A DNA stretch of 64,000 nucleotides from Ligilactobacillus ceti DSM 22408 (GTDB lineage: Bacteria; Bacillota; Bacilli; Lactobacillales; Lactobacillaceae). A program made the translations under genes and the position numbers. This document shows positions 1 to 64,000 of the stretch, one piece after another. How positions within the stretch are numbered: the stretch's first letter is position 1; each line of letters opens with the position of its first letter. The notes under the pieces are model-generated. The model ran no database searches and was not told the origin of the DNA. It saw only the letters and a program-made list of their open reading frames with translations. The stretch covers positions 454,159 through 518,158 of the forward strand of contig NZ_KE383993.1 of NCBI RefSeq assembly GCF_000423245.1, given 5' to 3'.

Positions 1-222
1 AAAGATTACACAACGAAAATTGATCAAAACACATATACAATTGTGAACCGTCATCGTCAACCGGCTAAACCAGTTCCAACACCAAAAGAACCAACTAAAC
101 CGGTGAAACCAGTTCTACCAAAAACCGGGATGAACACAAATGATTTAATGTCATTTATTGGTTTATTGTTCTTAATTACAGCTGGTGGCTTTATGTTGTT
201 AAAACGTGAATTAATGAACTAG
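1..222 (+). CDS. LPXTG cell-wall anchored CnaB-type surface protein, C-terminal fragment
   Basis: The reading frame is open from the first base to a TAG stop, so only the C-terminal 73 residues are in the window. They contain the last strand of a CnaB-like domain (KDYTTKIDQNTYTIVNRH), a short proline/lysine stalk (KPVPTPKEPTKPVKPV), the sortase signal LPKTG, a hydrophobic segment and a positively charged tail ending KRELMN. That is the standard arrangement for sortase A anchoring to peptidoglycan. The fragment is nearly identical in DNA to the 3' end of the next gene (1100-1345), so the two are tandem paralogues, with a shorter proline stalk here. The function of the missing N-terminal part cannot be judged. 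Confidence 0.9.
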   Translation, partial: KDYTTKIDQNTYTIVNRHRQPAKPVPTPKEPTKPVKPVLPKTGMNTNDLMSFIGLLFLITAGGFMLLKRELMN

Positions 223-230
223 TATCAATA

Positions 231-265
231 AACAAAACACCTCACATTTTGTGGGGTGTTTTGTT
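231..265 (+). terminator. Rho-independent terminator after first LPXTG gene
   Basis: Arms AAAACACCTCACA and TGTGGGGTGTTTT surround a loop of about four bases and are followed by TTGTT. The hairpin begins 8 bases after the TAG stop. A hairpin with the same arms follows the second paralogue (1354-1390). Confidence 0.8.
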
Positions 266-289
266 ATTCGAGCGGTCTGAGTAGATAGT

Positions 290-318
290 TTGACACTGGA
301 GTAAATCAATGATAAAAT
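290..318 (+). promoter_or_regulatory. Probable sigma-A promoter of the second LPXTG gene
   Basis: A perfect -35 box TTGACA (290-295) is followed after exactly 17 bases by TAAAAT (313-318). It lies 68 bases upstream of the ATG at 386, so the leader is about 60 nt. The ribosome binding site GAGGTGAG lies just before the start. Confidence 0.55.
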
Positions 319-385
319 GAATTAATATTAAAAAATATACAAAAATAAAACTATGAAGGGATTATATTTAGAGGTGAGGTTATAA

Positions 386-1345
386 ATGTTCAAAAAAACT
401 AAAACCTGGGTAATGTTAGCAAGTATGTTGGCGTCATTTGCGGTGATACCAGTTAGTAGCGTAATCCAGGCTAATCAGATCAAAGAGGCGAAAGTTACAC
501 CGCAAGTAACTCAGCCCGCACCAGCAGAGCAAAAAAGGAATGATTGTCGAGACAAATGTCCGTTGGGCAAATGCAGCTTTCAATCATCCATCATTACTAA
601 TACTAATGACAGTCAAAAAATTTCCGTTGTGATAAAATGGGATGATGATCAAAACCGTGACAAGCTACGACCAAATCAAATTAATATTCAATTATTAGCG
701 AATTGGCAAGTGGTAGGCGAGAAGTACGCATATGAAGGTAATCAATGGCAAGTTGATTTTACTAAATTACCAATTTATGAAAATGGTCAAAAGATTAAAT
801 ATACGGTTCTAGAAGATCTAGTTAATGGTTATCAAGCAACACTCGAGCAAAAAGATAATAACTTTATTATTATTAATAAGCACGAAGTGGCTTTAACAAC
901 GATTGCCGGAAAAGTTGTCTGGGATGATCAAAATGATGTCAATCATATCCGACCAACAGCTGTTAACGTGACGTTATACGCCAATGGAAAAGAAGTAACA
1001 ACGATTCCTGTCACAGCTGATTGGAAATTTACTTTCAAAGATTTACCAATGAACGAAAACGGAAAACCAATTGTCTATACAATCGGTCAAAACGTAATTA
1101 AAGATTACACAACGAAAATTGATCAAAACACATATACAATTGTGAACCGGCATCTTCAACCAACTAAACCGGTGAAACCTAAAGAACCAACTAAACCGGT
1201 GAAACCTAAAGAACCAACTAAACCGGTGAAACCAGTTTTACCAAAAACAGGGATGAACGCCAATGATTTAATGGCATTTATCGGTTGGATTTTCTTAATT
1301 ACAGCTGGTGGATTTATGTTGTTAAAACGTAAATTAACTAACTAG
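386..1345 (+). CDS. LPXTG-anchored surface protein with two CnaB-like domains
   Basis: A 319-residue cell-wall surface protein. Residues 1-29 form a Sec signal peptide (KKTK, hydrophobic core, then VSSVIQA). Two related CnaB-type beta-sandwich domains follow, at about 80-165 and 173-256. Each opens with a V(I/V)xW-DDQN-like motif, contains an RPxxxNVxLxANG-like strand, and ends in INKH or VNRH. CnaB domains in Gram-positive adhesins and pilins often carry an internal Lys-Asn isopeptide bond. Three KPVKPKEPT-like units then form a wall-spanning stalk. The sortase motif LPKTG is at 285-289, followed by a membrane segment and a KRKLTN tail. Unusual for this class is a Cys-rich patch between signal peptide and first domain (C54, C58, C63). 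An adhesin or matrix-binding role is inferred from architecture only. It has its own promoter and terminator. Confidence 0.88.
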   Translation: MFKKTKTWVMLASMLASFAVIPVSSVIQANQIKEAKVTPQVTQPAPAEQKRNDCRDKCPLGKCSFQSSIITNTNDSQKISVVIKWDDDQNRDKLRPNQINIQLLANWQVVGEKYAYEGNQWQVDFTKLPIYENGQKIKYTVLEDLVNGYQATLEQKDNNFIIINKHEVALTTIAGKVVWDDQNDVNHIRPTAVNVTLYANGKEVTTIPVTADWKFTFKDLPMNENGKPIVYTIGQNVIKDYTTKIDQNTYTIVNRHLQPTKPVKPKEPTKPVKPKEPTKPVKPVLPKTGMNANDLMAFIGWIFLITAGGFMLLKRKLTN

Positions 1346-1353
1346 AAGCGAAC

Positions 1354-1390
1354 TAAAACACCTCACAAAATGTGGGGTGTTTTTTTGTGT
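1354..1390 (+). terminator. Rho-independent terminator after second LPXTG gene
   Basis: Arms AAAACACCTCACA and TGTGGGGTGTTTT with a short A-rich loop, followed by a run of T. It is a near copy of the 231-265 hairpin, which supports duplication of the whole gene plus its terminator. Confidence 0.85.
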
Positions 1391-1458
1391 TTTAGGAGTA
1401 AGCATATCGATTGACTCTGGTTTTGAGAGTAATATATTAAAGGTGAAGGGATATATTA

Positions 1459-4400
1459 ATGGAGGGGATTCGATTGAAAAATAAGAATCATGTTAAATCG
1501 CGGTATATTGCACAAGCGGTTGTCTGGTTAATTTTATTAATTGTCGCCATTGTGGCCTTACCGAATATTAATCAGTTAGTTCGGGAAAAAGGGCAAATCA
1601 CAGTTCCAAAATCGGCAACGAGTCAAGTTGCGGATGTTATCCAAAATCATTGGGGACGTCATGAAGATAATACGCGCCAAGTTGTAGTCGTGTTTAATAA
1701 TGGTGAACAACCACTCACGACCAAACAACAAGCAAAGATTGATCAGACGATTAGTTCTTTACAAAAGCATTCCAAGCGTTATCACATTAAGTCCATGACG
1801 GCTCCGAACGAAAATAAATATACAAAAAAACAGTTAATCTCACATGATAAAACAACGCAAATCTTAGAATTAAACGTTGATAAAGATCAAGCCGTTGGTG
1901 AGATGACGCAAACAATTACCCAAGCTGCTAAAACGCCCGGTGTGAAAACTTACGTCACGGGGGCGGATATTTTAGATGATGACTTTATTAATGAAACACA
2001 AAAAGGCATTAAAAAGACGGAATTCATCACAATTGTCTTTATTTTTATTGTGTTGATGATTGTCTTTCATTCGGTGATTACACCAATTATTTCTTTATTA
2101 TCAGTTGGTGTGTCGATGTTAATTTCTTTAAGTGTTGTGATGAATTTAGCGAGTCACTTTAACTTTCCTTTATCCAATTTCACCCAAGTTTTTATGGTTG
2201 TGGTGTTGTTTGGGATTGGGACGGATTATAATATTTTACTATTTGATCGCTTTAAAGGTGAACTCAGTGATGGCTTAAGTCCGATTGAAGCGACACATTC
2301 AGCGCTCAAGAGTGCCGGGAAAACTATTTTATTTAGTGGTTCCTCGGTTTTAATCGGGTTCTCGACCTTAGGTTTAGCCCGCTTTAGTTTGTATCGTTCC
2401 GCAGTTGGTGTGGCAGTCGCCGTGGCCATCTTGTTATTAGCGTTATTAACTTTAAATCCATTCTTTATGGCGATTTTAGGGAAGTATGTTTTCTGGCCTA
2501 GCAAAAAATTTGACGGTGACGCCAAAAATAAAATGTGGCACGGTATTTCCAAAGCCATGGTGAAACGACCATTTATCGGTTTAGGGATCGCTGTGTTATG
2601 TGCTATTCCTTTATTATTAGCTGGTAAAAATGCTTTGAACTATAATACTTTAGTTGAACTACATGATAATATTCCGGCTAAAGAAGGTTTCAAAGTCGTT
2701 CAAAAACATTTCTCGAAAGGGACAGCTGAACCAACTACAATTTATATTAAGAGTGACCATCCGTTAAATAATGAAGCTGCCTTAAAAGATATTGATCAAG
2801 TTGCGAATAAAATCAAAGCAGTTTCCGGCGTAAAAACAGTTGCTACAGTTACGCAACCGGGTGGGAAAAAGATCAAAGAATTGTATGTCAATGATCAATT
2901 AAAAACAGTCACTCAAGGAACTAAAGAAGCCCGCCAAGGTTTAAGTCAAATTAGTAATGGTTTAAATCAAGCGCGGCAAAAATTACAAAACGCCAACCTT
3001 GCAGCCGGAATTGCGGGCGTTAATGAACTTTATCACGGCAGTCAAGAACTCCAAAATGGTGCGCAACGATTGGCAAATGGTAGTTCCCAATTCCAACACG
3101 GTCTGATTAAATATGCGAATGGCGTTTATTCAGTCCAACAAGGGCTCAATCAGCTCGCCGAGGGAACAGAACCACTTCAAGCGGGCGTTAAACAGCTCAC
3201 GAATGGCGCTACACTATTAAATAATGGTTTAATGACGCTTAACACGAAAACAACCGCTTTAGTGAATGGTGTTGGTCAATTAACAACTGGTAGTCAACAA
3301 TTAGCGCAAGGAACGACGGAATTTTATGATAAATTAAACGCCGTGGCACATAATCCGCAAGTTGTCATCATGAACAATCTCTTTAATGATTTGAAAACAG
3401 GGGCCGCCGATTTAGCACAAGGTTTACAAATGATGCAAAGTAAACTCACTCCAGCGCAAATTCAAACCCTCGATCAACAAATTAGTGAGTTGGTTAAGGC
3501 TTTAAATCAATTACAAGCTGTGGCAACACCGGATATTTCTAAGTTGCAACAAATGACAACTGATTTAGCGCAAAATAATACGAAAGTTCAACAAGATGCC
3601 ACCAAATTGAAGAACTCTTTAACTCAATTACAAAACACAACAACAGGTATCTTGAATAACCAACAACCAGTTCTTTCGGATGCAGAAATTACCCAAATTA
3701 TTCAACAAATTAATCAAAAGAGTGGGCAAACATTAACCCCACAACAAGCTCAAGCTGTGACGGCCACATTAAAACAAGTTTCCCAACAAATTGGTCAAAA
3801 ACAAAAAACAGCTTTACAAGGTTTGATTAGTGGAATTAAGACGGTTAACCCACAAACAACGACTTTACAAAATGATTTACAAACATTAAACGGAACGGGC
3901 AATGACTTACAACAACAGCTCCAACAACTAAAAGTCGTTACGGATCAACTTACCAAATTGAAAGTCTTATCTTCGAAATTTAAGACGGTTCAAGCTCTAA
4001 CTGAATTAAATGCGGCTTTACAAGAATTTCATCTTTTAATTCAAAAATTAGCGCCCGGTGCGGATCAAATCGTGAACGGTTTAAATCAATTTAGCCAAAC
4101 AATTGGTAAAGTTCAACAACTGATGCAAGCAACATTAAACGGTTCCCAACAAATTAATCAAGGGGCCGTGCAATTAAAGAATGGTTTAGCTGAATTGAAC
4201 GCACAAATGCCAGTCATGAAAAATGGTATCGCTAAATTAAGTCATGGTTCAACTGAATTGAAGAATGGCTTAGTCACGATGCAAGGCAAGATTCCTGTCT
4301 TAGTTAATGCGATTACAGCACTTAACCAAGGAACAAATGAATTAGCTGCGAATAATCCAAAACTCCTCGCTGGCGCTAGTCAAATGGCCACAGGAGCACA

Positions 4401-5382
4401 ATTACTCGCACAAAATCAAGGTCGCCTCACAAATGGTTTAGGCCAAATGGCTACCAAAATTAAGAGCTTAGTTGGGCAAATGGCCGCCTTAGAATCTGGT
4501 TTAGCCGCAGCGAGCGATGGAGCGCAACGAATCAATAACGGAATGGGACAAGCTAATGATTACCTCACTGGTTTGATGAATTCCGCTGCAGCCGACACAT
4601 ATTATGTACCACAAAACATTTTAAACGGTGCAGAATACGGACAAGCCTTGTCAGCCTTCCTTTCAGAAGATAATCACGCTGTGAAGTTAGTTGTGATTTT
4701 AGATGAAAATCCAGAATCATTGAAAGCAATGCATTCCGTTGAAAAGATTCAAAGTTTAGTTAAAAAATCAATTAAAGGAACATCCTTAGCTGGTGCGACA
4801 GTCGCAACTGGTGGGCAAACATCTTATATTAATGATATTCGCCAATTAGCTTCGAAAGACTTCATTCGCACAGCAGCGATTATGTTAATCGGGATTTCCT
4901 TAGCGTTAATGTTTATTACGCGTTCCATCTTACAACCAGTTTATATTTTAGGAACGTTGATTTTAGCTTATATTATGGCGCTAGATTTAACGGCGATTAT
5001 CAGTAAAATAGTCTTACATCAAGATATGTTAACGTGGAATACACCATTCTTTGGTTTTATTATGTTAATCTCACTTGGTGTTGACTATAGTATTTTCTTG
5101 ATGAATAAGTACCAAAACACCGCCACCTTAGTACCTGATCCAAAAGAACGTATTATCCAAGCTGCCGCCGAAATTGGAGCCGTAGTAGTCTCGGCCGCCT
5201 TTATTTTAAGTGGGACATTCGCAGCTTTAATGCCTTCCGGTGTTTTGACTTTAATTCAAGTCGCAACGGTTGTAATTGTTGGTTTAATGTTATTAATCTT
5301 CTTAATTCCAACGATGATTCCAAGTTTGATGAGTTTAACGTATGCCGTCAAACAAAAACAATCTAAAAAGAAATCAGAATAA
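1459..5382 (+). CDS. MMPL-family (RND superfamily) membrane transporter with long XXXLXXG repeat insert
   Basis: A 1307-residue integral membrane protein of the MMPL/YdgH type, which exports lipids or toxic hydrophobic compounds in other Gram-positives. One membrane segment lies near residue 20. A bundle of segments at about 185-345 contains GIGTDYNILLFDRF, and a matching bundle near the C-terminus (about 1135-1295) contains SLGVDYSIFLMNKY; these Asp-Tyr motifs are the proton-relay segments typical of MMPL proteins. Between the halves lie about 560 residues (480-1040) rich in NGLxQLxxG heptads, the pattern also seen in YhgE/Pip-type proteins. The extracytoplasmic insert is much larger than in YdgH of Bacillus. 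The start is ambiguous: ATG at 1459 is preceded by AGGTGA, while TTG at 1474 has GGAGGGG six bases upstream. Substrate unknown; likely transcribed alone. Confidence 0.85.
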   Translation: MEGIRLKNKNHVKSRYIAQAVVWLILLIVAIVALPNINQLVREKGQITVPKSATSQVADVIQNHWGRHEDNTRQVVVVFNNGEQPLTTKQQAKIDQTISSLQKHSKRYHIKSMTAPNENKYTKKQLISHDKTTQILELNVDKDQAVGEMTQTITQAAKTPGVKTYVTGADILDDDFINETQKGIKKTEFITIVFIFIVLMIVFHSVITPIISLLSVGVSMLISLSVVMNLASHFNFPLSNFTQVFMVVVLFGIGTDYNILLFDRFKGELSDGLSPIEATHSALKSAGKTILFSGSSVLIGFSTLGLARFSLYRSAVGVAVAVAILLLALLTLNPFFMAILGKYVFWPSKKFDGDAKNKMWHGISKAMVKRPFIGLGIAVLCAIPLLLAGKNALNYNTLVELHDNIPAKEGFKVVQKHFSKGTAEPTTIYIKSDHPLNNEAALKDIDQVANKIKAVSGVKTVATVTQPGGKKIKELYVNDQLKTVTQGTKEARQGLSQISNGLNQARQKLQNANLAAGIAGVNELYHGSQELQNGAQRLANGSSQFQHGLIKYANGVYSVQQGLNQLAEGTEPLQAGVKQLTNGATLLNNGLMTLNTKTTALVNGVGQLTTGSQQLAQGTTEFYDKLNAVAHNPQVVIMNNLFNDLKTGAADLAQGLQMMQSKLTPAQIQTLDQQISELVKALNQLQAVATPDISKLQQMTTDLAQNNTKVQQDATKLKNSLTQLQNTTTGILNNQQPVLSDAEITQIIQQINQKSGQTLTPQQAQAVTATLKQVSQQIGQKQKTALQGLISGIKTVNPQTTTLQNDLQTLNGTGNDLQQQLQQLKVVTDQLTKLKVLSSKFKTVQALTELNAALQEFHLLIQKLAPGADQIVNGLNQFSQTIGKVQQLMQATLNGSQQINQGAVQLKNGLAELNAQMPVMKNGIAKLSHGSTELKNGLVTMQGKIPVLVNAITALNQGTNELAANNPKLLAGASQMATGAQLLAQNQGRLTNGLGQMATKIKSLVGQMAALESGLAAASDGAQRINNGMGQANDYLTGLMNSAAADTYYVPQNILNGAEYGQALSAFLSEDNHAVKLVVILDENPESLKAMHSVEKIQSLVKKSIKGTSLAGATVATGGQTSYINDIRQLASKDFIRTAAIMLIGISLALMFITRSILQPVYILGTLILAYIMALDLTAIISKIVLHQDMLTWNTPFFGFIMLISLGVDYSIFLMNKYQNTATLVPDPKERIIQAAAEIGAVVVSAAFILSGTFAALMPSGVLTLIQVATVVIVGLMLLIFLIPTMIPSLMSLTYAVKQKQSKKKSE
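2900..4560 (+). repeat. XXXLXXG heptad repeat region inside the MMPL gene
   Basis: The translated segment repeats variants of xNGLxQLxxG dozens of times (for example LSQISNGLNQ, ANGSSQFQHGL, LKNGLAELN). The periodicity is at protein level, and the DNA copies have diverged, so this is not a recent satellite expansion. A long helical or coiled extracytoplasmic stalk is expected. Confidence 0.7.
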
Positions 5383-5387
5383 CTAAA

Positions 5388-5424
5388 AATCCCCCCTGGA
5401 CGCAAGCAGCTAGTCGAGGGGGGA
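5388..5424 (+). terminator. G/C-rich hairpin after the MMPL gene, possible terminator
   Basis: The arms AATCCCCCCTGGAC and GTCGAGGGGGGATT pair with one mismatch, 6 bases after the MMPL stop. There is no clear T-run behind the stem, so termination here is plausible but not certain. Confidence 0.5.
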
Positions 5425-5526
5425 TTATGTTATGATAAAGGTATCTTAATAATCAGGAGAAAGAATTATAAATAAACAGATCGCATAACTGGATATTTTA
5501 ATTCATTAAAAAAGACAAAACATAAA

Positions 5527-6458
5527 ATGAAAAAACTAAAAACGCACAACATCCAAAAAATATTAATCATCTTGGTCGTCATGTTGCTGTCGGGGTGTTC
5601 CATCACAAATCAACGCTTGAATATGTTAAACGAAACGTCCCAAACAGAAAGAGACTCAAGCAACCAGATTGAAAAAACGGTTATTAAAGCTTTAGACACA
5701 AAAGATCGGAACTTGATTAAAAGTTTATTTTCCAAGCGTGCTTTAAAATATGCGGCTGATATCGATGAAGGAATCGATTATATGTTTCAAATCTATGAAG
5801 GACAGTTCAAGAAAAAATATCTGATAACTATGCCTCGGATATGGAGCTGGATGCCGGTAAGAAAAGCTTAGATTACAGTGCCTGGTATGAATTCGCTACA
5901 ACTAAAGGGAATTATCGCTTAGATTGGGCCACTTATGTCGTGAATGATTTTGAACCAGATAAGACCGGGTTGAAATTTTTAAGATTAAGAAAACAATCCC
6001 AACCAGGATCGGACTATTTTGGAATCTTAGGTGTCGCTTATCCTAAAAGAATGCATATTAATCAAACACTTGCTAAGATAGCTGATGCTTTTGAGGGGGA
6101 TACTTTACAACCTCAAGCAATCTTAGACGTCTTATCAACTCGCACGCTCCAAAATCCAACAACAGCGCAAAATGTACAAAGAATTGTCAAAAAATTAGAC
6201 ATTAGTTCTTATGACGATTTCTGGGTGGAAAATATGGACGTGAATGGTCATCAAAAACAAAATGTCTATGCATATATCAAAAAACATATCAAAGGGACAG
6301 ATAAGTATAAATTGTATATTTTATATTTTAATTATGATCCGGTCGCTCTCGATAAAATCTCCGTGATGAAATTAACGCAAATCAATCATTTGAAACATAA
6401 AGACAAGTATCAATTAGGTGATGCAATTACGACACCGGGAGTGTATTTATCTGAATAA
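5527..6458 (+). pseudogene. Lipoprotein, DUF5104-like, interrupted by a -1 frameshift
   Basis: The first frame (5527-5871) encodes a lipoprotein signal peptide with lipobox LLSGC, then a helical segment containing a DEGIDYMFQIYEG motif, and stops after 114 residues. The continuation lies in the -1 frame (open to 6458) and gives the expected C-terminal half (SAWYEFATTKGNYRLDW, GLKFLRLRKQ), as in DUF5104-type lipoproteins. The two frames join at an A-run in 5810-5820 (AAG followed by six A): one extra A would restore a single ORF of about 309 residues. This could be a true disabling mutation, a sequencing error in the homopolymer, or slippage on the A-run. The start is the only ATG after an in-frame stop; its ribosome binding site is poor. 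Function of the family is unknown. Confidence 0.7.
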
Positions 6459-6470
6459 ACCGCATAATAA

Positions 6471-6516
6471 AACCCTTGCTTGAGCAGCACACGCTCTCAG
6501 GCAAGGGTTATTTTAA
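6471..6516. terminator. Bidirectional terminator between lipoprotein and ThrE genes
   Basis: Arms AACCCTTGC and GCAAGGGTT, extended inward by TTGAGC/GCTCTCA, are flanked by T-rich sequence on the plus side and A-rich sequence on the other. It serves the convergent genes ending at 6458 and 6522. Confidence 0.85.
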
Positions 6517-6521
6517 TATTA

Positions 6522-7871
6522 TTAATTACGACTGCGCCAACGAGGATCTGTTAAAACACGGGCGACAGTTAAGCCTAAAGGTAAGCTAATCGCTAAAATA
6601 ATTGCTTTCGAAATCCATAAAGCAGCTGGGGCAACGGCGACATTACCTAAATAATAAAAGGCTTTATACATATCTAAACCGGGCACCATAATCACTAAGG
6701 AAGGAACAGTAAGGGAAATGCGTGGGAAACCCGTTTGTTTAAAGAATAAAACAGCTAGTAAACCGGCTGTCATCGCACCAATAAAAGTTGCAGGGGCAGG
6801 AAACATTCCCTGACCAATTAAAGCTAAACGTAAAGCATTCGCTAAAGTCCCAATGATGCCGGCACTGGCAGCCATTTTAACGGTACTGTTGAACATAATC
6901 GAAAAGCCAAAAACGCCAAAAAAGCCAAAGAATAAACGTAAAGCTAATAATAACCAAGTGTTTAGATGCATTGGTGTAAAGTCACGGGGGGCTAGATGTA
7001 AGACGCTGGCAACCATCCAACCAATAATCGTAGCGACAATAATAACAATCAAAGCATGAAAGAAACGTTCAATCCCGGAACGCATATCTTGTTTTGCTAA
7101 ATCCAAGCCACTCGTAATCAAAGGAAAGCCCGGAATCACGAATAACATGGCGCCGATATAACCGGTAATGTGACCGGCGCTCAAATGTAATAAAGGCATC
7201 GAGATCATCACGCAAATCCGATAAATCGTACAAGCCACCGTCACGGAAATGGCGATAGCGACGAGGGGCATTAATTTCTTCGCTAATAATTTAGCCCGGG
7301 TAAAACTCCCGGCACCGGCACCCAAGAAGGCGAATAGCATCGCAATCGGATGACCGCCTAATAAAAAGACGAAAGAAGCACACGCAAAACCAGCCGCTAA
7401 ACCAATTTGCCACGGACGATAAAGAATCGGTGTTTTTTCGATGTTTTCAATTTCGGAACTAATTTGGTGGAGCGTTTTGTTGACGGATGAGAACTCGAAA
7501 TTCGCAATATATTCTTCTAATAAGCTTAATTTAGCTGTGTTCACGCCACTAGTGGGGATCGTGAGACTCGTTGAGTGGGATTCACCCGAATTCGCATCAA
7601 AACAAGTATAGTTAATATTCACTAAACCGATATCAGCATCACAACTAATGCCTAATGCGGCCGAAATAATATTCATCGCTTCCCGAATGCGCCAAGCACC
7701 CGTCCCACAACTTAACATCCCCATGCCAATTTGGCCGACGATTAAAGCTTTGTCTTTTAAATCAGCTTGCTTAATCGTACAGTTGGGATTTTGACACATT
7801 TTGTCCCAGGGAATCGGGGTATGATGACACATCTTACTGTCGGTGCGCTCAATTTGTGTTCGATTTTCCAT
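6522..7871 (-). CDS. Threonine/serine exporter family protein (fused ThrE and ThrE_2 domains)
   Basis: A 449-residue membrane protein. Residues about 45-230 form the ThrE (DUF1212) domain, recognisable from the soluble N-terminal part with GMGMLSCGTGAWRIREAM and then the first membrane bundle (GLAAGFACASFVFLLGG). The second bundle, about 290-440, corresponds to the ThrE_2 (DUF3815) domain. The single-chain form of about 450 residues matches Corynebacterium ThrE, which exports threonine and serine; many Firmicutes split it in two. The N-terminus has an unusual Cys/His cluster (MCHHTP, MCQNPNC) that could bind metal. An AGGAG ribosome binding site precedes the ATG. It is transcribed alone, divergent from the hydrolase at 8013. 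Substrate is inferred from family. Confidence 0.85.
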   Translation of the reverse strand: MENRTQIERTDSKMCHHTPIPWDKMCQNPNCTIKQADLKDKALIVGQIGMGMLSCGTGAWRIREAMNIISAALGISCDADIGLVNINYTCFDANSGESHSTSLTIPTSGVNTAKLSLLEEYIANFEFSSVNKTLHQISSEIENIEKTPILYRPWQIGLAAGFACASFVFLLGGHPIAMLFAFLGAGAGSFTRAKLLAKKLMPLVAIAISVTVACTIYRICVMISMPLLHLSAGHITGYIGAMLFVIPGFPLITSGLDLAKQDMRSGIERFFHALIVIIVATIIGWMVASVLHLAPRDFTPMHLNTWLLLALRLFFGFFGVFGFSIMFNSTVKMAASAGIIGTLANALRLALIGQGMFPAPATFIGAMTAGLLAVLFFKQTGFPRISLTVPSLVIMVPGLDMYKAFYYLGNVAVAPAALWISKAIILAISLPLGLTVARVLTDPRWRSRN

Positions 7872-8012
7872 AATAATCTCCTACTATTTTTAATCTATTA
7901 GTATAATTATAAAACTTATTGTCCGTTTAATCATCTAATGTGACTATTAGTTTTCTTTTTTAAATGAAAAATTATATAATAAAATTATCAAGATAAGAAA
8001 GGTTCTGATTAG

Positions 8013-8648
8013 ATGGCGACTATCTTGTTACATGGATTAGGACAAACGGCGGCGAGTTGGAAACAAACACTGCAACATATCACACAAGAAGATGTTGTTT
8101 GTCTAGAGTTAAAAGACTTGATTCAAGATCAAACATTGAACTATCAGAATTTGTATCAAAGTTTTGAAGATTATTGTCAAACATATGATGAACCATTAAA
8201 TTTGTGCGGCTTATCATTGGGTGGGATTTTAGCTTTAAATTATGCGCTAAACCATCCAACGAAAACCCAGTCACTCATCTTGATTGGAATTCAATATAAA
8301 ACACCACAAAAATTAATTAAATTACAAAATAAAATTATGAAATTTTTACCGGAGCGTGTTTTTGGATCGGCTAGTTTTAGTAAAAAAGAGTTCTTAAGCT
8401 TGAGCCAAAGTATGCTGGAGATAGATTTCACGCAAGATTTAACTACAATTACATGTCCGACTTTAGTTATTTGTGGTGAAAAAGATCACTGGAATAAAAA
8501 AGCAGCCATTACCTTGAATGATCAACTCGTACACGCGAAATTAAATATTATGCCCAATGCCGGCCATGAAATCAATCGTGATAATCCAAGTGAGCTCGGC
8601 CAGGTGATGCAAGAATTTTTAGCGAAAAATAATTTATCAAAGAGATAA
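8013..8648 (+). CDS. Alpha/beta hydrolase
   Basis: A 211-residue soluble enzyme of the alpha/beta-hydrolase fold. It shows the oxyanion motif LLHGLGQT near the N-terminus, the nucleophile elbow GLSLGG (about residues 69-74, Ser nucleophile), an acid in GEKDHW and the catalytic His in NAGHEINRDNP. The fold includes esterases, lipases and acylglycerol hydrolases; the small size and absence of a signal peptide suggest a cytoplasmic esterase, but the substrate cannot be read from the sequence. TATAAT-like bases precede it and AGAAAGG serves as ribosome binding site. The two small membrane protein genes that follow may be co-transcribed, since no clear terminator separates them. Confidence 0.85.
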   Translation: MATILLHGLGQTAASWKQTLQHITQEDVVCLELKDLIQDQTLNYQNLYQSFEDYCQTYDEPLNLCGLSLGGILALNYALNHPTKTQSLILIGIQYKTPQKLIKLQNKIMKFLPERVFGSASFSKKEFLSLSQSMLEIDFTQDLTTITCPTLVICGEKDHWNKKAAITLNDQLVHAKLNIMPNAGHEINRDNPSELGQVMQEFLAKNNLSKR

Positions 8649-8698
8649 AGAGTTAGATAGCAAGATTTATAAAAACAAAAAGAAGTGAGGTTATTTAG

Positions 8699-8872
8699 AT
8701 GAATAAGTATGTCATGATTTTTTTGTTGCTAGTATCAATTTATTTAATGATCAAACAATATACAGAATATAAAAACACTCAAAAAATTAATTATTTTGTA
8801 TTAATTTGTACATTGATTTGTTTTATATGTGCTGTCGCATATATCGTGTTAATGTGGATGGGACTGGCATAA
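8699..8872 (+). CDS. Small two-pass membrane protein, 57 aa
   Basis: ATG at 8699 follows AAGTGAGG by 9 bases, and the frame runs 57 codons to TAA. The product begins MNKYVMIFLLLVSIYLMIKQ, has a short polar loop (YTEYKNTQKI) and a second hydrophobic helix (VLICTLICFICAVAYIVLMW). The ribosome binding site and hydrophobic pattern argue for a real gene. No family is recognised. It sits 50 bases after the hydrolase and 51 before another small membrane protein gene. Confidence 0.6.
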   Translation: MNKYVMIFLLLVSIYLMIKQYTEYKNTQKINYFVLICTLICFICAVAYIVLMWMGLA

Positions 8873-8923
8873 TTCACCTCTGTAGAGATTGGTAATATAA
8901 AAAGAAAGCATAGGAATTGGTAG

Positions 8924-9265
8924 ATGAATAAAAAAATTCGAATTTTAAATCTGTTAGTCAAGTTGACGGCGATTGTTCTTATAATCGATGGTATCTTAAT
9001 TCTGGGCGGTATTTATTTTAGTACATTGTCATGGGTGGTTAATATGATTATTGGCCTGCTTTGTTTGGGCGTTGGATATTATTATTACAAAAAAGAAACC
9101 TTATTAATCCAACTATACTCACAGCAGTTTACATTCCATGCTCCACCAAAAGCACAAATTGTGGTGGAAGTGGTAGTAATAATCATGAAGTTCATCTTGG
9201 CACTTGTTTGTTTAAATGGGATTTTATTTAGATTATTCATCGAACATATGGCAGTTTTTGGTTAA
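8924..9265 (+). CDS. Small membrane protein of unknown function, 113 aa
   Basis: A 113-residue protein with three predicted membrane helices (about 10-30, 33-55 and 83-105) and a short polar loop (KKETLLIQLYSQQF, FHAPPKAQ). No motif is recognised. AGGA lies about 10 bases before the ATG. It is followed directly by a strong terminator, so it ends the hydrolase transcription unit. It is the last gene with host-like composition before the BREX island. Confidence 0.65.
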   Translation: MNKKIRILNLLVKLTAIVLIIDGILILGGIYFSTLSWVVNMIIGLLCLGVGYYYYKKETLLIQLYSQQFTFHAPPKAQIVVEVVVIIMKFILALVCLNGILFRLFIEHMAVFG

Positions 9266-9271
9266 ATAAAG

Positions 9272-9312
9272 CAAAAGAGTATCTCACAAAAAATGTGGGA
9301 TGCTCTTTTTTG
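9272..9312 (+). terminator. Rho-independent terminator before the BREX island
   Basis: AAAGAGTATCTCACA pairs with TGTGGGATGCTCTTTT around an A-rich loop and is followed by a run of T. It isolates the hydrolase unit from the BREX promoter. Confidence 0.85.
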
Positions 9313-9386
9313 CGTTAAATTGCAATTTTATACATGAAATACGTATTAAAATACTGATTTCCATCTAAAATATTCAAGAGAAGTGA

Positions 9387-9470
9387 TATAATATACTCTG
9401 TATACTTATATAGAAAATGATTATAATAATAATAGCGAAATTATACGAAAAAGTTCAAATAACAAGGAGG
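9387..9470 (+). promoter_or_regulatory. BREX operon promoter and leader
   Basis: A perfect TATAAT lies at 9387-9392; I see no good -35 match 17 bases before it. The leader is about 75 nt, contains TGTATACTTATATAGAAAATGA (9399-9420 in two overlapping blocks) and ends in a perfect ribosome binding site AAGGAGG (9464-9470). The core TATAGAAAATSA recurs downstream of both island terminators (20489-20500 and 22191-22202). No gene for a BrxR-type regulator lies upstream. Confidence 0.5.
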
Positions 9471-9475
9471 ATTAG

Positions 9476-10081
9476 ATGAATCAAAATACACCTTATTTAG
9501 CTTCTCTGACAAGGGAGCCTTTTATGTATGTTGAAATGAAAACCACTGCTTCTCTTTTAAACCAAGGACTAAATGAATTTGAAATAATCGAAAAAGTATT
9601 AAATGAAAATCTCTTCCAATATCCTACAGAAAGAACACTAGAAAGAAGAGCAAAAGCCTGTCTCAAACGCTTAAATCATCTTGATAAAGAAATGATTGAG
9701 TGGATAGAAAATAGATCAATGGAAGCTTCCAAACAAATTTGTTTATACGCTTTTATGAAAGATAGTCGCTTGATATATGAATTTATGTTGACAGTGATTG
9801 GCGAAAAATATGAAACCTTAGATTTTTCATATAGTAGAAACGATATCGCGAAATTTTTTAATAGATTACAAGAACAAAATGAACAAATAGCTTCTTGGTC
9901 TGATAGTACTATCAATAAGCTCATCTCAGTATTGGGTGGTGTCTTACGTGATGTTGGATATATTGATACTACTAGAAGTAAAAAATTAAACAAACTGCTA
10001 CTAGACTATAAACTAAAGGAAAAAATCATAGCAAACGGAGATGCACATATGCTTCCTGCTTTTGATTGTTTTGAGGTATAA
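9476..10081 (+). CDS. brxA: BREX protein BrxA (DUF1819)
   Basis: A 201-residue protein with the all-helical layout and size of BrxA/DUF1819, first gene of type 1 BREX operons. The N-terminal part (YLASLTREPFMYVEMKTTA) and the C-terminal block (INKLISVLGGVLRDVGYID) are family-typical. BrxA resembles RNA-binding antiterminator NusB-like folds and binds DNA in studied systems; whether it is essential for defence varies between systems. The start ATG has a perfect AAGGAGG five bases upstream. Identification also rests on order: it is followed at once by brxB, brxC, pglX and pglZ on the same strand with gaps of 2-29 bases. Confidence 0.92.
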   Translation: MNQNTPYLASLTREPFMYVEMKTTASLLNQGLNEFEIIEKVLNENLFQYPTERTLERRAKACLKRLNHLDKEMIEWIENRSMEASKQICLYAFMKDSRLIYEFMLTVIGEKYETLDFSYSRNDIAKFFNRLQEQNEQIASWSDSTINKLISVLGGVLRDVGYIDTTRSKKLNKLLLDYKLKEKIIANGDAHMLPAFDCFEV

Positions 10082-10083
10082 CT

Positions 10084-10641
10084 ATGAGCGTATTAAACGA
10101 AAAAATGGATCGGTTAAAAGTCAAAATGTCAGATGAAGACTTTTTGCACGGTAAAGGATTAAGTAATGAAGTCAATATAAGAATGTTTACCTATGATCCC
10201 CAAGATGAAATGGAAGTTCGATATTTTATAGAACAACTCAAATCAGATACACACCTTAAATGTAATATCAAAGAATATAATCTCTACAGTATATTTTTAG
10301 GTATTTGTGAAGACAAAAAACTGTTACATAAGATACCTGATATGGAAGCTAAAAAAGGATCTGATTTCTTGCTTAGTAAGATATTAAAGTTTTCAACTAC
10401 TAAGGCATTTATAGATAAGATGCAAGATGAAGATAGACAACATGGTGATGTAATTTTTCTAACAGGAGTAGGCGAAGTATTTCCGTTTATGAGAGTTCAT
10501 TCATTACTGGAAGAAATGCAAGTAGCCTTTGACGATGTACCAATCATTGTGATGTATCCAGGTGAATTCAATGGTAGAGAAGTAGTATTATTTAACGAAT
10601 TTAAAGCGAATGAATATTATAGAGCTTTTAATCTGATATAA
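10084..10641 (+). CDS. brxB: BREX protein BrxB (DUF1788)
   Basis: A 185-residue cytoplasmic protein of the DUF1788 family. Typical elements are the N-terminal helix with ENKMDRLK-like sequence, the central IFLGICEDKKLLHKI segment, and the strand-rich C-terminal part FLTGVGEVFPFMRVHSLLEEM followed by PIIVMYPGEFNG. The family is found almost only in BREX and is needed for defence where tested, in a complex with PglZ and BrxC; its biochemical activity is unknown. It begins two bases after the brxA stop, with the ribosome binding site GAGGT inside the end of brxA, so translation is probably coupled. Confidence 0.92.
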   Translation: MSVLNEKMDRLKVKMSDEDFLHGKGLSNEVNIRMFTYDPQDEMEVRYFIEQLKSDTHLKCNIKEYNLYSIFLGICEDKKLLHKIPDMEAKKGSDFLLSKILKFSTTKAFIDKMQDEDRQHGDVIFLTGVGEVFPFMRVHSLLEEMQVAFDDVPIIVMYPGEFNGREVVLFNEFKANEYYRAFNLI

Positions 10642-10656
10642 AGTGAGGATAAAATT

Positions 10657-13600
10657 ATGAAAATACAAAATATGTTTTATGATGACATTAATCGTAAAAT
10701 CAATGGTGTTATCAAAGTAGATCAAGACACATTAGATGTAACAAAACAAGAAGTCGATGAATATGTTATTACAAGAGAATTAAAAAAACATTTTATTACA
10801 TTTTTTAATTCTTATTCAGACTCTTTTAAACAAGAAACAGATGATATTGGTGTTTGGATCTCAGGTTTCTTCGGCTCTGGTAAATCTCACTTTCTTAAAA
10901 TACTTTCATATATCTTAGAAAATAAAGAAATAGACGGCAAAACTACTGTTGAGCGATTTAGAAATAAATTGGAAGATGATCCAGAAACTTTTATGTTAAT
11001 TGATCAATGTACGAAAACACCAGCTGAAACTATCCTCTTTAATATTGATATAGAAGGTCCAATGAATAAAGATAAAACTGCAGTCATGCAGGTCTTTGCC
11101 AAAATGTTCTATAATCATCTGGGATATTATGGAGATAATTTCAAAGTTGCAAAACTTGAACAATATATTGATAAAAAAGGCAAATTAGATGAGTTCAGAC
11201 GAGTATTTGAAGAGAAAAATGGTAGTTCTTGGGTAGATTCAAGAGATTCATTTGATTTCCTTGAAGATGAAGTAGTAGAAACACTAGTAGAAGTAGTAGG
11301 TATGAGTGAAACTGCAGCAAGAAACTGGTTTGATTCAGAAGAAGAAATCAATCTATCTATAGCAAATCTTGTCAAAGAAATGAAAGACTATGTCAAAGAT
11401 AAGCCAAAAGACTATCGACTCTTATTTATGATTGATGAAGTTGGTCAATATGTCGGTGGCGATACAGATATGCTATTGAACCTTCAATCTTTAGCTGAAA
11501 AAATAGGTTCAGAGTGCGGTGGTAAGATTTGGATCATGTGTACCGGTCAAGAAGCTATCGATGAAATCATTCGCACAAGAACAGATGAATTCTCTCGGAT
11601 CCAAGCCCGTTTTAAAACTAGATTATCATTATCTTCATCTTCTGCTGATGAAGTTATTCAAAAGAGAATACTTAGAAAAAATAATGAATCCAAGCTATTT
11701 TTAGAAAACACTTATGAAAATAGAAGAAATGAAATGGCAAACCTCTTTAAATTTAGAGAATCTGTAGGTGATATTAGAGGATTTGAAAGTGCTGAAGAAT
11801 TTTCTGTTAACTTTCCATTTGTGCCTTATCAATTTATCCTAATGCAAAAAGTATTTAGTGAAATCAGAAAACACGGGAATGCTGGTAAGCACTTGTCTGG
11901 TGGAGAAAGATCAATGCTTTCTGGATTCCAAGAAGCAACACAAAGAATTCAAGACAAAGATGAAAATGCTATTGTGCCATTTTATATGTTCTATGATACA
12001 GTTCACACATTCCTTGATAGTTCTATTAGACAGGTCGTAGAAAGATGCGAAAGAGCTATTCAAGATAATAAAGGTCTGGAACCAGGCGATGAAAATGTGC
12101 TGAAGCTGCTCTATATGATTAGATATGTCGATGATGTTCCTGCCAAACTGGATAATATTATTATCTTAATGGCAGATGATATCCGAGTAGATAAAATCAA
12201 CGAAAGAACTAAAATTCAAGAGTCTCTCGATCGCCTTATTAAGCAAAATTATATTGCGAGAACAGGTGATACTTATAACTTCTTAACAAACGAAGAACAA
12301 GATGTTGAACGTGAAATTAAAAATGAATATGTAGAACCATCAGAAGTTAGTAGAGATATTGCTGAAATTATTTTCGGCCAAATTTATAATGCTAAAAAAT
12401 ATCGCTATAACAATAAATACGACTTTGATTTTGATAAAAAAGTAGATGATTCCTATATTGGAAAACATTCTGACAATATGGAAATCCAAATACTAACACA
12501 AGCAACATCTCAAATAGATAAATATGAGCTTAAATTAATTGCAGCTTCTAACAAAAAAGTGATATGTGTGCTTGCAGAGACAGAGTATTATAACTATCTT
12601 GAAGAAGCGAAGAAAATTAAGAAATATGCCCGGAAAAAGAATGTATCTCAACTTCCAAAAACAATGCAAGATATCATTAGAACGAAGCAAGAATTAGCAG
12701 AAACATATGAACAAGATGCTAAAGAACAATTAATAGAAGCATTCAAGCAAGCTATCTTCTATATTGATGGAGAAAATGCAAATATCACTTCAGGTACTCC
12801 AAAAGAAAAAATTGATATGGCTTTTTCAAATCTTGTAGGTGATATTTATAGAGATCTTAACATGATTGAAGAAAACGCTGATTCAGATGAAGATATCTTG
12901 AATTTATTAAGTGGTAAAAACGATGATGGTACGATGAAAGGTTTTGAACCAAATAGAAAAGCTGCCAATGAAGTAGAAACATTTATTGATTTCCAACATA
13001 ATCAACAACTACCTACTACTATGGCAGATGTACAAAAACGATTCCAAGCAATTCCTTATGGTTGGAAAGAAATAGATGTAGCCTATGTAGTTGCGAGACT
13101 GATTTATGAACAAAAAGTAACCATTAAATATGGTGGCGAAACTATTAGAGCAGATAACAAAAGACTACCTGACTTATTAAGAAAGAAAACTGAAATCGGC
13201 AAGACACGGATTCAAAAACGTAAAGCAATAGCTTCCAAAGATATCAAAGAAGTAAAAGAATTCCTAAGAGATTTCTTTGGAGCTATGACTTTACCACAAG
13301 ATGATGATGGCTTAAGTATTTATATTGTAGATAAGTTTGAAGAACTTCAATCACACTATAATAATCTTTTACAAAAATATCAGACTAGAACCTACCCAGA
13401 TAAGAACAAAATTCACGAAGCAGATAGTACTATTTCAGCATTACTAAAAGCTAAAACTGATAACATAGCTCTAGTTAAAAAACTAATAGATATGCAAGAT
13501 GATTTATACGATATGCAAGATGATATGGATAAAGTTGAAAGTTTCTTTGACTCTCAAGTAAATACGTTCAATGCAGCGGTAAAACTCGAAGCTGATTTAA

Positions 13601-14244
13601 AACATGATAGAGAATATTTAGTAGAAGAAACAGAAGTAAATGAAGCTCTTAATCAAATTAGACTAATAGTTTTAATAAACCCTTCAAAAGATAATTATAA
13701 CTATACAGATATTACAAAGCTTAATAATCTTATGAAGATAGTTCATGATGGTCACGATAAACTTCTTGATGCCAAAAAAGAAGATCTGTTTGAAATAGTG
13801 AGAGCATGTATGGAAGAAATTCACTCTGCTGATACTGATACTTTAGATACTAATATAAAAGCTGTAATTAAGCGAAGTGATGATTTCTATACTAACAGAA
13901 AAGAAAGTATTACAAATGCAACATCACTAGCAATCCTTGAATCTTATATTCCAGGATTATGGACGCAAAAAGATAAGTTCACAAAACATATAACAGACTT
14001 AACCAAGTCTAATCAACATGAAAAAGATTTACTTGAAAAGAAAAGAACTGCACAAGAAAATAAAGCTGTTAAAGAAGAAGTCAAAGAACCTGTAAAAGTT
14101 AAGCATATTAAAAGCTTGCATAGACAGATTTTATTCCCAGCTAAAAGAATTGAATCTGAAGAAGAAGCAAGAGCTTATGCCAAAGAAATAGAGCAAAAAC
14201 TCTTAATATCTATTAGAGATTGTGATGGAATAGATATCAGCTAA
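10657..14244 (+). CDS. brxC: BREX ATPase BrxC
   Basis: A 1195-residue P-loop ATPase (DUF6079-type BrxC/PglY), the usual size for type 1 BREX. The Walker A motif GFFGSGKS is at residues 70-77 and the Walker B LLFMIDEVG near 256-263 (acidic pair D260-E261). The C-terminal half is largely helical and charged, with coiled-coil-like stretches (about 880-1130). BrxC assembles with BrxB and PglZ and is required for both host methylation and phage exclusion in studied systems. The start follows GTGAGG, 15 bases after brxB. No truncation or frameshift is visible. Confidence 0.95.
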   Translation: MKIQNMFYDDINRKINGVIKVDQDTLDVTKQEVDEYVITRELKKHFITFFNSYSDSFKQETDDIGVWISGFFGSGKSHFLKILSYILENKEIDGKTTVERFRNKLEDDPETFMLIDQCTKTPAETILFNIDIEGPMNKDKTAVMQVFAKMFYNHLGYYGDNFKVAKLEQYIDKKGKLDEFRRVFEEKNGSSWVDSRDSFDFLEDEVVETLVEVVGMSETAARNWFDSEEEINLSIANLVKEMKDYVKDKPKDYRLLFMIDEVGQYVGGDTDMLLNLQSLAEKIGSECGGKIWIMCTGQEAIDEIIRTRTDEFSRIQARFKTRLSLSSSSADEVIQKRILRKNNESKLFLENTYENRRNEMANLFKFRESVGDIRGFESAEEFSVNFPFVPYQFILMQKVFSEIRKHGNAGKHLSGGERSMLSGFQEATQRIQDKDENAIVPFYMFYDTVHTFLDSSIRQVVERCERAIQDNKGLEPGDENVLKLLYMIRYVDDVPAKLDNIIILMADDIRVDKINERTKIQESLDRLIKQNYIARTGDTYNFLTNEEQDVEREIKNEYVEPSEVSRDIAEIIFGQIYNAKKYRYNNKYDFDFDKKVDDSYIGKHSDNMEIQILTQATSQIDKYELKLIAASNKKVICVLAETEYYNYLEEAKKIKKYARKKNVSQLPKTMQDIIRTKQELAETYEQDAKEQLIEAFKQAIFYIDGENANITSGTPKEKIDMAFSNLVGDIYRDLNMIEENADSDEDILNLLSGKNDDGTMKGFEPNRKAANEVETFIDFQHNQQLPTTMADVQKRFQAIPYGWKEIDVAYVVARLIYEQKVTIKYGGETIRADNKRLPDLLRKKTEIGKTRIQKRKAIASKDIKEVKEFLRDFFGAMTLPQDDDGLSIYIVDKFEELQSHYNNLLQKYQTRTYPDKNKIHEADSTISALLKAKTDNIALVKKLIDMQDDLYDMQDDMDKVESFFDSQVNTFNAAVKLEADLKHDREYLVEETEVNEALNQIRLIVLINPSKDNYNYTDITKLNNLMKIVHDGHDKLLDAKKEDLFEIVRACMEEIHSADTDTLDTNIKAVIKRSDDFYTNRKESITNATSLAILESYIPGLWTQKDKFTKHITDLTKSNQHEKDLLEKKRTAQENKAVKEEVKEPVKVKHIKSLHRQILFPAKRIESEEEARAYAKEIEQKLLISIRDCDGIDIS

Positions 14245-14273
14245 TAGCTAAAAAGTACAATGAGAGGTAATTT

Positions 14274-17200
14274 ATGAATAAAACTGCGATTAAAAACTTT
14301 GCTATCTGGGCTCGTCAAGAGTTGATAGCTTCAGTTAAAAAAAGAGCAAAAGAATATGAAATAGAAAAAGATAATATTAAACCTGCTATAGAGGCCACGA
14401 TACAAGGTAAGTTATTATCTCTTGAAGAAAAACGGCAAAGACAAATACTGATAGAAAAAATTGAAAAAGATGGCTTTGATGAGACTGTAGAAGAAGTAGC
14501 CTATACTTGGTTTAATAGATTTGTTGCAATCAGATTTATGGAAGTCAATGGATATCTACCAAGTCATATTAGAGTCTTTTCCAGTGAAAATGGCGACTTT
14601 TCGCCAGAAATACTAACTGAGTGTCTGAACATCGACATGAATGGACTGGATCAAACTAAAGTATTAGAACTTTATCAAGCAGCTGATAAAGAAGCTCTAT
14701 TTAGATATCTTTTTATTACTCAGTGTAATGCATTATCTGATATCTTACCTGGAATGTTTGAAGAAATATCAGACTATACAGAGTTACTCTTGCCTACAGG
14801 ACTTTTAAAAGATGAATCTGTTCTCCACTCTTTAGTAGTTGATATTCCAGAAGAAGATTTTAAAGAGCAAGTTCAGATTATTGGATGGATGTATCAGTAT
14901 TATAATACTGAACCTAAAGATGAAGTATTTAGTCGACCAAAGTCAAAAAAAATCAACAAAGAAGATATCCCTGCAGTTACTCAGTTATTTACACCAGATT
15001 GGATTGTAAAATATATGGTAGAAAATTCTCTAGGTAGACTTTGGTTAGAAGGACATCCTAATGAATCAATCCAAGAAAATTGGAGATATTATATTGCTGA
15101 AGCAGAGCAAGAACCTCAAGTGGAAGAAAAGTTAAAAGAAATCCGCAAAGAATATGAACTTATTGAACCTGTAGATATTAAATGTATAGATCCATCTATA
15201 GGAAGTGGTCATATAACTTGTTATTTATTTGATGTTTTGATCCAAATTTATGAATCTTATGGATATAGATCTAGAGATGCTGCAAAACTGATAATAGAAA
15301 ATAATATATATGGACTGGATATTGATGAACGAGCAAGACAGCTAGCGTATTTTTCTGTCATGATGAAGGCCAGACAGTACGACAGAAGATTCTTATCCAG
15401 AAAAGATAGTCCACAGCCTAAAATTTATGCAATTGATGAAAGTAATTTATTTATTACAGAGAATGGTAAATATGCATTAGACTATTTTATAGATGGAAGA
15501 CCTGAGTTATCAGAAGCTATCCACTCAATTGTTAATGATATGATTGATGCCAAGGAATATGGATCTATTATCGATGTAAAACAAGTAGATTTTAAAATTC
15601 TATATGATAGATTTGATGAACTGATAAACGGAAATCCAGATATGTATAGTATGTTCCTGATTGAAAGTTTATTACCTCTTGTTAAACAAGCTGAAATTTT
15701 AAGTCAAAAATATGATGTTGTTGTAACAAATCCACCATATATGGGTGGTTCTGGTATGAACAAAAAGTTATCTAAATATGTAAAAGATAATTACAAAGAT
15801 AGTAAATCAGACCTCTTTGCTGTATTTATTGAAAAATGGAATGATATGATTAAACCTTATGGGTTTAATGCTATGGTTACAATGCAAAGTTGGATGTTCT
15901 TATCATCATATGAAAAATTCAGAAAGAAAGTTATTGAAAATATGACTATATCTAATCTAATGCATATGGATAATATGGTTATGAGAATAGCGTTTGGGAC
16001 TGCAGTAACTGTATTTAGAAATATGCGTTTAGATGGATTTAAAGGAACTTATAACCATATAAAACTTGAAGATATTATTGAAGATGAAAGAACTAAAGAA
16101 GATCGACCTAAAGAATTTCCAGTTCAAGGTAATAGATTTGCTAAAATTAGTACTGAGAACTTCAAGAATATTCCTGGAATGTCAATAGCTTATTGGGCGA
16201 GTGATAGTATTTTGGATGCTTTTGAACATGGGGTAATTTTAAAAACTGAAGGTGATACTAGACAAGGAATGGCGACTTCAGATAATAATAGATTTTTAAG
16301 ATTATGGCAAGAAGTGGACTTTAATAAAACTGGAATAGGTTTTCAAAATTCAAATGTAGCAAAAGAAAGTAAAAAGAAATGGTTTCCATATAATAAAGGC
16401 GGAGAATTTAGAAAATGGTATGGAAATATAGATTATTTAATAAATTATGAAAACGACGGTAAAGAAGTTAAAGACTTAGCAGCCCACAAATATAAATCAT
16501 ATACAAGAACTATCAAAAGTATTAGTGAATATTATAAAAAATGCTTAAGTTGGTCTAAAATATCAAGTGGTAGTATAGCGTTTAGATTTTATCCAGAAGG
16601 ATTTATATTTGATGTTGCTGGATGTTGTATTTTTTATAAAAAAGATGAATATATGTTGTATGATTTTGCACTTTTGAATAGCAATGTTTCTAAATATATT
16701 TTTAGTATGATATCACCTACTTTGAATTATGAAACAGGTCATATAGCATCACTTCCAGTAATACGAAATAATTCTAATAAATATAATATTTCTGAAATTA
16801 TTTTTCAGAATATCAGTCTAGCTATGAGCGACTGGGATATGCACGAAACTTCTTGGGATTTTGAGAAATCACCATTACTTGCCAACAAGCAAGATGGCTT
16901 ACTTTCATCTGCCTATGAATCATATAAAGAGGAAATTAATACTCGTTTTGCTACATTAAAAGCAAACGAAGAAGAGCTTAATCGTATCTTTATAGAAATT
17001 TATGGTCTTGAAGATGAGCTTACTCCGGAAGTATCAGATAAAGACATTACAGTTTCCAAAATCTTTGATAACAAAAAAGACATCTATGAAGAAATCAAGG
17101 GGAATAAATATATTCTTACTAAAGAAGATGTAATCAAGAACTTCTTATCATACTTTATAGGCTGTTCTTTAGGTCGCTATTCTCTTGATGAAGATGGTTT

Positions 17201-17831
17201 GATTTATGCTGGTGGTGAATTTGATCCAAATAAATATACTAAATTCCCTGCTGATGAAGATGGAATTATTCCATTTACAGATAAGGAATATTTTGAAGAT
17301 GATGTACTAGTACGTCTTAGAAACTTCTTGAAAATAACTTTTGGTGAAGAGACAGTCAATGAAAACTTAGATTTTATCGCCAGTGTTCTTAAAGGCAAAG
17401 CTTCTGATAATTCAACTGAAAAGATCAGAGCTTACTTTATGAATGATTTTTATAAAGAACACGTTAAGAAATATAAAAAACGACCAATATACTGGCTTGC
17501 AGATAGTGGCAAGTTAGGATCCAGTAGAAACTTGATTTATATGCATCGATATCAAAAAGACACCATAGCACGACTTAGAATCCGCTATCTCTTTGAGATT
17601 CAAGATAGATATAAGCAAGAACTAGAGCATTTAGAAAAACAAATAGAAAGTGCTAGTTCAGATAAAGTTACCTATCAAAAACAAGCTAATAGACTTAAGA
17701 AACTAATTCTAGAAACAGAAAAATATGAAGAAAAAGTACAACACTTTGCCGATGCAAGTTTAGCAATAGATCTTGATGACGGAGTCAAAGAAAATTACGC
17801 CAAATTTAAAGATATACTCGCAAAAATATAG
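14274..17831 (+). CDS. pglX: BREX site-specific adenine DNA methyltransferase PglX
   Basis: A 1185-residue N6-adenine methyltransferase that marks host DNA at the BREX recognition site and sets the specificity of exclusion. The SAM-binding motif I reads DPSIGSGH (near residues 306-313), and the catalytic motif IV is NPPY at 486-489 (context DVVVTNPPYMGG). The part after about 600, including SDNNRFLRLWQEV and SGSIAFRFYPEGF, corresponds to the target-recognition region. The C-terminus (about 1120-1170) is a coiled coil. Full length for type 1. Unlike the phase-variable pglX loci described in Lactobacillus casei, no inverted-repeat partner fragment or recombinase gene lies nearby. The ribosome binding site is GAGAGGT before the ATG. 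The recognition sequence cannot be predicted. Confidence 0.95.
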   Translation: MNKTAIKNFAIWARQELIASVKKRAKEYEIEKDNIKPAIEATIQGKLLSLEEKRQRQILIEKIEKDGFDETVEEVAYTWFNRFVAIRFMEVNGYLPSHIRVFSSENGDFSPEILTECLNIDMNGLDQTKVLELYQAADKEALFRYLFITQCNALSDILPGMFEEISDYTELLLPTGLLKDESVLHSLVVDIPEEDFKEQVQIIGWMYQYYNTEPKDEVFSRPKSKKINKEDIPAVTQLFTPDWIVKYMVENSLGRLWLEGHPNESIQENWRYYIAEAEQEPQVEEKLKEIRKEYELIEPVDIKCIDPSIGSGHITCYLFDVLIQIYESYGYRSRDAAKLIIENNIYGLDIDERARQLAYFSVMMKARQYDRRFLSRKDSPQPKIYAIDESNLFITENGKYALDYFIDGRPELSEAIHSIVNDMIDAKEYGSIIDVKQVDFKILYDRFDELINGNPDMYSMFLIESLLPLVKQAEILSQKYDVVVTNPPYMGGSGMNKKLSKYVKDNYKDSKSDLFAVFIEKWNDMIKPYGFNAMVTMQSWMFLSSYEKFRKKVIENMTISNLMHMDNMVMRIAFGTAVTVFRNMRLDGFKGTYNHIKLEDIIEDERTKEDRPKEFPVQGNRFAKISTENFKNIPGMSIAYWASDSILDAFEHGVILKTEGDTRQGMATSDNNRFLRLWQEVDFNKTGIGFQNSNVAKESKKKWFPYNKGGEFRKWYGNIDYLINYENDGKEVKDLAAHKYKSYTRTIKSISEYYKKCLSWSKISSGSIAFRFYPEGFIFDVAGCCIFYKKDEYMLYDFALLNSNVSKYIFSMISPTLNYETGHIASLPVIRNNSNKYNISEIIFQNISLAMSDWDMHETSWDFEKSPLLANKQDGLLSSAYESYKEEINTRFATLKANEEELNRIFIEIYGLEDELTPEVSDKDITVSKIFDNKKDIYEEIKGNKYILTKEDVIKNFLSYFIGCSLGRYSLDEDGLIYAGGEFDPNKYTKFPADEDGIIPFTDKEYFEDDVLVRLRNFLKITFGEETVNENLDFIASVLKGKASDNSTEKIRAYFMNDFYKEHVKKYKKRPIYWLADSGKLGSSRNLIYMHRYQKDTIARLRIRYLFEIQDRYKQELEHLEKQIESASSDKVTYQKQANRLKKLILETEKYEEKVQHFADASLAIDLDDGVKENYAKFKDILAKI

Positions 17832-17842
17832 GAGGTATGCTT

Positions 17843-20446
17843 ATGGACTTAAACGATATTACAAAAGATTTAAATAAGAAATTTGCAGCTGAACTTCCTG
17901 AATTTTATAACCGACGAATTGTTATATGGATGGATCAGGAACAAGAGTTTGAAGATCTTATAGATGAAGTATCTATCGAAAATGTAAAAGTCCTTAAGAT
18001 GACCGATAATAACAAATTTTTCGTCAAAAAGACTTTATGTTTTGATGATACGGAGTCTGATTATTTGCTATATTGTCCAATTGAATTCAAGTCAAATGAA
18101 GACAATTGGATTACAGATATCTTTAAACTTAAAGGAACAGAAGATTTTAGAGCAGATAGAGTCTCTATTGAAATAGCTGAAATGGGACTGGATGATTATA
18201 GACCCTTTAGAAAAATAGTTAAACAATATAAAAAATTCTTTAATGCCAAGAAAAGACGCGAAGATATCAAGAAATTATCTAACAAGATTGATAGTGAGTC
18301 TAAATTTGTACTTGCTATTATGAGTGTTATAGCAAATTGTGAAATGATACCTGCTACTATCATTAGAGAAGTCATCAAAGCTGGGTTAGATAAAAATGAA
18401 AACTCAATCTATCAAGAAATGAAAAAATATGATATAGATAAAGCTTTCTGGGAATTAGCTAATCAAGGCAGTGGATATCATGCAGAAGATCCTTCTATTA
18501 AGGATCTCTTTGTAAGTATTTTGCTAACAGCTTCATTAAGAAATATAGATAAGTCTGTCTTTGATGACTTGGATAAGTATATTAATATCCCACAAGAAAC
18601 ATTTTGTTTTGAGTTTGTAGAAGATTGGATACGAGATACTCATGATAAAGAATTGTTTAAACAATTTTCAAAAGAGATTGCTGCAGAAATAAATCTTTAT
18701 GACAGATTAAAAGAGACTGATTTGGTGAAATTTGAAAATTCAGAGGCTTTCGAAGAAGTTGATGAAGCTATTTTGTATAAACTACTCGATAATATTGCCA
18801 ACAATATCATAGATACAGAAAGCTTGATTAAAATTGTAGAAAATAGACGAGTTATGGCTTGGCATCACGATTTTGAACATTATTATGAAGGTATTTATTA
18901 CATGGCGAAGATGAAGGAATTTTACAATCAACACCAACAATCTTTCCATGAAATAGAACCGCAAAAACTTTGGGAAAATTATGCTAATGACTTTTATATT
19001 ATGGATACTTACTATAGAAAGTTCCAAAGAGCTTTACAGGAAAGTTTAACCAATCATAATTTAAGACTGGATGATGTGTTCAAAAGAGCAAGTGAACGTG
19101 CTGAAGGTATATATAAAAACTGGTTCTTAGATAATTTACTAAACAACTGGTGTAATATAGCTGGAGAAAGTTTAGAAAAATATGGTTATATTCCAGAGTT
19201 AAATAGACAAGTCGATTTTTATCAGGATAATATCAAATATGCTAAAACAAAGATGTTTGTTATTATTTCAGATGCAATGCGTTATGAGGTTGGGGTCGAG
19301 CTTGCTGAAGAACTTAAGAAAGAAATGCAATGTCAAGTAGAAATGAATAATATGGAAGGGATTTTCCCAACTATTACACCTTTTGGAATGGCAGCCTTAC
19401 TTCCTAAAAAAGAGCTTAGTATAGATATTAAAAATGATAATATCAAGGTCTTAGCTGATCAAGAATATACAGATTCCAACTATCGAGAAAAGATACTCAA
19501 AAAAGCTAATGATAAATCTGTAACTTTAAAATATGATGATTTAATACAGATGAAACGTGACGAAAAAAAAGCTTTAGTGAAGGGTATGGATGTAGTTTAT
19601 ATTTATCATGATAGAATTGATGAAGCTGGACATGGATCTGGCAATGAAGTCTTCTCTGCTTGTGACGTTGCAATCAGCGAACTCAAAAATTTAGTTAGAA
19701 TTATTGTGAATGATTTTTCTGGTGTCAATATTATGATTACAGCAGATCACGGTTTTATCTATACTTATAATCCATTTACTGAAGAAGATAAAATCCAAAA
19801 GAAAGGCTTTGATGGTGCAGTAGCAGTTGGTAGAAGATACGCTGTTATGAATGATACTGCTGAGCCGGATTATTTGATGCCTGTGAAAATAATCGCTGAC
19901 AATCCAGGTCTGAAAGGTTTTACACCAAGAGAAAATAGCCGTATCAAAAAACAAGGCGGTGGAATTAATTTTGTTCATGGTGGTATCTCCTTACAAGAAA
20001 TGATGGTTCCGCTAATTTCTTATAAACATCTAAGAAACGCTAGCAAGACTTATCAGGAAAACAAAAATAAGTATGATACAAAACCAGTTGAACTGAAAGT
20101 TCTTTCAAATAGTAGAAAAATTAGTAATATGATATTTAAGATGTCATTTTACCAAAGTGAAATGGTGTCAGTTAATCGGGTAGCAGCTAATTTTACATTG
20201 TACTTTGTTGATGAATATGGAAGTAAAATTTCAGATGAAGTCAGAATAATTGCTGATAGAAAAAATGTAACTGATGATACAGATAGAAAGTTTGATGTTA
20301 GTTTTAACCTCAAAACTGGAAATTATAACAGTAAAAACCCTTATTACCTGATGATAATAGAAGAATCAAATCAATTACCACCTGAAAAAATAGAATTCTC
20401 TATCGATATTCCTTTTCCTACAGGTGAATTAGATTTCTTTAGTTAA
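17843..20446 (+). CDS. pglZ: BREX alkaline-phosphatase-superfamily protein PglZ
   Basis: The signature protein of all BREX types, here 867 residues. The PglZ core of the alkaline phosphatase superfamily has its metal-binding motifs at FVIISDAMRYE (Asp near 477) and ITADHGFIYT (Asp-His near 635-636). The segment YIYHDRIDEAGHGS in between is also family-typical. The last 150 residues form an Ig-like beta-rich domain. PglZ is a nuclease or phosphatase-like partner of BrxB/BrxC; its exact role in exclusion is unsettled. The upstream ATG at 17837 is only one base from GGAGG (17831-17835), whereas the ATG at 17843 has ideal spacing, so I use the latter. Five bases separate pglX and the first ATG. 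A strong terminator follows; brxL is not there. Confidence 0.95.
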   Translation: MDLNDITKDLNKKFAAELPEFYNRRIVIWMDQEQEFEDLIDEVSIENVKVLKMTDNNKFFVKKTLCFDDTESDYLLYCPIEFKSNEDNWITDIFKLKGTEDFRADRVSIEIAEMGLDDYRPFRKIVKQYKKFFNAKKRREDIKKLSNKIDSESKFVLAIMSVIANCEMIPATIIREVIKAGLDKNENSIYQEMKKYDIDKAFWELANQGSGYHAEDPSIKDLFVSILLTASLRNIDKSVFDDLDKYINIPQETFCFEFVEDWIRDTHDKELFKQFSKEIAAEINLYDRLKETDLVKFENSEAFEEVDEAILYKLLDNIANNIIDTESLIKIVENRRVMAWHHDFEHYYEGIYYMAKMKEFYNQHQQSFHEIEPQKLWENYANDFYIMDTYYRKFQRALQESLTNHNLRLDDVFKRASERAEGIYKNWFLDNLLNNWCNIAGESLEKYGYIPELNRQVDFYQDNIKYAKTKMFVIISDAMRYEVGVELAEELKKEMQCQVEMNNMEGIFPTITPFGMAALLPKKELSIDIKNDNIKVLADQEYTDSNYREKILKKANDKSVTLKYDDLIQMKRDEKKALVKGMDVVYIYHDRIDEAGHGSGNEVFSACDVAISELKNLVRIIVNDFSGVNIMITADHGFIYTYNPFTEEDKIQKKGFDGAVAVGRRYAVMNDTAEPDYLMPVKIIADNPGLKGFTPRENSRIKKQGGGINFVHGGISLQEMMVPLISYKHLRNASKTYQENKNKYDTKPVELKVLSNSRKISNMIFKMSFYQSEMVSVNRVAANFTLYFVDEYGSKISDEVRIIADRKNVTDDTDRKFDVSFNLKTGNYNSKNPYYLMIIEESNQLPPEKIEFSIDIPFPTGELDFFS

Positions 20447-20452
20447 ACCCCA

Positions 20453-20480
20453 AGCCAGCAGAATTTCTGCTGGCTTTTTA
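20453..20480 (+). terminator. Rho-independent terminator of the BREX operon
   Basis: AGCCAGCAG and CTGCTGGCT pair perfectly around AAATTT-type loop bases and are followed by five T. It lies 6 bases after the pglZ stop and therefore closes the operon where brxL would be expected. Confidence 0.9.
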
Positions 20481-20515
20481 TTGTACTTTATAGAAAATCA
20501 GATAACTATATAAAA
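20453..20515 (+). repeat. Terminator/leader repeat, copy 1
   Basis: The terminator plus the following 21-base stretch ATTGTACTTTATAGAAAATCA (20480-20500, in two overlapping blocks) and then GATAACTATA recur after the ATP-grasp gene (22154-22250). In the second copy a stretch of about 30 bases containing TATAAT is inserted between AAAATCA and GATAACTATA. Confidence 0.75.
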
Positions 20516-20623
20516 TGAAGCGGTCTATAATGTTTTTCTCAAAGATCTGTATGGATTATGGAAGAATATAACATATTACGGTAGAATAGGATTAGATTTA
20601 ACTAAATAAAGGAGTCCCAAAAG

Positions 20624-21088
20624 ATGGCAGAAAATAAGCATAAACCAGAGCAAGTTATATTGACGAATATGTGCGTCATAGAAGACGATCAGGGAAATGT
20701 TGTTGCCATAGATAAGGTAACAGGTTCATACACAGGAACTACATTTCCAGGTGGGCATATAGAGAAGAATGAGATTTTTAATGACTCAATTATTAGAGAA
20801 GTAAGAGAAGAAACAGGTCTTATAATTAAACATCCTAAGCTTAAAGGAGTCTATCATTGGTACAGAAATGATATTCACTATGTGCTATTTATCTACCACG
20901 CAAAGGACTTTACAGGAGAATTGACAAGCTCACGTGAAGGCAAGGTTTACTGGATAGAGCTTGAAGAACTAAAGAAGAAAAAGCTTGCCACAGGCACAGA
21001 ACACGTCATAACTATGATAGAAAATGATGATATAAATGAATGCTTTATGAAACCTGATGGAGATACGTATAAGGGTGAGTTGTATTGA
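20624..21088 (+). CDS. NUDIX hydrolase (MutT-like)
   Basis: A 154-residue NUDIX pyrophosphohydrolase. The full NUDIX box is present: G44-x5-E50-x7-R58-E59-V-R-E62-E63-T-G65-L, which binds the metal and cleaves nucleoside diphosphate-X substrates. The N-terminal strand VILTNMCVIEDDQGNVV and the C-terminal half WIELEELKKKKLATG fit 8-oxo-dGTP-ase-like members that are common in lactobacilli. The real substrate cannot be told. It starts 20 bases after AAAGGAG. Codon use is like the BREX genes. It could be a housecleaning enzyme carried as cargo, or part of a functional set with the ATP-grasp protein that follows about 110 bases later. Confidence 0.88.
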   Translation: MAENKHKPEQVILTNMCVIEDDQGNVVAIDKVTGSYTGTTFPGGHIEKNEIFNDSIIREVREETGLIIKHPKLKGVYHWYRNDIHYVLFIYHAKDFTGELTSSREGKVYWIELEELKKKKLATGTEHVITMIENDDINECFMKPDGDTYKGELY

Positions 21089-21201
21089 TTAGAGTTAATA
21101 CATATTAAATAAGAATACTTCTGATAGATATCGAATTATATTATTGGAATTCTTTTAACTGTTATAGTATTCATTTTAGTTTTAGGAGAGTGATTGTAGT
21201 A

Positions 21202-22104
21202 ATGGAAATAAACAGGGACATTTGTCAAAACAAAAGTCTTAATTTTATATACTGTAATCATCCGCTATATAAAAATAAAGTTGATTTTGGTTATGAAGAA
21301 GAATTTGAAATCAGCAAAAAATTAGGCAATAATTGTGCTTTATTTAGCTTTGAAGATATGGCAGATGGAAAATTAAAACTCTCTGGAGATGAAATAAAAG
21401 GTCAAGCGATTTATAGAGGTTGGATGATGAAACCTAAAATGTATAGGACTTTTTATGAAGCCTTATCTCAAAAAGGGATCGAACTTATTAATACTCCAGA
21501 AGAATATGAAAAATATCATCTTTTGCCTAATTGGTACGATGAATTTCAAAAATTAACAGCTAAATCTGTATGGACAGAGGACTTGTCAGATGAGTCGCTA
21601 AAAGAGATTTTGCAAAACTTTTCTGAAGATGTTATTGTGAAGGACTATGTAAAAAGCAGAAAACACGAATGGGATGAAGCTTGTTTTATTCCAGATGTTA
21701 AGGATGTAAATAAAGCTCTGGAAGTAATAAAGACCTTTATAAAAAGGCAAGATGAATACTTAGTAGGAGGAATTGTTCTTAGAGAATTTCTTGAATTAAA
21801 AACTATTGGACATCACGAGAAAAGTAATATGCCGATATCAGAAGAATATAGAATATTTATTTTGAATAATATTCCTATAGTGATGGATTCATATTGGCAT
21901 CACGCAGAAAGTAATTTATCATCTGAAGAAAAAGAATGGATATCAGACATTTCTAAGCAGTTGAAAAGCAAATTTGTAACCATAGACCTTGCAAGAAAAA
22001 CGGATGGAAAACTGGTTATTATGGAACTTGGAGATGGTCAAGTATCCGGACTTCAAGATATACCTGAAGATATATTTTATAATGCTTTTGAAAATTATAA
22101 ATAA
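21202..22104 (+). CDS. ATP-grasp domain protein, R2K clade (DUF4343-like)
   Basis: A protein of about 300 residues with a C-terminal ATP-grasp fold. Supporting motifs are EDVIVKDYVKSRKHEWDEACF (Lys and Arg typical of the R2K clade), VLREFLELKTIG, EEYRIFILNNIPI and the metal-binding end FVTIDLARKTDGKLVIMELGDGQVSG. The N-terminal FIYCNHPLYKNKVDFGYEEEF is also characteristic of this DUF4343-like family. ATP-grasp enzymes form amide or ester bonds through acyl-phosphates; R2K members have been proposed to modify proteins or peptides and occur in phage and defence contexts, but no substrate is known here. The frame could open at GTG 21190, but AGGAG (21184-21188) abuts that codon, so ATG 21202 is preferred. 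Confidence 0.78.
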   Translation: MEINRDICQNKSLNFIYCNHPLYKNKVDFGYEEEFEISKKLGNNCALFSFEDMADGKLKLSGDEIKGQAIYRGWMMKPKMYRTFYEALSQKGIELINTPEEYEKYHLLPNWYDEFQKLTAKSVWTEDLSDESLKEILQNFSEDVIVKDYVKSRKHEWDEACFIPDVKDVNKALEVIKTFIKRQDEYLVGGIVLREFLELKTIGHHEKSNMPISEEYRIFILNNIPIVMDSYWHHAESNLSSEEKEWISDISKQLKSKFVTIDLARKTDGKLVIMELGDGQVSGLQDIPEDIFYNAFENYK

Positions 22105-22153
22105 ACCAATTGATCAAATTAATCACCATTTAAATATTCCAAATTAAACCACC

Positions 22154-22202
22154 AGCCAGCAGGATTTCTGCTGGTTTTTATATTGTACTTTATAGAAAAT
22201 CA
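22154..22202 (+). terminator. Rho-independent terminator/leader repeat, copy 2
   Basis: AGCCAGCAG pairs with CTGCTGGTT (one G-U pair), followed by five T and then the same 21 bases as after the BREX terminator. TATAAT at 22221-22226 lies in the extra segment found only in this copy and could be part of the promoter for the MATE gene. Confidence 0.85.
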
Positions 22203-22301
22203 AAAAATGCTAAAGTTTGCTATAATAATATCAGATAACTATAAAATAAAATTAATATTGTAATCTGAATTTTAAATGTTGAACACTTAGGAGAAGAGAA
22301 A

Positions 22302-23630
22302 ATGGAAAATATTCAACTAGGAAAAGAAAGCCTGTTGAAACTTTTTATCAAATATGTTCTACCTGCCATTATTTCTATGGTAATTACAGGTATTCAAGGA
22401 ATGATAGATGGTATCTTTTTGGGGAATTATGGCAGTATCAATTCAATGGCTGCTGTCAATGTCGCTACGCCATTTATGCAACTATGGATAGGGACCGGAA
22501 TGATTATCTGTATCGGCACATTAAGTTATTTAGGTATTACCTTAGGTCAAAACGATAATGCTAAAGCCAAGGATATTTTTAAAAGTGCTGTAGTCGGACT
22601 AAGTATTATATCTATGATTATTACTGTTTTAGGCGTATGCTTTTCAGGTGATTTTGCCAGATTATTAGGTGCCAATCAAGTCCTAATGAATGATACAAAA
22701 GCCTATATCTTTACCTTTTCATTCTTTATCTTTTTTGCTACATTTATGCTTTTATTTGGCTTTGTCGATCGACTAATTGGCAAGCCGCGACTCTATTTAT
22801 ACGCTACTATTGGTGCCCTGATTACAAATATCACCGGCGATTTTATAGCTATAAAAATTCTCCATTTAGGAGTAGTCGGTGCTGCGATTGCTACAGGATT
22901 AGCATATTTAGTAGGTTTTTTAATTACATTACCACCACTTATGAAAAAATCTTCTGCTGTCAATATTTTTGATGGTAGATTTAGATTAGATATTTTTATC
23001 AAGGCATCCGTTAATGGATCATCAGAAGGTATTAGCTATTTAGCAACGGCACTTGCTTTATTTTTATTTAATCGTGCTTTTTTACAGTTTGCAGGAGAAG
23101 GTGGCATTGCTGCTTTTACCGTAATTATGTATATTCAAAATTTTGCTGTTCTTTTAATGTTTGGAGTATCTGATGGTATTTCTTCAATAGTCAGTTACAA
23201 CTATGGAGCAGGCAATCATCACAGAGTTCGCAAGGTCTTTTATCTATCAGCAGTGCTTAACTTTGTCTTTGGTTTGCTTTCGTTTTTAGTTTTATTCTAT
23301 TTTGGAGAAGATTTGATCCTGCTCTTTATTAAAGATAATCCTGCCATTTTAAAATTTGCCCTCGATGGAATGAATCTCTTTGCGCTTAATTTATTTTTCT
23401 GTGGCTTTAATATACTTCAGTCTGGCTTTAATACAGCAGTCGACAATCCTATTACTTCTATGTGGATAGCTATTAGTCGGGGCTTTCTGCTGATTCCGCT
23501 GGCAGTCCTTGTCTTGCCTCGAGTTATGGATGTCCAAGGTCTCTGGTTAGCACTTCCCATGGCAGAGCTTGGAACAGCACTTATTTGTCTCTGGATAATG
23601 TTTAAGAAAAGGGATTTATATTTTAAATAG
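22302..23630 (+). CDS. MATE family multidrug efflux transporter
   Basis: A 442-residue, 12-helix membrane protein of the MATE (MepA/NorM-like) family, which exports cationic drugs or toxic metabolites with Na+ or H+. Two homologous six-helix halves are visible: the first begins FIKYVLPAIISMVITGIQGMID and contains LGNYGSINSMAAVNVATP, the second begins IKASVNGSSEGISYLATAL and contains MFGVSDGISSIVSYNYGAG. AGGAG lies ten bases before the ATG. It has its own upstream region with TATAAT and no obvious terminator after it. Arg codons are mixed AGA and CGN. It may export a product of the neighbouring ATP-grasp enzyme, but this is inference only. Confidence 0.9.
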   Translation: MENIQLGKESLLKLFIKYVLPAIISMVITGIQGMIDGIFLGNYGSINSMAAVNVATPFMQLWIGTGMIICIGTLSYLGITLGQNDNAKAKDIFKSAVVGLSIISMIITVLGVCFSGDFARLLGANQVLMNDTKAYIFTFSFFIFFATFMLLFGFVDRLIGKPRLYLYATIGALITNITGDFIAIKILHLGVVGAAIATGLAYLVGFLITLPPLMKKSSAVNIFDGRFRLDIFIKASVNGSSEGISYLATALALFLFNRAFLQFAGEGGIAAFTVIMYIQNFAVLLMFGVSDGISSIVSYNYGAGNHHRVRKVFYLSAVLNFVFGLLSFLVLFYFGEDLILLFIKDNPAILKFALDGMNLFALNLFFCGFNILQSGFNTAVDNPITSMWIAISRGFLLIPLAVLVLPRVMDVQGLWLALPMAELGTALICLWIMFKKRDLYFK

Positions 23631-23764
23631 TTATATTGTAAACAATTAATTATCTAACTATAAGCTTTCCTTAAATTAATCTTAATTAGATAGTATTTTC
23701 AACTTGTAATTTATATAATTAAGTTGAAGGTTAGTCTTGTTATTAGTGTTTGGAGGAGGATATC

Positions 23765-24442
23765 TTGAAAAATAAAAAAGTTATTATCGTCTTTTCTGTC
23801 ATTATCGGTGTTGTTTTAGCCGTTGTTTTAGGTAAGAATCTCGTTAGTTCCAATTCCCAGCATCACTCAGATCATGCGCCGTTAGCTGATAAATATTTAA
23901 TCGCGCAATATCACGCCAAAAGTTGTGAAAATTTCAAAGTCTTTCAAAAAGATCACGAACTTGTCTTTTATAGTTATAATACGAGTGATGATCCCAAACT
24001 GAACGACCAATATCAAGTCTACAAGATGAAATGTGACCATAAAATTACGAAAGATGATATTAAAATCATTTGGGAAGATCAAAAGCATCATGTCGTGAGT
24101 CATAATAGTCCAAAAGCGACACTGATGCATGTCAAAGTCCATCACGATCAACAGTTAGTCTATGAAGGTGAATGTAATCACGCGAAAAATCATTGTAATT
24201 TCAAAGATGGCATGAAACATCATCCGGTTCCAGCGCCAGCTGCTGCTTCTCACGCGCAACAAGCTAGTGAGCATCATAATGAACCACATCATGCTAATCA
24301 AACGCCCAAACCAGCTCCTGTGGCTCCACAGCAGCATCACACAGAGGTTCAGCATCAACAACCGCAACATCATGAACCAGTGCAGCATCATCAGGCTAAA
24401 CATCACCAAAATAAACATCATCATCAAGCAAATCAACAATAA
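23765..24442 (+). CDS. Histidine-rich membrane-anchored protein of unknown function
   Basis: A 225-residue protein starting at TTG 23765, chosen because GGAGGAGGA (23752-23760) lies just upstream; the frame extends back to 23750 but that start would sit on the ribosome binding site. Residues 1-25 form one membrane helix (VIIVFSVIIGVVLAVVLG), so the rest is probably extracytoplasmic. Residues about 30-135 form a compact domain with four Cys (SCENFK, MKCDH, GECNHAKNHCNF) that could form disulfides or bind metal. The last 80 residues are very rich in His, Gln and Pro (for example QHHEPVQHHQAKHHQNKHHH). Metal buffering (Zn, Ni, Cu) at the cell surface is a reasonable guess, not shown. It has its own terminator. 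No family recognised. Confidence 0.75.
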   Translation: MKNKKVIIVFSVIIGVVLAVVLGKNLVSSNSQHHSDHAPLADKYLIAQYHAKSCENFKVFQKDHELVFYSYNTSDDPKLNDQYQVYKMKCDHKITKDDIKIIWEDQKHHVVSHNSPKATLMHVKVHHDQQLVYEGECNHAKNHCNFKDGMKHHPVPAPAAASHAQQASEHHNEPHHANQTPKPAPVAPQQHHTEVQHQQPQHHEPVQHHQAKHHQNKHHHQANQQ

Positions 24443-24455
24443 TATTAATAACTAC

Positions 24456-24492
24456 AAGCCATCACATAAATTGTTATGTGATGGCTTTTTTG
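24456..24492 (+). terminator. Rho-independent terminator after the His-rich gene
   Basis: AAGCCATCACATAA and TTATGTGATGGCTT pair perfectly around a short loop and are followed by a T-run. Confidence 0.9.
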
Positions 24493-24581
24493 AATTGTTT
24501 TATGATATGATGATAAAGAATATTATTTAAAAATATTAAGATGATAATTACATAAATCGGACTAAGGAGTTGAACGAATGT

Positions 24582-24920
24582 ATGGAGGAAATTATTAACT
24601 TTATCAAATATGTGAACTGGTTTTTATGGTTAACGAGTATTAGTGCGTTCTGTTTTATTGTGCTAGCTTTTATCACATTGCTAGATAAACCACTGGTAAT
24701 GGCTTTAATCATGGGAATCGGGTGTATGATCATTACGATGTATTTAAAAATTAAAAAAGACTATTTATTAAAGTTAGTTATTGATGATAAGATTACGAAT
24801 TTTGATTTTCTCTTTTATGCCAATATTGCGCTCTGGATTGCGATTCCTTGTTTCGTGGCAGCTTTTGTGATTCCACTTTTGCGTATGATTCGTGATACTC
24901 TGATGGGAGGTATATCATGA
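24582..24920 (+). CDS. Small membrane protein, 112 aa
   Basis: The frame opens at TTG 24570, but AAGGAG (24564-24569) touches it, so ATG 24582 (MEEIINFIKYVNWF) is the more likely start. Three or four hydrophobic helices are predicted (about 12-35, 38-55, 75-102) with a charged loop (KIKKDYLLKLVIDDKITNF). No family is recognised. Its last four bases overlap the ATGA of the next gene, so the two are translationally coupled and probably act together. Confidence 0.65.
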   Translation: MEEIINFIKYVNWFLWLTSISAFCFIVLAFITLLDKPLVMALIMGIGCMIITMYLKIKKDYLLKLVIDDKITNFDFLFYANIALWIAIPCFVAAFVIPLLRMIRDTLMGGIS

Positions 24921-25234
24921 AAAAGCTCAAAAAACAGCAACGGCGCATCAAACGTCTCAAAAGATTAAATATCACAACTTTTGTGCTAGTGATTTTCCAA
25001 TTTATCTTACAGATTATTATTCATCCGCATCAATTTAAATACGTGGCATATTTGTTGATCAGTATTTTTTGTTATTTAGCGCTTTATTATCAAGTTAAAA
25101 GCTTAGTAAAATTATTTAAAGATAATGATTATTATGATAAACACCTCGTGAATTGGAAGGTAATGTTTTTGATAGTATTGGTATTAGTTTTCATCGTGCT
25201 GGATTTTCGCGCACTCGACTTCTTATTAGGTTAA
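24917..25234 (+). CDS. Small membrane protein, 105 aa
   Basis: ATG overlaps the stop of the upstream gene (ATGA), with GGGAGG nine bases before it. The product has a strongly basic N-terminus (MKKLKKQQRRIKRLKRLN), two or three membrane helices (about 20-38, 45-62, 82-102) and one polar loop with DNDYYDKHLVNW. No family is recognised. It ends the two-gene unit at a shared bidirectional terminator. Confidence 0.65.
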   Translation: MKKLKKQQRRIKRLKRLNITTFVLVIFQFILQIIIHPHQFKYVAYLLISIFCYLALYYQVKSLVKLFKDNDYYDKHLVNWKVMFLIVLVLVFIVLDFRALDFLLG

Positions 25235-25246
25235 GTCCTCAAAGTC

Positions 25247-25293
25247 AAAAGGCCCTGAACCATACAATTAAGTATCGTTCAGAGCCTTTTTTA
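25247..25293. terminator. Bidirectional terminator between membrane pair and osmC
   Basis: AAAAGGCCCTGAACCATAC pairs with GTATCGTTCAGAGCCTTTT with two mismatches. T-rich flanks occur on both strands, serving the convergent genes. Confidence 0.85.
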
Positions 25294-25306
25294 TTTGATA
25301 ATTAAA

Positions 25307-25747
25307 TTAGTCTTTCACAACACCTGAGCAGACAACATCAACACCATTTGTTAAGTTATCGAAAACAGGGCAGCGTGATTCTACGAAACGAGTGAATTCT
25401 TCACAACGTTCTTGTGATTCATCTGTCTTAAAGTGCATTTTAAAGCGGATTTCTTGGAAACCGTTCCGGACATGTTTAGAACCTTTGAAACCAGCAAAGT
25501 CTAAATCGCCTTCTAATTCAACCCAGCAATCTTCGAAAGTGAAGTTTTGTGATTTCGCAAAAGCAGCTGCTGTAATAACTTCGCAAGCACCTAATGCACT
25601 CAACATTGCTTCAACAGGGTTCATTCCTTTATCAGATCCACCTAATGATTTTGGTTCATCTAAACGAATTTCAAAATCACGCGCTGTGGTGGAGACTTCT
25701 AAACCGATTGGAGTTTTCTTTGCGTTTGCCTTAAATGTATGTAACAT
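25307..25747 (-). CDS. OsmC/Ohr family peroxiredoxin-like protein
   Basis: A 146-residue OsmC-family protein that detoxifies organic hydroperoxides with a pair of reactive cysteines. The first Cys is C55 in LSALGACEVITAAAFA and the second C126 in ESRCPVFDNL; both are conserved in OsmC/Ohr proteins. The GMNPVEAMLSALGAC segment is diagnostic of the OsmC (rather than Ohr) branch. AGGATG precedes the ATG. The gene is read divergently from a CoA-disulfide reductase gene across a 460-base region with a cre-like site about 60 bases upstream of this start. Role in thiol/peroxide stress fits the neighbours. Confidence 0.9.
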   Translation of the reverse strand: MLHTFKANAKKTPIGLEVSTTARDFEIRLDEPKSLGGSDKGMNPVEAMLSALGACEVITAAAFAKSQNFTFEDCWVELEGDLDFAGFKGSKHVRNGFQEIRFKMHFKTDESQERCEEFTRFVESRCPVFDNLTNGVDVVCSGVVKD

Positions 25748-25806
25748 AATTTATCATCCTTTCAAAAAAACATCTTCCCTTACTACATATTTATCGTACG
25801 CTTTTA

Positions 25807-25820
25807 CGTAAGCGTTTTCA
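25807..25820 (-). promoter_or_regulatory. Candidate cre site (CcpA) upstream of osmC
   Basis: Read on the minus strand the bases are TGAAAACGCTTACG, which match the cre consensus TGWAANCGNTNWCA at all but the last position. It also lies within a palindrome ACGCTT-N6-AAGCGT (25798-25815). It sits about 60 bases before the osmC start, close to where the promoter should be, so carbon-catabolite repression is plausible. No experimental support. Confidence 0.4.
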
Positions 25821-26013
25821 AGTATTCCGCTCAGAACTGTTCTTTTTTTCGATATTTAAGGAGGGGCGCTTAACTCAGCGTAAATAATTTATTAACTAGT
25901 TTATGAATGGAATAATTGTCTTTTTGATGAGAAAGACATGTAAATTATAAAAAAACATTAAGCCGGTCGTTTTCGGGTCTAAAAAATCGATAATTATTGT
26001 TATAACAACATTA

Positions 26014-26046
26014 TGTATTATACATATTATATTTATGTAATATACA
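26014..26046. promoter_or_regulatory. Pair of TGTA-N3-TACA motifs, 22 bp apart
   Basis: TGTATTATACA (26014-26024) and TGTAATATACA (26036-26046) start exactly 22 bases apart, about two helical turns. The first extends to a 13-mer TGTATTATACATA that is also present at the marR promoter (48498-48510). A second 22-bp pair lies at 50921-50953. A dimeric regulator binding site is inferred. Confidence 0.45.
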
Positions 26047-26209
26047 AATATATCGCTATTTTTAGTCAAAAAGAAGATTTCAGCAGTTTAAAACTGATTA
26101 AAAAGTCCGTTTTTAAAGCGGTCTGCAGTCGTTATTCGTAAGCAATTTAGTTTAAAACATTAAGTTATCATGATACGATGAAGGGGAAGGATATAAGGGA
26201 GGCTTTATT

Positions 26210-27874
26210 ATGAAAAAGAAGTTAGTTATTGTCGGTGGGGTTGCTGGCGGTATGTCGGCTGCAACCAGAGCTCGTCGTTTAAATGAAGATTTAGATATTA
26301 CAGTTTATGAAAAAGGTGATTATGTCTCATTTGCCAACTGTGGATTGCCTTATCATATCTCAGGAACGATTCCTGAAGAAGAATCATTGCTTGTGCAAAC
26401 ACCACAAGCTTTGAAAGATCGTTTCAATATTAATGCTTTAGTTGCTCATGAAGTAATTGATATTGATCCTGAAAATAAAACAGTCACCGTGAAACACAAT
26501 AATGAAACATTTACAGATTCTTATGACTCTTTAGTACTTTCTCCCGGGGCAGCACCTTTTGTTCCACCAATTAAAGGGTTAGCAGATGCTGATAATGTCC
26601 ATACATTAGTGAGCATCATGGATTTAGAAGATATTATGCACCAACTTAATGATACAGAAGTGAAGAATGCAGTTGTGATTGGTGCTGGGTTTATCGGTGT
26701 GGAAGTCGCTGAAAACTTAGCTCAACGCGGTTTAAATGTGCATTTAGTCGAAAAAGCACCACATATCTTGCCACCAGTTGATATTGAAATGGCAACATAT
26801 TTACAAAATGTTTTACGCAAAAACAAAGTAAACGTCTTAACAAATGTCGCTGCCCAAGAATTCCAAAATAACGGTCACAAGATTATTTTAGATGATGGTA
26901 GTTTCTTAGAAGCTGATTTAGTCGTGATGTCTGTTGGTGTCCGTCCAAGAATCGCACTCGCTCAAAAAGCAGGCGTTCAAGTTACAGAACGTGGCAGCAT
27001 TATCGTTGATGAACATTACAAAACAAATGTGGCTGATATTTACGCTGTCGGTGATGCAATTGCTGTTAAAAATCAAATTAGTGGTCAGTTAGGGATGATT
27101 GCTTTAGCTTCACCTGCTAACCGGGAAGGTCGCCAAGTAGCTGATAATATTATCGGTCATTTACCACATAAAAACCGTGGTAGCATCGGAACATCGATTG
27201 TTGGTGTCTTTGGATTTGCTTTAGCATCAACTGGTTTAAGTGAAAGAGCCGTACGTGCTTTAGATATTGAACCAGGAATCTTACATGTGTCTGGTCCAGA
27301 TCATGCGAAATACTATCCTGGTGCTAAAGGAATCACTTTGAAAATCATTTTCGATCAAACAACTGGTAAAATTTACGGCGCACAAGCCTTTGGTCCAGTC
27401 GGCGCTGATCGTCGGATTGATGTGATTGCAGCCGCTATTAAAGGTAATTTAACGATTCAAGACTTACCAGAAATGGAATTAAGCTACTCACCTCCATATG
27501 GTGTCGCAAAAGATATCGTGAATATGGCTGGTTATGCCGGAATGAACTTATTAGAAGGCTATTCTCATAATGTGCAATGGTATGATTTACCAGATAAAAT
27601 GAAAGACGGCGCGATTGTTTTAGATGTGCGTGCTCACCAAGATTTCATCAAAATGGGACATTTACCAAATGCGATTAATATTCCGTTAAATGAGTTACGT
27701 GCTCGGGTCGGTGAACTTGATAAAGAACAAAGTTATCTAATTGCTTGTTACTCTGGCCAACAAAGTTACATTGCTGAACGTTTCTTAGTCGGAACAGGTT
27801 TCAAAGATGTGAAGAACTTTGATGGTGGTTACGCCGTATACAACGTGATGTTCCCAGATTTATTAATTAAATAA
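26210..27874 (+). CDS. CoA-disulfide reductase with C-terminal rhodanese domain
   Basis: A 554-residue flavoenzyme. The N-terminal FAD-binding motif is VIVGGVAGGMSAATRAR, and the single active Cys is C44 in SFANCGLPYHISG, the hallmark of CoA-disulfide reductases and related NADH oxidases. The NAD-binding motif is VIGAGFIGVEVAENLA (about 157-172) and the second FAD motif TNVADIYAVGDA (near 275). Residues about 455-550 form a rhodanese domain with the catalytic Cys in LIACYSGQQS. This fused form (CoADR-RHD) uses NAD(P)H to reduce CoA disulfides and persulfides and may handle sulfane sulfur. AGGGAGG precedes the ATG. The neighbouring osmC and rclA genes support a thiol-redox role. Symbol left blank because cdr, npr and nox members look alike. 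Confidence 0.88.
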   Translation: MKKKLVIVGGVAGGMSAATRARRLNEDLDITVYEKGDYVSFANCGLPYHISGTIPEEESLLVQTPQALKDRFNINALVAHEVIDIDPENKTVTVKHNNETFTDSYDSLVLSPGAAPFVPPIKGLADADNVHTLVSIMDLEDIMHQLNDTEVKNAVVIGAGFIGVEVAENLAQRGLNVHLVEKAPHILPPVDIEMATYLQNVLRKNKVNVLTNVAAQEFQNNGHKIILDDGSFLEADLVVMSVGVRPRIALAQKAGVQVTERGSIIVDEHYKTNVADIYAVGDAIAVKNQISGQLGMIALASPANREGRQVADNIIGHLPHKNRGSIGTSIVGVFGFALASTGLSERAVRALDIEPGILHVSGPDHAKYYPGAKGITLKIIFDQTTGKIYGAQAFGPVGADRRIDVIAAAIKGNLTIQDLPEMELSYSPPYGVAKDIVNMAGYAGMNLLEGYSHNVQWYDLPDKMKDGAIVLDVRAHQDFIKMGHLPNAINIPLNELRARVGELDKEQSYLIACYSGQQSYIAERFLVGTGFKDVKNFDGGYAVYNVMFPDLLIK

Positions 27875-27884
27875 TTTATAATCA

Positions 27885-27932
27885 CAAAAAAGCTATGAGC
27901 TGTACTAATTTGTACGACTCATAGCTTTTTTA
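27885..27932. terminator. Bidirectional terminator between CoADR and RclA genes
   Basis: AAAAAGCTATGAG pairs with CTCATAGCTTTTT, with an inner CTGTAC/GTAC stem. T-tracts on both strands serve the two convergent genes. Confidence 0.9.
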
Positions 27933-27933
27933 A

Positions 27934-29259
27934 TTAATCTTTTAAAACATCGTTCAAGGCTTCTGTCATAGTCGGATGCGTATAAATTTGATCACGTAAG
28001 ATTTGATATGGAAGGTTATTTTGCATAGCTAACGTAATTAGATTAATAACTTCATGTGATTCAACTGCATAAATAGTTGCACCTAAAATTAAATCTGTTT
28101 TTGGATCAACTAAAATCTTAAAAATACCGCGTGTTTCATTCATAACACGTGCTTTAGGAATAGCAGCAACTGCTAGTTTAAAGAGTTTATATTCAATCCC
28201 TTGTGCTTTGGCATCTTGTTCATTCAAACCAATCCGTGAGAGTGGTGGTGTTAAAAAGACACTATAGGGAACTAATGTCCGATCAGATAACTTATATTCT
28301 TTTTTACCAAAAAGTTGATCTACAACAATTCTTTGATCATCAAGTGAAATATAAGTAAATTGGGGACCACCTTTAACATCACCTAAAGCCCAAACGCTGG
28401 GAACTGTAGTTTGTAAATCATCAGCTACCACAATTGAACCTGTTTGATCGGTTGCAATATTGGTATTTTCCAAACCTAATTCAGCTGTGTTTGGACGGCG
28501 ACCAGTTGCCACTAAGATTTTATCGGCTGTGATTGTATGCAATTTGCCATCTTGTTCAAATGTAATAATATCTTGGTTAACTTTTTTAATCAGCACATTC
28601 ATTTTAATGTCAATTTTTTCGGCAATCATATCGTGATAAACGGCATCAGCCACATCACGATCTTCACGGGGGATAAATACATTATTATGATCTAACACAG
28701 TTACCTTGGAACCATAATGTTGGAACATGGAGGCAAATTCTAATCCGATATACCCTCCACCAATAATGACCAGATGCTGCGGTGCTTTTGTTAAATCCAT
28801 CGCTTGAGTTGAATCAATCCGATATTTGGAAGCGGCTAATCCAGGAATAGGCACCATAAAAGGGGTTGATCCAGTATTAATAAAAATCCGTTCTGCTTGA
28901 TAGTTAATTTTACTACCATCTGGTTGGAGAACTTCGACTAGATGATCAGCTAAAAAGCGTGCTTTACCATCGATAACTGTAATTAAATCTTGATCAGCTA
29001 ATAAATGATAGTTCTTATCACGTAAAAATGAAGTCATCTGATTTTTATCATGAACAGCTTCTGGGAAAGGGACTTGTTGTTCACCTTGCAAAATTAATTT
29101 TTTAGAAGGTAAGCAACCAACATTAATGCAAGTTCCGCCATACATTTGATTAGATTTTTCAATAATAACAACGGGTTCACCTTGATTAGCTAATTTTCCT
29201 GCAAGAGTTTTACCACCTTTACCAAAACCGATAATTAAATTTTTAACTTGATATTCCAT
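27934..29259 (-). CDS. rclA: RclA-like pyridine nucleotide-disulfide oxidoreductase
   Basis: A 441-residue FAD/NAD(P)H oxidoreductase, the same length as E. coli RclA, which it resembles throughout the N-terminal part (IIGFGKGGKTLA, then IEKSNQMYGGTCINVGCLPSK). The redox Cys pair is C44/C49. The NAD motif IIGGGYIGLEFASMF, the second FAD motif VPSVWALGDVKGG, and the C-terminal dimer motif YTHPTMTEALNDV are all present. RclA reduces Cu(II) and protects against hypochlorous acid; gut lactobacilli also carry homologues. Mercuric reductase is unlikely because no MerR, MerT or C-terminal Cys pair is seen. AAAGGTGG precedes the ATG. Transcribed alone; no rclR-type AraC regulator is adjacent. Confidence 0.85.
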   Translation of the reverse strand: MEYQVKNLIIGFGKGGKTLAGKLANQGEPVVIIEKSNQMYGGTCINVGCLPSKKLILQGEQQVPFPEAVHDKNQMTSFLRDKNYHLLADQDLITVIDGKARFLADHLVEVLQPDGSKINYQAERIFINTGSTPFMVPIPGLAASKYRIDSTQAMDLTKAPQHLVIIGGGYIGLEFASMFQHYGSKVTVLDHNNVFIPREDRDVADAVYHDMIAEKIDIKMNVLIKKVNQDIITFEQDGKLHTITADKILVATGRRPNTAELGLENTNIATDQTGSIVVADDLQTTVPSVWALGDVKGGPQFTYISLDDQRIVVDQLFGKKEYKLSDRTLVPYSVFLTPPLSRIGLNEQDAKAQGIEYKLFKLAVAAIPKARVMNETRGIFKILVDPKTDLILGATIYAVESHEVINLITLAMQNNLPYQILRDQIYTHPTMTEALNDVLKD

Positions 29260-29374
29260 AAAATAACCACCTTTATAAGTTAATCATTTTCTTATTTATT
29301 GTAAGGGAATTTTAACACAAAAATATAATTGTGCGCAATCTTTTTTATCAGGTTAATTCCTACTAGATATCATA

Positions 29375-29403
29375 TTGACTAAAGAACCGAGAAAGGTTAT
29401 TAT
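29375..29403 (+). promoter_or_regulatory. Sigma-A promoter of the XRE regulator unit
   Basis: TTGACT (29375-29380) and TATTAT (29398-29403) are separated by 17 bases. Transcription would start near 29410, inside the palindromic operator. Confidence 0.6.
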
Positions 29404-29407
29404 GTTT

Positions 29408-29427
29408 TTGACAAGCGTACTTGTCAA
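29408..29427. promoter_or_regulatory. Perfect palindromic operator at the XRE transcription start
   Basis: TTGACAAGCGTACTTGTCAA is a perfect 20-base palindrome (arms of 8 plus a self-complementary centre), located 4 bases after the -10 box. A dimeric XRE repressor encoded 105 bases downstream would block initiation here, giving autoregulation. The operator role is inferred from position and symmetry. Confidence 0.6.
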
Positions 29428-29444
29428 ATTAAGGAGTGATTAAA

Positions 29445-29528
29445 TTGAAAAAAGCAGAACTTTTCTTCGTTTTCTTATTATCAGTAATCACAGGACTAAA
29501 TAATCTTTCGCCCGTACAGGAACTTTAG
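29445..29528 (+). CDS. Tiny ORF, 27 aa, possible leader or remnant of a membrane protein
   Basis: TTG at 29445 has AAGGAG eight bases upstream and opens a 27-codon frame (KKAELFFVFLLSVITGLNNL then SPVQEL) that stops three bases before the XRE start. Small XRE regulators of this type often follow a membrane protein gene; this could be the surviving N-terminus of such a partner, or a short leader peptide coupling translation to the regulator. It cannot be decided from sequence alone. Confidence 0.4.
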   Translation: MKKAELFFVFLLSVITGLNNLSPVQEL

Positions 29529-29531
29529 ACG

Positions 29532-29741
29532 ATGAATGACGAATTAAAATTAAAAAACAATCTAGCAAAAGTCCGCAAAGAACACAAACTCTCACAAACG
29601 GCCTTAGCGAAATTAGTCGGTGTTTCACGACAAACGATTAGTTCTATTGAAAACGGACAGTTTAATCCAACGGCCAAACTAGCCCTGATATTATGTATTG
29701 CACTTGATAAGAAATTTGAAGAATTATTTTATTTTGACTAA
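29532..29741 (+). CDS. Small XRE-family (Cro/CI) transcriptional regulator
   Basis: A 69-residue DNA-binding protein consisting almost only of a helix-turn-helix: LAKVRKEHKLSQTALAKLVGVSRQTISSIENGQFNPTAKLAL, with the recognition helix in SRQTISSIE. It belongs to the short YozG-like group whose members usually autoregulate and control a linked membrane protein. The palindrome at 29408-29427 is its probable operator. AGGAA lies ten bases before the ATG. A terminator follows directly. Confidence 0.88.
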   Translation: MNDELKLKNNLAKVRKEHKLSQTALAKLVGVSRQTISSIENGQFNPTAKLALILCIALDKKFEELFYFD

Positions 29742-29775
29742 ACAGCTCAACTTTTTTAGTGGGGCTGTTTTTGAT
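29741..29775 (+). terminator. Rho-independent terminator after the XRE regulator
   Basis: ACAGCTCAAC pairs with GTGGGGCTGT (two imperfect pairs) around a T-rich loop, followed by TTTTTG. It starts at the stop codon. Confidence 0.7.
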
Positions 29776-29868
29776 TGTTTAAGATTCAACTAACTTACTA
29801 GCACTTAAATAGTTAATATTGTAAAATGAAAAAAGTATATTATTTATTAAAGGGAGTAAAAACAAAAA

Positions 29869-30960
29869 ATGAATGTGTTAATCCTGACCGGAAAGTTTGG
29901 AATGGGGCACGTCTCAGTTGCTGAAGCGATTCGCCAAGAAACATTAATGGATGATGAAGATATTAACGTCACCGTCCTTGATTTTGTGGAGTATATTACA
30001 CCCAATATGGCGGACTCAATTTATCGCAGCTTTGCCTTTTTCGTCAAACATAGTTCCGATTTATATAATAAAGTTAATCTACTCGCCGATCGGCATACCA
30101 TGGTTCCGTTCAAAAGTATGATTGAAAAAAGAATTAAAGAAATGATTGATGAATATCAACCGGATATTATTGTGACCACTTTCCCAAGTTGTGGGAAATA
30201 TATTGGTCATTATAAAGCTGATTATCATGATGATATTCAACTCTACACTTATATTACTGATATTACCCTCCATGATGAATGGGTAGCTTCCAATACTGAT
30301 TTATACTTTGTTGGGGGCGATTCGACCAAAGAAGCGCTCGTGCAGCGTGGTGTGCTAGCTGAAGATATCAAAGTGGTCGGTATTCCCGTGAAACAAGCCT
30401 TTAAACAAGCGACACAAACGATTGCACCACCTGAAAATGCCACACAAAAACAAATCCTATTAATGGGTGGTGGTCTGGGGTTAATTCGCGGCATTGATGA
30501 ATTAATTGCGGAATTACTCCAAAATCCCAACGTGGCACTAACTGTGATTGCTGGTAATAATCATGAACTCTATGAAAAATTATCGACTGAATATCCTAAC
30601 GTGCGCTGTGTCGGTTATACAACGAAAGTCAATGAATATATGCGCCAAGCTGATATGATCATTACAAAACCGGGCGGCATTACGATGTTTGAAGCAATCA
30701 ATTGTGAAACACCTTTATTAATCTTACCGCCATTTTTATTACAAGAAATTGGGAATGCGCGCTTTATTGAAGATGAAAAGATTGGTGTTGTGGCTTGGGA
30801 AGATGATCAAATCGTACCGCAAGCCCAACAATTAATTAATGATGATCAATTTTTAACTGAAATCAAAGCTAAAATGGCTCATTTAAAAGCCCAACATTAT
30901 GATGTTTCACCCGTGACTGCTTTTCGAAAGGAAGAAGAACAACGATGTCAAAACATCTAA
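29869..30960 (+). CDS. Glycolipid glycosyltransferase (MGDG synthase/UgtP-like)
   Basis: A 363-residue GT-B glycosyltransferase. The N-terminal part is the MGDG synthase domain (VLILTGKFGMGHVSVAEAI, where GxGHxxxA is diagnostic; PDIIVTTFPSCGKYIG). The C-terminal half is a GT28-type nucleotide-sugar site with ILLMGGGLGLIRGI, VGYTTKVNEYMRQADMIITKPGGITMFEAI and LPPFLLQEIGNARF. Family members transfer glucose or galactose from UDP-sugar to diacylglycerol, giving membrane glycolipids that anchor lipoteichoic acid; UgtP of Bacillus is one. The acceptor cannot be confirmed. It is a peripheral membrane enzyme on the cytoplasmic side. Its last 16 bases overlap the next gene, a deacetylase, so the pair is translationally coupled and may serve envelope synthesis together. 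Confidence 0.85.
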   Translation: MNVLILTGKFGMGHVSVAEAIRQETLMDDEDINVTVLDFVEYITPNMADSIYRSFAFFVKHSSDLYNKVNLLADRHTMVPFKSMIEKRIKEMIDEYQPDIIVTTFPSCGKYIGHYKADYHDDIQLYTYITDITLHDEWVASNTDLYFVGGDSTKEALVQRGVLAEDIKVVGIPVKQAFKQATQTIAPPENATQKQILLMGGGLGLIRGIDELIAELLQNPNVALTVIAGNNHELYEKLSTEYPNVRCVGYTTKVNEYMRQADMIITKPGGITMFEAINCETPLLILPPFLLQEIGNARFIEDEKIGVVAWEDDQIVPQAQQLINDDQFLTEIKAKMAHLKAQHYDVSPVTAFRKEEEQRCQNI

Positions 30961-31646
30961 CAACCATTGCTAAAATCAGTGCCGGTGTGCTGGCAACTGC
31001 TGCTTTAGTTTATACCGGTTTACCAACGGCTTATTATCGGGGACGCCAAAAACTCAAAAAACAGTCTACAACTGACAAAGTTGTTTATTTAACTTTTGAT
31101 GATGGACCTTCCCAAGATACACCAGCATTATTAGCTTTATTGGAAAAATATCATGTGCCGGCTAGTTTTTTTGTAGTTGGTGATTTTGTGAAAGACCATC
31201 CCGAAACTATTTTAGCGATGCAAAAGGCGGGGCATGCGATCGGTACACATTCCAAAGATCATACTAATGCGATGTTTTTCACACCGCAACAGACAGTGAC
31301 TGATTTTGCAGCTAGTCAAGCTAGTTTACGTGCTATTGGTGTCGAGCCACATTTTTATCGTCCACCTTGGGGGCAGTTTAATCTCTTGACAGCACCCGTT
31401 GCTCACAAGGCCCACACGAAAATTATCCTGTGGGATGTAATGGCTGAAGATTGGCGTGCTACAAGTACTGTGCAACAAATCACGCATAAATTAAGAAAAC
31501 GGGTCAAACCAGGTAGTATCATTTGTTTACATGATGGACGCGGTCGTAACCAAGCACCAAAAAGAACGATTGCTGCTTTAGAAATCTTTATCCCAGAATT
31601 ATTAGCTCAAGGGTATCGTTTTGCGACAGTTGCTGAAATTGAATAA
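30945..31646 (+). CDS. Polysaccharide deacetylase (NodB domain)
   Basis: A 233-residue carbohydrate esterase family 4 protein. An N-terminal hydrophobic segment (ISAGVLATAALVYTGLPTAYY) anchors it in the membrane or acts as a signal. The NodB domain follows: motif 1 VVYLTFDDGPS (metal and catalytic Asp pair), motif 2 GTHSKDH (His pair), motif 3 YRPPWGQFN, motif 4 ILWDVMAEDW and motif 5 IICLHDGRG. All metal ligands are present, so it is probably active on peptidoglycan GlcNAc (lysozyme resistance) or another envelope glycan. It starts inside the glycosyltransferase gene, with AAAGGAAG upstream. A terminator follows. Confidence 0.9.
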   Translation: MSKHLTTIAKISAGVLATAALVYTGLPTAYYRGRQKLKKQSTTDKVVYLTFDDGPSQDTPALLALLEKYHVPASFFVVGDFVKDHPETILAMQKAGHAIGTHSKDHTNAMFFTPQQTVTDFAASQASLRAIGVEPHFYRPPWGQFNLLTAPVAHKAHTKIILWDVMAEDWRATSTVQQITHKLRKRVKPGSIICLHDGRGRNQAPKRTIAALEIFIPELLAQGYRFATVAEIE

Positions 31647-31650
31647 ATAT

Positions 31651-31695
31651 CACAAAGACATCTTAACCGCTTCGTGTTAGGGTGTCTTTCTTTGT
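31651..31695 (+). terminator. Rho-independent terminator after the deacetylase
   Basis: AAAGACATCTTAAC pairs with GTTAGGGTGTCTTT (two G-U or mismatched pairs), followed by a T-rich stretch. Confidence 0.75.
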
Positions 31696-31744
31696 GGTCT
31701 ATGTTACAATAATTTTTGAAAATTAAATGTTTGGAGGTGAAAAA

Positions 31745-33076
31745 TTGGACAAGTATCCAATTCCCAAAACAAAACCTGAATATCATTATGTTGCTACGAA
31801 AAAGAAAAAGAAAGCCCGCGTCTATATTGCGGTTGATCGCTTTTTAACTGTTTATGGATTCTTATTAGTTTTTGCCTATGCTTTAACTTTATTACTGTCA
31901 TCATTCCATATGAAATTATCAAGTCTGATTTTCTTTGTTTTATTTTGGTGTATGTTATCTTATATCGCTTTGCCGCGCTTGCATAGTTTCTTAACGACTT
32001 TATATTTACCTGATTACTTCCTTTCCCGAACTAAAACTGGTGATGGGATTCTCGGTGATCCCGTTAATATAAGTATTTTAGGGACAGAAGCTGATATTCA
32101 CGCAGCGATGCGGCAAGCCGGTTGGACGAAAGCTGATCCAATTACTTTACGTTCTTCACTTGGAATTATTTTTTCAACATTGAAACATAAACCATATCCA
32201 GCGGCACCCGTTTCTAGTTTATATTTATTTAATCGTAAACAAGACTTTGCCTATCAAATGGAAGTCAATGGTAGTGCTTCACAGCGCCACCACGTGCGTT
32301 TTTGGAAAGTGCCTGAAGGTTGGCATTTGCCGGGTGGTAAGAAGGTGGAATGGTTAGCGGCCGGAACTTTTGATAAAGGGGTCGGGTTAACTTCTACGAC
32401 TTTACAAGTAACGCATAAAATCGATAAAGATGTTGATAAAGAACGTGATTATATTATTGAATCATTACTATACATTGATCATGATATTACTGTTGATGTG
32501 ATCGATGAGTTCACGATTCCTTACCATGATGAAAATGGTGGGGGCGATCCGATTGAAACAGATGGTAATATGCCAATTGTTGATTTACATGGAGTTGCCA
32601 AAAGAGCGCATGAGCATCACGTTGATTTAATCCAACAAGATAATTTGAAAATTACTAAAGACAATAAAGCTTTAAATAAAGAATTACCACCGAAATCATT
32701 AATCTATATCGGAACTTTTATGATTATTAAACTAGTTTTAGTCGTTTTAAGTTTCTTCTCTTTCGTTTATTTAATTAATGACCAGCTTAGTATGTCAGAA
32801 ATAGAAGGTGTCATTACTTTATTTGGTATGTTAATCGGTAGTATCGTTAACTTAGTGTTATATATCTTAACTTTGAAAAAATTCAAGTGGAGTCGCTTGA
32901 TTTTCTTAATTATTGCTTCGATTTCCGCCACGTTAGGTATTATTAACACCTATACTGATCATTCATCACTACTTTACAATCTTGTTTATACCGGGGTCTC
33001 AATTGCGGTGGTTATTATTTTATCATCACCTGATATTAGACAATGGGTTTACACGATTCAACGGCGGGGTGAATAA
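31745..33076 (+). CDS. Unassigned membrane protein, about 443 aa
   Basis: No family is recognised. The frame extends to ATG 31727, but GGAGGTGA (31733-31740) then lies inside it; TTG 31745 has the right spacing and is preferred. The N-terminus is basic (KKKKKAR), followed by two membrane helices (about 32-80), a soluble middle domain of roughly 220 residues, and a C-terminal bundle of four helices (about 310-435). The soluble part has no catalytic motif I can name; it contains DIHAAMRQAGWTKADP and DITVDVIDEFTIPYHDENGG. The layout resembles LssY-C-like or other two-helix envelope proteins, but only loosely. Transcribed alone with its own terminator. Confidence 0.65.
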   Translation: MDKYPIPKTKPEYHYVATKKKKKARVYIAVDRFLTVYGFLLVFAYALTLLLSSFHMKLSSLIFFVLFWCMLSYIALPRLHSFLTTLYLPDYFLSRTKTGDGILGDPVNISILGTEADIHAAMRQAGWTKADPITLRSSLGIIFSTLKHKPYPAAPVSSLYLFNRKQDFAYQMEVNGSASQRHHVRFWKVPEGWHLPGGKKVEWLAAGTFDKGVGLTSTTLQVTHKIDKDVDKERDYIIESLLYIDHDITVDVIDEFTIPYHDENGGGDPIETDGNMPIVDLHGVAKRAHEHHVDLIQQDNLKITKDNKALNKELPPKSLIYIGTFMIIKLVLVVLSFFSFVYLINDQLSMSEIEGVITLFGMLIGSIVNLVLYILTLKKFKWSRLIFLIIASISATLGIINTYTDHSSLLYNLVYTGVSIAVVIILSSPDIRQWVYTIQRRGE

Positions 33077-33078
33077 TT

Positions 33079-33112
33079 CAAAAGAGTTGCCATTTTTGGT
33101 AACTCTTTTTTA
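33079..33112 (+). terminator. Rho-independent terminator
   Basis: AAAGAGTTGCCA pairs with GGTAACTCTTT (one G-U pair) around TTTTT and is followed by a T-run. Confidence 0.85.
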
Positions 33113-33172
33113 CTGTTCTGAGATAACTTGTTATAATGGAAATAACAACTATGTTAAGAAAGAGGTTTCATT

Positions 33173-33334
33173 ATGCCACGTAAGAAAAAATATCATAAAA
33201 CACAAGCCAAAAAACAAGCACCTGTTCAACAACAGCCATCACAAGCTGATGTGAAAAAGGCCACAATTAAAAATTTAGTGTTCGGAACAATTAGTATTGT
33301 AGTCTTATTCTTGATTTTCCATTTCTTTTTCTAA
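33173..33334 (+). CDS. Small basic single-pass membrane protein, 53 aa
   Basis: ATG at 33173 follows AAGAGG, and a TATAAT box is present at 33132-33137. The product starts MPRKKKYHKTQAKKQAPVQQ and ends in one hydrophobic helix (LVFGTISIVVLFLIFHFFF). Small tail-anchored proteins of this build are common beside envelope genes in lactobacilli. No function can be assigned. Confidence 0.65.
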   Translation: MPRKKKYHKTQAKKQAPVQQQPSQADVKKATIKNLVFGTISIVVLFLIFHFFF

Positions 33335-33352
33335 ATTAAATCCAACATGTAA

Positions 33353-33378
33353 AGTCTGTTAATCACAGGCTTTTTTGT
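33353..33378 (+). terminator. Rho-independent terminator
   Basis: AAGTCTGT pairs with ACAGGCTT (one G-U pair) around TAATC and is followed by six T. Confidence 0.7.
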
Positions 33379-33442
33379 TAGGTTCTAAAATGTGTTAGAA
33401 TGAAGATGAAATTTAAGCTTTATTCACGAAAGGAAGAGTAAT

Positions 33443-33622
33443 ATGCGTAAATTATTCAAAACAATCAAAACCTTAAATAAAATTCTCGTCTTTGCATCGA
33501 TTTTTGCCCGTTTCTTATTCATCGGTGTCTTAGTTGGTCTGCAATTGAAAAAAACATTTGAATTTGGTAAAAAAATTTTGGTGAAAACAGGCGTTATTCT
33601 ACCTAAAAAATTAGAGGGCTAA
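33443..33622 (+). CDS. Small membrane protein, 59 aa
   Basis: ATG at 33443 follows AAGGAAGAG. The product (MRKLFKTIKTLNKILVFASI onward) has one hydrophobic helix (ILVFASIFARFLFIGVLVGL) between basic ends. It stops two bases before the next ATG, so it is co-transcribed with the 488-residue membrane protein and may assist it. No family recognised. Confidence 0.65.
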   Translation: MRKLFKTIKTLNKILVFASIFARFLFIGVLVGLQLKKTFEFGKKILVKTGVILPKKLEG

Positions 33623-33624
33623 AA

Positions 33625-35091
33625 ATGATTTTAAATCAACATCTGACCTCAAAAGAGGCCGAACTTTTTTATCAAAAATACCAAAATCCACTTACATTGC
33701 ACCAATTTTTTCATAAAAATAAACTTTTAAAGAAAATCAAAAACCAAAATATTCTCTTACTGACCGTACTTGTGATGACCTTGATTAGTTTCTTGATAGC
33801 TTGGTGGTCAGTAAAGTTATTTGGTGTTAATATCGGTCCAATCATTAACTTAATTATGTCGTATGTGGGTGTCTTTTATAGTGCCATTTTAATTTTGCTT
33901 TTAATGAGTCGAATTAGCCAAAAACGGACTTCTCGCTTTTTAGAAAATGCTGATCTTAGCTATCAACCGGATGAGCAGACTATCACATTTAAAAAGTACA
34001 CATATCCAGTCGCTATTGTAACTCAGCTGGCTTTTTATGATGGTTATGTCACATTTATTTTGAAAAATAACAAACAACTGCATTTTAAATTAGCAACTGA
34101 TTTAACGCTGGCTGACTTGGAAAGTTTCTTCCCACAAGCCGAAGTTATCAAACCAGCTGCCAGCCAAGAACTTTTAACTCCACCACAGAAAAAGAAAAAA
34201 TATCAACGCCGCCTACACGGGTTAATGCTGCTGAATGCTTTGACCGTAAGTGTGTTGTTCATTATACTTTCAGTTCCCAAAGGGCTGTCTTTACGTTGGT
34301 ATTGGTTGAGTATTGTTATTTTGATTTTAGAAATTGGTTGGTTTTATTATTTTTATCTATTGATACATCACTTTGATAAAAAATATGCCTTTATCAAACA
34401 TAATACCGTCCAACCAAGTGCTACCTGGCGGACTTTGCAGTATTACGTTCAGATTTTGCTGTTCTTTTTTGTGACAATTATGTTCATTTTACTAGCAGTC
34501 TACTTGTTTTTATTCGCTAGTGAGTCAAAAGAAAAACCACTACCAAAGCAGCCAAATTATATCCAAATCCAAACAGACTCATACGATCCCGTCATCTATG
34601 TTTACAAAAAAGTCGGCTGGTTATACAAACAACCAGCAATCAATCAGTTTGAATTGCCCAAGGTCACTCAAAAACCAAAAATTAAAGCGCCAAAGACACC
34701 AGTCCAACCACAAGAAAGCGAACCGAAACAGGAGTCTTTGTCCGTTCAAATTGAAAAAGGGATGCACCAAATTTTCGCACAAGAATTCGCAAGTCATAGC
34801 GGTTTTCAATATCGTCAAGATTACAACGCTCAAGGCCAACCGATAGGTATTGTTTTTGAAAATCAACACCACATTAATTATTTACTATTTGATAAAAAAA
34901 GTTCCAACCAAAAATGTTTACTGTATATCTATTATCAAAGTCAAAAAAATTCGGATGGATCATATAGTCCATCCGAGGCGGAATTTTTAAATAGTTATGC
35001 TTATAATATAAATACGCAAAAAGTAGTCGCATCTGGTCAAAAAGATTGGTCAGATCAACCGACACAAGCCTTTTTAAATATGACTGAATAA
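33625..35091 (+). CDS. Unassigned membrane protein, 488 aa
   Basis: Four hydrophobic helices arranged as two pairs (about 40-100 and 195-250), plus one near 275-300, separate a small PH-like soluble part (about 108-175, with TITFKKYTYPVAIVTQLAFY) from an extracytoplasmic C-terminal domain of about 180 residues. The linker is Pro/Gln/Lys-rich (KAPKTPVQPQESEPKQE). The C-terminal domain (GMHQIFAQEFASHSGFQYRQ onward) has no motif known to me. A YcxB-like PH module in the N-terminal part is possible. GAGGG serves as ribosome binding site, inside the end of the preceding small gene. A terminator follows at once. Confidence 0.65.
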   Translation: MILNQHLTSKEAELFYQKYQNPLTLHQFFHKNKLLKKIKNQNILLLTVLVMTLISFLIAWWSVKLFGVNIGPIINLIMSYVGVFYSAILILLLMSRISQKRTSRFLENADLSYQPDEQTITFKKYTYPVAIVTQLAFYDGYVTFILKNNKQLHFKLATDLTLADLESFFPQAEVIKPAASQELLTPPQKKKKYQRRLHGLMLLNALTVSVLFIILSVPKGLSLRWYWLSIVILILEIGWFYYFYLLIHHFDKKYAFIKHNTVQPSATWRTLQYYVQILLFFFVTIMFILLAVYLFLFASESKEKPLPKQPNYIQIQTDSYDPVIYVYKKVGWLYKQPAINQFELPKVTQKPKIKAPKTPVQPQESEPKQESLSVQIEKGMHQIFAQEFASHSGFQYRQDYNAQGQPIGIVFENQHHINYLLFDKKSSNQKCLLYIYYQSQKNSDGSYSPSEAEFLNSYAYNINTQKVVASGQKDWSDQPTQAFLNMTE

Positions 35092-35140
35092 ACCTTTAGA
35101 ATTAAGTTTCTAAAGGTTTTTTTGTGCTATGATATAAATG
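35092..35140 (+). terminator. Terminator followed by promoter-like sequence, repeat copy 1
   Basis: ACCTTTAGAA pairs with TTCTAAAGGT around TTAAGT-type loop bases and is followed by seven T. The sequence from the stem through GTGCTATGAT is repeated almost exactly after the CPBP protease gene (39035-39085), so the terminator and the -10-like TATGAT behind it travel together. Confidence 0.85.
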
Positions 35141-35168
35141 AAAAGAGTTTTAACTAGGGGGCTTTGGA

Positions 35169-37223
35169 ATGGAAGATTGTATTTTAAATGAAATTACCGC
35201 AAATTTAAATCATAATGATGAATTACCACGTGATTACCATCTACCCAAGCAAATGACGGCTACTGATGAATTATCAGAATTGGCGTTCGCTGATGGAGCT
35301 TTAGATGGTATTCGCATCTACCATACAGATCAACCGACTGATGTCTTAAATCACCAAGAACTCAAATTACTTGATACGCTAGTCGCCGCAATCGGTGAAA
35401 ATGATGTTGATTTAGTGAGTGAACTTTATCGAAAACTAATGCAAAATCATAGTACGTTGTCTTTAATTGATGCTTTAGAAGAACGCTTTGATACATTTAC
35501 TTATGAAAAAAATTTCAATAATATTTATCAAGTCGGTGGAACATTAATCGTAACATCCGATTACCATGAATTAGTTAAACTTGGGATGTTGCTGCTGGAA
35601 AGACTGTCTTATCCGCAAGATGCTAAAAATGTCATTCGGGTCCTGGGATTATGTAATGAATTCACTTTATACGCCATTTATAATATGCGTCATTGGGAAG
35701 ATGGCCAACAAGAAATCTTCAATTTAGCCCAAAAAGTTCATGGTTGGGGCCGAATTCATGCCTTGAATTGGTTAAAACACCCGACAAAACCGGCCGTGAA
35801 GGATTGGATTTTATATCATGGTTTAAATAACACGATTGATCCGGTCTATTCTAGTTATAACGTCTTTATTAAAGCTGAATGTGGTGAACGCCTCGCTAAA
35901 AAGAATTTATCAGACAAAGAATTTGCAGCACTTTCAAAAGTTATGACGACTTTAATTTCTGGGGGACCTTGTTTAGGAATTAATAATATTGCTGAAGCAT
36001 ACGATGTAAAAACTGTCTTATTAGATTATTTACGGCATTTACAACAACATCCTTTACCAAAAAACGCCTTACAAATTAAAGAATACTTACTAATTTTAAT
36101 GGATAATTCAACTTTAGATTTAACAACTGAAATTAATGAAGCGTTCAAAATCGCCGCTCAGACACCCCCGGTAGAACAAGAAGTATATAATTATTGTGAA
36201 GTTATCCCACGTGATATCAAAAAAACATATCATTACATTTATCAAGGAGATCTCTTACCAAGTGGTACAAAAGTTCTCGTTCCATTTGGCTATGACAATA
36301 AATTACGCATCGGAACAATTAAATCCAGTGAGTTTTACACGAAAGATGAAGCACCATATCCAGTCGCTAAAACCAAACGGATTCATAAAGTTTTAACGGA
36401 AGAAGAAATTGCTGAAGAATTCCCGGAACCAATGGAAAGTTTAAGTGATTATGAAAAAGAAAAACTCTTACAATTAGAACTTTATTTAAATGAGAAAAAT
36501 TATGACGCGCTCTATAAATGGGTTTTCAAATGGCTAGATAAAGATGAGCTGCCACTCGCAATTTCCCAAAAAATCGTACCTGTCTTAGAAACTTGTTTTG
36601 CGGCCACGCAAGATACAGCGACTGCAACACTTTTAGGGAGCTTATATTATTCAGGAACCTATGTAGAACAAGATTTCCAAAAAGCTTATAAATATTATGC
36701 GATTGCGGCAGATCATAGCTCGATCGATGCGATGAGAAATCTCGGTTATTGTTATTACTATGGCCGGCATACGGCTGTTGATTATGCACAAGCAGGCCGT
36801 TATTTTACTAAAGGCATGTTACACCAAGATATTGAATCTTTCTATAAATTAGGTGATATGTATGCGAAAGGTTATTTTTATGTTCAAGATACTGATTTAG
36901 CAGCTGATTTTTACAAACAGGCTTATAATCTTTTGAACCAAAAATTAAAAAACACGGACGTTGACTACTTAATTGATACGAAAGATGATAAGTTAGCTTA
37001 TGAAAAATCCATCTTACCCGATGTATTGTTGCGCATGGGTAAGTGCAATTTACATGGTTGGGGGCAAGAGCCAAATATTGATCAAGCTTATCAATATTTC
37101 ATGAAAGCTTTGCCACTCTTTTACAGTCGCCGGAAATCAGATCCTTTTGTCCGCGGACCAATTAAAGACTGCCAAAATCTCATTAAAGAATGTGAATTAT
37201 TGTTAAACCAAGATTTAATCTAA
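35169..37223 (+). CDS. Sel1-repeat protein with a PriA-like DNA-binding-type module
   Basis: A 684-residue cytoplasmic protein. Residues about 1-340 are helical without a recognised motif. Residues about 343-420 (YHYIYQGDLLPSGTKVLVPF, then GYDNKLRIGTIKSS) resemble the N-terminal 3'-DNA-binding domain of primosomal protein PriA. From about 480 come at least three Sel1-like TPR repeats (LLGSLYYSGTYVEQDFQKAY, LGYCYYYGRHTAVDYAQAG, LGDMYAKGYFYVQDTDLA), which mediate protein contacts. The combination suggests a scaffold, possibly involving nucleic acid, but no catalytic site is visible. AGGGGG precedes the ATG. Transcribed alone. Confidence 0.7.
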   Translation: MEDCILNEITANLNHNDELPRDYHLPKQMTATDELSELAFADGALDGIRIYHTDQPTDVLNHQELKLLDTLVAAIGENDVDLVSELYRKLMQNHSTLSLIDALEERFDTFTYEKNFNNIYQVGGTLIVTSDYHELVKLGMLLLERLSYPQDAKNVIRVLGLCNEFTLYAIYNMRHWEDGQQEIFNLAQKVHGWGRIHALNWLKHPTKPAVKDWILYHGLNNTIDPVYSSYNVFIKAECGERLAKKNLSDKEFAALSKVMTTLISGGPCLGINNIAEAYDVKTVLLDYLRHLQQHPLPKNALQIKEYLLILMDNSTLDLTTEINEAFKIAAQTPPVEQEVYNYCEVIPRDIKKTYHYIYQGDLLPSGTKVLVPFGYDNKLRIGTIKSSEFYTKDEAPYPVAKTKRIHKVLTEEEIAEEFPEPMESLSDYEKEKLLQLELYLNEKNYDALYKWVFKWLDKDELPLAISQKIVPVLETCFAATQDTATATLLGSLYYSGTYVEQDFQKAYKYYAIAADHSSIDAMRNLGYCYYYGRHTAVDYAQAGRYFTKGMLHQDIESFYKLGDMYAKGYFYVQDTDLAADFYKQAYNLLNQKLKNTDVDYLIDTKDDKLAYEKSILPDVLLRMGKCNLHGWGQEPNIDQAYQYFMKALPLFYSRRKSDPFVRGPIKDCQNLIKECELLLNQDLI

Positions 37224-37227
37224 AAAC

Positions 37228-37268
37228 TGGGCTAATTGCGCTAATCCACGCGTAGTTAGCTCTTTTTA
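37228..37268 (+). terminator. Rho-independent terminator after the Sel1 gene
   Basis: GGGCTAATTGCGC pairs imperfectly with GCGTAGTTAGCTC and is followed by TTTTTATTTT. Confidence 0.65.
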
Positions 37269-37399
37269 TTTTGTAAGTCATTATATTTTTCAAAACCAAA
37301 AGACTATTTTATAATAAAAAACAGACATTTTCTGACCAGAAACTATCGTTTTTGATTGGAAACAATATGCTAAAATAATGAACAAGGATGAGGAAACTG

Positions 37400-38245
37400 A
37401 TGCATTATCTCAAAATTCTTAACGCTATGTTACATTACATTGAACAAAATTTAAAAAAAGAAATTGATCTTCAAAGCTTTGTGAAAGGAACTGCTTTTTC
37501 ATACGATTTATTATCGAGACTATTTAGTATTTTAGCCGGAATTTCCTTAAAACAATATATCCGCGCGCGTCGTTTAAGTGAAGCTGCTAAAGAATTAAAT
37601 ATTTCTCAAGTTAAAATCAATCAAATAGCGAACTTTTATGGTTATGATTCCGTTGATAGCTTTAGATATGCTTTTAAAAAATATCATGGTGTGACACCAT
37701 CGCAAGTCAAAAAGGGTGCCAGTTACAAATATTTTCTCCCTTTAGAATTTCAAACAAGTTTAAAAGATGGCTGTAATATTCCTGTTGAAGTTCTTTCCTT
37801 ACCACCATTACAAGTTAGTGGTTATCGTGTTCCGATTGTTGCTGAAACGATTGTAAAAGAGAATTTATTTGCGCAACTGTGGGAAGAATTTCTTACTAAA
37901 TTGAATTCTGTCACAAATTCCAACAAATTAAAGCTTTATGAGTTTTTTGATTTTACAATGGAAGGCGAAAAAGTTTACTACTTAGCTTGTGAAGGTTTAT
38001 CCTTGGCTGACCAACAAAAGATCGGTTTTGCCCAGTTGAATTTTCCAGCAGGTAAATATGCAGTTTTTACAATGCCAGCTCAAGAAATTCAAAATAGTAG
38101 TGAACCATCCAAATATATTCGTGAAACGTTTTTTGTTGATGAAAATGATATCAACTACGATGTTCCGGATTTCTTTTGCCACCAAATTGGTAATCGTCAA
38201 CAACGTAATTATGATATTAAAGCTTATATTGCGTTAAAAAATTAA
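37400..38245 (+). CDS. AraC-family regulator with GyrI-like effector domain
   Basis: A transcription regulator of about 281 residues. The N-terminal 100 residues carry the two helix-turn-helix units of AraC/XylS proteins (SYDLLSRLFSILAGISLKQYIRARRLSEAAK and INQIANFYGYDSVDSFRYAFKKYHGVTPSQVK). The C-terminal 150 residues form a GyrI/SOUL-like ligand-binding domain (PLQVSGYRVPI, FPAGKYAVFTMPA), as in Rob and BltR-like multidrug sensors. The ATG at 37388 abuts its AAGG, while ATG 37400 has GAGG six bases upstream, so 37400 is preferred. It lies 28 bases before a CPBP protease gene, which it may control or share a transcript with. Confidence 0.88.
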   Translation: MHYLKILNAMLHYIEQNLKKEIDLQSFVKGTAFSYDLLSRLFSILAGISLKQYIRARRLSEAAKELNISQVKINQIANFYGYDSVDSFRYAFKKYHGVTPSQVKKGASYKYFLPLEFQTSLKDGCNIPVEVLSLPPLQVSGYRVPIVAETIVKENLFAQLWEEFLTKLNSVTNSNKLKLYEFFDFTMEGEKVYYLACEGLSLADQQKIGFAQLNFPAGKYAVFTMPAQEIQNSSEPSKYIRETFFVDENDINYDVPDFFCHQIGNRQQRNYDIKAYIALKN

Positions 38246-38273
38246 TTATTTTAAACAGAAAGAATGTGTTTTT

Positions 38274-39023
38274 ATGAGTAAAAAAGAAAAAGCTGCTTTA
38301 TGGGCAGCTCTAGTTTATATGGGAATTATGATGATTGGGATGTATGTGATGAAACATCACTTCCAGATTAATTATGACCAACCACAAATGGTTTCCGTTT
38401 TAGTATATTTCATGCCATTTTCAGCAGGTAGTGCTTTAATTTTTTATTATAAATTTTTCCGCGGCACAGCTTTTAAAAAACTAAAACTAAACTTTTGGAT
38501 TATTGAATTTTTTATTGCCGCAATTATTTTAGCCGCTTTACAAATTTATTTTGGCAATTATCAAGGAAAAGATATGTCTTTAGTATGGACGATTGTCGGG
38601 ACAACTTTCATGGTGGGAATTGGTGAAGAAATGTTATTTCGGGGCATTATCTTTAATGCTTTCAAAGAAAAACACGGTGTCTATGCTGCGGTATTAATCT
38701 CAGCTGTGATTTTCGGTGCTTTACACATTACTAATATTTTAGGTGGCGAATCACTCTCAAAAGCAATCTTCCAATGTTGTTCTGCCGCTTTAACGGGAAT
38801 TGTCTTCGCGTGGGTTTACTATAAAACAGAAAACCTTATTCCAACAATGCTTTATCACTGGGTGTGGGATATGTTCTTAATTTTAGGTTTATATGTCCAT
38901 GTTGATCAAACCGCTAGCATTTTAATGTTCCAAAATATTTTCTCTATTATTGCTTCAATTGTTTTATTATTTATTTGTATCAAAAAAATTATCCAAGCTA
39001 AAAAAACAACTTTAAAGCTTTAG
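38274..39023 (+). CDS. CPBP family intramembrane metalloprotease
   Basis: A 249-residue membrane protein with about eight helices and the CPBP (Abi, CAAX protease-like) motifs: EEMLFRG (glutamate pair and Arg), FGALHI (His) and HWVWD (His and Asp). These residues line an intramembrane active site. In lactobacilli such proteins give bacteriocin self-immunity or process membrane peptides; no bacteriocin gene is evident nearby. The ribosome binding site is weak (AGAAAGAA). Probably co-transcribed with the AraC regulator upstream. Confidence 0.88.
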   Translation: MSKKEKAALWAALVYMGIMMIGMYVMKHHFQINYDQPQMVSVLVYFMPFSAGSALIFYYKFFRGTAFKKLKLNFWIIEFFIAAIILAALQIYFGNYQGKDMSLVWTIVGTTFMVGIGEEMLFRGIIFNAFKEKHGVYAAVLISAVIFGALHITNILGGESLSKAIFQCCSAALTGIVFAWVYYKTENLIPTMLYHWVWDMFLILGLYVHVDQTASILMFQNIFSIIASIVLLFICIKKIIQAKKTTLKL

Positions 39024-39034
39024 AACTGAAAAAG

Positions 39035-39085
39035 CCTTTAGAACTTAGTTTCTAAAGGTTTTTTTGTGCTATGATAAACTTGAAT
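39035..39085 (+). terminator. Terminator followed by promoter-like sequence, repeat copy 2
   Basis: CCTTTAGAA pairs with TTCTAAAGG and is followed by seven T and GTGCTATGATAAACTTGAA. It differs from the copy at 35092-35140 at only a few positions. Confidence 0.85.
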
Positions 39086-39125
39086 ATAATTAAATTAATA
39101 AAAAACCTGTGAGAGGAGCTTGAAA

Positions 39126-39329
39126 ATGAAATTAAAACAAACCTTAGCACTAATTGGTTTTAGCTGTTTAATCAGCTTAACTAGCTTGTTAAATAGCCAC
39201 GTCCAGGCGCAATCTTTATTGTTAGCGGCTAAAACGTCCGACCAAGCCAAAAAAGGCGGTCTAATTATTGGAATTTTTATTATTTTAATCGTGATCAGCT
39301 TAATTGCCGGACGCAAGAAAAAACAATAA
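39126..39329 (+). CDS. Small secreted or membrane protein, 67 aa
   Basis: GAGAGGAG lies seven bases before ATG 39126 (the frame extends to TTG 39120, which would be too close). The product has a signal-peptide-like start (MKLKQTLALIGFSCLISLTS, cut near HVQAQS), a short polar part (AAKTSDQAKKGG), a membrane helix (LIIGIFIILIVISLIAG) and a basic tail RKKKQ. The ending resembles a sortase-substrate anchor but lacks LPXTG. It could be a small envelope peptide. Function unknown. Confidence 0.6.
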   Translation: MKLKQTLALIGFSCLISLTSLLNSHVQAQSLLLAAKTSDQAKKGGLIIGIFIILIVISLIAGRKKKQ

Positions 39330-39446
39330 TCACTAGGTATTTGTAAGAATATCTAAAAAAGTTTTCGAATGCTTTACCACCGAAAACAATTGCTGTAAAA
39401 TTTTAAGAGTAGAATTAATATTTTTGTTAGGAAATGAGGGTTTCAG

Positions 39447-39731
39447 ATGATTAATGAAAATGCCAAACGTTTTTTTGAAGACTTAGCTCAAGAACACTTA
39501 GTAGTCGAAAATCCATATTTCGCGTTTTACGATACAGTTAACACCACAGCTTGGGATGCTAACAAAACTTATAATGCTTTTATGGTGAATAAGCTGGAAA
39601 ACACCGTTGCGTTTTTAAAACTTGAAAAGAGTGATTTTGCTTTACTCAAAAAACAAGTCCAAGACCAACAAGATTTCATTGATTATGCAACAATTGAATA
39701 TCAAGAATATGATTTAGATTTAGAAAAATAA
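39447..39731 (+). CDS. Unassigned 94-residue protein directly upstream of hslU
   Basis: A soluble acidic protein starting MINENAKRFFEDLAQEHLVV, with mixed helical segments and no motif I recognise. It occupies the place where hslV normally precedes hslU, but it has no N-terminal Thr-Thr proteasome-like start and is half the needed length, so it is not HslV. It lies 17 bases before hslU, so the two are probably co-transcribed. GAGGG precedes the ATG. The 117-base gap upstream holds a hairpin GTTTTCG/CGAAAAC (39361-39388) without a T-run. Confidence 0.65.
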   Translation: MINENAKRFFEDLAQEHLVVENPYFAFYDTVNTTAWDANKTYNAFMVNKLENTVAFLKLEKSDFALLKKQVQDQQDFIDYATIEYQEYDLDLEK

Positions 39732-39748
39732 GATCGAGGAGTTTTTGA

Positions 39749-41173
39749 ATGAACGCAAATAACAAAACACCCAAACAAATCGTAGCGGAATTAGATCAAT
39801 TTGTAATTGGTCAACAAGCCGCTAAAAAAGCGATTGCGATTGCTTTACGGAATCGTTATCGTCGTATGCAGTTATCCGCTGACATGCAAGAAGAAATCAC
39901 ACCAAAGAATTTATTAATGATTGGACCTACTGGGGTCGGTAAAACAGAAATCGCGCGGCGTTTAGCTAAGATTGTAAAAGCTCCATTTGTGAAAGTGGAA
40001 GCAACTAAATTTACGGAAGTAGGTTACGTTGGTCGTGATGTAGAATCAATGGCACGTGATTTAGTCGAAGTAGCTTATAAGATGGAACAAGATGAAATGT
40101 TCGCTAAAGTCCGGAGTCAAGCCAGCCAACGTGCTAATGAACGTTTATTGAAATTAATTGTCCCAGCTGAAAAGAAAAAAGACGATAATGCCTCTAATCA
40201 AAACTTCTTCAAAATGATGCGTGATTTACAAGCTGGTAAAATGCCAGAAAACTTCGCCAACTTACAAGAAGAACCAGAAGAAGTCTTAACTGACAGCATT
40301 CGTCAAGAACGTCAAACAACAGCCGAAAAATTACGTAATGGCTTCTTAGAAAATCAAGAGGTCACGATCGAAATGGATGATCCTGCTCAAAAATTCCAAG
40401 GTCAAGCCGGCATGTTAGGCCAAATGGGGATTGATTTATCAGATACACTAGGAGCTTTAACTCCCAAAAAACGTGTTACTCGGACAATGCCTGTTAAAGA
40501 AGCACGGGAAGTTTTAATTAAAGAAGAATCACAAAAATTAGTTAACGAAGCTGATTTAGCTGATTTAGCTATTAAACGGGCTGAAAATACGGGGATTATT
40601 TTCATCGATGAAATTGATAAAATCACATCCAAAGCAAAACAAAATTCCGGGACAGTTTCACGTGAAGGTGTCCAACGTGATATCTTACCAATTGTCGAAG
40701 GTTCCCAAATTAAAACAAAATACGGGATGGTCAAAACAGACCACATTCTCTTTATCGCATCTGGTGCTTTCCACGAAAGTAAACCAAGCGATTTAATTGC
40801 CGAATTACAAGGTCGATTCCCAATTCGTGTGGAACTCGATGATTTAAGTGCTGATGATTTTGTGAAGATTTTAACAGAACCAAATAATGCTTTAGTGAAA
40901 CAATATATGGCTTTAATTGGAACTGATAATATTAATATTACTTTTACCATCGAAGCCATCCAACGTTTAGCTGAAATTGCTTACCAAGTAAACCATGAAA
41001 CAGAAAATATCGGGGCACGTCGTTTGCATACGATTTTAGAAAAATTACTCGAAGATCTGCTTTATGAAGGTCCAGATATGCAGATGGGTGATATTCAAAT
41101 TACACAAGCTTATGTTGATCAAAAGATTGGTAATATTGTCGCTGATAAAGATTTAAGTCGTTATATTTTATAA
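39749..41173 (+). CDS. hslU: HslU (ClpY) ATPase subunit of the HslUV protease
   Basis: A 474-residue AAA+ unfoldase that feeds substrates into the HslV peptidase. Walker A is GPTGVGKTE (59-67), the substrate-gripping pore loop GYVGRD follows near residue 90, Walker B is IIFIDEIDKI, and sensor 2 is in GARRLHTILEKL. The HslU-specific intermediate domain spans about 110-235. The C-terminus DLSRYIL, which docks into and activates HslV, is intact, so HslV probably exists elsewhere in the genome even though its usual position is occupied by a 94-residue unknown gene. GAGGAG lies about 10 bases before the ATG. Confidence 0.93.
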   Translation: MNANNKTPKQIVAELDQFVIGQQAAKKAIAIALRNRYRRMQLSADMQEEITPKNLLMIGPTGVGKTEIARRLAKIVKAPFVKVEATKFTEVGYVGRDVESMARDLVEVAYKMEQDEMFAKVRSQASQRANERLLKLIVPAEKKKDDNASNQNFFKMMRDLQAGKMPENFANLQEEPEEVLTDSIRQERQTTAEKLRNGFLENQEVTIEMDDPAQKFQGQAGMLGQMGIDLSDTLGALTPKKRVTRTMPVKEAREVLIKEESQKLVNEADLADLAIKRAENTGIIFIDEIDKITSKAKQNSGTVSREGVQRDILPIVEGSQIKTKYGMVKTDHILFIASGAFHESKPSDLIAELQGRFPIRVELDDLSADDFVKILTEPNNALVKQYMALIGTDNINITFTIEAIQRLAEIAYQVNHETENIGARRLHTILEKLLEDLLYEGPDMQMGDIQITQAYVDQKIGNIVADKDLSRYIL

Positions 41174-41180
41174 GACAAAA

Positions 41181-41222
41181 ATAAGAGACTATGGAAAAAT
41201 CCATAATCTCTTATTTTTTTTG
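41181..41222. terminator. Terminator between hslU and plsY
   Basis: AAATAAGAGACTATGGA pairs with TCCATAATCTCTTATTT with one mismatch, followed by a T-run on the plus strand. The hairpin overlaps the last codons of plsY on the other strand. Confidence 0.85.
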
Positions 41223-41855
41223 TTCATGTTGTGCTGCTTGTTCTTTTTTTAAACGATGTTTATAGCCTAAACCAAAATGAACCATATTTTCAGTTCCATT
41301 TTTAATGCGGGCAATATTCCCCCAATGGCGATAAAAGACAAATATCGTTAAAACTAAGGCCACTAAAGTTAACACTGTATCATTGAAAAACAATGAAATA
41401 ATTGTAATTAAAGTAAAACCTAACATGCTGGCAACACTCACCATACTTGTCACATATAAAGTTGTTAAAAAGATCGCCCAAACAACACAAAAGAAGATTG
41501 GATTATAAATTAATAAAACACCAACACTCGTTGCAACGGCTTTACCACCTTTAAAATGTGCAAAAATCGGAAATGCGTGCCCAATAATAGCTGATAAACC
41601 AATTAAGAGTGCATTAACTTGAACACCGAAGAAAAGCGGTAAAAGAGCAGTTAATGTCCCTTTTAACATATCCATTAATAAGACAATGATGCCGGCTTTT
41701 TTCCCGAGAACCCGAAATGTATTCGTTGTTCCCATATTGCCGCTACCATAGTCACGAATATCTTTACCGTAAAAAAGCTTGCCAATCCAAACTCCAGACG
41801 GAATGGAACCGAGTAAATACCCGATCACTATCATAATAAATATTTTAAGATCCAA
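41211..41855 (-). CDS. plsY: Acyl-phosphate:glycerol-3-phosphate acyltransferase PlsY
   Basis: A 214-residue membrane acyltransferase for the first step of phosphatidic acid synthesis, using acyl-phosphate made by PlsX. The family motifs are present: motif 1 [16 protein letters not shown] (usually GSGNxGATN, here Thr replaces Ala), motif 2 [17 protein letters not shown] and motif 3 around [13 protein letters not shown]. About five membrane helices are predicted. The start is TTG with AGGAGG nine bases upstream. It is divergent from parE, a neighbourhood conserved in many Bacilli. Confidence 0.93.
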
Positions 41856-41887
41856 TTATCGTGACCTCCTTGATAAATTCAGGCTTT

Positions 41888-41917
41888 ATTGTATCATTAA
41901 TCGGCTAACTTCTTCAA
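41888..41917 (-). promoter_or_regulatory. Probable plsY promoter
   Basis: On the minus strand TTGAAG (41912-41917) and TACAAT (41888-41893) are separated by 18 bases, about 33 bases before the TTG start. Confidence 0.45.
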
Positions 41918-42108
41918 TAATTCTTTCAAAAGCAATTGGAGACAGCACTTTTTTAAGAATATGTTATGATAGAAGATGTGGTATCTACGTTAACACTAGT
42001 TAGGATATAGCTTTATTAATTAGATATAATACGTTATGATATTAAAAGTTGTCGAATTTTATTCGATTCAAAAATATACTCCCAAGAGTTTAAGAAGGAG
42101 TTTTTTAA

Positions 42109-44136
42109 ATGGGAAAACCAAATTATGATGATTCATCTATTCAAGTTCTCAAAGGGCTTGAAGCTGTTAGAAAACGACCTGGGATGTATATCGGGTCAAC
42201 AGATGCACGTGGTTTGCATCATTTAGTTTATGAAATTGTTGATAATGCGGTCGATGAAGCATTATCAGGTTACGGAAATGAAATCAATGTCACTATTCAT
42301 GCAGATAACTCAATTACTGTTGCAGACTCCGGACGGGGAATGCCAGTCGGAATGCATGAATCTGGTATTCCAACTGTTGAAGTTATTTTTACAGTGTTGC
42401 ATGCCGGTGGTAAATTCGGCCAAGGTGACTATAAAACATCCGGTGGTCTCCACGGGGTAGGTGCTTCAGTTGTTAATGCCTTATCATCACATTTAGTTGT
42501 TAATATTGTGCGTGATGGCGTTGAATATGAAGAAAGATTCGCTGATGGTGGTCAACCACAAGGAACTTTACGTGAAATTGGTAAAACGAAAAAAGCCAAC
42601 GGAACAATCGTAACTTTCAAACCAGATGAAACAATTTTTACAACAACCAAATTCAACTATAATACATTAGCAGAACGCTTACGAGAATCTGCTTTCTTAT
42701 TGAAAGGTGTTAAGATCACTTTAACTGATGAAAGAACAAGTGAAGAAGATGTCTTTCATTTTGAAGAAGGTATCAAAGAATTCGTTTCTTACTTGAACGA
42801 AGATAAAGATACTTTAGGCGATGTAATGTATTTTGAAGGCGAAAAAGATGGAATTGAAGTAGAAGTAGCCGCTCAATATAATGACGGTTACTCAGAAACT
42901 ATTCTGTCATTCGTTAATAATGTCCGCACTAAAGATGGTGGGACACATGAAGTCGGGATGAAATCAGCTTGGACGAAAGCATTCAATGAATATGCCCGCA
43001 ACGTTAACTTACTCAAAGAAAAAGATAAGAACTTAGAAGGTAGTGACGTTCGTGAAGGGTTAGCGGGAATTGTTTCTGTGCGCGTCCCTGAAAAATTATT
43101 ACAATTTGAAGGACAAACAAAAGGTAAATTAGGTACCTCAGAAGCACGCTCCATTGTAGATAGTGTTGTCAGTGAACAATTAAGTTATTACTTACTAGAA
43201 CATGGTGAATTCGCGCAAAACCTTGTCCGAAAATCTTTAAAAGCTCGCGAAGCTCGTGAAGCTGCCCGGAAAGCCCGCGATGAAAGTCGTAACGGCAAGA
43301 AAAAGAAACGGAAAGAACGTCTTTTATCCGGTAAATTAACACCTGCTCAATCACGTAATGCGAAAAAGAATGAATTATTCTTAGTCGAAGGGGATTCTGC
43401 TGGGGGATCTGCTAAACAAGGTCGTGACCGCAAATTCCAAGCAATTTTACCTTTACGTGGGAAAGTGTTAAATACTGAAAAAGCTAAATTACAAGATATC
43501 GTTAAAAACGAAGAAATTAATACAATGATTTATACAATCGGGGCTGGTGTCGGACCAGAATTCAACTTAGAAGACGCTAATTACGATAAAGTTATTATCA
43601 TGACCGATGCGGATAATGATGGTGCTCACATCCAAACCTTATTATTAACTTTCTTCTATAAATATATGCGCCCAATGATGATGGCCGGTAAGATTTATAT
43701 TGCTTTACCACCATTATATAAAGTACAAAAGAAAATTCAGAAAAAACAAGTGCTCCGTTATGCTTGGACTGATGAAGAATTAGCTGAAATTACCAAAGAA
43801 TTCGGCAAAGGCTACTCCCTACAACGTTTTAAAGGTTTAGGTGAAATGAATGCCGATCAGTTATGGGAAACAACTATGAACCCGGAAACACGGACTTTAG
43901 TGCGCGTCACAATCGATGATGAAGCAATTGCTGAAAAACGTGTCACAACCTTAATGGGTGATAAAGTTGAACCAAGAAGAAAATGGATTGAAAAGAATGT
44001 TAAATTCACACTTGAAGAAGATGGCAGTTTACTTGATACAACTGACGTTTCTCAAAGTGAAACAGCTCCCGTAACGGAAGTTAAAGTCCAACCTACAAAT
44101 ACAGAAAATGAACAAACGAGTCTCTTTTCCGATTAA
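42109..44136 (+). CDS. parE: DNA topoisomerase IV subunit B
   Basis: A 675-residue GHKL ATPase subunit. N-terminal motifs are EIVDNAVDEALSG, the ATP-lid DSGRGMPVG and SGGLHGVGASVVNAL. The C-terminal Toprim part has LFLVEGDSAGGSAKQGRDR and the metal site IMTDADNDGAHIQTL. ParE rather than GyrB is supported by the parC gene 25 bases downstream and by plsY upstream. Length and motifs are complete. The C-terminus has an extra polar tail (about 25 residues). GGAGT precedes the ATG. The 250-base upstream region holds TATAAT (42025-42030) and TATGAT (42035-42040); which is used is unclear. Confidence 0.95.
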   Translation: MGKPNYDDSSIQVLKGLEAVRKRPGMYIGSTDARGLHHLVYEIVDNAVDEALSGYGNEINVTIHADNSITVADSGRGMPVGMHESGIPTVEVIFTVLHAGGKFGQGDYKTSGGLHGVGASVVNALSSHLVVNIVRDGVEYEERFADGGQPQGTLREIGKTKKANGTIVTFKPDETIFTTTKFNYNTLAERLRESAFLLKGVKITLTDERTSEEDVFHFEEGIKEFVSYLNEDKDTLGDVMYFEGEKDGIEVEVAAQYNDGYSETILSFVNNVRTKDGGTHEVGMKSAWTKAFNEYARNVNLLKEKDKNLEGSDVREGLAGIVSVRVPEKLLQFEGQTKGKLGTSEARSIVDSVVSEQLSYYLLEHGEFAQNLVRKSLKAREAREAARKARDESRNGKKKKRKERLLSGKLTPAQSRNAKKNELFLVEGDSAGGSAKQGRDRKFQAILPLRGKVLNTEKAKLQDIVKNEEINTMIYTIGAGVGPEFNLEDANYDKVIIMTDADNDGAHIQTLLLTFFYKYMRPMMMAGKIYIALPPLYKVQKKIQKKQVLRYAWTDEELAEITKEFGKGYSLQRFKGLGEMNADQLWETTMNPETRTLVRVTIDDEAIAEKRVTTLMGDKVEPRRKWIEKNVKFTLEEDGSLLDTTDVSQSETAPVTEVKVQPTNTENEQTSLFSD

Positions 44137-44161
44137 AGAGCTTAAAAAGGAGTGAAAGCAT

Positions 44162-46609
44162 TTGAAGATAAAAGAAGCAGCCGGCCATATTGAAGAAATC
44201 TCCCTTGAAAATGTGATGGGCGATCGTTTTGGACGCTATTCTAAATATATTATTCAAGAGCGTGCTTTACCTGATATTCGTGATGGTTTAAAACCGGTAC
44301 AACGCCGGATTCTTTTCGCAATGAACGAAGATGGAAATACTTTTGATAAAGCTTTCCGGAAATCAGCGAAATCAGTCGGTAATGTCATGGGTAATTACCA
44401 CCCTCATGGTGATAGCTCAATTTATGAAGCAATGGTTCGTTTAAGTCAAGATTGGAAACTCCGCGAACCTTTAATTGAAATGCATGGTAATAACGGTTCG
44501 ATGGATGGCGATCCACCAGCTGCCATGCGTTATACAGAAGCACGTCTTTCAGAAATTTCATCTGAATTATTACGCAATATCGATAAAGATACCGTGGAAA
44601 TGGTACTTAACTTCGATGATACAGAATATGAACCAACTGTTTTACCAGCTGGTTTTCCAAACTTATTAGTGAATGGTTCTACAGGTATTTCTGCTGGTTA
44701 TGCCACATCAATTCCAACACATAACTTAAAAGAAACCATTGAAGCAACAACTTACTTAATTGATCATCCCCAAGCTAGCTTAGATAAATTAATGCAATTT
44801 ATTAAAGGACCTGATTTCCCAACTGGGGGGATTATGCAGGGGCTTAGCGGGATTAAAAAAGCTTACGAAACTGGTAAAGGGCGTGCTGTTTTACGTGCAC
44901 GTACTAAAGTGGAAGACCTCAAAGGTAATAAACAACAAATTATTATTACAGAAATTCCATATGAAATTAATAAAGCCATGTTAGTCAAACGCATCGATGA
45001 GTTACGCTTATTGAAAAAAGTGGAAGGGATTGCTGAAGTTCGTGATGAAAGTGACCGTGAAGGGTTAAGAATTGTAATTGAATTGAAAAAAGATGCCAAT
45101 GCATCCGGTATTTTAAATTACTTATTCAAAAATACTGATTTACAAATTTCTTATAACTTTAATATGGTTGCCATCAACAACAAGCGTCCGGAATTAGTTG
45201 GTTTACACCAAATCTTAACAGCTTATATTGAACATCAACGTGTGATTACAACACGCCGCATTCAATATGACTTGAATAAAGCACAAGCTCGTCAACATAT
45301 CGTATCTGGTTTAATTAAAGCTTTATCAATCTTAGATTTAGTAATTAAAACAATTCGTGCCTCTAAAAACAAGAAAGACGCGAAACAAAATTTAATTAAA
45401 GCGTATGAATTTACTGAAAAACAAGCTGAAGCAATCGTTTCTTTACAATTGTATCGTTTAACAAATACTGATATTACAGCTTTAGAAACAGAAGCAGCTG
45501 ATTTAGCTTTCAGCATTCAACAATATGAACTAATTTTAGGCGACGCTAAAGAACTTGATAAAATTATCAAAAAAGAATTACGTGATTTAGCTAAAAAATA
45601 CGGAACTTCTCGTTTAACAGAAATCCAAGCCGAAATTAGTTCCTTAAAGATTGAAACAGAAGTCCTAGTTGCTCAAGAAGATGTACAACTCTTAGTTTCT
45701 CATGATGGTTATCTGAAACGTTCTTCCTTACGTTCTTTCAAAGCCTCTCCCGGAAATGAAAACGGCTTGAAAACTGAAGATTATCCAATCTTACAAGAAA
45801 CAGTGAACACCTTAGATCATCTCTTTATTTTCACTAACAAAGGTAATTTAATTTATCGTCCAGTGCATGAAATTAGAGAAGTTCGTTGGAAAGATATGGG
45901 TGAACACTTATCCCAATCTGTTGGTTTGAACCAAGATGAAAAAGTCGTCAATGCTTATTGCATTAAAGATTTAAAAGCTGATTTAAGTTTCTTATTCGCA
46001 ACTGCAAACGGCTTTATCAAGCGGACTGCATTAAGTGATTTACAACCCGGACGCACATATAAAACACGTCCAAGCATGTACATGAAATTAAAAGGTGATG
46101 ACCAAGTCGTTGCTGCACTTGATTTAGCGAACGCTACAAGTGATAGTTTACAAGTCTTTTGTGCCACTGAAACAGGTTATGGTTTACGTTATGCCATAAA
46201 TGAAATCTCTACCTTAGGTGCTCGCGCTGCCGGCGTCAAGGCGATGGATTTACGTGATGATCATTTAGTTAATGTCTTACTCGTGACAGAATTAAGCCAG
46301 GTGGGCATTTTAACGCAACGTGGAGCCTTTAAACGGATGAAGGTAGCTGAAGTTGCCGTTTCATCCCGAGCTCGTCGTGGTGTCCAAATTCTCCGTGAAT
46401 TAAAACGTGAACCACATCGGATTAAATTTATTGATGTTGTAACTGATGATTCTTTAATTAATGTCATTACTGATCAAAGCGAAGAAATCATGTTAGAACC
46501 AAAAGAATATCCATTTGGTGATCGTTATTCCAATGGATCCTTTGTAATTGATATTCTCAGTCAAGGTGCAATTGATCGTGTTTACTTAATTGAAAACTTA
46601 ACTGAATAA
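44162..46609 (+). CDS. parC: DNA topoisomerase IV subunit A
   Basis: An 815-residue subunit that cuts and rejoins DNA to separate daughter chromosomes. The catalytic Tyr is Y124 in AAMRYTEARLS. The quinolone-resistance region reads YHPHGDSSIYEAM, with the usual Ser (S85) and Glu (E89), so no classical ParC resistance change is present. The C-terminal beta-pinwheel repeats are seen from about 500 on (FIFTNKGNLIYR, VLLVTELSQVGILTQRGAFKRM). Start is TTG with AAGGAGTGA upstream. It is co-transcribed with parE and ends at a strong terminator. Confidence 0.95.
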   Translation: MKIKEAAGHIEEISLENVMGDRFGRYSKYIIQERALPDIRDGLKPVQRRILFAMNEDGNTFDKAFRKSAKSVGNVMGNYHPHGDSSIYEAMVRLSQDWKLREPLIEMHGNNGSMDGDPPAAMRYTEARLSEISSELLRNIDKDTVEMVLNFDDTEYEPTVLPAGFPNLLVNGSTGISAGYATSIPTHNLKETIEATTYLIDHPQASLDKLMQFIKGPDFPTGGIMQGLSGIKKAYETGKGRAVLRARTKVEDLKGNKQQIIITEIPYEINKAMLVKRIDELRLLKKVEGIAEVRDESDREGLRIVIELKKDANASGILNYLFKNTDLQISYNFNMVAINNKRPELVGLHQILTAYIEHQRVITTRRIQYDLNKAQARQHIVSGLIKALSILDLVIKTIRASKNKKDAKQNLIKAYEFTEKQAEAIVSLQLYRLTNTDITALETEAADLAFSIQQYELILGDAKELDKIIKKELRDLAKKYGTSRLTEIQAEISSLKIETEVLVAQEDVQLLVSHDGYLKRSSLRSFKASPGNENGLKTEDYPILQETVNTLDHLFIFTNKGNLIYRPVHEIREVRWKDMGEHLSQSVGLNQDEKVVNAYCIKDLKADLSFLFATANGFIKRTALSDLQPGRTYKTRPSMYMKLKGDDQVVAALDLANATSDSLQVFCATETGYGLRYAINEISTLGARAAGVKAMDLRDDHLVNVLLVTELSQVGILTQRGAFKRMKVAEVAVSSRARRGVQILRELKREPHRIKFIDVVTDDSLINVITDQSEEIMLEPKEYPFGDRYSNGSFVIDILSQGAIDRVYLIENLTE

Positions 46610-46613
46610 AACA

Positions 46614-46655
46614 AAAAAGCATTTTGGTAGATTAAATACCAAAATGCTTTTTATT
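46614..46655. terminator. Bidirectional terminator between parC and rqcH
   Basis: AAAAAGCATTTTGGTA pairs with TACCAAAATGCTTTTT around a short loop. T-tracts on both strands serve the convergent genes. Confidence 0.9.
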
Positions 46656-48354
46656 ATGCTTTTAATTGTTGTACTAGCTCAGCAGAAGGGATCACTGATA
46701 ATGTTTTTTGACCTTCATAAATCACGAATCCTGGTTTGGATCCATTTGGTTTGCGGACTTTTTTCACGACCACATAATCCACTAAAACGGAAGCAGCTGA
46801 ATTACGTGCTTTCGAATAATAAGCTGCCAACACAGCTGCTTCATATAATGTTTCTTCACTCGGATCACTACTATCAATAATCACGTGGGATCCAGGCAGA
46901 TTCTTCACATGTAACCAAATATCTGTTTTATGAGCTGTTTTGAAAGTTAATTGATCATTTTGTAAGTTATTTTTACCAACTAAAATAGTTGTACCATCAG
47001 TTGCTTGGAATTTTTCCGGCTTACTAATTTTAACTTTGCGTTTTTGATTCTTTTGTTGGAATCTTTGTTTTAAATAGCCTTCTTGTTTTAATTCAACTTG
47101 AATATCTTCTAAATCTTTCGGTGTTGCTAGTTCGATTTGACTCGCAATATTTTCTAAATAATTAATTTCTTGCGTTGTTAATTCGATTTGTTGCGTAATA
47201 AAAGCAACCGCATTTTTTAACTTTTGATATTTTTTAAAATACTTTTGCGCATTTTGAGAAGGGGTTAATTGATTAGAAAGACTAATTTTAAGTAGTTTTT
47301 CATTATCATAATAGTTTGGTAATTCAACTTCTGTCATTCCGCGTTTAATTTGGAATAAATATGTTGTAATCAATTCACCTTTAACTTTGAAACTCTCAGC
47401 ATTATCCGTATCTTTTAATTCTTTAGTTAATTTCTTTAATTTTTTCTTGTTCTTTTTCAATTCATTTTTAACAGTGGCAATTAATCCCGATCCTAATTGT
47501 TGCACACGATCAAGATTAGCTTTTTCTAAATAATAATTATCGAGTAATTCGCTCAAACTCGTAAAATGTTTTTGCGGTAAATCAGCCGCTTGCGCATAAC
47601 AACTAAACTGAATTTTACCTTTATTTTGATATTGCGTAGGTGTGGGATGATTCGTTTGTTGTAAAAAGTCATTAAACCCAACTGTTAAATCTTGTGCCTG
47701 ATGTAAAGCATCAGCTAAATTCAACGCTGTATCATAGGCAAAACCTTGATAATTAGCGACAATTTCTTGTGCCAAAACTTCTCGATTCGGAAATTCCTTC
47801 ACTAATGTTTGATAACGATGTGTTTCATCTAAGAAAGGATTAATTTTTTCTTGTTTTGGTGGTAAACGATAGGTCGAACCAGGTAACAATGTCCGAAAAC
47901 GGTTTTGATCCATGCTGATATGACGAATAGTATCAATAATTTTATTTTCTTGATTATTAATTAAAATAATATTACTGTAACGATTCATCATTTCTAAACT
48001 TAATGTCAAATCCATTTGATCGCCTAATTCATCACGTGTTTTAAAATCAAGATTGATAATTCGATCATTTTCCACTTGGCGAATCGCAACTAACTTAGCA
48101 CCATCTAAATATTTGCGTAAAATCATGGTGAAATTCGTTGGTGTTGGTGGATTTACAAAAGGGATTTGCGTAATTTGCATCCGTGCATAGTTCGGGTGAG
48201 CTGATAATAGCAACGGGTGATTTTTACGATTAGCTCTGATTGTTAAAATAATTTCATTTGGATATGGTTGTGAAATTTTATTGACACGACCATCTAGTAA
48301 TTTTTCATTTAATTCATGAACCATCGCATGAGCAAAAACTCCATCAAATGACAT
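46654..48354 (-). CDS. rqcH: RqcH (NFACT/FbpA family) ribosome quality control protein
   Basis: A 566-residue NFACT-domain protein. The N-terminal NFACT-N part starts MSFDGVFAHAMVHELNEKLL and contains NFTMILRKYLDGAK. A long coiled-coil middle follows (about 270-400, NELKKNKKKLKKLTKELKD). The C-terminal NFACT-R part includes DIWLHVKNLPGSHVII and AAYYSKARNSAASVLVDY. Bacterial RqcH binds stalled 50S subunits and recruits tRNA-Ala to add alanine tails; older annotation calls it fibronectin-binding protein FbpA. The gene is transcribed alone, divergent from marR. Confidence 0.9.
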   Translation of the reverse strand: MSFDGVFAHAMVHELNEKLLDGRVNKISQPYPNEIILTIRANRKNHPLLLSAHPNYARMQITQIPFVNPPTPTNFTMILRKYLDGAKLVAIRQVENDRIINLDFKTRDELGDQMDLTLSLEMMNRYSNIILINNQENKIIDTIRHISMDQNRFRTLLPGSTYRLPPKQEKINPFLDETHRYQTLVKEFPNREVLAQEIVANYQGFAYDTALNLADALHQAQDLTVGFNDFLQQTNHPTPTQYQNKGKIQFSCYAQAADLPQKHFTSLSELLDNYYLEKANLDRVQQLGSGLIATVKNELKKNKKKLKKLTKELKDTDNAESFKVKGELITTYLFQIKRGMTEVELPNYYDNEKLLKISLSNQLTPSQNAQKYFKKYQKLKNAVAFITQQIELTTQEINYLENIASQIELATPKDLEDIQVELKQEGYLKQRFQQKNQKRKVKISKPEKFQATDGTTILVGKNNLQNDQLTFKTAHKTDIWLHVKNLPGSHVIIDSSDPSEETLYEAAVLAAYYSKARNSAASVLVDYVVVKKVRKPNGSKPGFVIYEGQKTLSVIPSAELVQQLKA

Positions 48355-48496
48355 TTTTAATCAACTCCTTATTAAAAGTATGTTTATCTATTTTACCGTT
48401 ATTTTTGAGAATGTGCAAAAATTAATTTTTTAAATTTAAACCAAGATCAATTACTTTTATTTGCTATTTTATTTTAAGTAGCGCATAATTTAATTA

Positions 48497-48513
48497 TTGT
48501 ATTATACATACAA
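48497..48513. promoter_or_regulatory. Palindromic operator at the marR promoter
   Basis: TTGTATTATACATACAA has 6-base arms TTGTAT/ATACAA around five bases and overlaps the likely -10 region (TATTAT/TATACA), 20 bases before the marR start. Autorepression by the MarR protein is expected. The 13-mer TGTATTATACATA inside it recurs at 26014-26026. Confidence 0.5.
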
Positions 48514-48532
48514 ACAAAGGAGGCGGACGATT

Positions 48533-48967
48533 TTGAAAGATTCACTCGAAAGTTTGCTTGATATTCAAAAAATTTACCAAAAGAAACTTCAAACTTTAGC
48601 TAAAAAACATCATTTAACAATTTCTGAATGGCGGATTTTACAACAAATTCAAGCTGGGCAAAACACCCAAGCCTTGCTAGCTGCTGAAAGTGATCTTGAT
48701 GTTTCAACTTTAAGTCGCCAAATTGCTCGTTTAGTCAATAAAGGTTACTTAGATATTGAAAAATTAGCGGCACAACAACGCTATGCACGTCGCATTAATG
48801 CTTATCATCTGAATGATTTAGGTGCGACCCAATTAACAAATATGAATCAAGATTTTCAAAAATTATCCCAAATTATTTTTTCTCATTGGGGTGACGAAGA
48901 AAAAAATCTCCTAAAGATCTTATTAAATCGATTAGAAAAAAGTTTAATTCGTTCTTTAGAAGCTTAA
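48533..48967 (+). CDS. MarR-family transcriptional regulator
   Basis: A 144-residue winged-helix regulator. The MarR core is visible in TLAKKHHLTISEWRILQQIQ, the recognition helix region VSTLSRQIARLVNKGYLDI and the wing RYARRINAYHLNDLG. It contains no cysteine, so it is not a classical OhrR-type thiol sensor. The frame extends upstream to TTG 48497, but AAAGGAGG (48516-48523) is correctly placed only for TTG 48533. The operator-like palindrome at 48497-48513 suggests autoregulation. No target is adjacent: rqcH is divergent and degV follows after 100 bases. In that gap ACCATA-N7-TATGGT (49010-49028) overlaps a TATTAT box before degV. Confidence 0.85.
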   Translation: MKDSLESLLDIQKIYQKKLQTLAKKHHLTISEWRILQQIQAGQNTQALLAAESDLDVSTLSRQIARLVNKGYLDIEKLAAQQRYARRINAYHLNDLGATQLTNMNQDFQKLSQIIFSHWGDEEKNLLKILLNRLEKSLIRSLEA

Positions 48968-49070
48968 AAAATAATTAATTCAACAAATAAAAACTGACCG
49001 ATTCTAGTAACCATATTTAAATTATGGTATTATAGTGTTTATCAGAAACTACAAAGCAGGTGTATAATCT

Positions 49071-49934
49071 ATGAAAATTGCTGTTGTTACGGACAGTACT
49101 GCTTATTTAACTCAAGAACAAGCAGAAAAATATAACATTCATGTAGTTCCAATGCCTTTCGTGTTAGATGGTGAAACATACGAAGAAGGCGTTAATATTA
49201 CTACTGAAGATTTTTACTATAAACTAAAAAATTCTAAAAATTTTCCTAATACTTCACAGCCACCTGTTGGAGAAATGATTAAATTATATAAATCATTAGC
49301 AGAACAAGGTTATGACACAGTTATTAGCATTCATTTATCAAGTACAATTTCCGGATTTGTACAAACTTTAGAAAATTTAAAAGAAGAATTAACAGAAATT
49401 GATATTGTTCCTTTTGATTCAGAAATTACTGTAATCTTAATGGGTATGATGGCCATTGCCGCTTCTAAATTAGCTGCTCAAGGTGCCTCAGTTGCAGAAA
49501 TTATGAATAAATTAGAAGAATTACGTCAAACAACCGGTGAATGGTTCGTTGTTGATGATTTACAAAACCTCGTGCGTGGTGGTCGTTTATCTAATGCATC
49601 CGCTTTTATTGGTAGTGTTTTAAAAATCAAACCAATTTTAACTTTTGATAACTCCACACATAAGATCTTCGCTTATGATAAAGTTCGTTCTACTAAACGT
49701 GCTTTAAACCGCGCTGAAGAACTATTCGCAAATGAAATTGCTGATGTCAATTATCCAATTCATTTATTCGTGATTCACGCTAACAACGAAGAAGCCGCTA
49801 TGAAATGGCGCGATCAATTAGTTAAAAAATTCCCAGATATGAAGATTAGCATCAGTCATTTTGGACCAGTTGTTGGGACTCATCTCGGTGATAAAGCCTT
49901 AGCACTTGGTTGGATTGAAGACGTAGAAGCATAA
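49071..49934 (+). CDS. DegV family fatty-acid-binding protein
   Basis: A 287-residue DegV/EDD-fold protein. The motif VTDSTAYLTQEQAEKYNIHV opens the N-terminal domain; SIHLSSTISGF holds the Ser/Thr that bind the fatty acid carboxylate; NLVRGGRLSNASAFIGSVLKIKPIL is highly conserved. DegV (FakB) proteins present fatty acids to the kinase FakA for entry into phospholipid synthesis. FakA is not in this window. An inverted repeat overlaps a TATTAT box just upstream. It is 26 bases before lepB, so the two may share a transcript. Confidence 0.9.
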   Translation: MKIAVVTDSTAYLTQEQAEKYNIHVVPMPFVLDGETYEEGVNITTEDFYYKLKNSKNFPNTSQPPVGEMIKLYKSLAEQGYDTVISIHLSSTISGFVQTLENLKEELTEIDIVPFDSEITVILMGMMAIAASKLAAQGASVAEIMNKLEELRQTTGEWFVVDDLQNLVRGGRLSNASAFIGSVLKIKPILTFDNSTHKIFAYDKVRSTKRALNRAEELFANEIADVNYPIHLFVIHANNEEAAMKWRDQLVKKFPDMKISISHFGPVVGTHLGDKALALGWIEDVEA

Positions 49935-49960
49935 GCAACACAAATAATAGGTGAATAAAC

Positions 49961-50539
49961 ATGAAACTTTTAAAAAAGATTTTTAGTTTTGTCTTACCAA
50001 TTTTAATTGGTCTTGCTTTAGCATTTGTAATTAAAACATATGTCTTTACAATTGTTAAAGTTGACGGTCTATCTATGTATCCGAACTTACAAAACAATGA
50101 ACGTGTGATTGAATTAAAATCACATAACATTAAAAGGGATACAGTAATTGTCTTTGACGCATATGGCGTTGATAAACACAATTCAGCCGTCAAACCGGAT
50201 ACTCAATACGTAAAACGCGTTATCGGGTTACCAGGTGATCATATTGAATATAAAAACAATGGTAAACTTTATATCAATGGTAAATTCCATCAGCAAAAAT
50301 TCATTTCTAAATATGAAAGCATGCAAGGGACTTTACATTTACAACTACCAGAAGCAAAAGGTGTCACATTAGGAACTGGTCATATTTTTACAGTACCTAA
50401 AGATAAATATTTTGTTTTAGGTGATAATCGTTCCATTTCCAATGACAGTCGTTATTATGGATTTGTTCCTAAAGATAAAATCCAAGGAATTGTTAAAGCA
50501 CCATTTTGGAATGATAAAAAAGATATGATTAATAATTAA
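49961..50539 (+). CDS. lepB: Type I signal peptidase
   Basis: A 192-residue SPase I that removes signal peptides from secreted proteins. One N-terminal membrane helix (about 8-27) is followed by the catalytic Ser in DGLSMYP (S38) and the catalytic Lys in YVKRVIGLPGD (K85). The box GDNRSISNDSRYYGFV near 140 is the conserved substrate-pocket motif. Length fits the short Gram-positive type. A terminator follows 18 bases after the stop. Confidence 0.93.
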   Translation: MKLLKKIFSFVLPILIGLALAFVIKTYVFTIVKVDGLSMYPNLQNNERVIELKSHNIKRDTVIVFDAYGVDKHNSAVKPDTQYVKRVIGLPGDHIEYKNNGKLYINGKFHQQKFISKYESMQGTLHLQLPEAKGVTLGTGHIFTVPKDKYFVLGDNRSISNDSRYYGFVPKDKIQGIVKAPFWNDKKDMINN

Positions 50540-50556
50540 TAAAATAAATTACTTTG

Positions 50557-50589
50557 AACTAGAATGATAACTTCATTCTAGTTTTTTTG
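50557..50589 (+). terminator. Rho-independent terminator after lepB
   Basis: AACTAGAATGA pairs perfectly with TCATTCTAGTT around five bases, followed by seven T. Confidence 0.9.
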
Positions 50590-50818
50590 TTATCTAGGGC
50601 AGCTGGGGCGGTTTTTCTTTTTAGATTCTACTTTATATAATGTATATTATGTAAACTAGATAAAACAAATTTTTAAGCAAAGCCCCCCTCATTAATTAGC
50701 TACTAACAAGTGCTAAAAACCAATGTTTTAGCTAATTTGTAGCAATTATTTACAAAAAATAAAATAAATTTTCCATCATAAAGATAAAAAAATAAGTTCC
50801 GCATAAATTTATGTACAC

Positions 50819-50867
50819 AAAAAAACGATCTTCAAACATGAAATTTTCCGCTTAAAAATCGTTTTTT
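50819..50867. terminator. Possible bidirectional terminator in the lepB downstream region
   Basis: Runs of A then ACGAT on the left and ATCG then a T-run on the right can form a 10-pair stem with a 28-base loop. Read in either direction the stem ends in a T-run. The long loop makes it weaker than the other terminators. Confidence 0.4.
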
Positions 50868-50920
50868 GATCTCTATATATAATAAATTCAGCTAATTAAC
50901 AGCTAAATTATTGTTTTTTT

Positions 50921-50953
50921 TGTAATATACATCTAATAAAAATGTATATTACA
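50921..50953. promoter_or_regulatory. Inverted pair of TGTA-N3-TACA motifs, 22 bp apart
   Basis: TGTAATATACAT (50921-50932) and ATGTATATTACA (50942-50953) are perfect 12-base inverted arms separated by nine bases. Each arm holds its own TGTA-N3-TACA half, the two starting 22 bases apart, as at 26014/26036. It is not a terminator, because the T-run lies on the wrong side for the minus-strand gene that ends at 50966. Confidence 0.45.
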
Positions 50954-50965
50954 GAATCCTTGATA

Positions 50966-51424
50966 TTATTGACTTTTGTTATTTCTAATCAATTTCATTT
51001 TAGTTTTACAACGTTCTTCATAAGCTCGTTGAATCTTACGTTTCGGCCATTCGGAAACCGGCGTGAATTCATAGTTTACGTAGAACAAACCATCTTCAAT
51101 TCGTGTATTTAAAATATTAGTTACGCGTACCCAAATCTCGGCGTTTTTATCAAAAACAACTTCGCCGACTTTGGCAATTTTAAAATAATCATGACTATTA
51201 TATGGAATTTCTGCTTGGGTCACCGTATAATTTTTCGATAAATCAGGTGTTCCCATTTCTTGAGCTAAGCAATCAATCACTTGAAACTTATCTTGCTCTA
51301 AAGGATGGTATATATGAATACTCATGATATTGATGATGACATAAGTTCGCTTTTTATATTGAATCACTTCGCCAACTTGGACTGCTTCAGAAAGTGTTCT
51401 TTTTAAGCGAATTTGCTCAAGCAT
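50966..51424 (-). CDS. Unassigned 152-residue protein
   Basis: A soluble protein with no family I recognise. The first two thirds are strand-rich (VGEVIQYKKRTYVIINIMSIHIY, then FKIAKVGEVVFDKNAEIWVRV), suggesting two related beta-barrel-like units (each with a VGEV-type start). The last 30 residues are very basic (WPKRKIQRAYEERCKTKMKL), so nucleic-acid contact is possible. GGAGGT lies about eight bases before the ATG. It is transcribed alone; no terminator is obvious after it apart from the AT-rich inverted repeat at 50921-50953. Confidence 0.6.
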   Translation of the reverse strand: MLEQIRLKRTLSEAVQVGEVIQYKKRTYVIINIMSIHIYHPLEQDKFQVIDCLAQEMGTPDLSKNYTVTQAEIPYNSHDYFKIAKVGEVVFDKNAEIWVRVTNILNTRIEDGLFYVNYEFTPVSEWPKRKIQRAYEERCKTKMKLIRNNKSQ

Positions 51425-51504
51425 GTCAATCGACCTCCAAAGTTTAAATTAATTATAGTATATCATTTTTTATATATATCAGTCATTAATTTTAACTTAT
51501 TTTG

Positions 51505-51542
51505 GAAAAAAGATGGATATTTACTATTGAAATATCCATCTT
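51505..51542 (-). terminator. Rho-independent terminator after murI
   Basis: On the minus strand AAGATGGATATTT pairs perfectly with AAATATCCATCTT and is followed by TTTTT. Confidence 0.9.
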
Positions 51543-51565
51543 CCCCCTTTTATTATACTTAATTT

Positions 51566-52345
51566 TTAAAGCTGAAATAACTTTTGACTTAAAGCAATTT
51601 CATTTTGATCTTGTTTACTATTCGTAAAATGAACTTGCCCTTGACGTGGTATTGTTCGCAACAAATGCCGCTGTTCTAAAGATGATTTCAAAACGCGTGC
51701 TACACCCGCCCCGCCATCAATCACTGCAACATCTGCCGGGATAACCGCAGCCAGAGCTTCTTTAATAAATGGAAAATGTGTGCAGCCTAAAACAATTGTA
51801 TCAACATCATCTTTATACGCTGCTAATAAACTATTTAAATAACTTTGCACAGCAGGACTATTCAGTTCGCCATTTTCCACGAATTCTACTAATTTAGGTG
51901 CAGGCACATCAATGATTTTAGCCGCTCTTGGTAAGCAACGTTGTTTTAAGTTTTGATATGGTGCCCCTTTTAAAGTTAACGGTGTGGCCATAACAACGAC
52001 ACGAGCTTGTTCTTTAGCATCCACAGCCGCTTTAACAGCTGGTTCAATCCCAATAATTGGTAAGTCTGGGTATTTTGCCCGTAACATCTTAACAGCCGCA
52101 CTAGTAGCCGTATTACAAGCAATCACTAACGCCTTAATATCTTTTTTTAGTAAATGTTGTGTCACAGCATCACTGAGTTCTTGTACTTCTTGAATTGATT
52201 TTGTTCCATAAGGTGCATTTTTAGAATCACCGAAAAATTCAAAATCTTCATACGGCATTAATTTTGTTAATTCTTTTAAAACACTAATTCCACCCAAACC
52301 AGAGTCAAAAACTCCGATTGGACAGTTTTGTTTTTGTGAGTTCAT
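51566..52345 (-). CDS. murI: Glutamate racemase
   Basis: A 259-residue cofactor-independent racemase that makes D-glutamate for peptidoglycan. Motifs are GVFDSGLGGISVL (acidic residue near 14), the first catalytic Cys in VIACNTATSAA and the second in VLGCTHFPF. PYGTKS near residue 45 is also family-conserved. The frame could open one codon earlier at TTG, but ATG 52345 is preferred. It follows a DeoR regulator gene by about 20 bases, so it is likely the second gene of that transcript. Confidence 0.93.
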   Translation of the reverse strand: MNSQKQNCPIGVFDSGLGGISVLKELTKLMPYEDFEFFGDSKNAPYGTKSIQEVQELSDAVTQHLLKKDIKALVIACNTATSAAVKMLRAKYPDLPIIGIEPAVKAAVDAKEQARVVVMATPLTLKGAPYQNLKQRCLPRAAKIIDVPAPKLVEFVENGELNSPAVQSYLNSLLAAYKDDVDTIVLGCTHFPFIKEALAAVIPADVAVIDGGAGVARVLKSSLEQRHLLRTIPRQGQVHFTNSKQDQNEIALSQKLFQL

Positions 52346-52364
52346 CAAATCCCAACTTTAATCT

Positions 52365-53135
52365 TTAATTTAGCTTAGAAGCTACTTTAATTTGTGTATG
52401 TGGTGAAAATAACATCTTTTCTTCCGGTGATAATTCTTGATCTGTAATAAAGACGGAAACTTGATCTAAACTACAAATTCGATAATATGATTTATTAGTA
52501 AATTTTTGATGTTCAGCAACTAAAATAACTTGACGAGCTCTTCTAGCTGCCCGACCAACAATCTCAGCGTCTTCTTGATCTAATAAATAAACACCATGTT
52601 CATCAATTCCTGACGCAGCAATAAACACTGTATCAAAAACGATATTTTCCAATTCACGCATCGCTGTATTGGAATAGAAAAAGCGATTCTCGTGGTTCAA
52701 TGTTCCACTTAACACTTTAACTTTAACTTTATTTTGTTCCGCTAACGCAATACAGTTATCTAAAGAGTGTGTCACAATAGTTAATGGTAAGCTTAAATTT
52801 TGGCATGTTTTTAATAAGATTGTTGATGCATCAACAAAATAAACATGATGCGGTTTAAAATATTTAGTTGCTTCTAAAGCAATTTGTGTCTTTTCGCGGG
52901 TAAAGCTTGCGAGACGATTTTGGAAATTTGGTACACTACGGCCAAAATCTAACGGTAAGATCCCACCATGTGTTCTTCTAACTTCTCCCCGTTTAGTTAG
53001 TAGCACAATATCGCGGCGGGCAGTATCTTGTGAGATACCAAACTCTTCCATAATATCTTTCGTTGATAATTCTTGGCGTTCATCTAATAATTGTTTAATT
53101 AATTCTACTCGTTTTTCTTGACTCAAAAAATCCAA
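52365..53135 (-). CDS. DeoR-family transcriptional regulator
   Basis: A 256-residue repressor with an N-terminal DeoR helix-turn-helix (RVELIKQLLDERQELSTKDIMEEFGISQDTARRDIVLL, then GEVRRTHGGILPL) and a C-terminal sugar-phosphate sensing DeoRC domain (DASTILLKTCQNL, TVFIAASGIDEHGVYLLDQEDAEIVGRAARRARQ). Members usually control sugar or polyol catabolic genes, but none is adjacent; murI follows. The start is TTG at 53135 with GGGAG upstream; a second TTG four codons later is possible. A TATAAT on the minus strand (53173-53178) is probably its -10 box. Confidence 0.88.
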   Translation of the reverse strand: MDFLSQEKRVELIKQLLDERQELSTKDIMEEFGISQDTARRDIVLLTKRGEVRRTHGGILPLDFGRSVPNFQNRLASFTREKTQIALEATKYFKPHHVYFVDASTILLKTCQNLSLPLTIVTHSLDNCIALAEQNKVKVKVLSGTLNHENRFFYSNTAMRELENIVFDTVFIAASGIDEHGVYLLDQEDAEIVGRAARRARQVILVAEHQKFTNKSYYRICSLDQVSVFITDQELSPEEKMLFSPHTQIKVASKLN

Positions 53136-53296
53136 TCCTCTCCCAATTTATTCACTAGTTATACAATATCTTATTATAAATGTTTTCCTTATAGAATAAA
53201 AGGATTTATAAGGGTTTAATTAAAAAATCATTAATTATCTTGCATTCCGGTTTAAGGGAACGTTTTATTTCAGTTTATTACCTTATTTTTATACAT

Positions 53297-53330
53297 AAAA
53301 AAAGCCCGCCAAAAACTGGCGAGCTTGCTT
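53297..53330 (-). terminator. Rho-independent terminator after ppaC
   Basis: On the minus strand AAGCAAGCTCGCCAG pairs with TTGGCGGGCTTTTTTT-type sequence, with a strong GC stem and a T-run. Confidence 0.85.
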
Positions 53331-53340
53331 AATTATTCAA

Positions 53341-54261
53341 TTAAAATGCTTGTTGCATTTGTGGTACGATTTGTTTTTTACGTGATACAACGCCTGGTAA
53401 TTCAGCTTTGTTATCAACTAATTTAGTTGCGAAAGCTTTTTCTACGACGTCTTGTGGTTCACCGACAACTAATAAACGTGTATGTGAGTTTAAGATGTCT
53501 GTCACCATTAATAAGAATAAGTCATAGCCTTCAGCAGCGTTTTGTGCTTCAATGGCTTGACGTAATTCAGCTTCGCGTGCAAACACTTCATCAAGATCAA
53601 CTGTATTAACTTGATCGACACGAACTGTTTTTCCACCCATTTCAAATGATTTAGCATCAGCTGTAATTAATTCTTCAGCTGTTTTAGTTGCAAGGTTTGT
53701 ACCAGCTTTAAGCATTTCTAAACCATAAACTTGGCAATCAACGCCAGCAATTTCAGCTAATTTTTCTGCAACTAATTGATCCATTTCAGTTGTTGTTGGT
53801 GATTTGAATAATAATGTATCAGAAATAATAGCTGATAACATTAAACCAGCAATATGAGCTGGGATTTCAACCGCATGACGTTCAAATTCACGGAAAATAA
53901 TTGTACATGTACAACCAACTGGTTCAAGGTGTGCATATAATGGGAATGCTGTTTCAAAGTTAGCAATTCTGTGGTGATCAATTAAATCAGTCACAGTAAC
54001 TTCACGAATATCTTCAATACTTTGTTGCGCTTCATTATGATCCACTAAAATAACTTCTGGATATTCTGGTAAAGCTTTTGTCACTACACGTGGAACTGGT
54101 TCGTTAAAGTAGTTTAAAGCGTATTTTGTTTCTTCATTTGGTGTTCCTAAAGCAACAGCTTCAGTTTCTTCACCTAATTGATTTTTTAAGTATGAGTATG
54201 CTTTTGCGGCTGCAATCGCATCTGTATCTGGGTTTCTATGACCGAAAACAATTTTCTTCAT
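53341..54261 (-). CDS. ppaC: Manganese-dependent inorganic pyrophosphatase
   Basis: A 306-residue family II (DHH) pyrophosphatase that hydrolyses PPi. The metal ligands appear in IVFGHRNPDTDAI (His and two Asp), ILVDHNEAQQ, and LIDHHRIANF (the DHH motif near 90-100). The C-terminal DHHA2 part has the substrate-binding SRKKQIVPQM motif. Length is standard. AAGGAGAG precedes the ATG. The gap to the upstream lysR stop is only 50 bases without a clear terminator, so some readthrough is possible. Confidence 0.94.
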   Translation of the reverse strand: MKKIVFGHRNPDTDAIAAAKAYSYLKNQLGEETEAVALGTPNEETKYALNYFNEPVPRVVTKALPEYPEVILVDHNEAQQSIEDIREVTVTDLIDHHRIANFETAFPLYAHLEPVGCTCTIIFREFERHAVEIPAHIAGLMLSAIISDTLLFKSPTTTEMDQLVAEKLAEIAGVDCQVYGLEMLKAGTNLATKTAEELITADAKSFEMGGKTVRVDQVNTVDLDEVFAREAELRQAIEAQNAAEGYDLFLLMVTDILNSHTRLLVVGEPQDVVEKAFATKLVDNKAELPGVVSRKKQIVPQMQQAF

Positions 54262-54311
54262 AATTATTCTCTCCTTAAATTAAAAAATTTAAACCTTTAA
54301 TATATCTAATC

Positions 54312-55268
54312 TTATTTCTCTAATTCTGTCAAGCGTGTAATATAATCTTTTTCGAGTAAATATTTGTCAAAAGATTTCAATAAATGTTCAATGCGTGGAA
54401 TCTTATCTTTTCCTTTACGATAAACAAATGCTAAATCAAAATTGATTGCTGGTTCAAAATCAGCTGTATAAACACCTTGATCTTTGTTATGTGGAATCAC
54501 AAAACTATTTGGCAAAGCAGAATACGTATTTGTTTCTTTCACAAAGTTGAAAATCCGATCTGGTTTAGAATAATATGCCACACAATTTGGTTTTGTAATC
54601 ATTTCTTGTTCAAACAGATCTGTTAAAACATCATTCAAATAATATGTTGGTGGATAAATTACCCAGTTATTATCAATTGTATCTTTCAACTTAACTTTCT
54701 TACGTTTAGCCATTGTTTCATCAGTATGAATAAAGACTAATTTTTCTGAAATAACTTTTTTCGTTTCATATGGTTTCCAGTTTTTAATGTTTTTATCTGG
54801 AAGATACATCACAGCTAAATCGATTGTATTGCTTTCAAGGCGTTCCCAAAGTTCTTTTCTGGTTAACATTTGAATAATCAATTTAACATCTTTATTAGCT
54901 TTATAATATTCAAGACCAAAATCAAAGAAAATCTTTTCTTCTAAAGTTGTTAAACAACCAATTGTAATTTCCCCTTGCGTAGCACTTGTTGATTGTTGAA
55001 TTTCATCTAAAGCTGTATTTAAAATACCATAAATTTGATGAGTAGCATCTAACATTGTATAACCAGCATCTGATAAGTGTAATTTCTTACCAACTGAATA
55101 AAATAAAGGTGCTCCAACTGTTCTTTCTAATTTTTTAATTTGTTGCGTTAATGCGGGCTGAGTAATACCTAAAATATTAGCAGCCTGAGTATAGCTCATC
55201 GTTTCCGCTAATTGTAAAAAATAACTGAGCGTTTTCGATGAAAAGATGTTCTCTTTTTTCGTTTTCAT
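54312..55268 (-). CDS. LysR-family transcriptional regulator
   Basis: A 318-residue LTTR. The winged helix-turn-helix is at about 10-70 (LSYFLQLAETMSYTQAANIL, then GITQPALTQQIKKLERTVGAPLF). The effector-binding domain (about 95-300) begins QGEITIGCLTTLEEKIFFDF. Its ligand and targets are unknown; LTTRs often control a divergent neighbour, but both neighbours here lie on the same strand. A terminator separates it from uraA upstream. Confidence 0.88.
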   Translation of the reverse strand: MKTKKENIFSSKTLSYFLQLAETMSYTQAANILGITQPALTQQIKKLERTVGAPLFYSVGKKLHLSDAGYTMLDATHQIYGILNTALDEIQQSTSATQGEITIGCLTTLEEKIFFDFGLEYYKANKDVKLIIQMLTRKELWERLESNTIDLAVMYLPDKNIKNWKPYETKKVISEKLVFIHTDETMAKRKKVKLKDTIDNNWVIYPPTYYLNDVLTDLFEQEMITKPNCVAYYSKPDRIFNFVKETNTYSALPNSFVIPHNKDQGVYTADFEPAINFDLAFVYRKGKDKIPRIEHLLKSFDKYLLEKDYITRLTELEK

Positions 55269-55393
55269 ATGCTATTACTTCTTTCTAATGAAATTATTAA
55301 ATTAAAAGTTAGTTAACTCCAAAACAAATTATAATATAAATTCTATTAAAAGTATAATATAAAGTTATGATTTTCTAACTTTTTCTGAATTAA

Positions 55394-55433
55394 AAAACAG
55401 GCTAACTTTTCTACAAAAGTTAACCTGTTTGAG
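55394..55433 (-). terminator. Rho-independent terminator after uraA
   Basis: On the minus strand AAACAGGTTAACTTTT pairs with AAAAGTTAGCCTGTTT (one mismatch) and is followed by a T-run. Confidence 0.9.
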
Positions 55434-55442
55434 TGCATCTTT

Positions 55443-56720
55443 TTATTCGCTAAACGCTTTTTCCGGTAAAATTAAGTTTAAAACAATTCCGAATAAAGTT
55501 GCTAAAGCAATACTTGTTAATTGGAAGTTACCAAGTTGTAAGTATGTGCCACCAATCCCCATAACTAAAACGACCGATGTAATTACTAAATTCCGTTTTA
55601 ATTCATAATTAATCTTATTATCAACTAAAATTCTTAAACCATTTGAAGCAATAATCCCAAAGAGTAAGAAAGAAATCCCGCCGATAACTGGACCTGGAAT
55701 TGATTGAATCAAAGCCGAAACCTTACCACAAAAACTAAAGAGAATGGAAAAGACTGCGGCACCACCAATTACCCACACTGAGTGAACTTTTGACATGGCT
55801 AAAACCCCAATATTTTCACCATATGATGTTGTTGGTGGGCCACCCGCAAATCCGGCAATAATACTGGATAATCCGTCACCTAATAAAGTCCGATGTAAAC
55901 CGGGATCTTTAAAGAAGTTCCGTTTTGTTAATTTATTCAAGACCATAATATGTCCCATATGCTCTGTCATTGTTACAAAAGCAATTGGTGCCATACCTAA
56001 AATCGCTGCTGGATACCATTTGAAATCATAGTTCACAAACATCACATCAAATGCTGGCAATGAGAACCAAGATGCTTCCATCACATGTGTGAAATCAACA
56101 ATTCCCATAAAGAGCGCAAATAAATATCCCGAAACAATTCCTAATAAGACTGGAATCAAACTGGTAAAGCCGCGTAAAAACATATTAAAGATAATTGTAA
56201 TAATTAATGTAAACAAAGCTACACCAAAATATTTTAAATCGTAAACTGAATTATTCATCATAGCATCATTGGCTGCTGTAGTTGCTAATGATAACCCAAT
56301 CACAATGATAATGGGCCCCACAACAACTGGTGGTAATAATTTATCAATCCAACTAGAACCATAAAAACTAATAATAATAGCTACTACAACATAAACTAAT
56401 CCTGCTGCAATCGCACCTTGACCAACTGCTGGATAGCCGTAAGCTTTCATTAAAGCTTGCATCGTCATAATAAAGGCAAAACTTGAACCTAAATAAGCTG
56501 GGATCTTAGCTTTCGTACAAATTAAATACACGATCGTCCCGACACCCGAACAAAATAAAGCAATACTAGGATTGATTCCCACTAATAAAGGTACTAATAC
56601 AGTTGCACCAAACATAGTAAATAAATGTTGCACTGATAACAGAAACCACTGTGGAAATGGCGGTTTATCATGAATATCTAAAACGGCTTCTTCATTACGA
56701 AATTCTTTTTTTGTAGTCAT
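55443..56720 (-). CDS. pyrP: Uracil permease (UraA/PyrP family)
   Basis: A 425-residue nucleobase-cation symporter-2 protein with about 14 helices. Conserved features include QHLFTMFGATVLVPLLVG near the N-terminus, YLGSSFAFI, PIAFVTMTEHMGH and GGPPTTSYGENIGVLAMSKVHS. The last is the substrate-binding motif of uracil transporters. Its position behind pyrR and a PyrR attenuator, as in Bacillus pyrR-pyrP, supports uracil as substrate. GGAGAG precedes the ATG. Confidence 0.9.
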   Translation of the reverse strand: MTTKKEFRNEEAVLDIHDKPPFPQWFLLSVQHLFTMFGATVLVPLLVGINPSIALFCSGVGTIVYLICTKAKIPAYLGSSFAFIMTMQALMKAYGYPAVGQGAIAAGLVYVVVAIIISFYGSSWIDKLLPPVVVGPIIIVIGLSLATTAANDAMMNNSVYDLKYFGVALFTLIITIIFNMFLRGFTSLIPVLLGIVSGYLFALFMGIVDFTHVMEASWFSLPAFDVMFVNYDFKWYPAAILGMAPIAFVTMTEHMGHIMVLNKLTKRNFFKDPGLHRTLLGDGLSSIIAGFAGGPPTTSYGENIGVLAMSKVHSVWVIGGAAVFSILFSFCGKVSALIQSIPGPVIGGISFLLFGIIASNGLRILVDNKINYELKRNLVITSVVLVMGIGGTYLQLGNFQLTSIALATLFGIVLNLILPEKAFSE

Positions 56721-56739
56721 AAATTACTCTCCTTTTTTA

Positions 56740-56872
56740 TCTTGTAAGACAAGTTCTTGAAAAAAACTTTTTTCACTCCGAGTCTGGCAAATACAAAAAC
56801 AATTGAGTAATTTCTGTATTATTTAGACAACCTGTTGGGCTCTCTCTGGAGTCTTTTAAACTGTTGTAAATA
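56740..56872 (-). promoter_or_regulatory. PyrR-dependent attenuator between pyrR and uracil permease gene
   Basis: On the minus strand GACTCCAGAGAGAGCC (56838-56853) resembles the PyrR-binding loop ARUCCNGNGAGGYU, with two deviations. GACTCGGAGTG further downstream could compete for the ACTCC arm. PyrR bound to UMP would favour termination before the permease gene. The final terminator stem is not clear to me, so the mechanism in detail is inferred. Confidence 0.6.
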
Positions 56873-57433
<561 letters not shown>

Positions 57434-57437
57434 CTAA

Positions 57438-57545
57438 TAAAAAATGCTTAGCCCCATCCCTGAGACTAAGCAGTTAAATTGTCATTTTATGAAATATCTT
57501 CATTTAAATTCTGATTTAACTTTTTAGCCTCACGGGACTAATTAA
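57438..57545 (-). promoter_or_regulatory. PyrR-dependent attenuator in the pyrR leader
   Basis: On the minus strand AGTCCCGTGAGGCT (57526-57539) fits the PyrR-binding consensus ARUCCNGNGAGGYU exactly. It is followed by a classical terminator TGCTTAGTCTC..GGGGCTAAGCA with a T-run (57438-57472). It lies between rluD and pyrR, so lspA-rluD can be transcribed without pyrR-uraA when pyrimidines are plentiful. Confidence 0.85.
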
Positions 57546-57567
57546 AAGTTTCTTAATTAAATTAACT

Positions 57568-58476
57568 TTACTGAATTGCATCTTCTTTGTCAAGTCTTTG
57601 TAAAGTCCGTTGGAAGATTTCTGGCATTTCTTTTTCAAAAATCAGCTCTTCATCTGTCCCGGGATGTTTAAAGCCTAATTTACCCGCATGTAAGAATTGA
57701 CCCGCACCAGCAATTGTCTTGCGTGGTCCATATAAAGGATCTCCCACTAATGGATGACCGATATATTTTAAATGAACTCTAATTTGATGAGTCCGACCTG
57801 TTTCTAAAATACATTTTACCAATGTATAGTTCCGATAGCGTTTTAACACTTCATAATGCGTTACAGCCGGACGCCCATTCGCTACGACAGCTTGTTCTTT
57901 ACGTTCCTTAGGATTACGACCAATTGGTGCATTAATGGTTCCTTGATCATATTTCATACGTCCATGAACTAAAGCCACATATTCACGCACATTGGTTTTT
58001 TCACGTAATTGTTCCGTTAAAGCATAATAAGCGCGCGGACTTTTAGCAACCATTAATAAACCGGATGTATCTTTATCGATACGATGGACAATTCCTGGTC
58101 GCATATCTTCGTTAAATTGAGCTAAAGTCGTATGTGCTAATAAACCATTCACTAAAGTATGATTAGGATGTCCTGGTGCTGGGTGCACGACCATTCCTTG
58201 CGGTTTATTCACAACTAAAACATCATCATCTTCATAGACAATATCTAACGGCATGTCTTCTGGTTCCATTTTAATTTCAATTACTTCTGGTTCTTCTAAA
58301 GTAATCACATCTCCTGGTTTCACCGCATAACGTGCTTTAGTTTGTTGTTGATTAACCATGACTTTTTGCGCCGTTAATAATTTTTTAATTTGTGAGCGGG
58401 TAAATTCTGGAAAAGCGTCCGCTAACACTTTATCTAAACGTCCAGTTTCATTTGTAATTGTTAGTTCTTTCATCAT
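57568..58476 (-). CDS. rluD: RluD-type 23S rRNA pseudouridine synthase
   Basis: A 302-residue enzyme of the RluA/RluD family. An S4 RNA-binding domain spans about 12-80 (GRLDKVLADAFPEFTRSQIKKLL). The catalytic Asp is in GIVHRIDKDTSGLLMVAKS (near 135-153). RTHQIRVHLKYIGHPLVGDPLYG is the conserved C-terminal motif. It corresponds to ylyB of Bacillus, in the conserved order lspA-ylyB-pyrR. The ATG overlaps the lspA stop (ATGA), with a second ATG next to it; translation is coupled. Exact target uridines cannot be told. Confidence 0.9.
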   Translation of the reverse strand: MMKELTITNETGRLDKVLADAFPEFTRSQIKKLLTAQKVMVNQQQTKARYAVKPGDVITLEEPEVIEIKMEPEDMPLDIVYEDDDVLVVNKPQGMVVHPAPGHPNHTLVNGLLAHTTLAQFNEDMRPGIVHRIDKDTSGLLMVAKSPRAYYALTEQLREKTNVREYVALVHGRMKYDQGTINAPIGRNPKERKEQAVVANGRPAVTHYEVLKRYRNYTLVKCILETGRTHQIRVHLKYIGHPLVGDPLYGPRKTIAGAGQFLHAGKLGFKHPGTDEELIFEKEMPEIFQRTLQRLDKEDAIQ

Positions 58477-58916
58477 AGTGTGTCATCCTTTGCCATTGCG
58501 ATTAATAAAATAATAACTCCCACCGTCAGCGCGCAATCCGCTACATTAAAAATTGGGAAATTAATAAACTCTAATTGGAACATATCAATCACATAACCTA
58601 AATGAATCCGATCGATAAAATTCCCGATTGTTCCGCCAATCATCAACGAGATACTGACGGCATATAAAATATTTTGATGTTTTCGTTTAAATGCATAACC
58701 TAATATAACCAACGCAACGATACTAATAATGAAAAAGAACCATCTTTGGCCAATTAAGATACTCCACGCAGCGCCATAATTACGAATATACGCTAATGAT
58801 AAGAAATGCGGAATTGCATTCACCGCTGTATTTAAAGCAATATGTGTTACGACATAATATTTTACAAATTGATCAATAGCGACAATCACCGCCATCAAAA
58901 TTAAATAAATTGGCAT
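58473..58916 (-). CDS. lspA: Lipoprotein signal peptidase
   Basis: A 147-residue signal peptidase II with four membrane helices. The catalytic Asp residues are in GTIGNFIDRIHLGYVIDMF and FPIFNVADCALTVG. It cleaves prolipoproteins such as the one encoded at 5527. GAGGT precedes the ATG, and TATAAT on the minus strand (58956-58961) is a plausible -10 box for the whole lspA-rluD-pyrR-uraA unit. Confidence 0.93.
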   Translation of the reverse strand: MPIYLILMAVIVAIDQFVKYYVVTHIALNTAVNAIPHFLSLAYIRNYGAAWSILIGQRWFFFIISIVALVILGYAFKRKHQNILYAVSISLMIGGTIGNFIDRIHLGYVIDMFQLEFINFPIFNVADCALTVGVIILLIAMAKDDTL

Positions 58917-58987
58917 TTTGTCTACCTCAACTTTATTATTTCTGTTTAAATATTAATTATACCTTATCTCTCCTTAATTTAGATATA

Positions 58988-59036
58988 AAAAAAGAAAATA
59001 TCGCGTAATCTTTAACAAACTACGCCATATTTTCTC
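58988..59036 (-). terminator. Rho-independent terminator after fhs
   Basis: On the minus strand AGAAAATATGGCGTA pairs with TACGCGATATTTTCT (one mismatch), followed by seven T. Confidence 0.88.
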
Positions 59037-59046
59037 GCATTAATTT

Positions 59047-60708
59047 TTAATAAATACCGGATAATTTACCATCTGCATCAATATCCATACCATCAGCAGC
59101 TGGTTTCTTTGGTAAGCCGGGCATTGTTAAAACATTACCTGTTAAAGCTACTAAGAAGCCGGCACCAAGTTTTGGTACAAATTCACGAATATGAATTGTA
59201 AAGTCTTTTGGTGCTCCTAAGGCTTTGGCATTATCAGATAATGAATATTGTGTTTTAGCCATACAAATTGGTAATTTATCCCAACCTAACTCAACGAATT
59301 GAGCCATTTGTTTTTTAGCCTTCAAACTATATTCAACATCAGAACCACCATAAATTTCAGTTACAATTTTTGTGATTTTTTCATCGATTGAATCTTCAAC
59401 TTGATAAAGTGGTTTAAAATCAGCTTCATTTTCGCATAAAGAAACAATTTCTTCTGCTAATTGTAAGGCACCTGCTCCACCTTGAGCCCACACATCAGCC
59501 ACAATTGCTTTTACGCCATCATCTTGACATGCGGCTTGTAAAGCGGCAATTTCTTCTGGAGTATCACTCACAAATTTATTAATCGCTACTACTACTGGGA
59601 CACCATAACGTTGCATGCTGCCAAGGTGTTTTTGTAAGTTTGCATAACCTTTTAATAAAGCTTCCACATTTGGTTGTTCTAACTCGTCTTTTGCAACACC
59701 ACCATGCATTTTCAAAGCACGGACAGTAGCGACAATCACTACCGTATCTGGTGATTTACCTAAAGCTGGAACTTTAATATCGAGGAATTTTTCAGCACCT
59801 AAATCAGCACCAAAACCAGCTTCAGTAATTGTATAATCAGCTAAACTCATACATGTTTGTGTCGCAATAATACTATTGCAACCATGAGCAATATTTGCGA
59901 AAGGTCCACCATGAATAATCGCTGGTGTATGTGCTAGTGTTTGCACTAAGTTTGGTTTAATCGCATCTTTTAATAATAAACTAATAGCACCAGTTACACC
60001 TAAATCACCAACAGTTACAGGTTCTTTCGTGAAAGTATAACCAATGACAATTTTACTAATTCTTTCTTTTAAGTCGTTAATATCAGTTGCTAGACACAAG
60101 ATAGCCATCATTTCTGAAGCAACAGTAATATCAAAACCATCTTCACGTGGAATACCTTGCATCACACCACCTAAACCAACAACAACATGACGCAATGCAC
60201 GATCATTAATATCTAAAACACGTTTCCAAATCACACGTCTTTGATCAATGTTCAAAGCATTACCTTGAAAAATATGATTATCAATTAAAGCTGATAATGT
60301 GTTATTAGCAGCTGTTAAAGCATGCATATCACCTGTAAAGTGAAGATTAATATCTTCCATTGGAATTACTTGTGAATAGCCACCACCTGTTGCGCCACCT
60401 TTAATCCCCATCACAGGTCCTAAAGAAGGTTCACGCAAGGCAATCATTGCTTTTTTATTTAAGAGATTAAATGCATCCCCTAAACCAACTGTAACAGTTG
60501 ATTTACCTTCTCCCGCAGGAGTGGGATTAATTGCAGTTACTAAAATTAACTTTTCCTTTGTCTTTGGATGTTCTCCTTTTAAAGGTAAGGTTAACTTTGC
60601 TTTATATGGTCCATATTGTTCGATTTCATCTGAATCTAAATTAACTTTTTGAGCAATTTCAATAATAGGTTTAATTTGAGCGTTTTGTGCAATTTCGATA
60701 TCTTTCAA
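59047..60708 (-). CDS. fhs: Formate--tetrahydrofolate ligase
   Basis: A 553-residue ATP-dependent ligase that makes 10-formyl-THF for purine and fMet-tRNA synthesis. The P-loop is [14 protein letters not shown] (near 65). Other conserved blocks are [36 protein letters not shown] and VRALKMHGG. The start is TTG at 60708, with GAGAGGA upstream; the first in-frame ATG would delete conserved sequence. A promoter with a PurBox lies directly upstream, which matches its role in purine synthesis. Confidence 0.95.
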
Positions 60709-60741
60709 AGTTTTGGCGTCCTCTCTGTTTAATCTAGCTAC

Positions 60742-60770
60742 ATTATAGCCTAACTCCGAACGTTTGTCAG
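60742..60770 (-). promoter_or_regulatory. fhs promoter with embedded PurBox
   Basis: On the minus strand CTGACA (60765-60770) and TATAAT (60742-60747) are 17 bases apart. The spacer contains, on the plus strand, AACTCCGAACGTT (60752-60764), which matches the PurR box AWWWCCGAACWWT at 11 of 13 positions including the CCGAAC core. Regulation by PurR is therefore likely; no clear second box was seen. Confidence 0.65.
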
Positions 60771-61169
60771 TTACTGTTCAACGTTTATTTGTGTCTTTAG
60801 ATAATCATAAAAAACTCGTGCCTTTTTAGGCTTCATTAAAAACGCATAATTTCTAAAACGCGTTTTGATTTTAATTTGATATTTACCAATTTGAAGATCA
60901 GTAATATCAGCATAATTTATTTCTTTTTTATTTAAAGGTACAACCGTCTTTAAGACTACTTTATCGTCTAGAACTTGGATTTTACGTAACACAATTTGTA
61001 ATCCCGCTACGATTAAAAAGAGGACAAACGAGATTACTGTCCAAATTTGAAAAACGGTAATTTCTAACCAAAGAAATAAACTAAACACTAATAACATCAA
61101 TGTATATGACCAGCAAATTATACTAGTCGAAATGTTAGGTTGATAATAATAATTTTTCTGCAAATTCAT
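60771..61169 (-). CDS. EbsA-family membrane protein
   Basis: A protein of about 132 residues with two membrane helices (about 20-65) and a C-terminal PH-like strand-rich part ([39 protein letters not shown]). It resembles the EbsA family of lactobacilli and enterococci, whose function is not established. The open frame extends to 61202 across the upstream gene, but AAAAAGG sits before ATG 61172/61169, so the shorter start is preferred. It lies eight bases after the APC antiporter gene, so they are co-transcribed. Confidence 0.65.
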
Positions 61170-61177
61170 CATCCTTT

Positions 61178-62632
61178 TTAAATAAATGTATAAACTCCCC
61201 AAATGGCCATCACAATAATAATAATCACGAAGACTAATTCACGATATGAGAATACGCGTTGATCACGTTGATATTCTTTGCGTGCCCAAATATATACTGG
61301 AATTCCTAAAGCATAAACAATAAACGAAATTAAAATATAGTGAATACCTGCAGCGTATCCCATAATTAATGTATATAAGAACGCTAAAATCCCAATCACT
61401 AATGCTTTATTACGACTATGTTTATCATGTGTTGGGAATTGATCTTTTCGCCAACTTAACTTAATTAAGAATAACGCACTTACCATGTAAGGGGCAACTG
61501 TCATTGTCCCCGTAATCGTTAATAACATTTGATAAGCATTGTGGTTATAGTGTGCCATAATAATAATAATTTGCATCACAACAGTCGCAATTAAGACTGA
61601 AGTTACTGGTACATCTTTATTAGAACGTTTCGCAAAAATCTTAGGAAATGTATGATCTTCTTGAGCTGCTCTTTGTGGTAATTCCGCTAACATTTGCACC
61701 CAAGAAATCCAACTAGATAAAATCGCAATTAATAAAGCAAAAGTAATTAAATTTCTTCCCCAATTATTATGCCATAAACTCATTAAGATTTGGGCAGTTG
61801 ATGGTGAAGTCATATTAGCTAATTGTCCATATGAAAATGAACCTAATGGTAATAAATTAATACAAGCAAAAAGAATCGAACAAAATACGAAACCTAAAAT
61901 GGTTGCTTTAGGGACTTGTTTAGGATCACGAGCTTTCCCAGACATAACAACTGCACCTTCAATCCCACCAAACAACCATAAAGTAATCATCATTGTTTGA
62001 AGCCATTGGTGACTAATAGAACCTTTATTTGTATCCATTAAATGTGGAATAGTTTCTTGGGCATTCATATTAGTGAAAAAAGTACCTAAATCAAAGTGCC
62101 ATAAACAAGTTACGATAAAGATAATCATAATTGTTAAGGTTGTTCCTGTTACGATTTTTTGAATTTTACCTGATGTTTTATTACCACGTAACACTAACAA
62201 AGAAATAATCCAAGTAATAATGGAAGCTCCAATCGTTGCTAACCAATTATTCCCACCCGAAAATTCTCCCGGGAAAAAATAATTAAATGTGCTCATAATT
62301 AAAACTGCATACGCCACATTCGCAAAACATTCACAAATAAAATAACCCCATGCAGTAAAAAAGCCGACAAAAGGTCCAAAACCAACTTCTCCGTATTTAT
62401 AAAGTCCTGCAGTTAAATCAGGACGTGTTTCACTTAAAATCACAAACATTTCAGCAATAAACCAAATGCCGACAATCGTTGTCCCCCAAGCTAAGAGTTG
62501 CGCTTTTAAACCGGCAACTTGTGCCATGTTTTTAGGCAAATCGAAAATCCCACTCCCAATCATGGCACTCATTACAAGGGCGATCATCCCAAATAAATTT
62601 AATTTTTTAATATTCTGTCTTTCTGTTTCCAT
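61178..62632 (-). CDS. Basic amino acid/polyamine antiporter, APC superfamily (APA family)
   Basis: A protein of about 484 residues with 12-13 helices. The N-terminal signature GMIALVMSAMIGSGIFDLPKNMAQVAG is typical of the ArcD/arginine-ornithine-like APA branch, and ITLWLFGGIEGAVVMSGKARDPKQVPKATILG is the conserved loop and helix after it. Such antiporters swap arginine, lysine, histidine or agmatine for the matching amine. The partner enzyme genes are not adjacent, so the substrate is open. The frame extends to 62662, but GAGAGGCG lies just before ATG 62632. Confidence 0.85.
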   Translation of the reverse strand: METERQNIKKLNLFGMIALVMSAMIGSGIFDLPKNMAQVAGLKAQLLAWGTTIVGIWFIAEMFVILSETRPDLTAGLYKYGEVGFGPFVGFFTAWGYFICECFANVAYAVLIMSTFNYFFPGEFSGGNNWLATIGASIITWIISLLVLRGNKTSGKIQKIVTGTTLTIMIIFIVTCLWHFDLGTFFTNMNAQETIPHLMDTNKGSISHQWLQTMMITLWLFGGIEGAVVMSGKARDPKQVPKATILGFVFCSILFACINLLPLGSFSYGQLANMTSPSTAQILMSLWHNNWGRNLITFALLIAILSSWISWVQMLAELPQRAAQEDHTFPKIFAKRSNKDVPVTSVLIATVVMQIIIIMAHYNHNAYQMLLTITGTMTVAPYMVSALFLIKLSWRKDQFPTHDKHSRNKALVIGILAFLYTLIMGYAAGIHYILISFIVYALGIPVYIWARKEYQRDQRVFSYRELVFVIIIIVMAIWGVYTFI

Positions 62633-62747
62633 CTCAAACGCCTCTCGTTTTACTAATATCAATATTTTTTTCTGATCTAAAGATAAAAGTAATTATAACA
62701 CTAGATATTTCCAAATACTACATTTCAATTCTGAGTTAAGAATATAT

Positions 62748-62782
62748 TAAAAAAGCAACCTTCCTAACGAAAAGTTGCTTAA
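62748..62782 (-). terminator. Rho-independent terminator after cardiolipin synthase
   Basis: On the minus strand AAGCAAC pairs with GTTGCTT around about 14 bases and is followed by a T-run. Confidence 0.8.
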
Positions 62783-62785
62783 TTT

Positions 62786-64000
62786 CTAAAGTAATGGCGC
62801 GATTAATTTCGCTAATTTACCACTAATTTTCAATGATAGTTTTTCATCTTTAATTGTTTGATACGTCACACGTTCACATTTAGCCATTGTGTCATTAAAA
62901 TCAGCTGCAATTTGGGAAATATTAGCTGTTTTATACATATAAGTAGCACATTCAAAATGATGATACAAACTCCGATAATCTAAATTAATCGTTCCTACTA
63001 CTGCTCTGACATCATCACTGACGAAGACTTTCGCATGCACAAAGCCAGGCGTATATTGATAAATTTGAACACCAGCATCTAACAATTCTGCATAATGAGA
63101 TTTAGCTAAAGAATAAGCTACTTTTTTATCCGGAATTCCCGGTAAAATAATCTTCACTTCAACACCACGTTGCGCCGCAAATTTCAACGCTGTAATCAAT
63201 TCTTCATCTAAAATCAAATATGGTGTCATAATATGCACATAATGTTTAGCACGGTTTAAAATATCTAAATAAACCATTTCACCAACTTTATTCTCATCTA
63301 AAGGTTCATCTGCATATGGTAAGACATAACCAGCCGCTTCTGGATAGCGTTTAGGTTCAATTGCTAAATATTGCGCAAAGTCTTGATCATGTTCATGAAT
63401 AATATTCCACATTCGTAAAAACATCAACGTGAAATTCTTAACAGCTGGTCCTTTTACTCGGACAGCAGTATCTTTCCAATGACCAAAACGGTGTTCTTTA
63501 TTAATATATTCATCAGCTAAATTCACACCACCCGTAAAACCAACTTGACCATCGATGACTAAAATTTTCCGGTGATCGCGATAATTATAATGCGTCGAAA
63601 TAAAAGGGACTAATGGTGAAAAAATCTTACATTCAATTCCCACTGCCGCTAATTTTTCTGGATAATCATGTGGTAAAGCGGACAACTCATTCATGCCATC
63701 ATACATCACCCGGACAGTCACACCTTGTTGGGCTTTTTTAATTAGCACATCTAAAATATTTCCCCACATATAACCTTCTTTAATAATGAAATATTCTAAA
63801 AAGATAAATTTTTCGGCCTTTTCTAGTTCTTCCATCATAGCTTGAAACTTATCTTCCCCCAAAGGAAAATACGTTACTTCACTATTACGATAAACCGGAT
63901 AATTACCGACTCTTTCTAAATAAGTCGCTAAATTTGCTTCAGCTAAATTATCCGCTGCTAAAGCTTGATATGTTTGCGGATTTTGTTTTAAATCATTTTT
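62786..64000 (-). CDS. cls: Cardiolipin synthase, N-terminus outside window
   Basis: The frame is open to the window end, so the gene is 5'-truncated here; 404 codons are visible. Upstream of residue LGEDKFQ the sequence YPVYRNSEVTYFP continues the cardiolipin synthase pattern. Two phospholipase D (HKD) motifs form the active site: HRKILVIDGQVGFTGGVNLADEY and HAKVFVSDDVRAVVGTINLDYRS. The enzyme joins two phosphatidylglycerol molecules into cardiolipin at the membrane. The missing part should hold the two N-terminal membrane helices. Confidence 0.93.
   Translation of the reverse strand, partial: KNDLKQNPQTYQALAADNLAEANLATYLERVGNYPVYRNSEVTYFPLGEDKFQAMMEELEKAEKFIFLEYFIIKEGYMWGNILDVLIKKAQQGVTVRVMYDGMNELSALPHDYPEKLAAVGIECKIFSPLVPFISTHYNYRDHRKILVIDGQVGFTGGVNLADEYINKEHRFGHWKDTAVRVKGPAVKNFTLMFLRMWNIIHEHDQDFAQYLAIEPKRYPEAAGYVLPYADEPLDENKVGEMVYLDILNRAKHYVHIMTPYLILDEELITALKFAAQRGVEVKIILPGIPDKKVAYSLAKSHYAELLDAGVQIYQYTPGFVHAKVFVSDDVRAVVGTINLDYRSLYHHFECATYMYKTANISQIAADFNDTMAKCERVTYQTIKDEKLSLKISGKLAKLIAPLL

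Follow-up and report, generated by a model that had tools for sequence, protein, structure and literature searches.

An intact five-gene type 1 BREX operon without brxL in Ligilactobacillus ceti DSM 22408

Whether BrxL acts in BREX as an effector, a helper or a brake is a matter on which the studied systems differ. In the partial texts available of PMC12839542 and PMC12205998, BrxL is required for defence in the systems of E. coli and Acinetobacter, whereas it is dispensable in Salmonella, in which a brxL deletion retains or even gains defence (PMC11341690, also in part). A 2026 survey puts the share of type 1 systems with BrxL at 76% and suggests that PglZ is the central effector (PMC12839542); the presence of brxL thus does not bound the type 1 lineage, and an earlier note on the present DNA overstated the rarity of its absence, as around a quarter of the type 1 systems in that survey are without BrxL. 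In the BREX system of E. fergusonii, the PglZ substitution T538A removes approximately 3 logs of defence and H741A causes a loss of approximately 10-fold, with methylation unaffected in both cases (PMC12205998, partial text).

The window analysed here, a stretch of 64,000 nucleotides (C1:454159-518158), carries an intact five-gene type 1 BREX operon without brxL. The genes brxA-brxB-brxC-pglX-pglZ lie in a single orientation (+) at window positions 9476-20446, with the gene order and protein lengths which the earlier note had claimed for type 1 BREX, and all five are intact. The first gene, brxA (9476..10081, +), encodes 201 aa matching Pfam BrxA PF08849 at 197.9 bits (cut-off 23) and PADLOC BrxA at 209.5 bits, and is followed by brxB (10084..10641, +; 185 aa; PADLOC BrxB 234.7 bits). 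The product of brxC (10657..14244, +; 1195 aa; NCBIfam NF033441 BREX_BrxC 1160.5 bits, cut-off 400) has the Walker A motif GFFGSGKS at residue 70 and matches the solved BrxC structure 9zdx. PglX (pglX, 14274..17831, +; 1185 aa; NCBIfam NF033452 BREX-1 PglX 1395.3 bits, cut-off 500) is by homology an N6-adenine methyltransferase, with NPPY at residue 486 and the solved homologues 8c45 and 9ewz. PglZ (pglZ, 17837..20446, +; 869 aa; NCBIfam TIGR02687 579.2 bits, cut-off 270) is of type A, and the alignment places the metal/nuclease site residues D479, T514, D595, D637, H638 and H714 in it, so that the catalytic motifs of BrxC, PglX and PglZ expected of the type 1 core are all present. The strong terminator described right behind pglZ was confirmed at 20452..20476 (+): 5 bases separate pglZ from an 11-pair stem, which is followed by a T tail, and the fold (-18.1 kcal/mol, z -5.43) was equalled by none of 200 shuffles.

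As the operon sits well within contig C1 with unrelated genes on either flank, an assembly gap concealing brxL was rejected. Neither Pfam PF13337 nor PF20442 found BrxL in the assembly of this strain (1.386 Mb, 17 contigs, completeness 99.33%), whilst as controls each model matched 2 of 14 named genomes, and PF13337 matched 6 of 100 genomes in a wider set in which this genome is itself counted. The genome-wide HMM check called for by the earlier note therefore gives absence by two models, and its suggestion that BrxL may be provided by another locus is unlikely to hold; DUF4007, which it had equated with BrxL, we take to be something else. Its statement that no AAA+ protein occurs in the next 40 kb was incorrect, as HslU is encoded at 39749-41173 (PDB HslU match, E 1e-146); this is a housekeeping unfoldase and no BrxL. 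The lack of a BrxR-like regulator upstream is consistent with our results: the ORF at 8924-9265 had no Pfam, PADLOC or NCBIfam match, and there is no listed ORF in the 210 bases before brxA.

A search for named loci, restricted to the best 80 matches and in which records close to this genome may be missing, gave Peptostreptococcus russellii (L060), Asaccharospora irregularis (L061) and Vagococcus elongatus (L062) as the closest among the matches listed, with identities of 62-68% for BrxA, 66% for BrxB, 64-67% for BrxC, 49-62% for PglX and 58-60% for PglZ. These three share the five genes in line with the window operon and differ in that brxL directly follows pglZ in all of them; beyond brxL come a 318-aa ORF and then one of 180-182 aa, which in L060 match NTP_transf_2 and Cap15, where the window has its terminator instead. 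The block of DNA similarity to the three (blastn against the window, 9461..20446, +; fragmented within pglX) begins 15 bases upstream of brxA for L060 and L061 and at 9485 for L062, and stops at the pglZ stop codon with no remnant beyond. A brxL remnant downstream of pglZ was rejected, since tblastn of the three BrxL proteins against the window gave a best E of 0.68 and no match behind pglZ. The window operon groups with these loci in a quick tree without bootstraps (SH-aLRT 100), and across 48 loci whose BrxL reaches 600 aa and 1000 bits the distances in BrxL track those in PglZ (Mantel r 0.87, p 0.0001), which argues that brxL was inherited with the operon and not newly gained in the relatives. 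With pglZ-brxL in the nearest relatives listed and homology ending at the pglZ stop, the absence of brxL is best read as a loss, which we consider very probable, rather than as primitive absence. The earlier note had set a pglZ-brxL arrangement in near relatives, together with a clear recent deletion here, against a functional BrxL-free form; the relatives do have brxL, but at approximately 60% protein identity and with no remnant nothing points to a recent loss, and losing the gene does not in itself make the system non-functional.

Among the matches listed, brxL is locally absent in 13 of 71 scoreable named loci, absence here meaning no BrxL within at least 3.3 kb after pglZ rather than genome-wide; the count becomes 12 of 70 without L092, which is probably misfiled, as a second pglX fills that stretch and two sister rows have brxL behind theirs. 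The BrxL state of L109 is uncertain, and the genome of L159 (G383) carries BrxL at another BREX locus. By ORF calling, only pieces of brxL are present in L078, L084, L086 and L116, all scored as bearing it, and the gene is split into two ORFs in L068, sequencing errors being possible in all five. Losses of brxL are thus known and frequent, making this operon a fairly ordinary one. In the tree (LG+G4, SH-aLRT only), from which L125, L130, L131, L134 and L144 were left out as fragments and in which five rows had no BrxL state, BrxL is absent throughout a clade of 19 rows, in 19/19 of which the PglX encoded within the stretch retains NPPY, indicating that the five genes can be maintained over long periods in the absence of BrxL; L027, L157 and L054 are long branches of unsure place, and long branches meet at L023/L024. 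Decay does also occur without BrxL, as in four genomes of the order of the window, G130, G134, G206 and G375, every pglZ is broken or partial, and all four are BrxL-less (4 of 31 BrxL-less genomes, against 0 of 13 BrxL-bearing ones). In nine BrxL-less loci, ten proteins encoded one or two ORFs downstream of pglZ look mostly unrelated (GH18, LRR, RF3, sortilin/BNR, PPK2, flavodoxin-like, SEC-C and one without a match), the other two being an Mrr-type nuclease in L155 and a Fic protein in L143, and a gene replacing brxL in such loci was rejected.

Within the order of the window, the BrxL-less BREX clade is linked to two Cas9 subfamilies, Cas9 accompanying 11 of its 19 rows. The repeated linkage could reflect a partnership of modification-based and RNA-guided defence; no description of a BREX-Cas9 partnership was found in the literature searched, and the accessible part of PMC8547433 states no BREX-CRISPR link.

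Behind the terminator lies a NUDIX gene (20624-21088), which was rejected as a replacement effector on account of that position and because it is not beside pglZ in L060-L062, where brxL is; phmmer found nothing like its protein in the stretches of eleven relatives (L019-L029). The R2K/ATP-grasp gene at 21190-22104 was dismissed as part of an island, since a DNA match of 67% in the genus-mate G006 means that it may be native. Low G+C and patchy synteny suggest that the locus may be acquired DNA. In the empty-site comparison the flanking DNA matched genomes of the genus mostly at 63-79% identity in scattered pieces, and the MATE gene, taken as a synteny marker, was found in 1 of 26, this being the genome itself. 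Searches of plasmids gave no near copy of the operon, only short pglX pieces at 76-83% and PglZ at up to 47%, and a PglZ-only scan of genome contigs gave 20 stretches of which none was confirmed.

By alignment, T514 and H714 of the window PglZ would correspond to T538 and H741 of E. fergusonii. Among rows with a PglZ of at least 780 aa, both are kept in 38/38 BrxL-less, 68/68 BrxL-bearing and 5/5 unscored rows; they lie, as do D637 and H638, outside the motifs with which the named loci were retrieved, whereas D479, H591 and D595 lie in or near those motifs, so that conservation there is partly by construction. H591 is replaced by Q in one BrxL-less row. As the defence-specific residues persist in every full-length BrxL-less row, a working, PglZ-driven system appears to be favoured over a relic. 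We therefore propose, with a rough probability of 0.5 for the reading as a whole, that brxL was lost after the split and that the operon would combine methylation with a PglZ-driven block of phage without BrxL. The loss, of brxL plus whatever stood behind it, would have followed the split from the Peptostreptococcus/Asaccharospora/Vagococcus-like lineage and left a tidy five-gene unit closed by its own terminator. PglX would recognise an asymmetric site and a BrxB-BrxC-PglX-PglZ complex, with BrxA, would methylate host DNA; on unmethylated incoming DNA the same complex would instead stop replication, the effector being the metal-dependent nuclease PglZ, with no BrxL translocase involved. Methylation, phage restriction and this role of PglZ are what we infer for the window operon from its sequence: it probably still methylates, and the chances that it would restrict at least some phages without BrxL seem evenly balanced.

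If restriction instead disappeared with brxL, the five genes would be an orphan modification system, or, in a variant of this reading, would serve to blunt other methylation-sensitive defences. The requirement for brxL in E. coli and Acinetobacter lends this some weight (PMC12839542, PMC12205998, both in part), but the PglZ nuclease residues, unneeded for methylation in the available text of PMC12205998, are kept here as in the other full-length BrxL-less rows, and the Salmonella deletion retains or gains defence (PMC11341690, in part); we regard it as possible, though rather unlikely. That the locus is decaying and has no present function is less likely still. The frequency with which brxL is lost or broken among the named loci listed, the four BrxL-less genomes with damaged pglZ and the signs of acquired DNA would fit such a state; against it stand five intact ORFs across 11 kb with their catalytic motifs, and the tidy 3' end closed by the terminator. 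In every gene the second codon positions differ least from L060 and the third most, which also speaks against decay, albeit that this signal mostly predates the loss of brxL. An excess of lineage-only changes over V. elongatus in PglZ (72 vs 50) and BrxA (20 vs 8) may point to some relaxation in the window operon; the counts are 13/12 for BrxB, 79/69 for BrxC and 59 vs 88 for PglX, and these Tajima-type counts give no clear sign of decay. It is very improbable that another protein performs the function of BrxL in trans, be it a helicase or AAA+ protein that is unlinked or went unrecognised, or a BrxL on a plasmid missing from the assembly: the assembly is a draft of 17 contigs, but both BrxL models were silent at its 99.33% completeness, HslU has a housekeeping role, and Pfam found no helicase in the flanking ORFs at 386-9265 and 20624-25234 plus four ORFs to 33076 (PADLOC was run on five).

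A BrxL-less operon whose nearest relatives, among the matches listed, keep brxL offers a natural experiment on the role of BrxL, and many further contrasts between BrxL-bearing and BrxL-less loci are visible in the tree. A bolder and doubtful extension is that BrxL-free type 1 BREX is a distinct, repeatedly chosen mode in which PglZ executes, BrxL is dispensable or a brake, and Cas9 took over its share in the deep clade. Were this so, the BrxL-free state would have been reached independently many times, in the window operon among others, and the deep BrxL-less lineage of its order would have settled on that mode as if RNA-guided cleavage had replaced the restriction share of BrxL.

Types 5 and 6 BREX, with a helicase in place of BrxL, share with this locus a type 1-like core without BrxL. 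However, PglX scores 298 bits against the BREX-5 model and 348 against that of BREX-6, both far below the cut-off of 900 set for each, PglZ falls under its BREX-6 cut-off, and the flanking ORFs scanned gave no helicase that could be the BrxH of these types, which in type 6 is joined by BrxE and BrxD. The canonical six-gene type 1 systems of E. coli, Salmonella and Acinetobacter have the same core order, a BREX-1 PglX and a type A PglZ; unlike them, the window operon does not encode brxL with the core and has no recognised regulator directly upstream. With those type 1 systems that lack BrxL in the 2026 survey, the accessible part of which does not treat this operon (PMC12839542), it shares a type 1 core that stands without BrxL.

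The five genes brxA-brxB-brxC-pglX-pglZ (window 9476-20446, + strand) lie where the earlier note had placed them and give type 1 BREX family matches far above the cut-offs. A motif check found the catalytic signatures GFFGSGKS in BrxC, NPPY and DPSIGSGH in PglX, and ISDA, TADHG and VHGG in PglZ. The strong terminator described behind pglZ was recovered as a T-tailed hairpin of 11 pairs (20452-20476), which starts 5 bases 3' of the pglZ stop; its folding energy is -18.1 kcal/mol, whereas shuffled sequences average -6.7. The accompanying statement that no AAA+ protein is encoded downstream has to be corrected, as HslU, an AAA+ unfoldase, is encoded at 39749-41173, about 19 kb downstream of pglZ. 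In 2-kb steps, the G+C content of the operon (about 0.29-0.33) is lower than that of its left flank (about 0.36-0.39). Elsewhere in the window, the ORFs 5527-5871 and 5841-6458 overlap and match consecutive portions of DUF5104, the second below cut-off; a frameshift may thus have split a single gene. An LPXTG-anchored Cna_B protein is encoded at 386-1345, and several 85-89% DNA matches to its gene just upstream on the same contig (G000:C1:443808-454078) suggest that such surface-protein genes are repeated or duplicated in this genome.

The whole-genome profile search for BrxL that the earlier note had proposed gave no match in the 17 contigs of the assembly with either Pfam PF13337 (the ATPase part of BrxL) or PF20442 (the N-terminal part), models which cover different regions of the protein. 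The PF13337 search does work in this group, since a parallel search detected BrxL in 6 of 100 genomes. No helicase was found among the flanking genes scanned which, together with the PglX and PglZ scores, makes BREX types 5 and 6 unlikely for this operon.

Relatives were sought in genome contigs using an 11-sequence PglZ alignment as the query, and the best 80 of at least 587 confirmed relatives were kept. The closest loci among these listed matches are from Peptostreptococcus russellii (L060), Asaccharospora irregularis (L061) and Vagococcus elongatus (L062), which a quick 111-row PglZ tree places as the sister group of the window (SH-aLRT 100). A pglZ-brxL arrangement in near relatives with a clear recent deletion here had been named as the finding that would speak against a BrxL-free form; the arrangement is indeed present in all three closest listed loci, with a brxL ORF 12-16 bases past the pglZ stop, and the window retains no brxL remnant, the DNA similarity to them (66-70% in long pieces, broken within pglX) ending at the pglZ stop. 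BrxL and PglZ distances agree across 48 loci whose BrxL reaches 600 aa and 1000 bits or more (Mantel r 0.87, p 0.0001), and brxL therefore travels with the operon. Loss of brxL on the window's own branch would be the simplest reading.

Such a state is not rare. Passages of a recent survey (PMC12839542) count BrxL in 2913 of 3937 canonical BREX taxa (74%), put its share among type 1 systems at 76%, and argue that it is not indispensable. Our PglZ tree agrees with these passages on the dispensability of BrxL: 68 rows have BrxL, 38 lack it and five are unscored, and 17 changes of state are needed, 16 of which are forced by the starred branches. Local absence was found in 13 of 71 scoreable loci from named genomes, drawn from the best 80 of at least 587 relatives (12 of 70 without L092). 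ORF calling showed four more loci (L078, L084, L086 and L116) to have a full-length pglZ followed only by fragments of brxL, through either decay of that gene or sequencing error. In L085 and L090, pglZ and brxL are separated by an additional pglX, which in L090 is in two ORFs. Within the window's order, 41 genomes gave a PglZ match and 10 of these carry BrxL, or 13 of 44 once the BrxL-bearing G007, G013 and G046 from a separate search are added.

The tree groups nineteen rows from 18 genomes of this order in a single clade (SH-aLRT 99), none of them with a BrxL at the locus; the first branch of the clade, L027, is long and its placement unsure. A Cas9 match was found in the fetched stretch of 11 of these rows and in none of the other 92, using a model built from two sequences and stretches of unequal length. 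The cas9 gene follows pglZ in line in eight rows (L019, L140, L143, L146, L149, L158, L159 and L027; for L019 and L027 on the basis of Pfam and PADLOC), with a gap of 66-692 bases in six and a single gene of 377-403 aa between the two in L143 and L158, and is convergent in L021, L142 and L152. The same in-line order is seen in L182 and L183, both outside the tree. Our own repeat script called CRISPR-like arrays in four further clade rows with no Cas9 in the stretch (at least 40 repeats in L028, L141 and L151; three in L147). In L146 (1-19901), parts of a CRISPR-Cas system enclose the BREX genes: brxB is preceded by cas1, a gene of cas2 size and a repeat array, and pglZ is followed by cas9 and a second array. 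In this clade of the order, type 1 BREX without BrxL is linked to Cas9, Cas1 and CRISPR-like arrays. We found no earlier description of a BREX-Cas9 linkage in the literature covered, which excluded subscription papers and preprints, and the CRISPR passages of PMC12839542 do not mention one.

When 395 genomes of the order were searched with a Cas9 model from nine BREX-linked loci, 49 gave a match at E 1e-60. All 20 top-scoring genomes (at least 1168 bits) have a PglZ match, partial in G130 and G134, against a background of 41 in 395, but since BREX-linked copies went into the model, this figure should not be taken as an unbiased rate. Among the remaining 29, PglZ occurs in G243 only; G329, whose Cas9 (876 bits) is cut at the contig start, has no PglZ and may be an exception. 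In five of the 20, cas9 and pglZ are not neighbours: some 8-15 kb separate them in G066, G170 and G194, and in G155 and G162 they are on separate contigs. The clade genomes G079 and G178 fall outside the 49. The Cas9s compared form two groups with about 24-27% identity between them, and both groups are linked to BREX without BrxL. Over 13 loci, Cas9 distances correlate with those of PglZ (Mantel r 0.82, p 0.0001), as shared ancestry alone could also produce. As the window's own genome has no match to the nine-locus model and our script found no repeat array in the window, the clade is relevant to the window solely in indicating that BREX can be stable without BrxL.

In E. fergusonii PglZ, T538A costs about three logs of defence and H741A about ten-fold, methylation being unaffected by either (passages of PMC12205998), and we infer from the alignment that T514 and H714 are their counterparts in the window. 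In methylation-only relics, which BrxL-less systems might be, such residues would be expected to drift freely over the deep divergence sampled; instead, among PglZ rows of at least 780 aa, shorter ones having been dropped beforehand, they are kept in 38 of 38 BrxL-less, 68 of 68 BrxL-bearing and five of five unscored rows. Passages of PMC11341690 report defence intact or raised after brxL deletion in Salmonella. Against restriction without BrxL stand its requirement in E. coli and Acinetobacter (passages of PMC12839542 and PMC12205998) and the confinement of broken pglZ to BrxL-less genomes of the order (4 of 31, against 0 of 13 BrxL-bearing ones), pglZ being only partial or broken in G130, G134, G206 and G375, all four without BrxL. 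We put the probability that the window operon restricts without BrxL at about 0.5, and consider that it quite probably methylates.

In one further respect the window differs from its closest listed relatives. Behind brxL, L060, L061 and L062 carry two ORFs which the window lacks after pglZ, one of 318 aa about 62-64 bases after brxL and then one of 180-182 aa. One L. salivarius plasmid likewise has a nucleotidyltransferase gene behind brxL. In L060, the only one of the three loci scanned, the two ORFs (14719-16207) match NTP_transf_2 and Cap15 and, by our reading, would constitute a CBASS-like pair arranged in tandem with the BREX genes.
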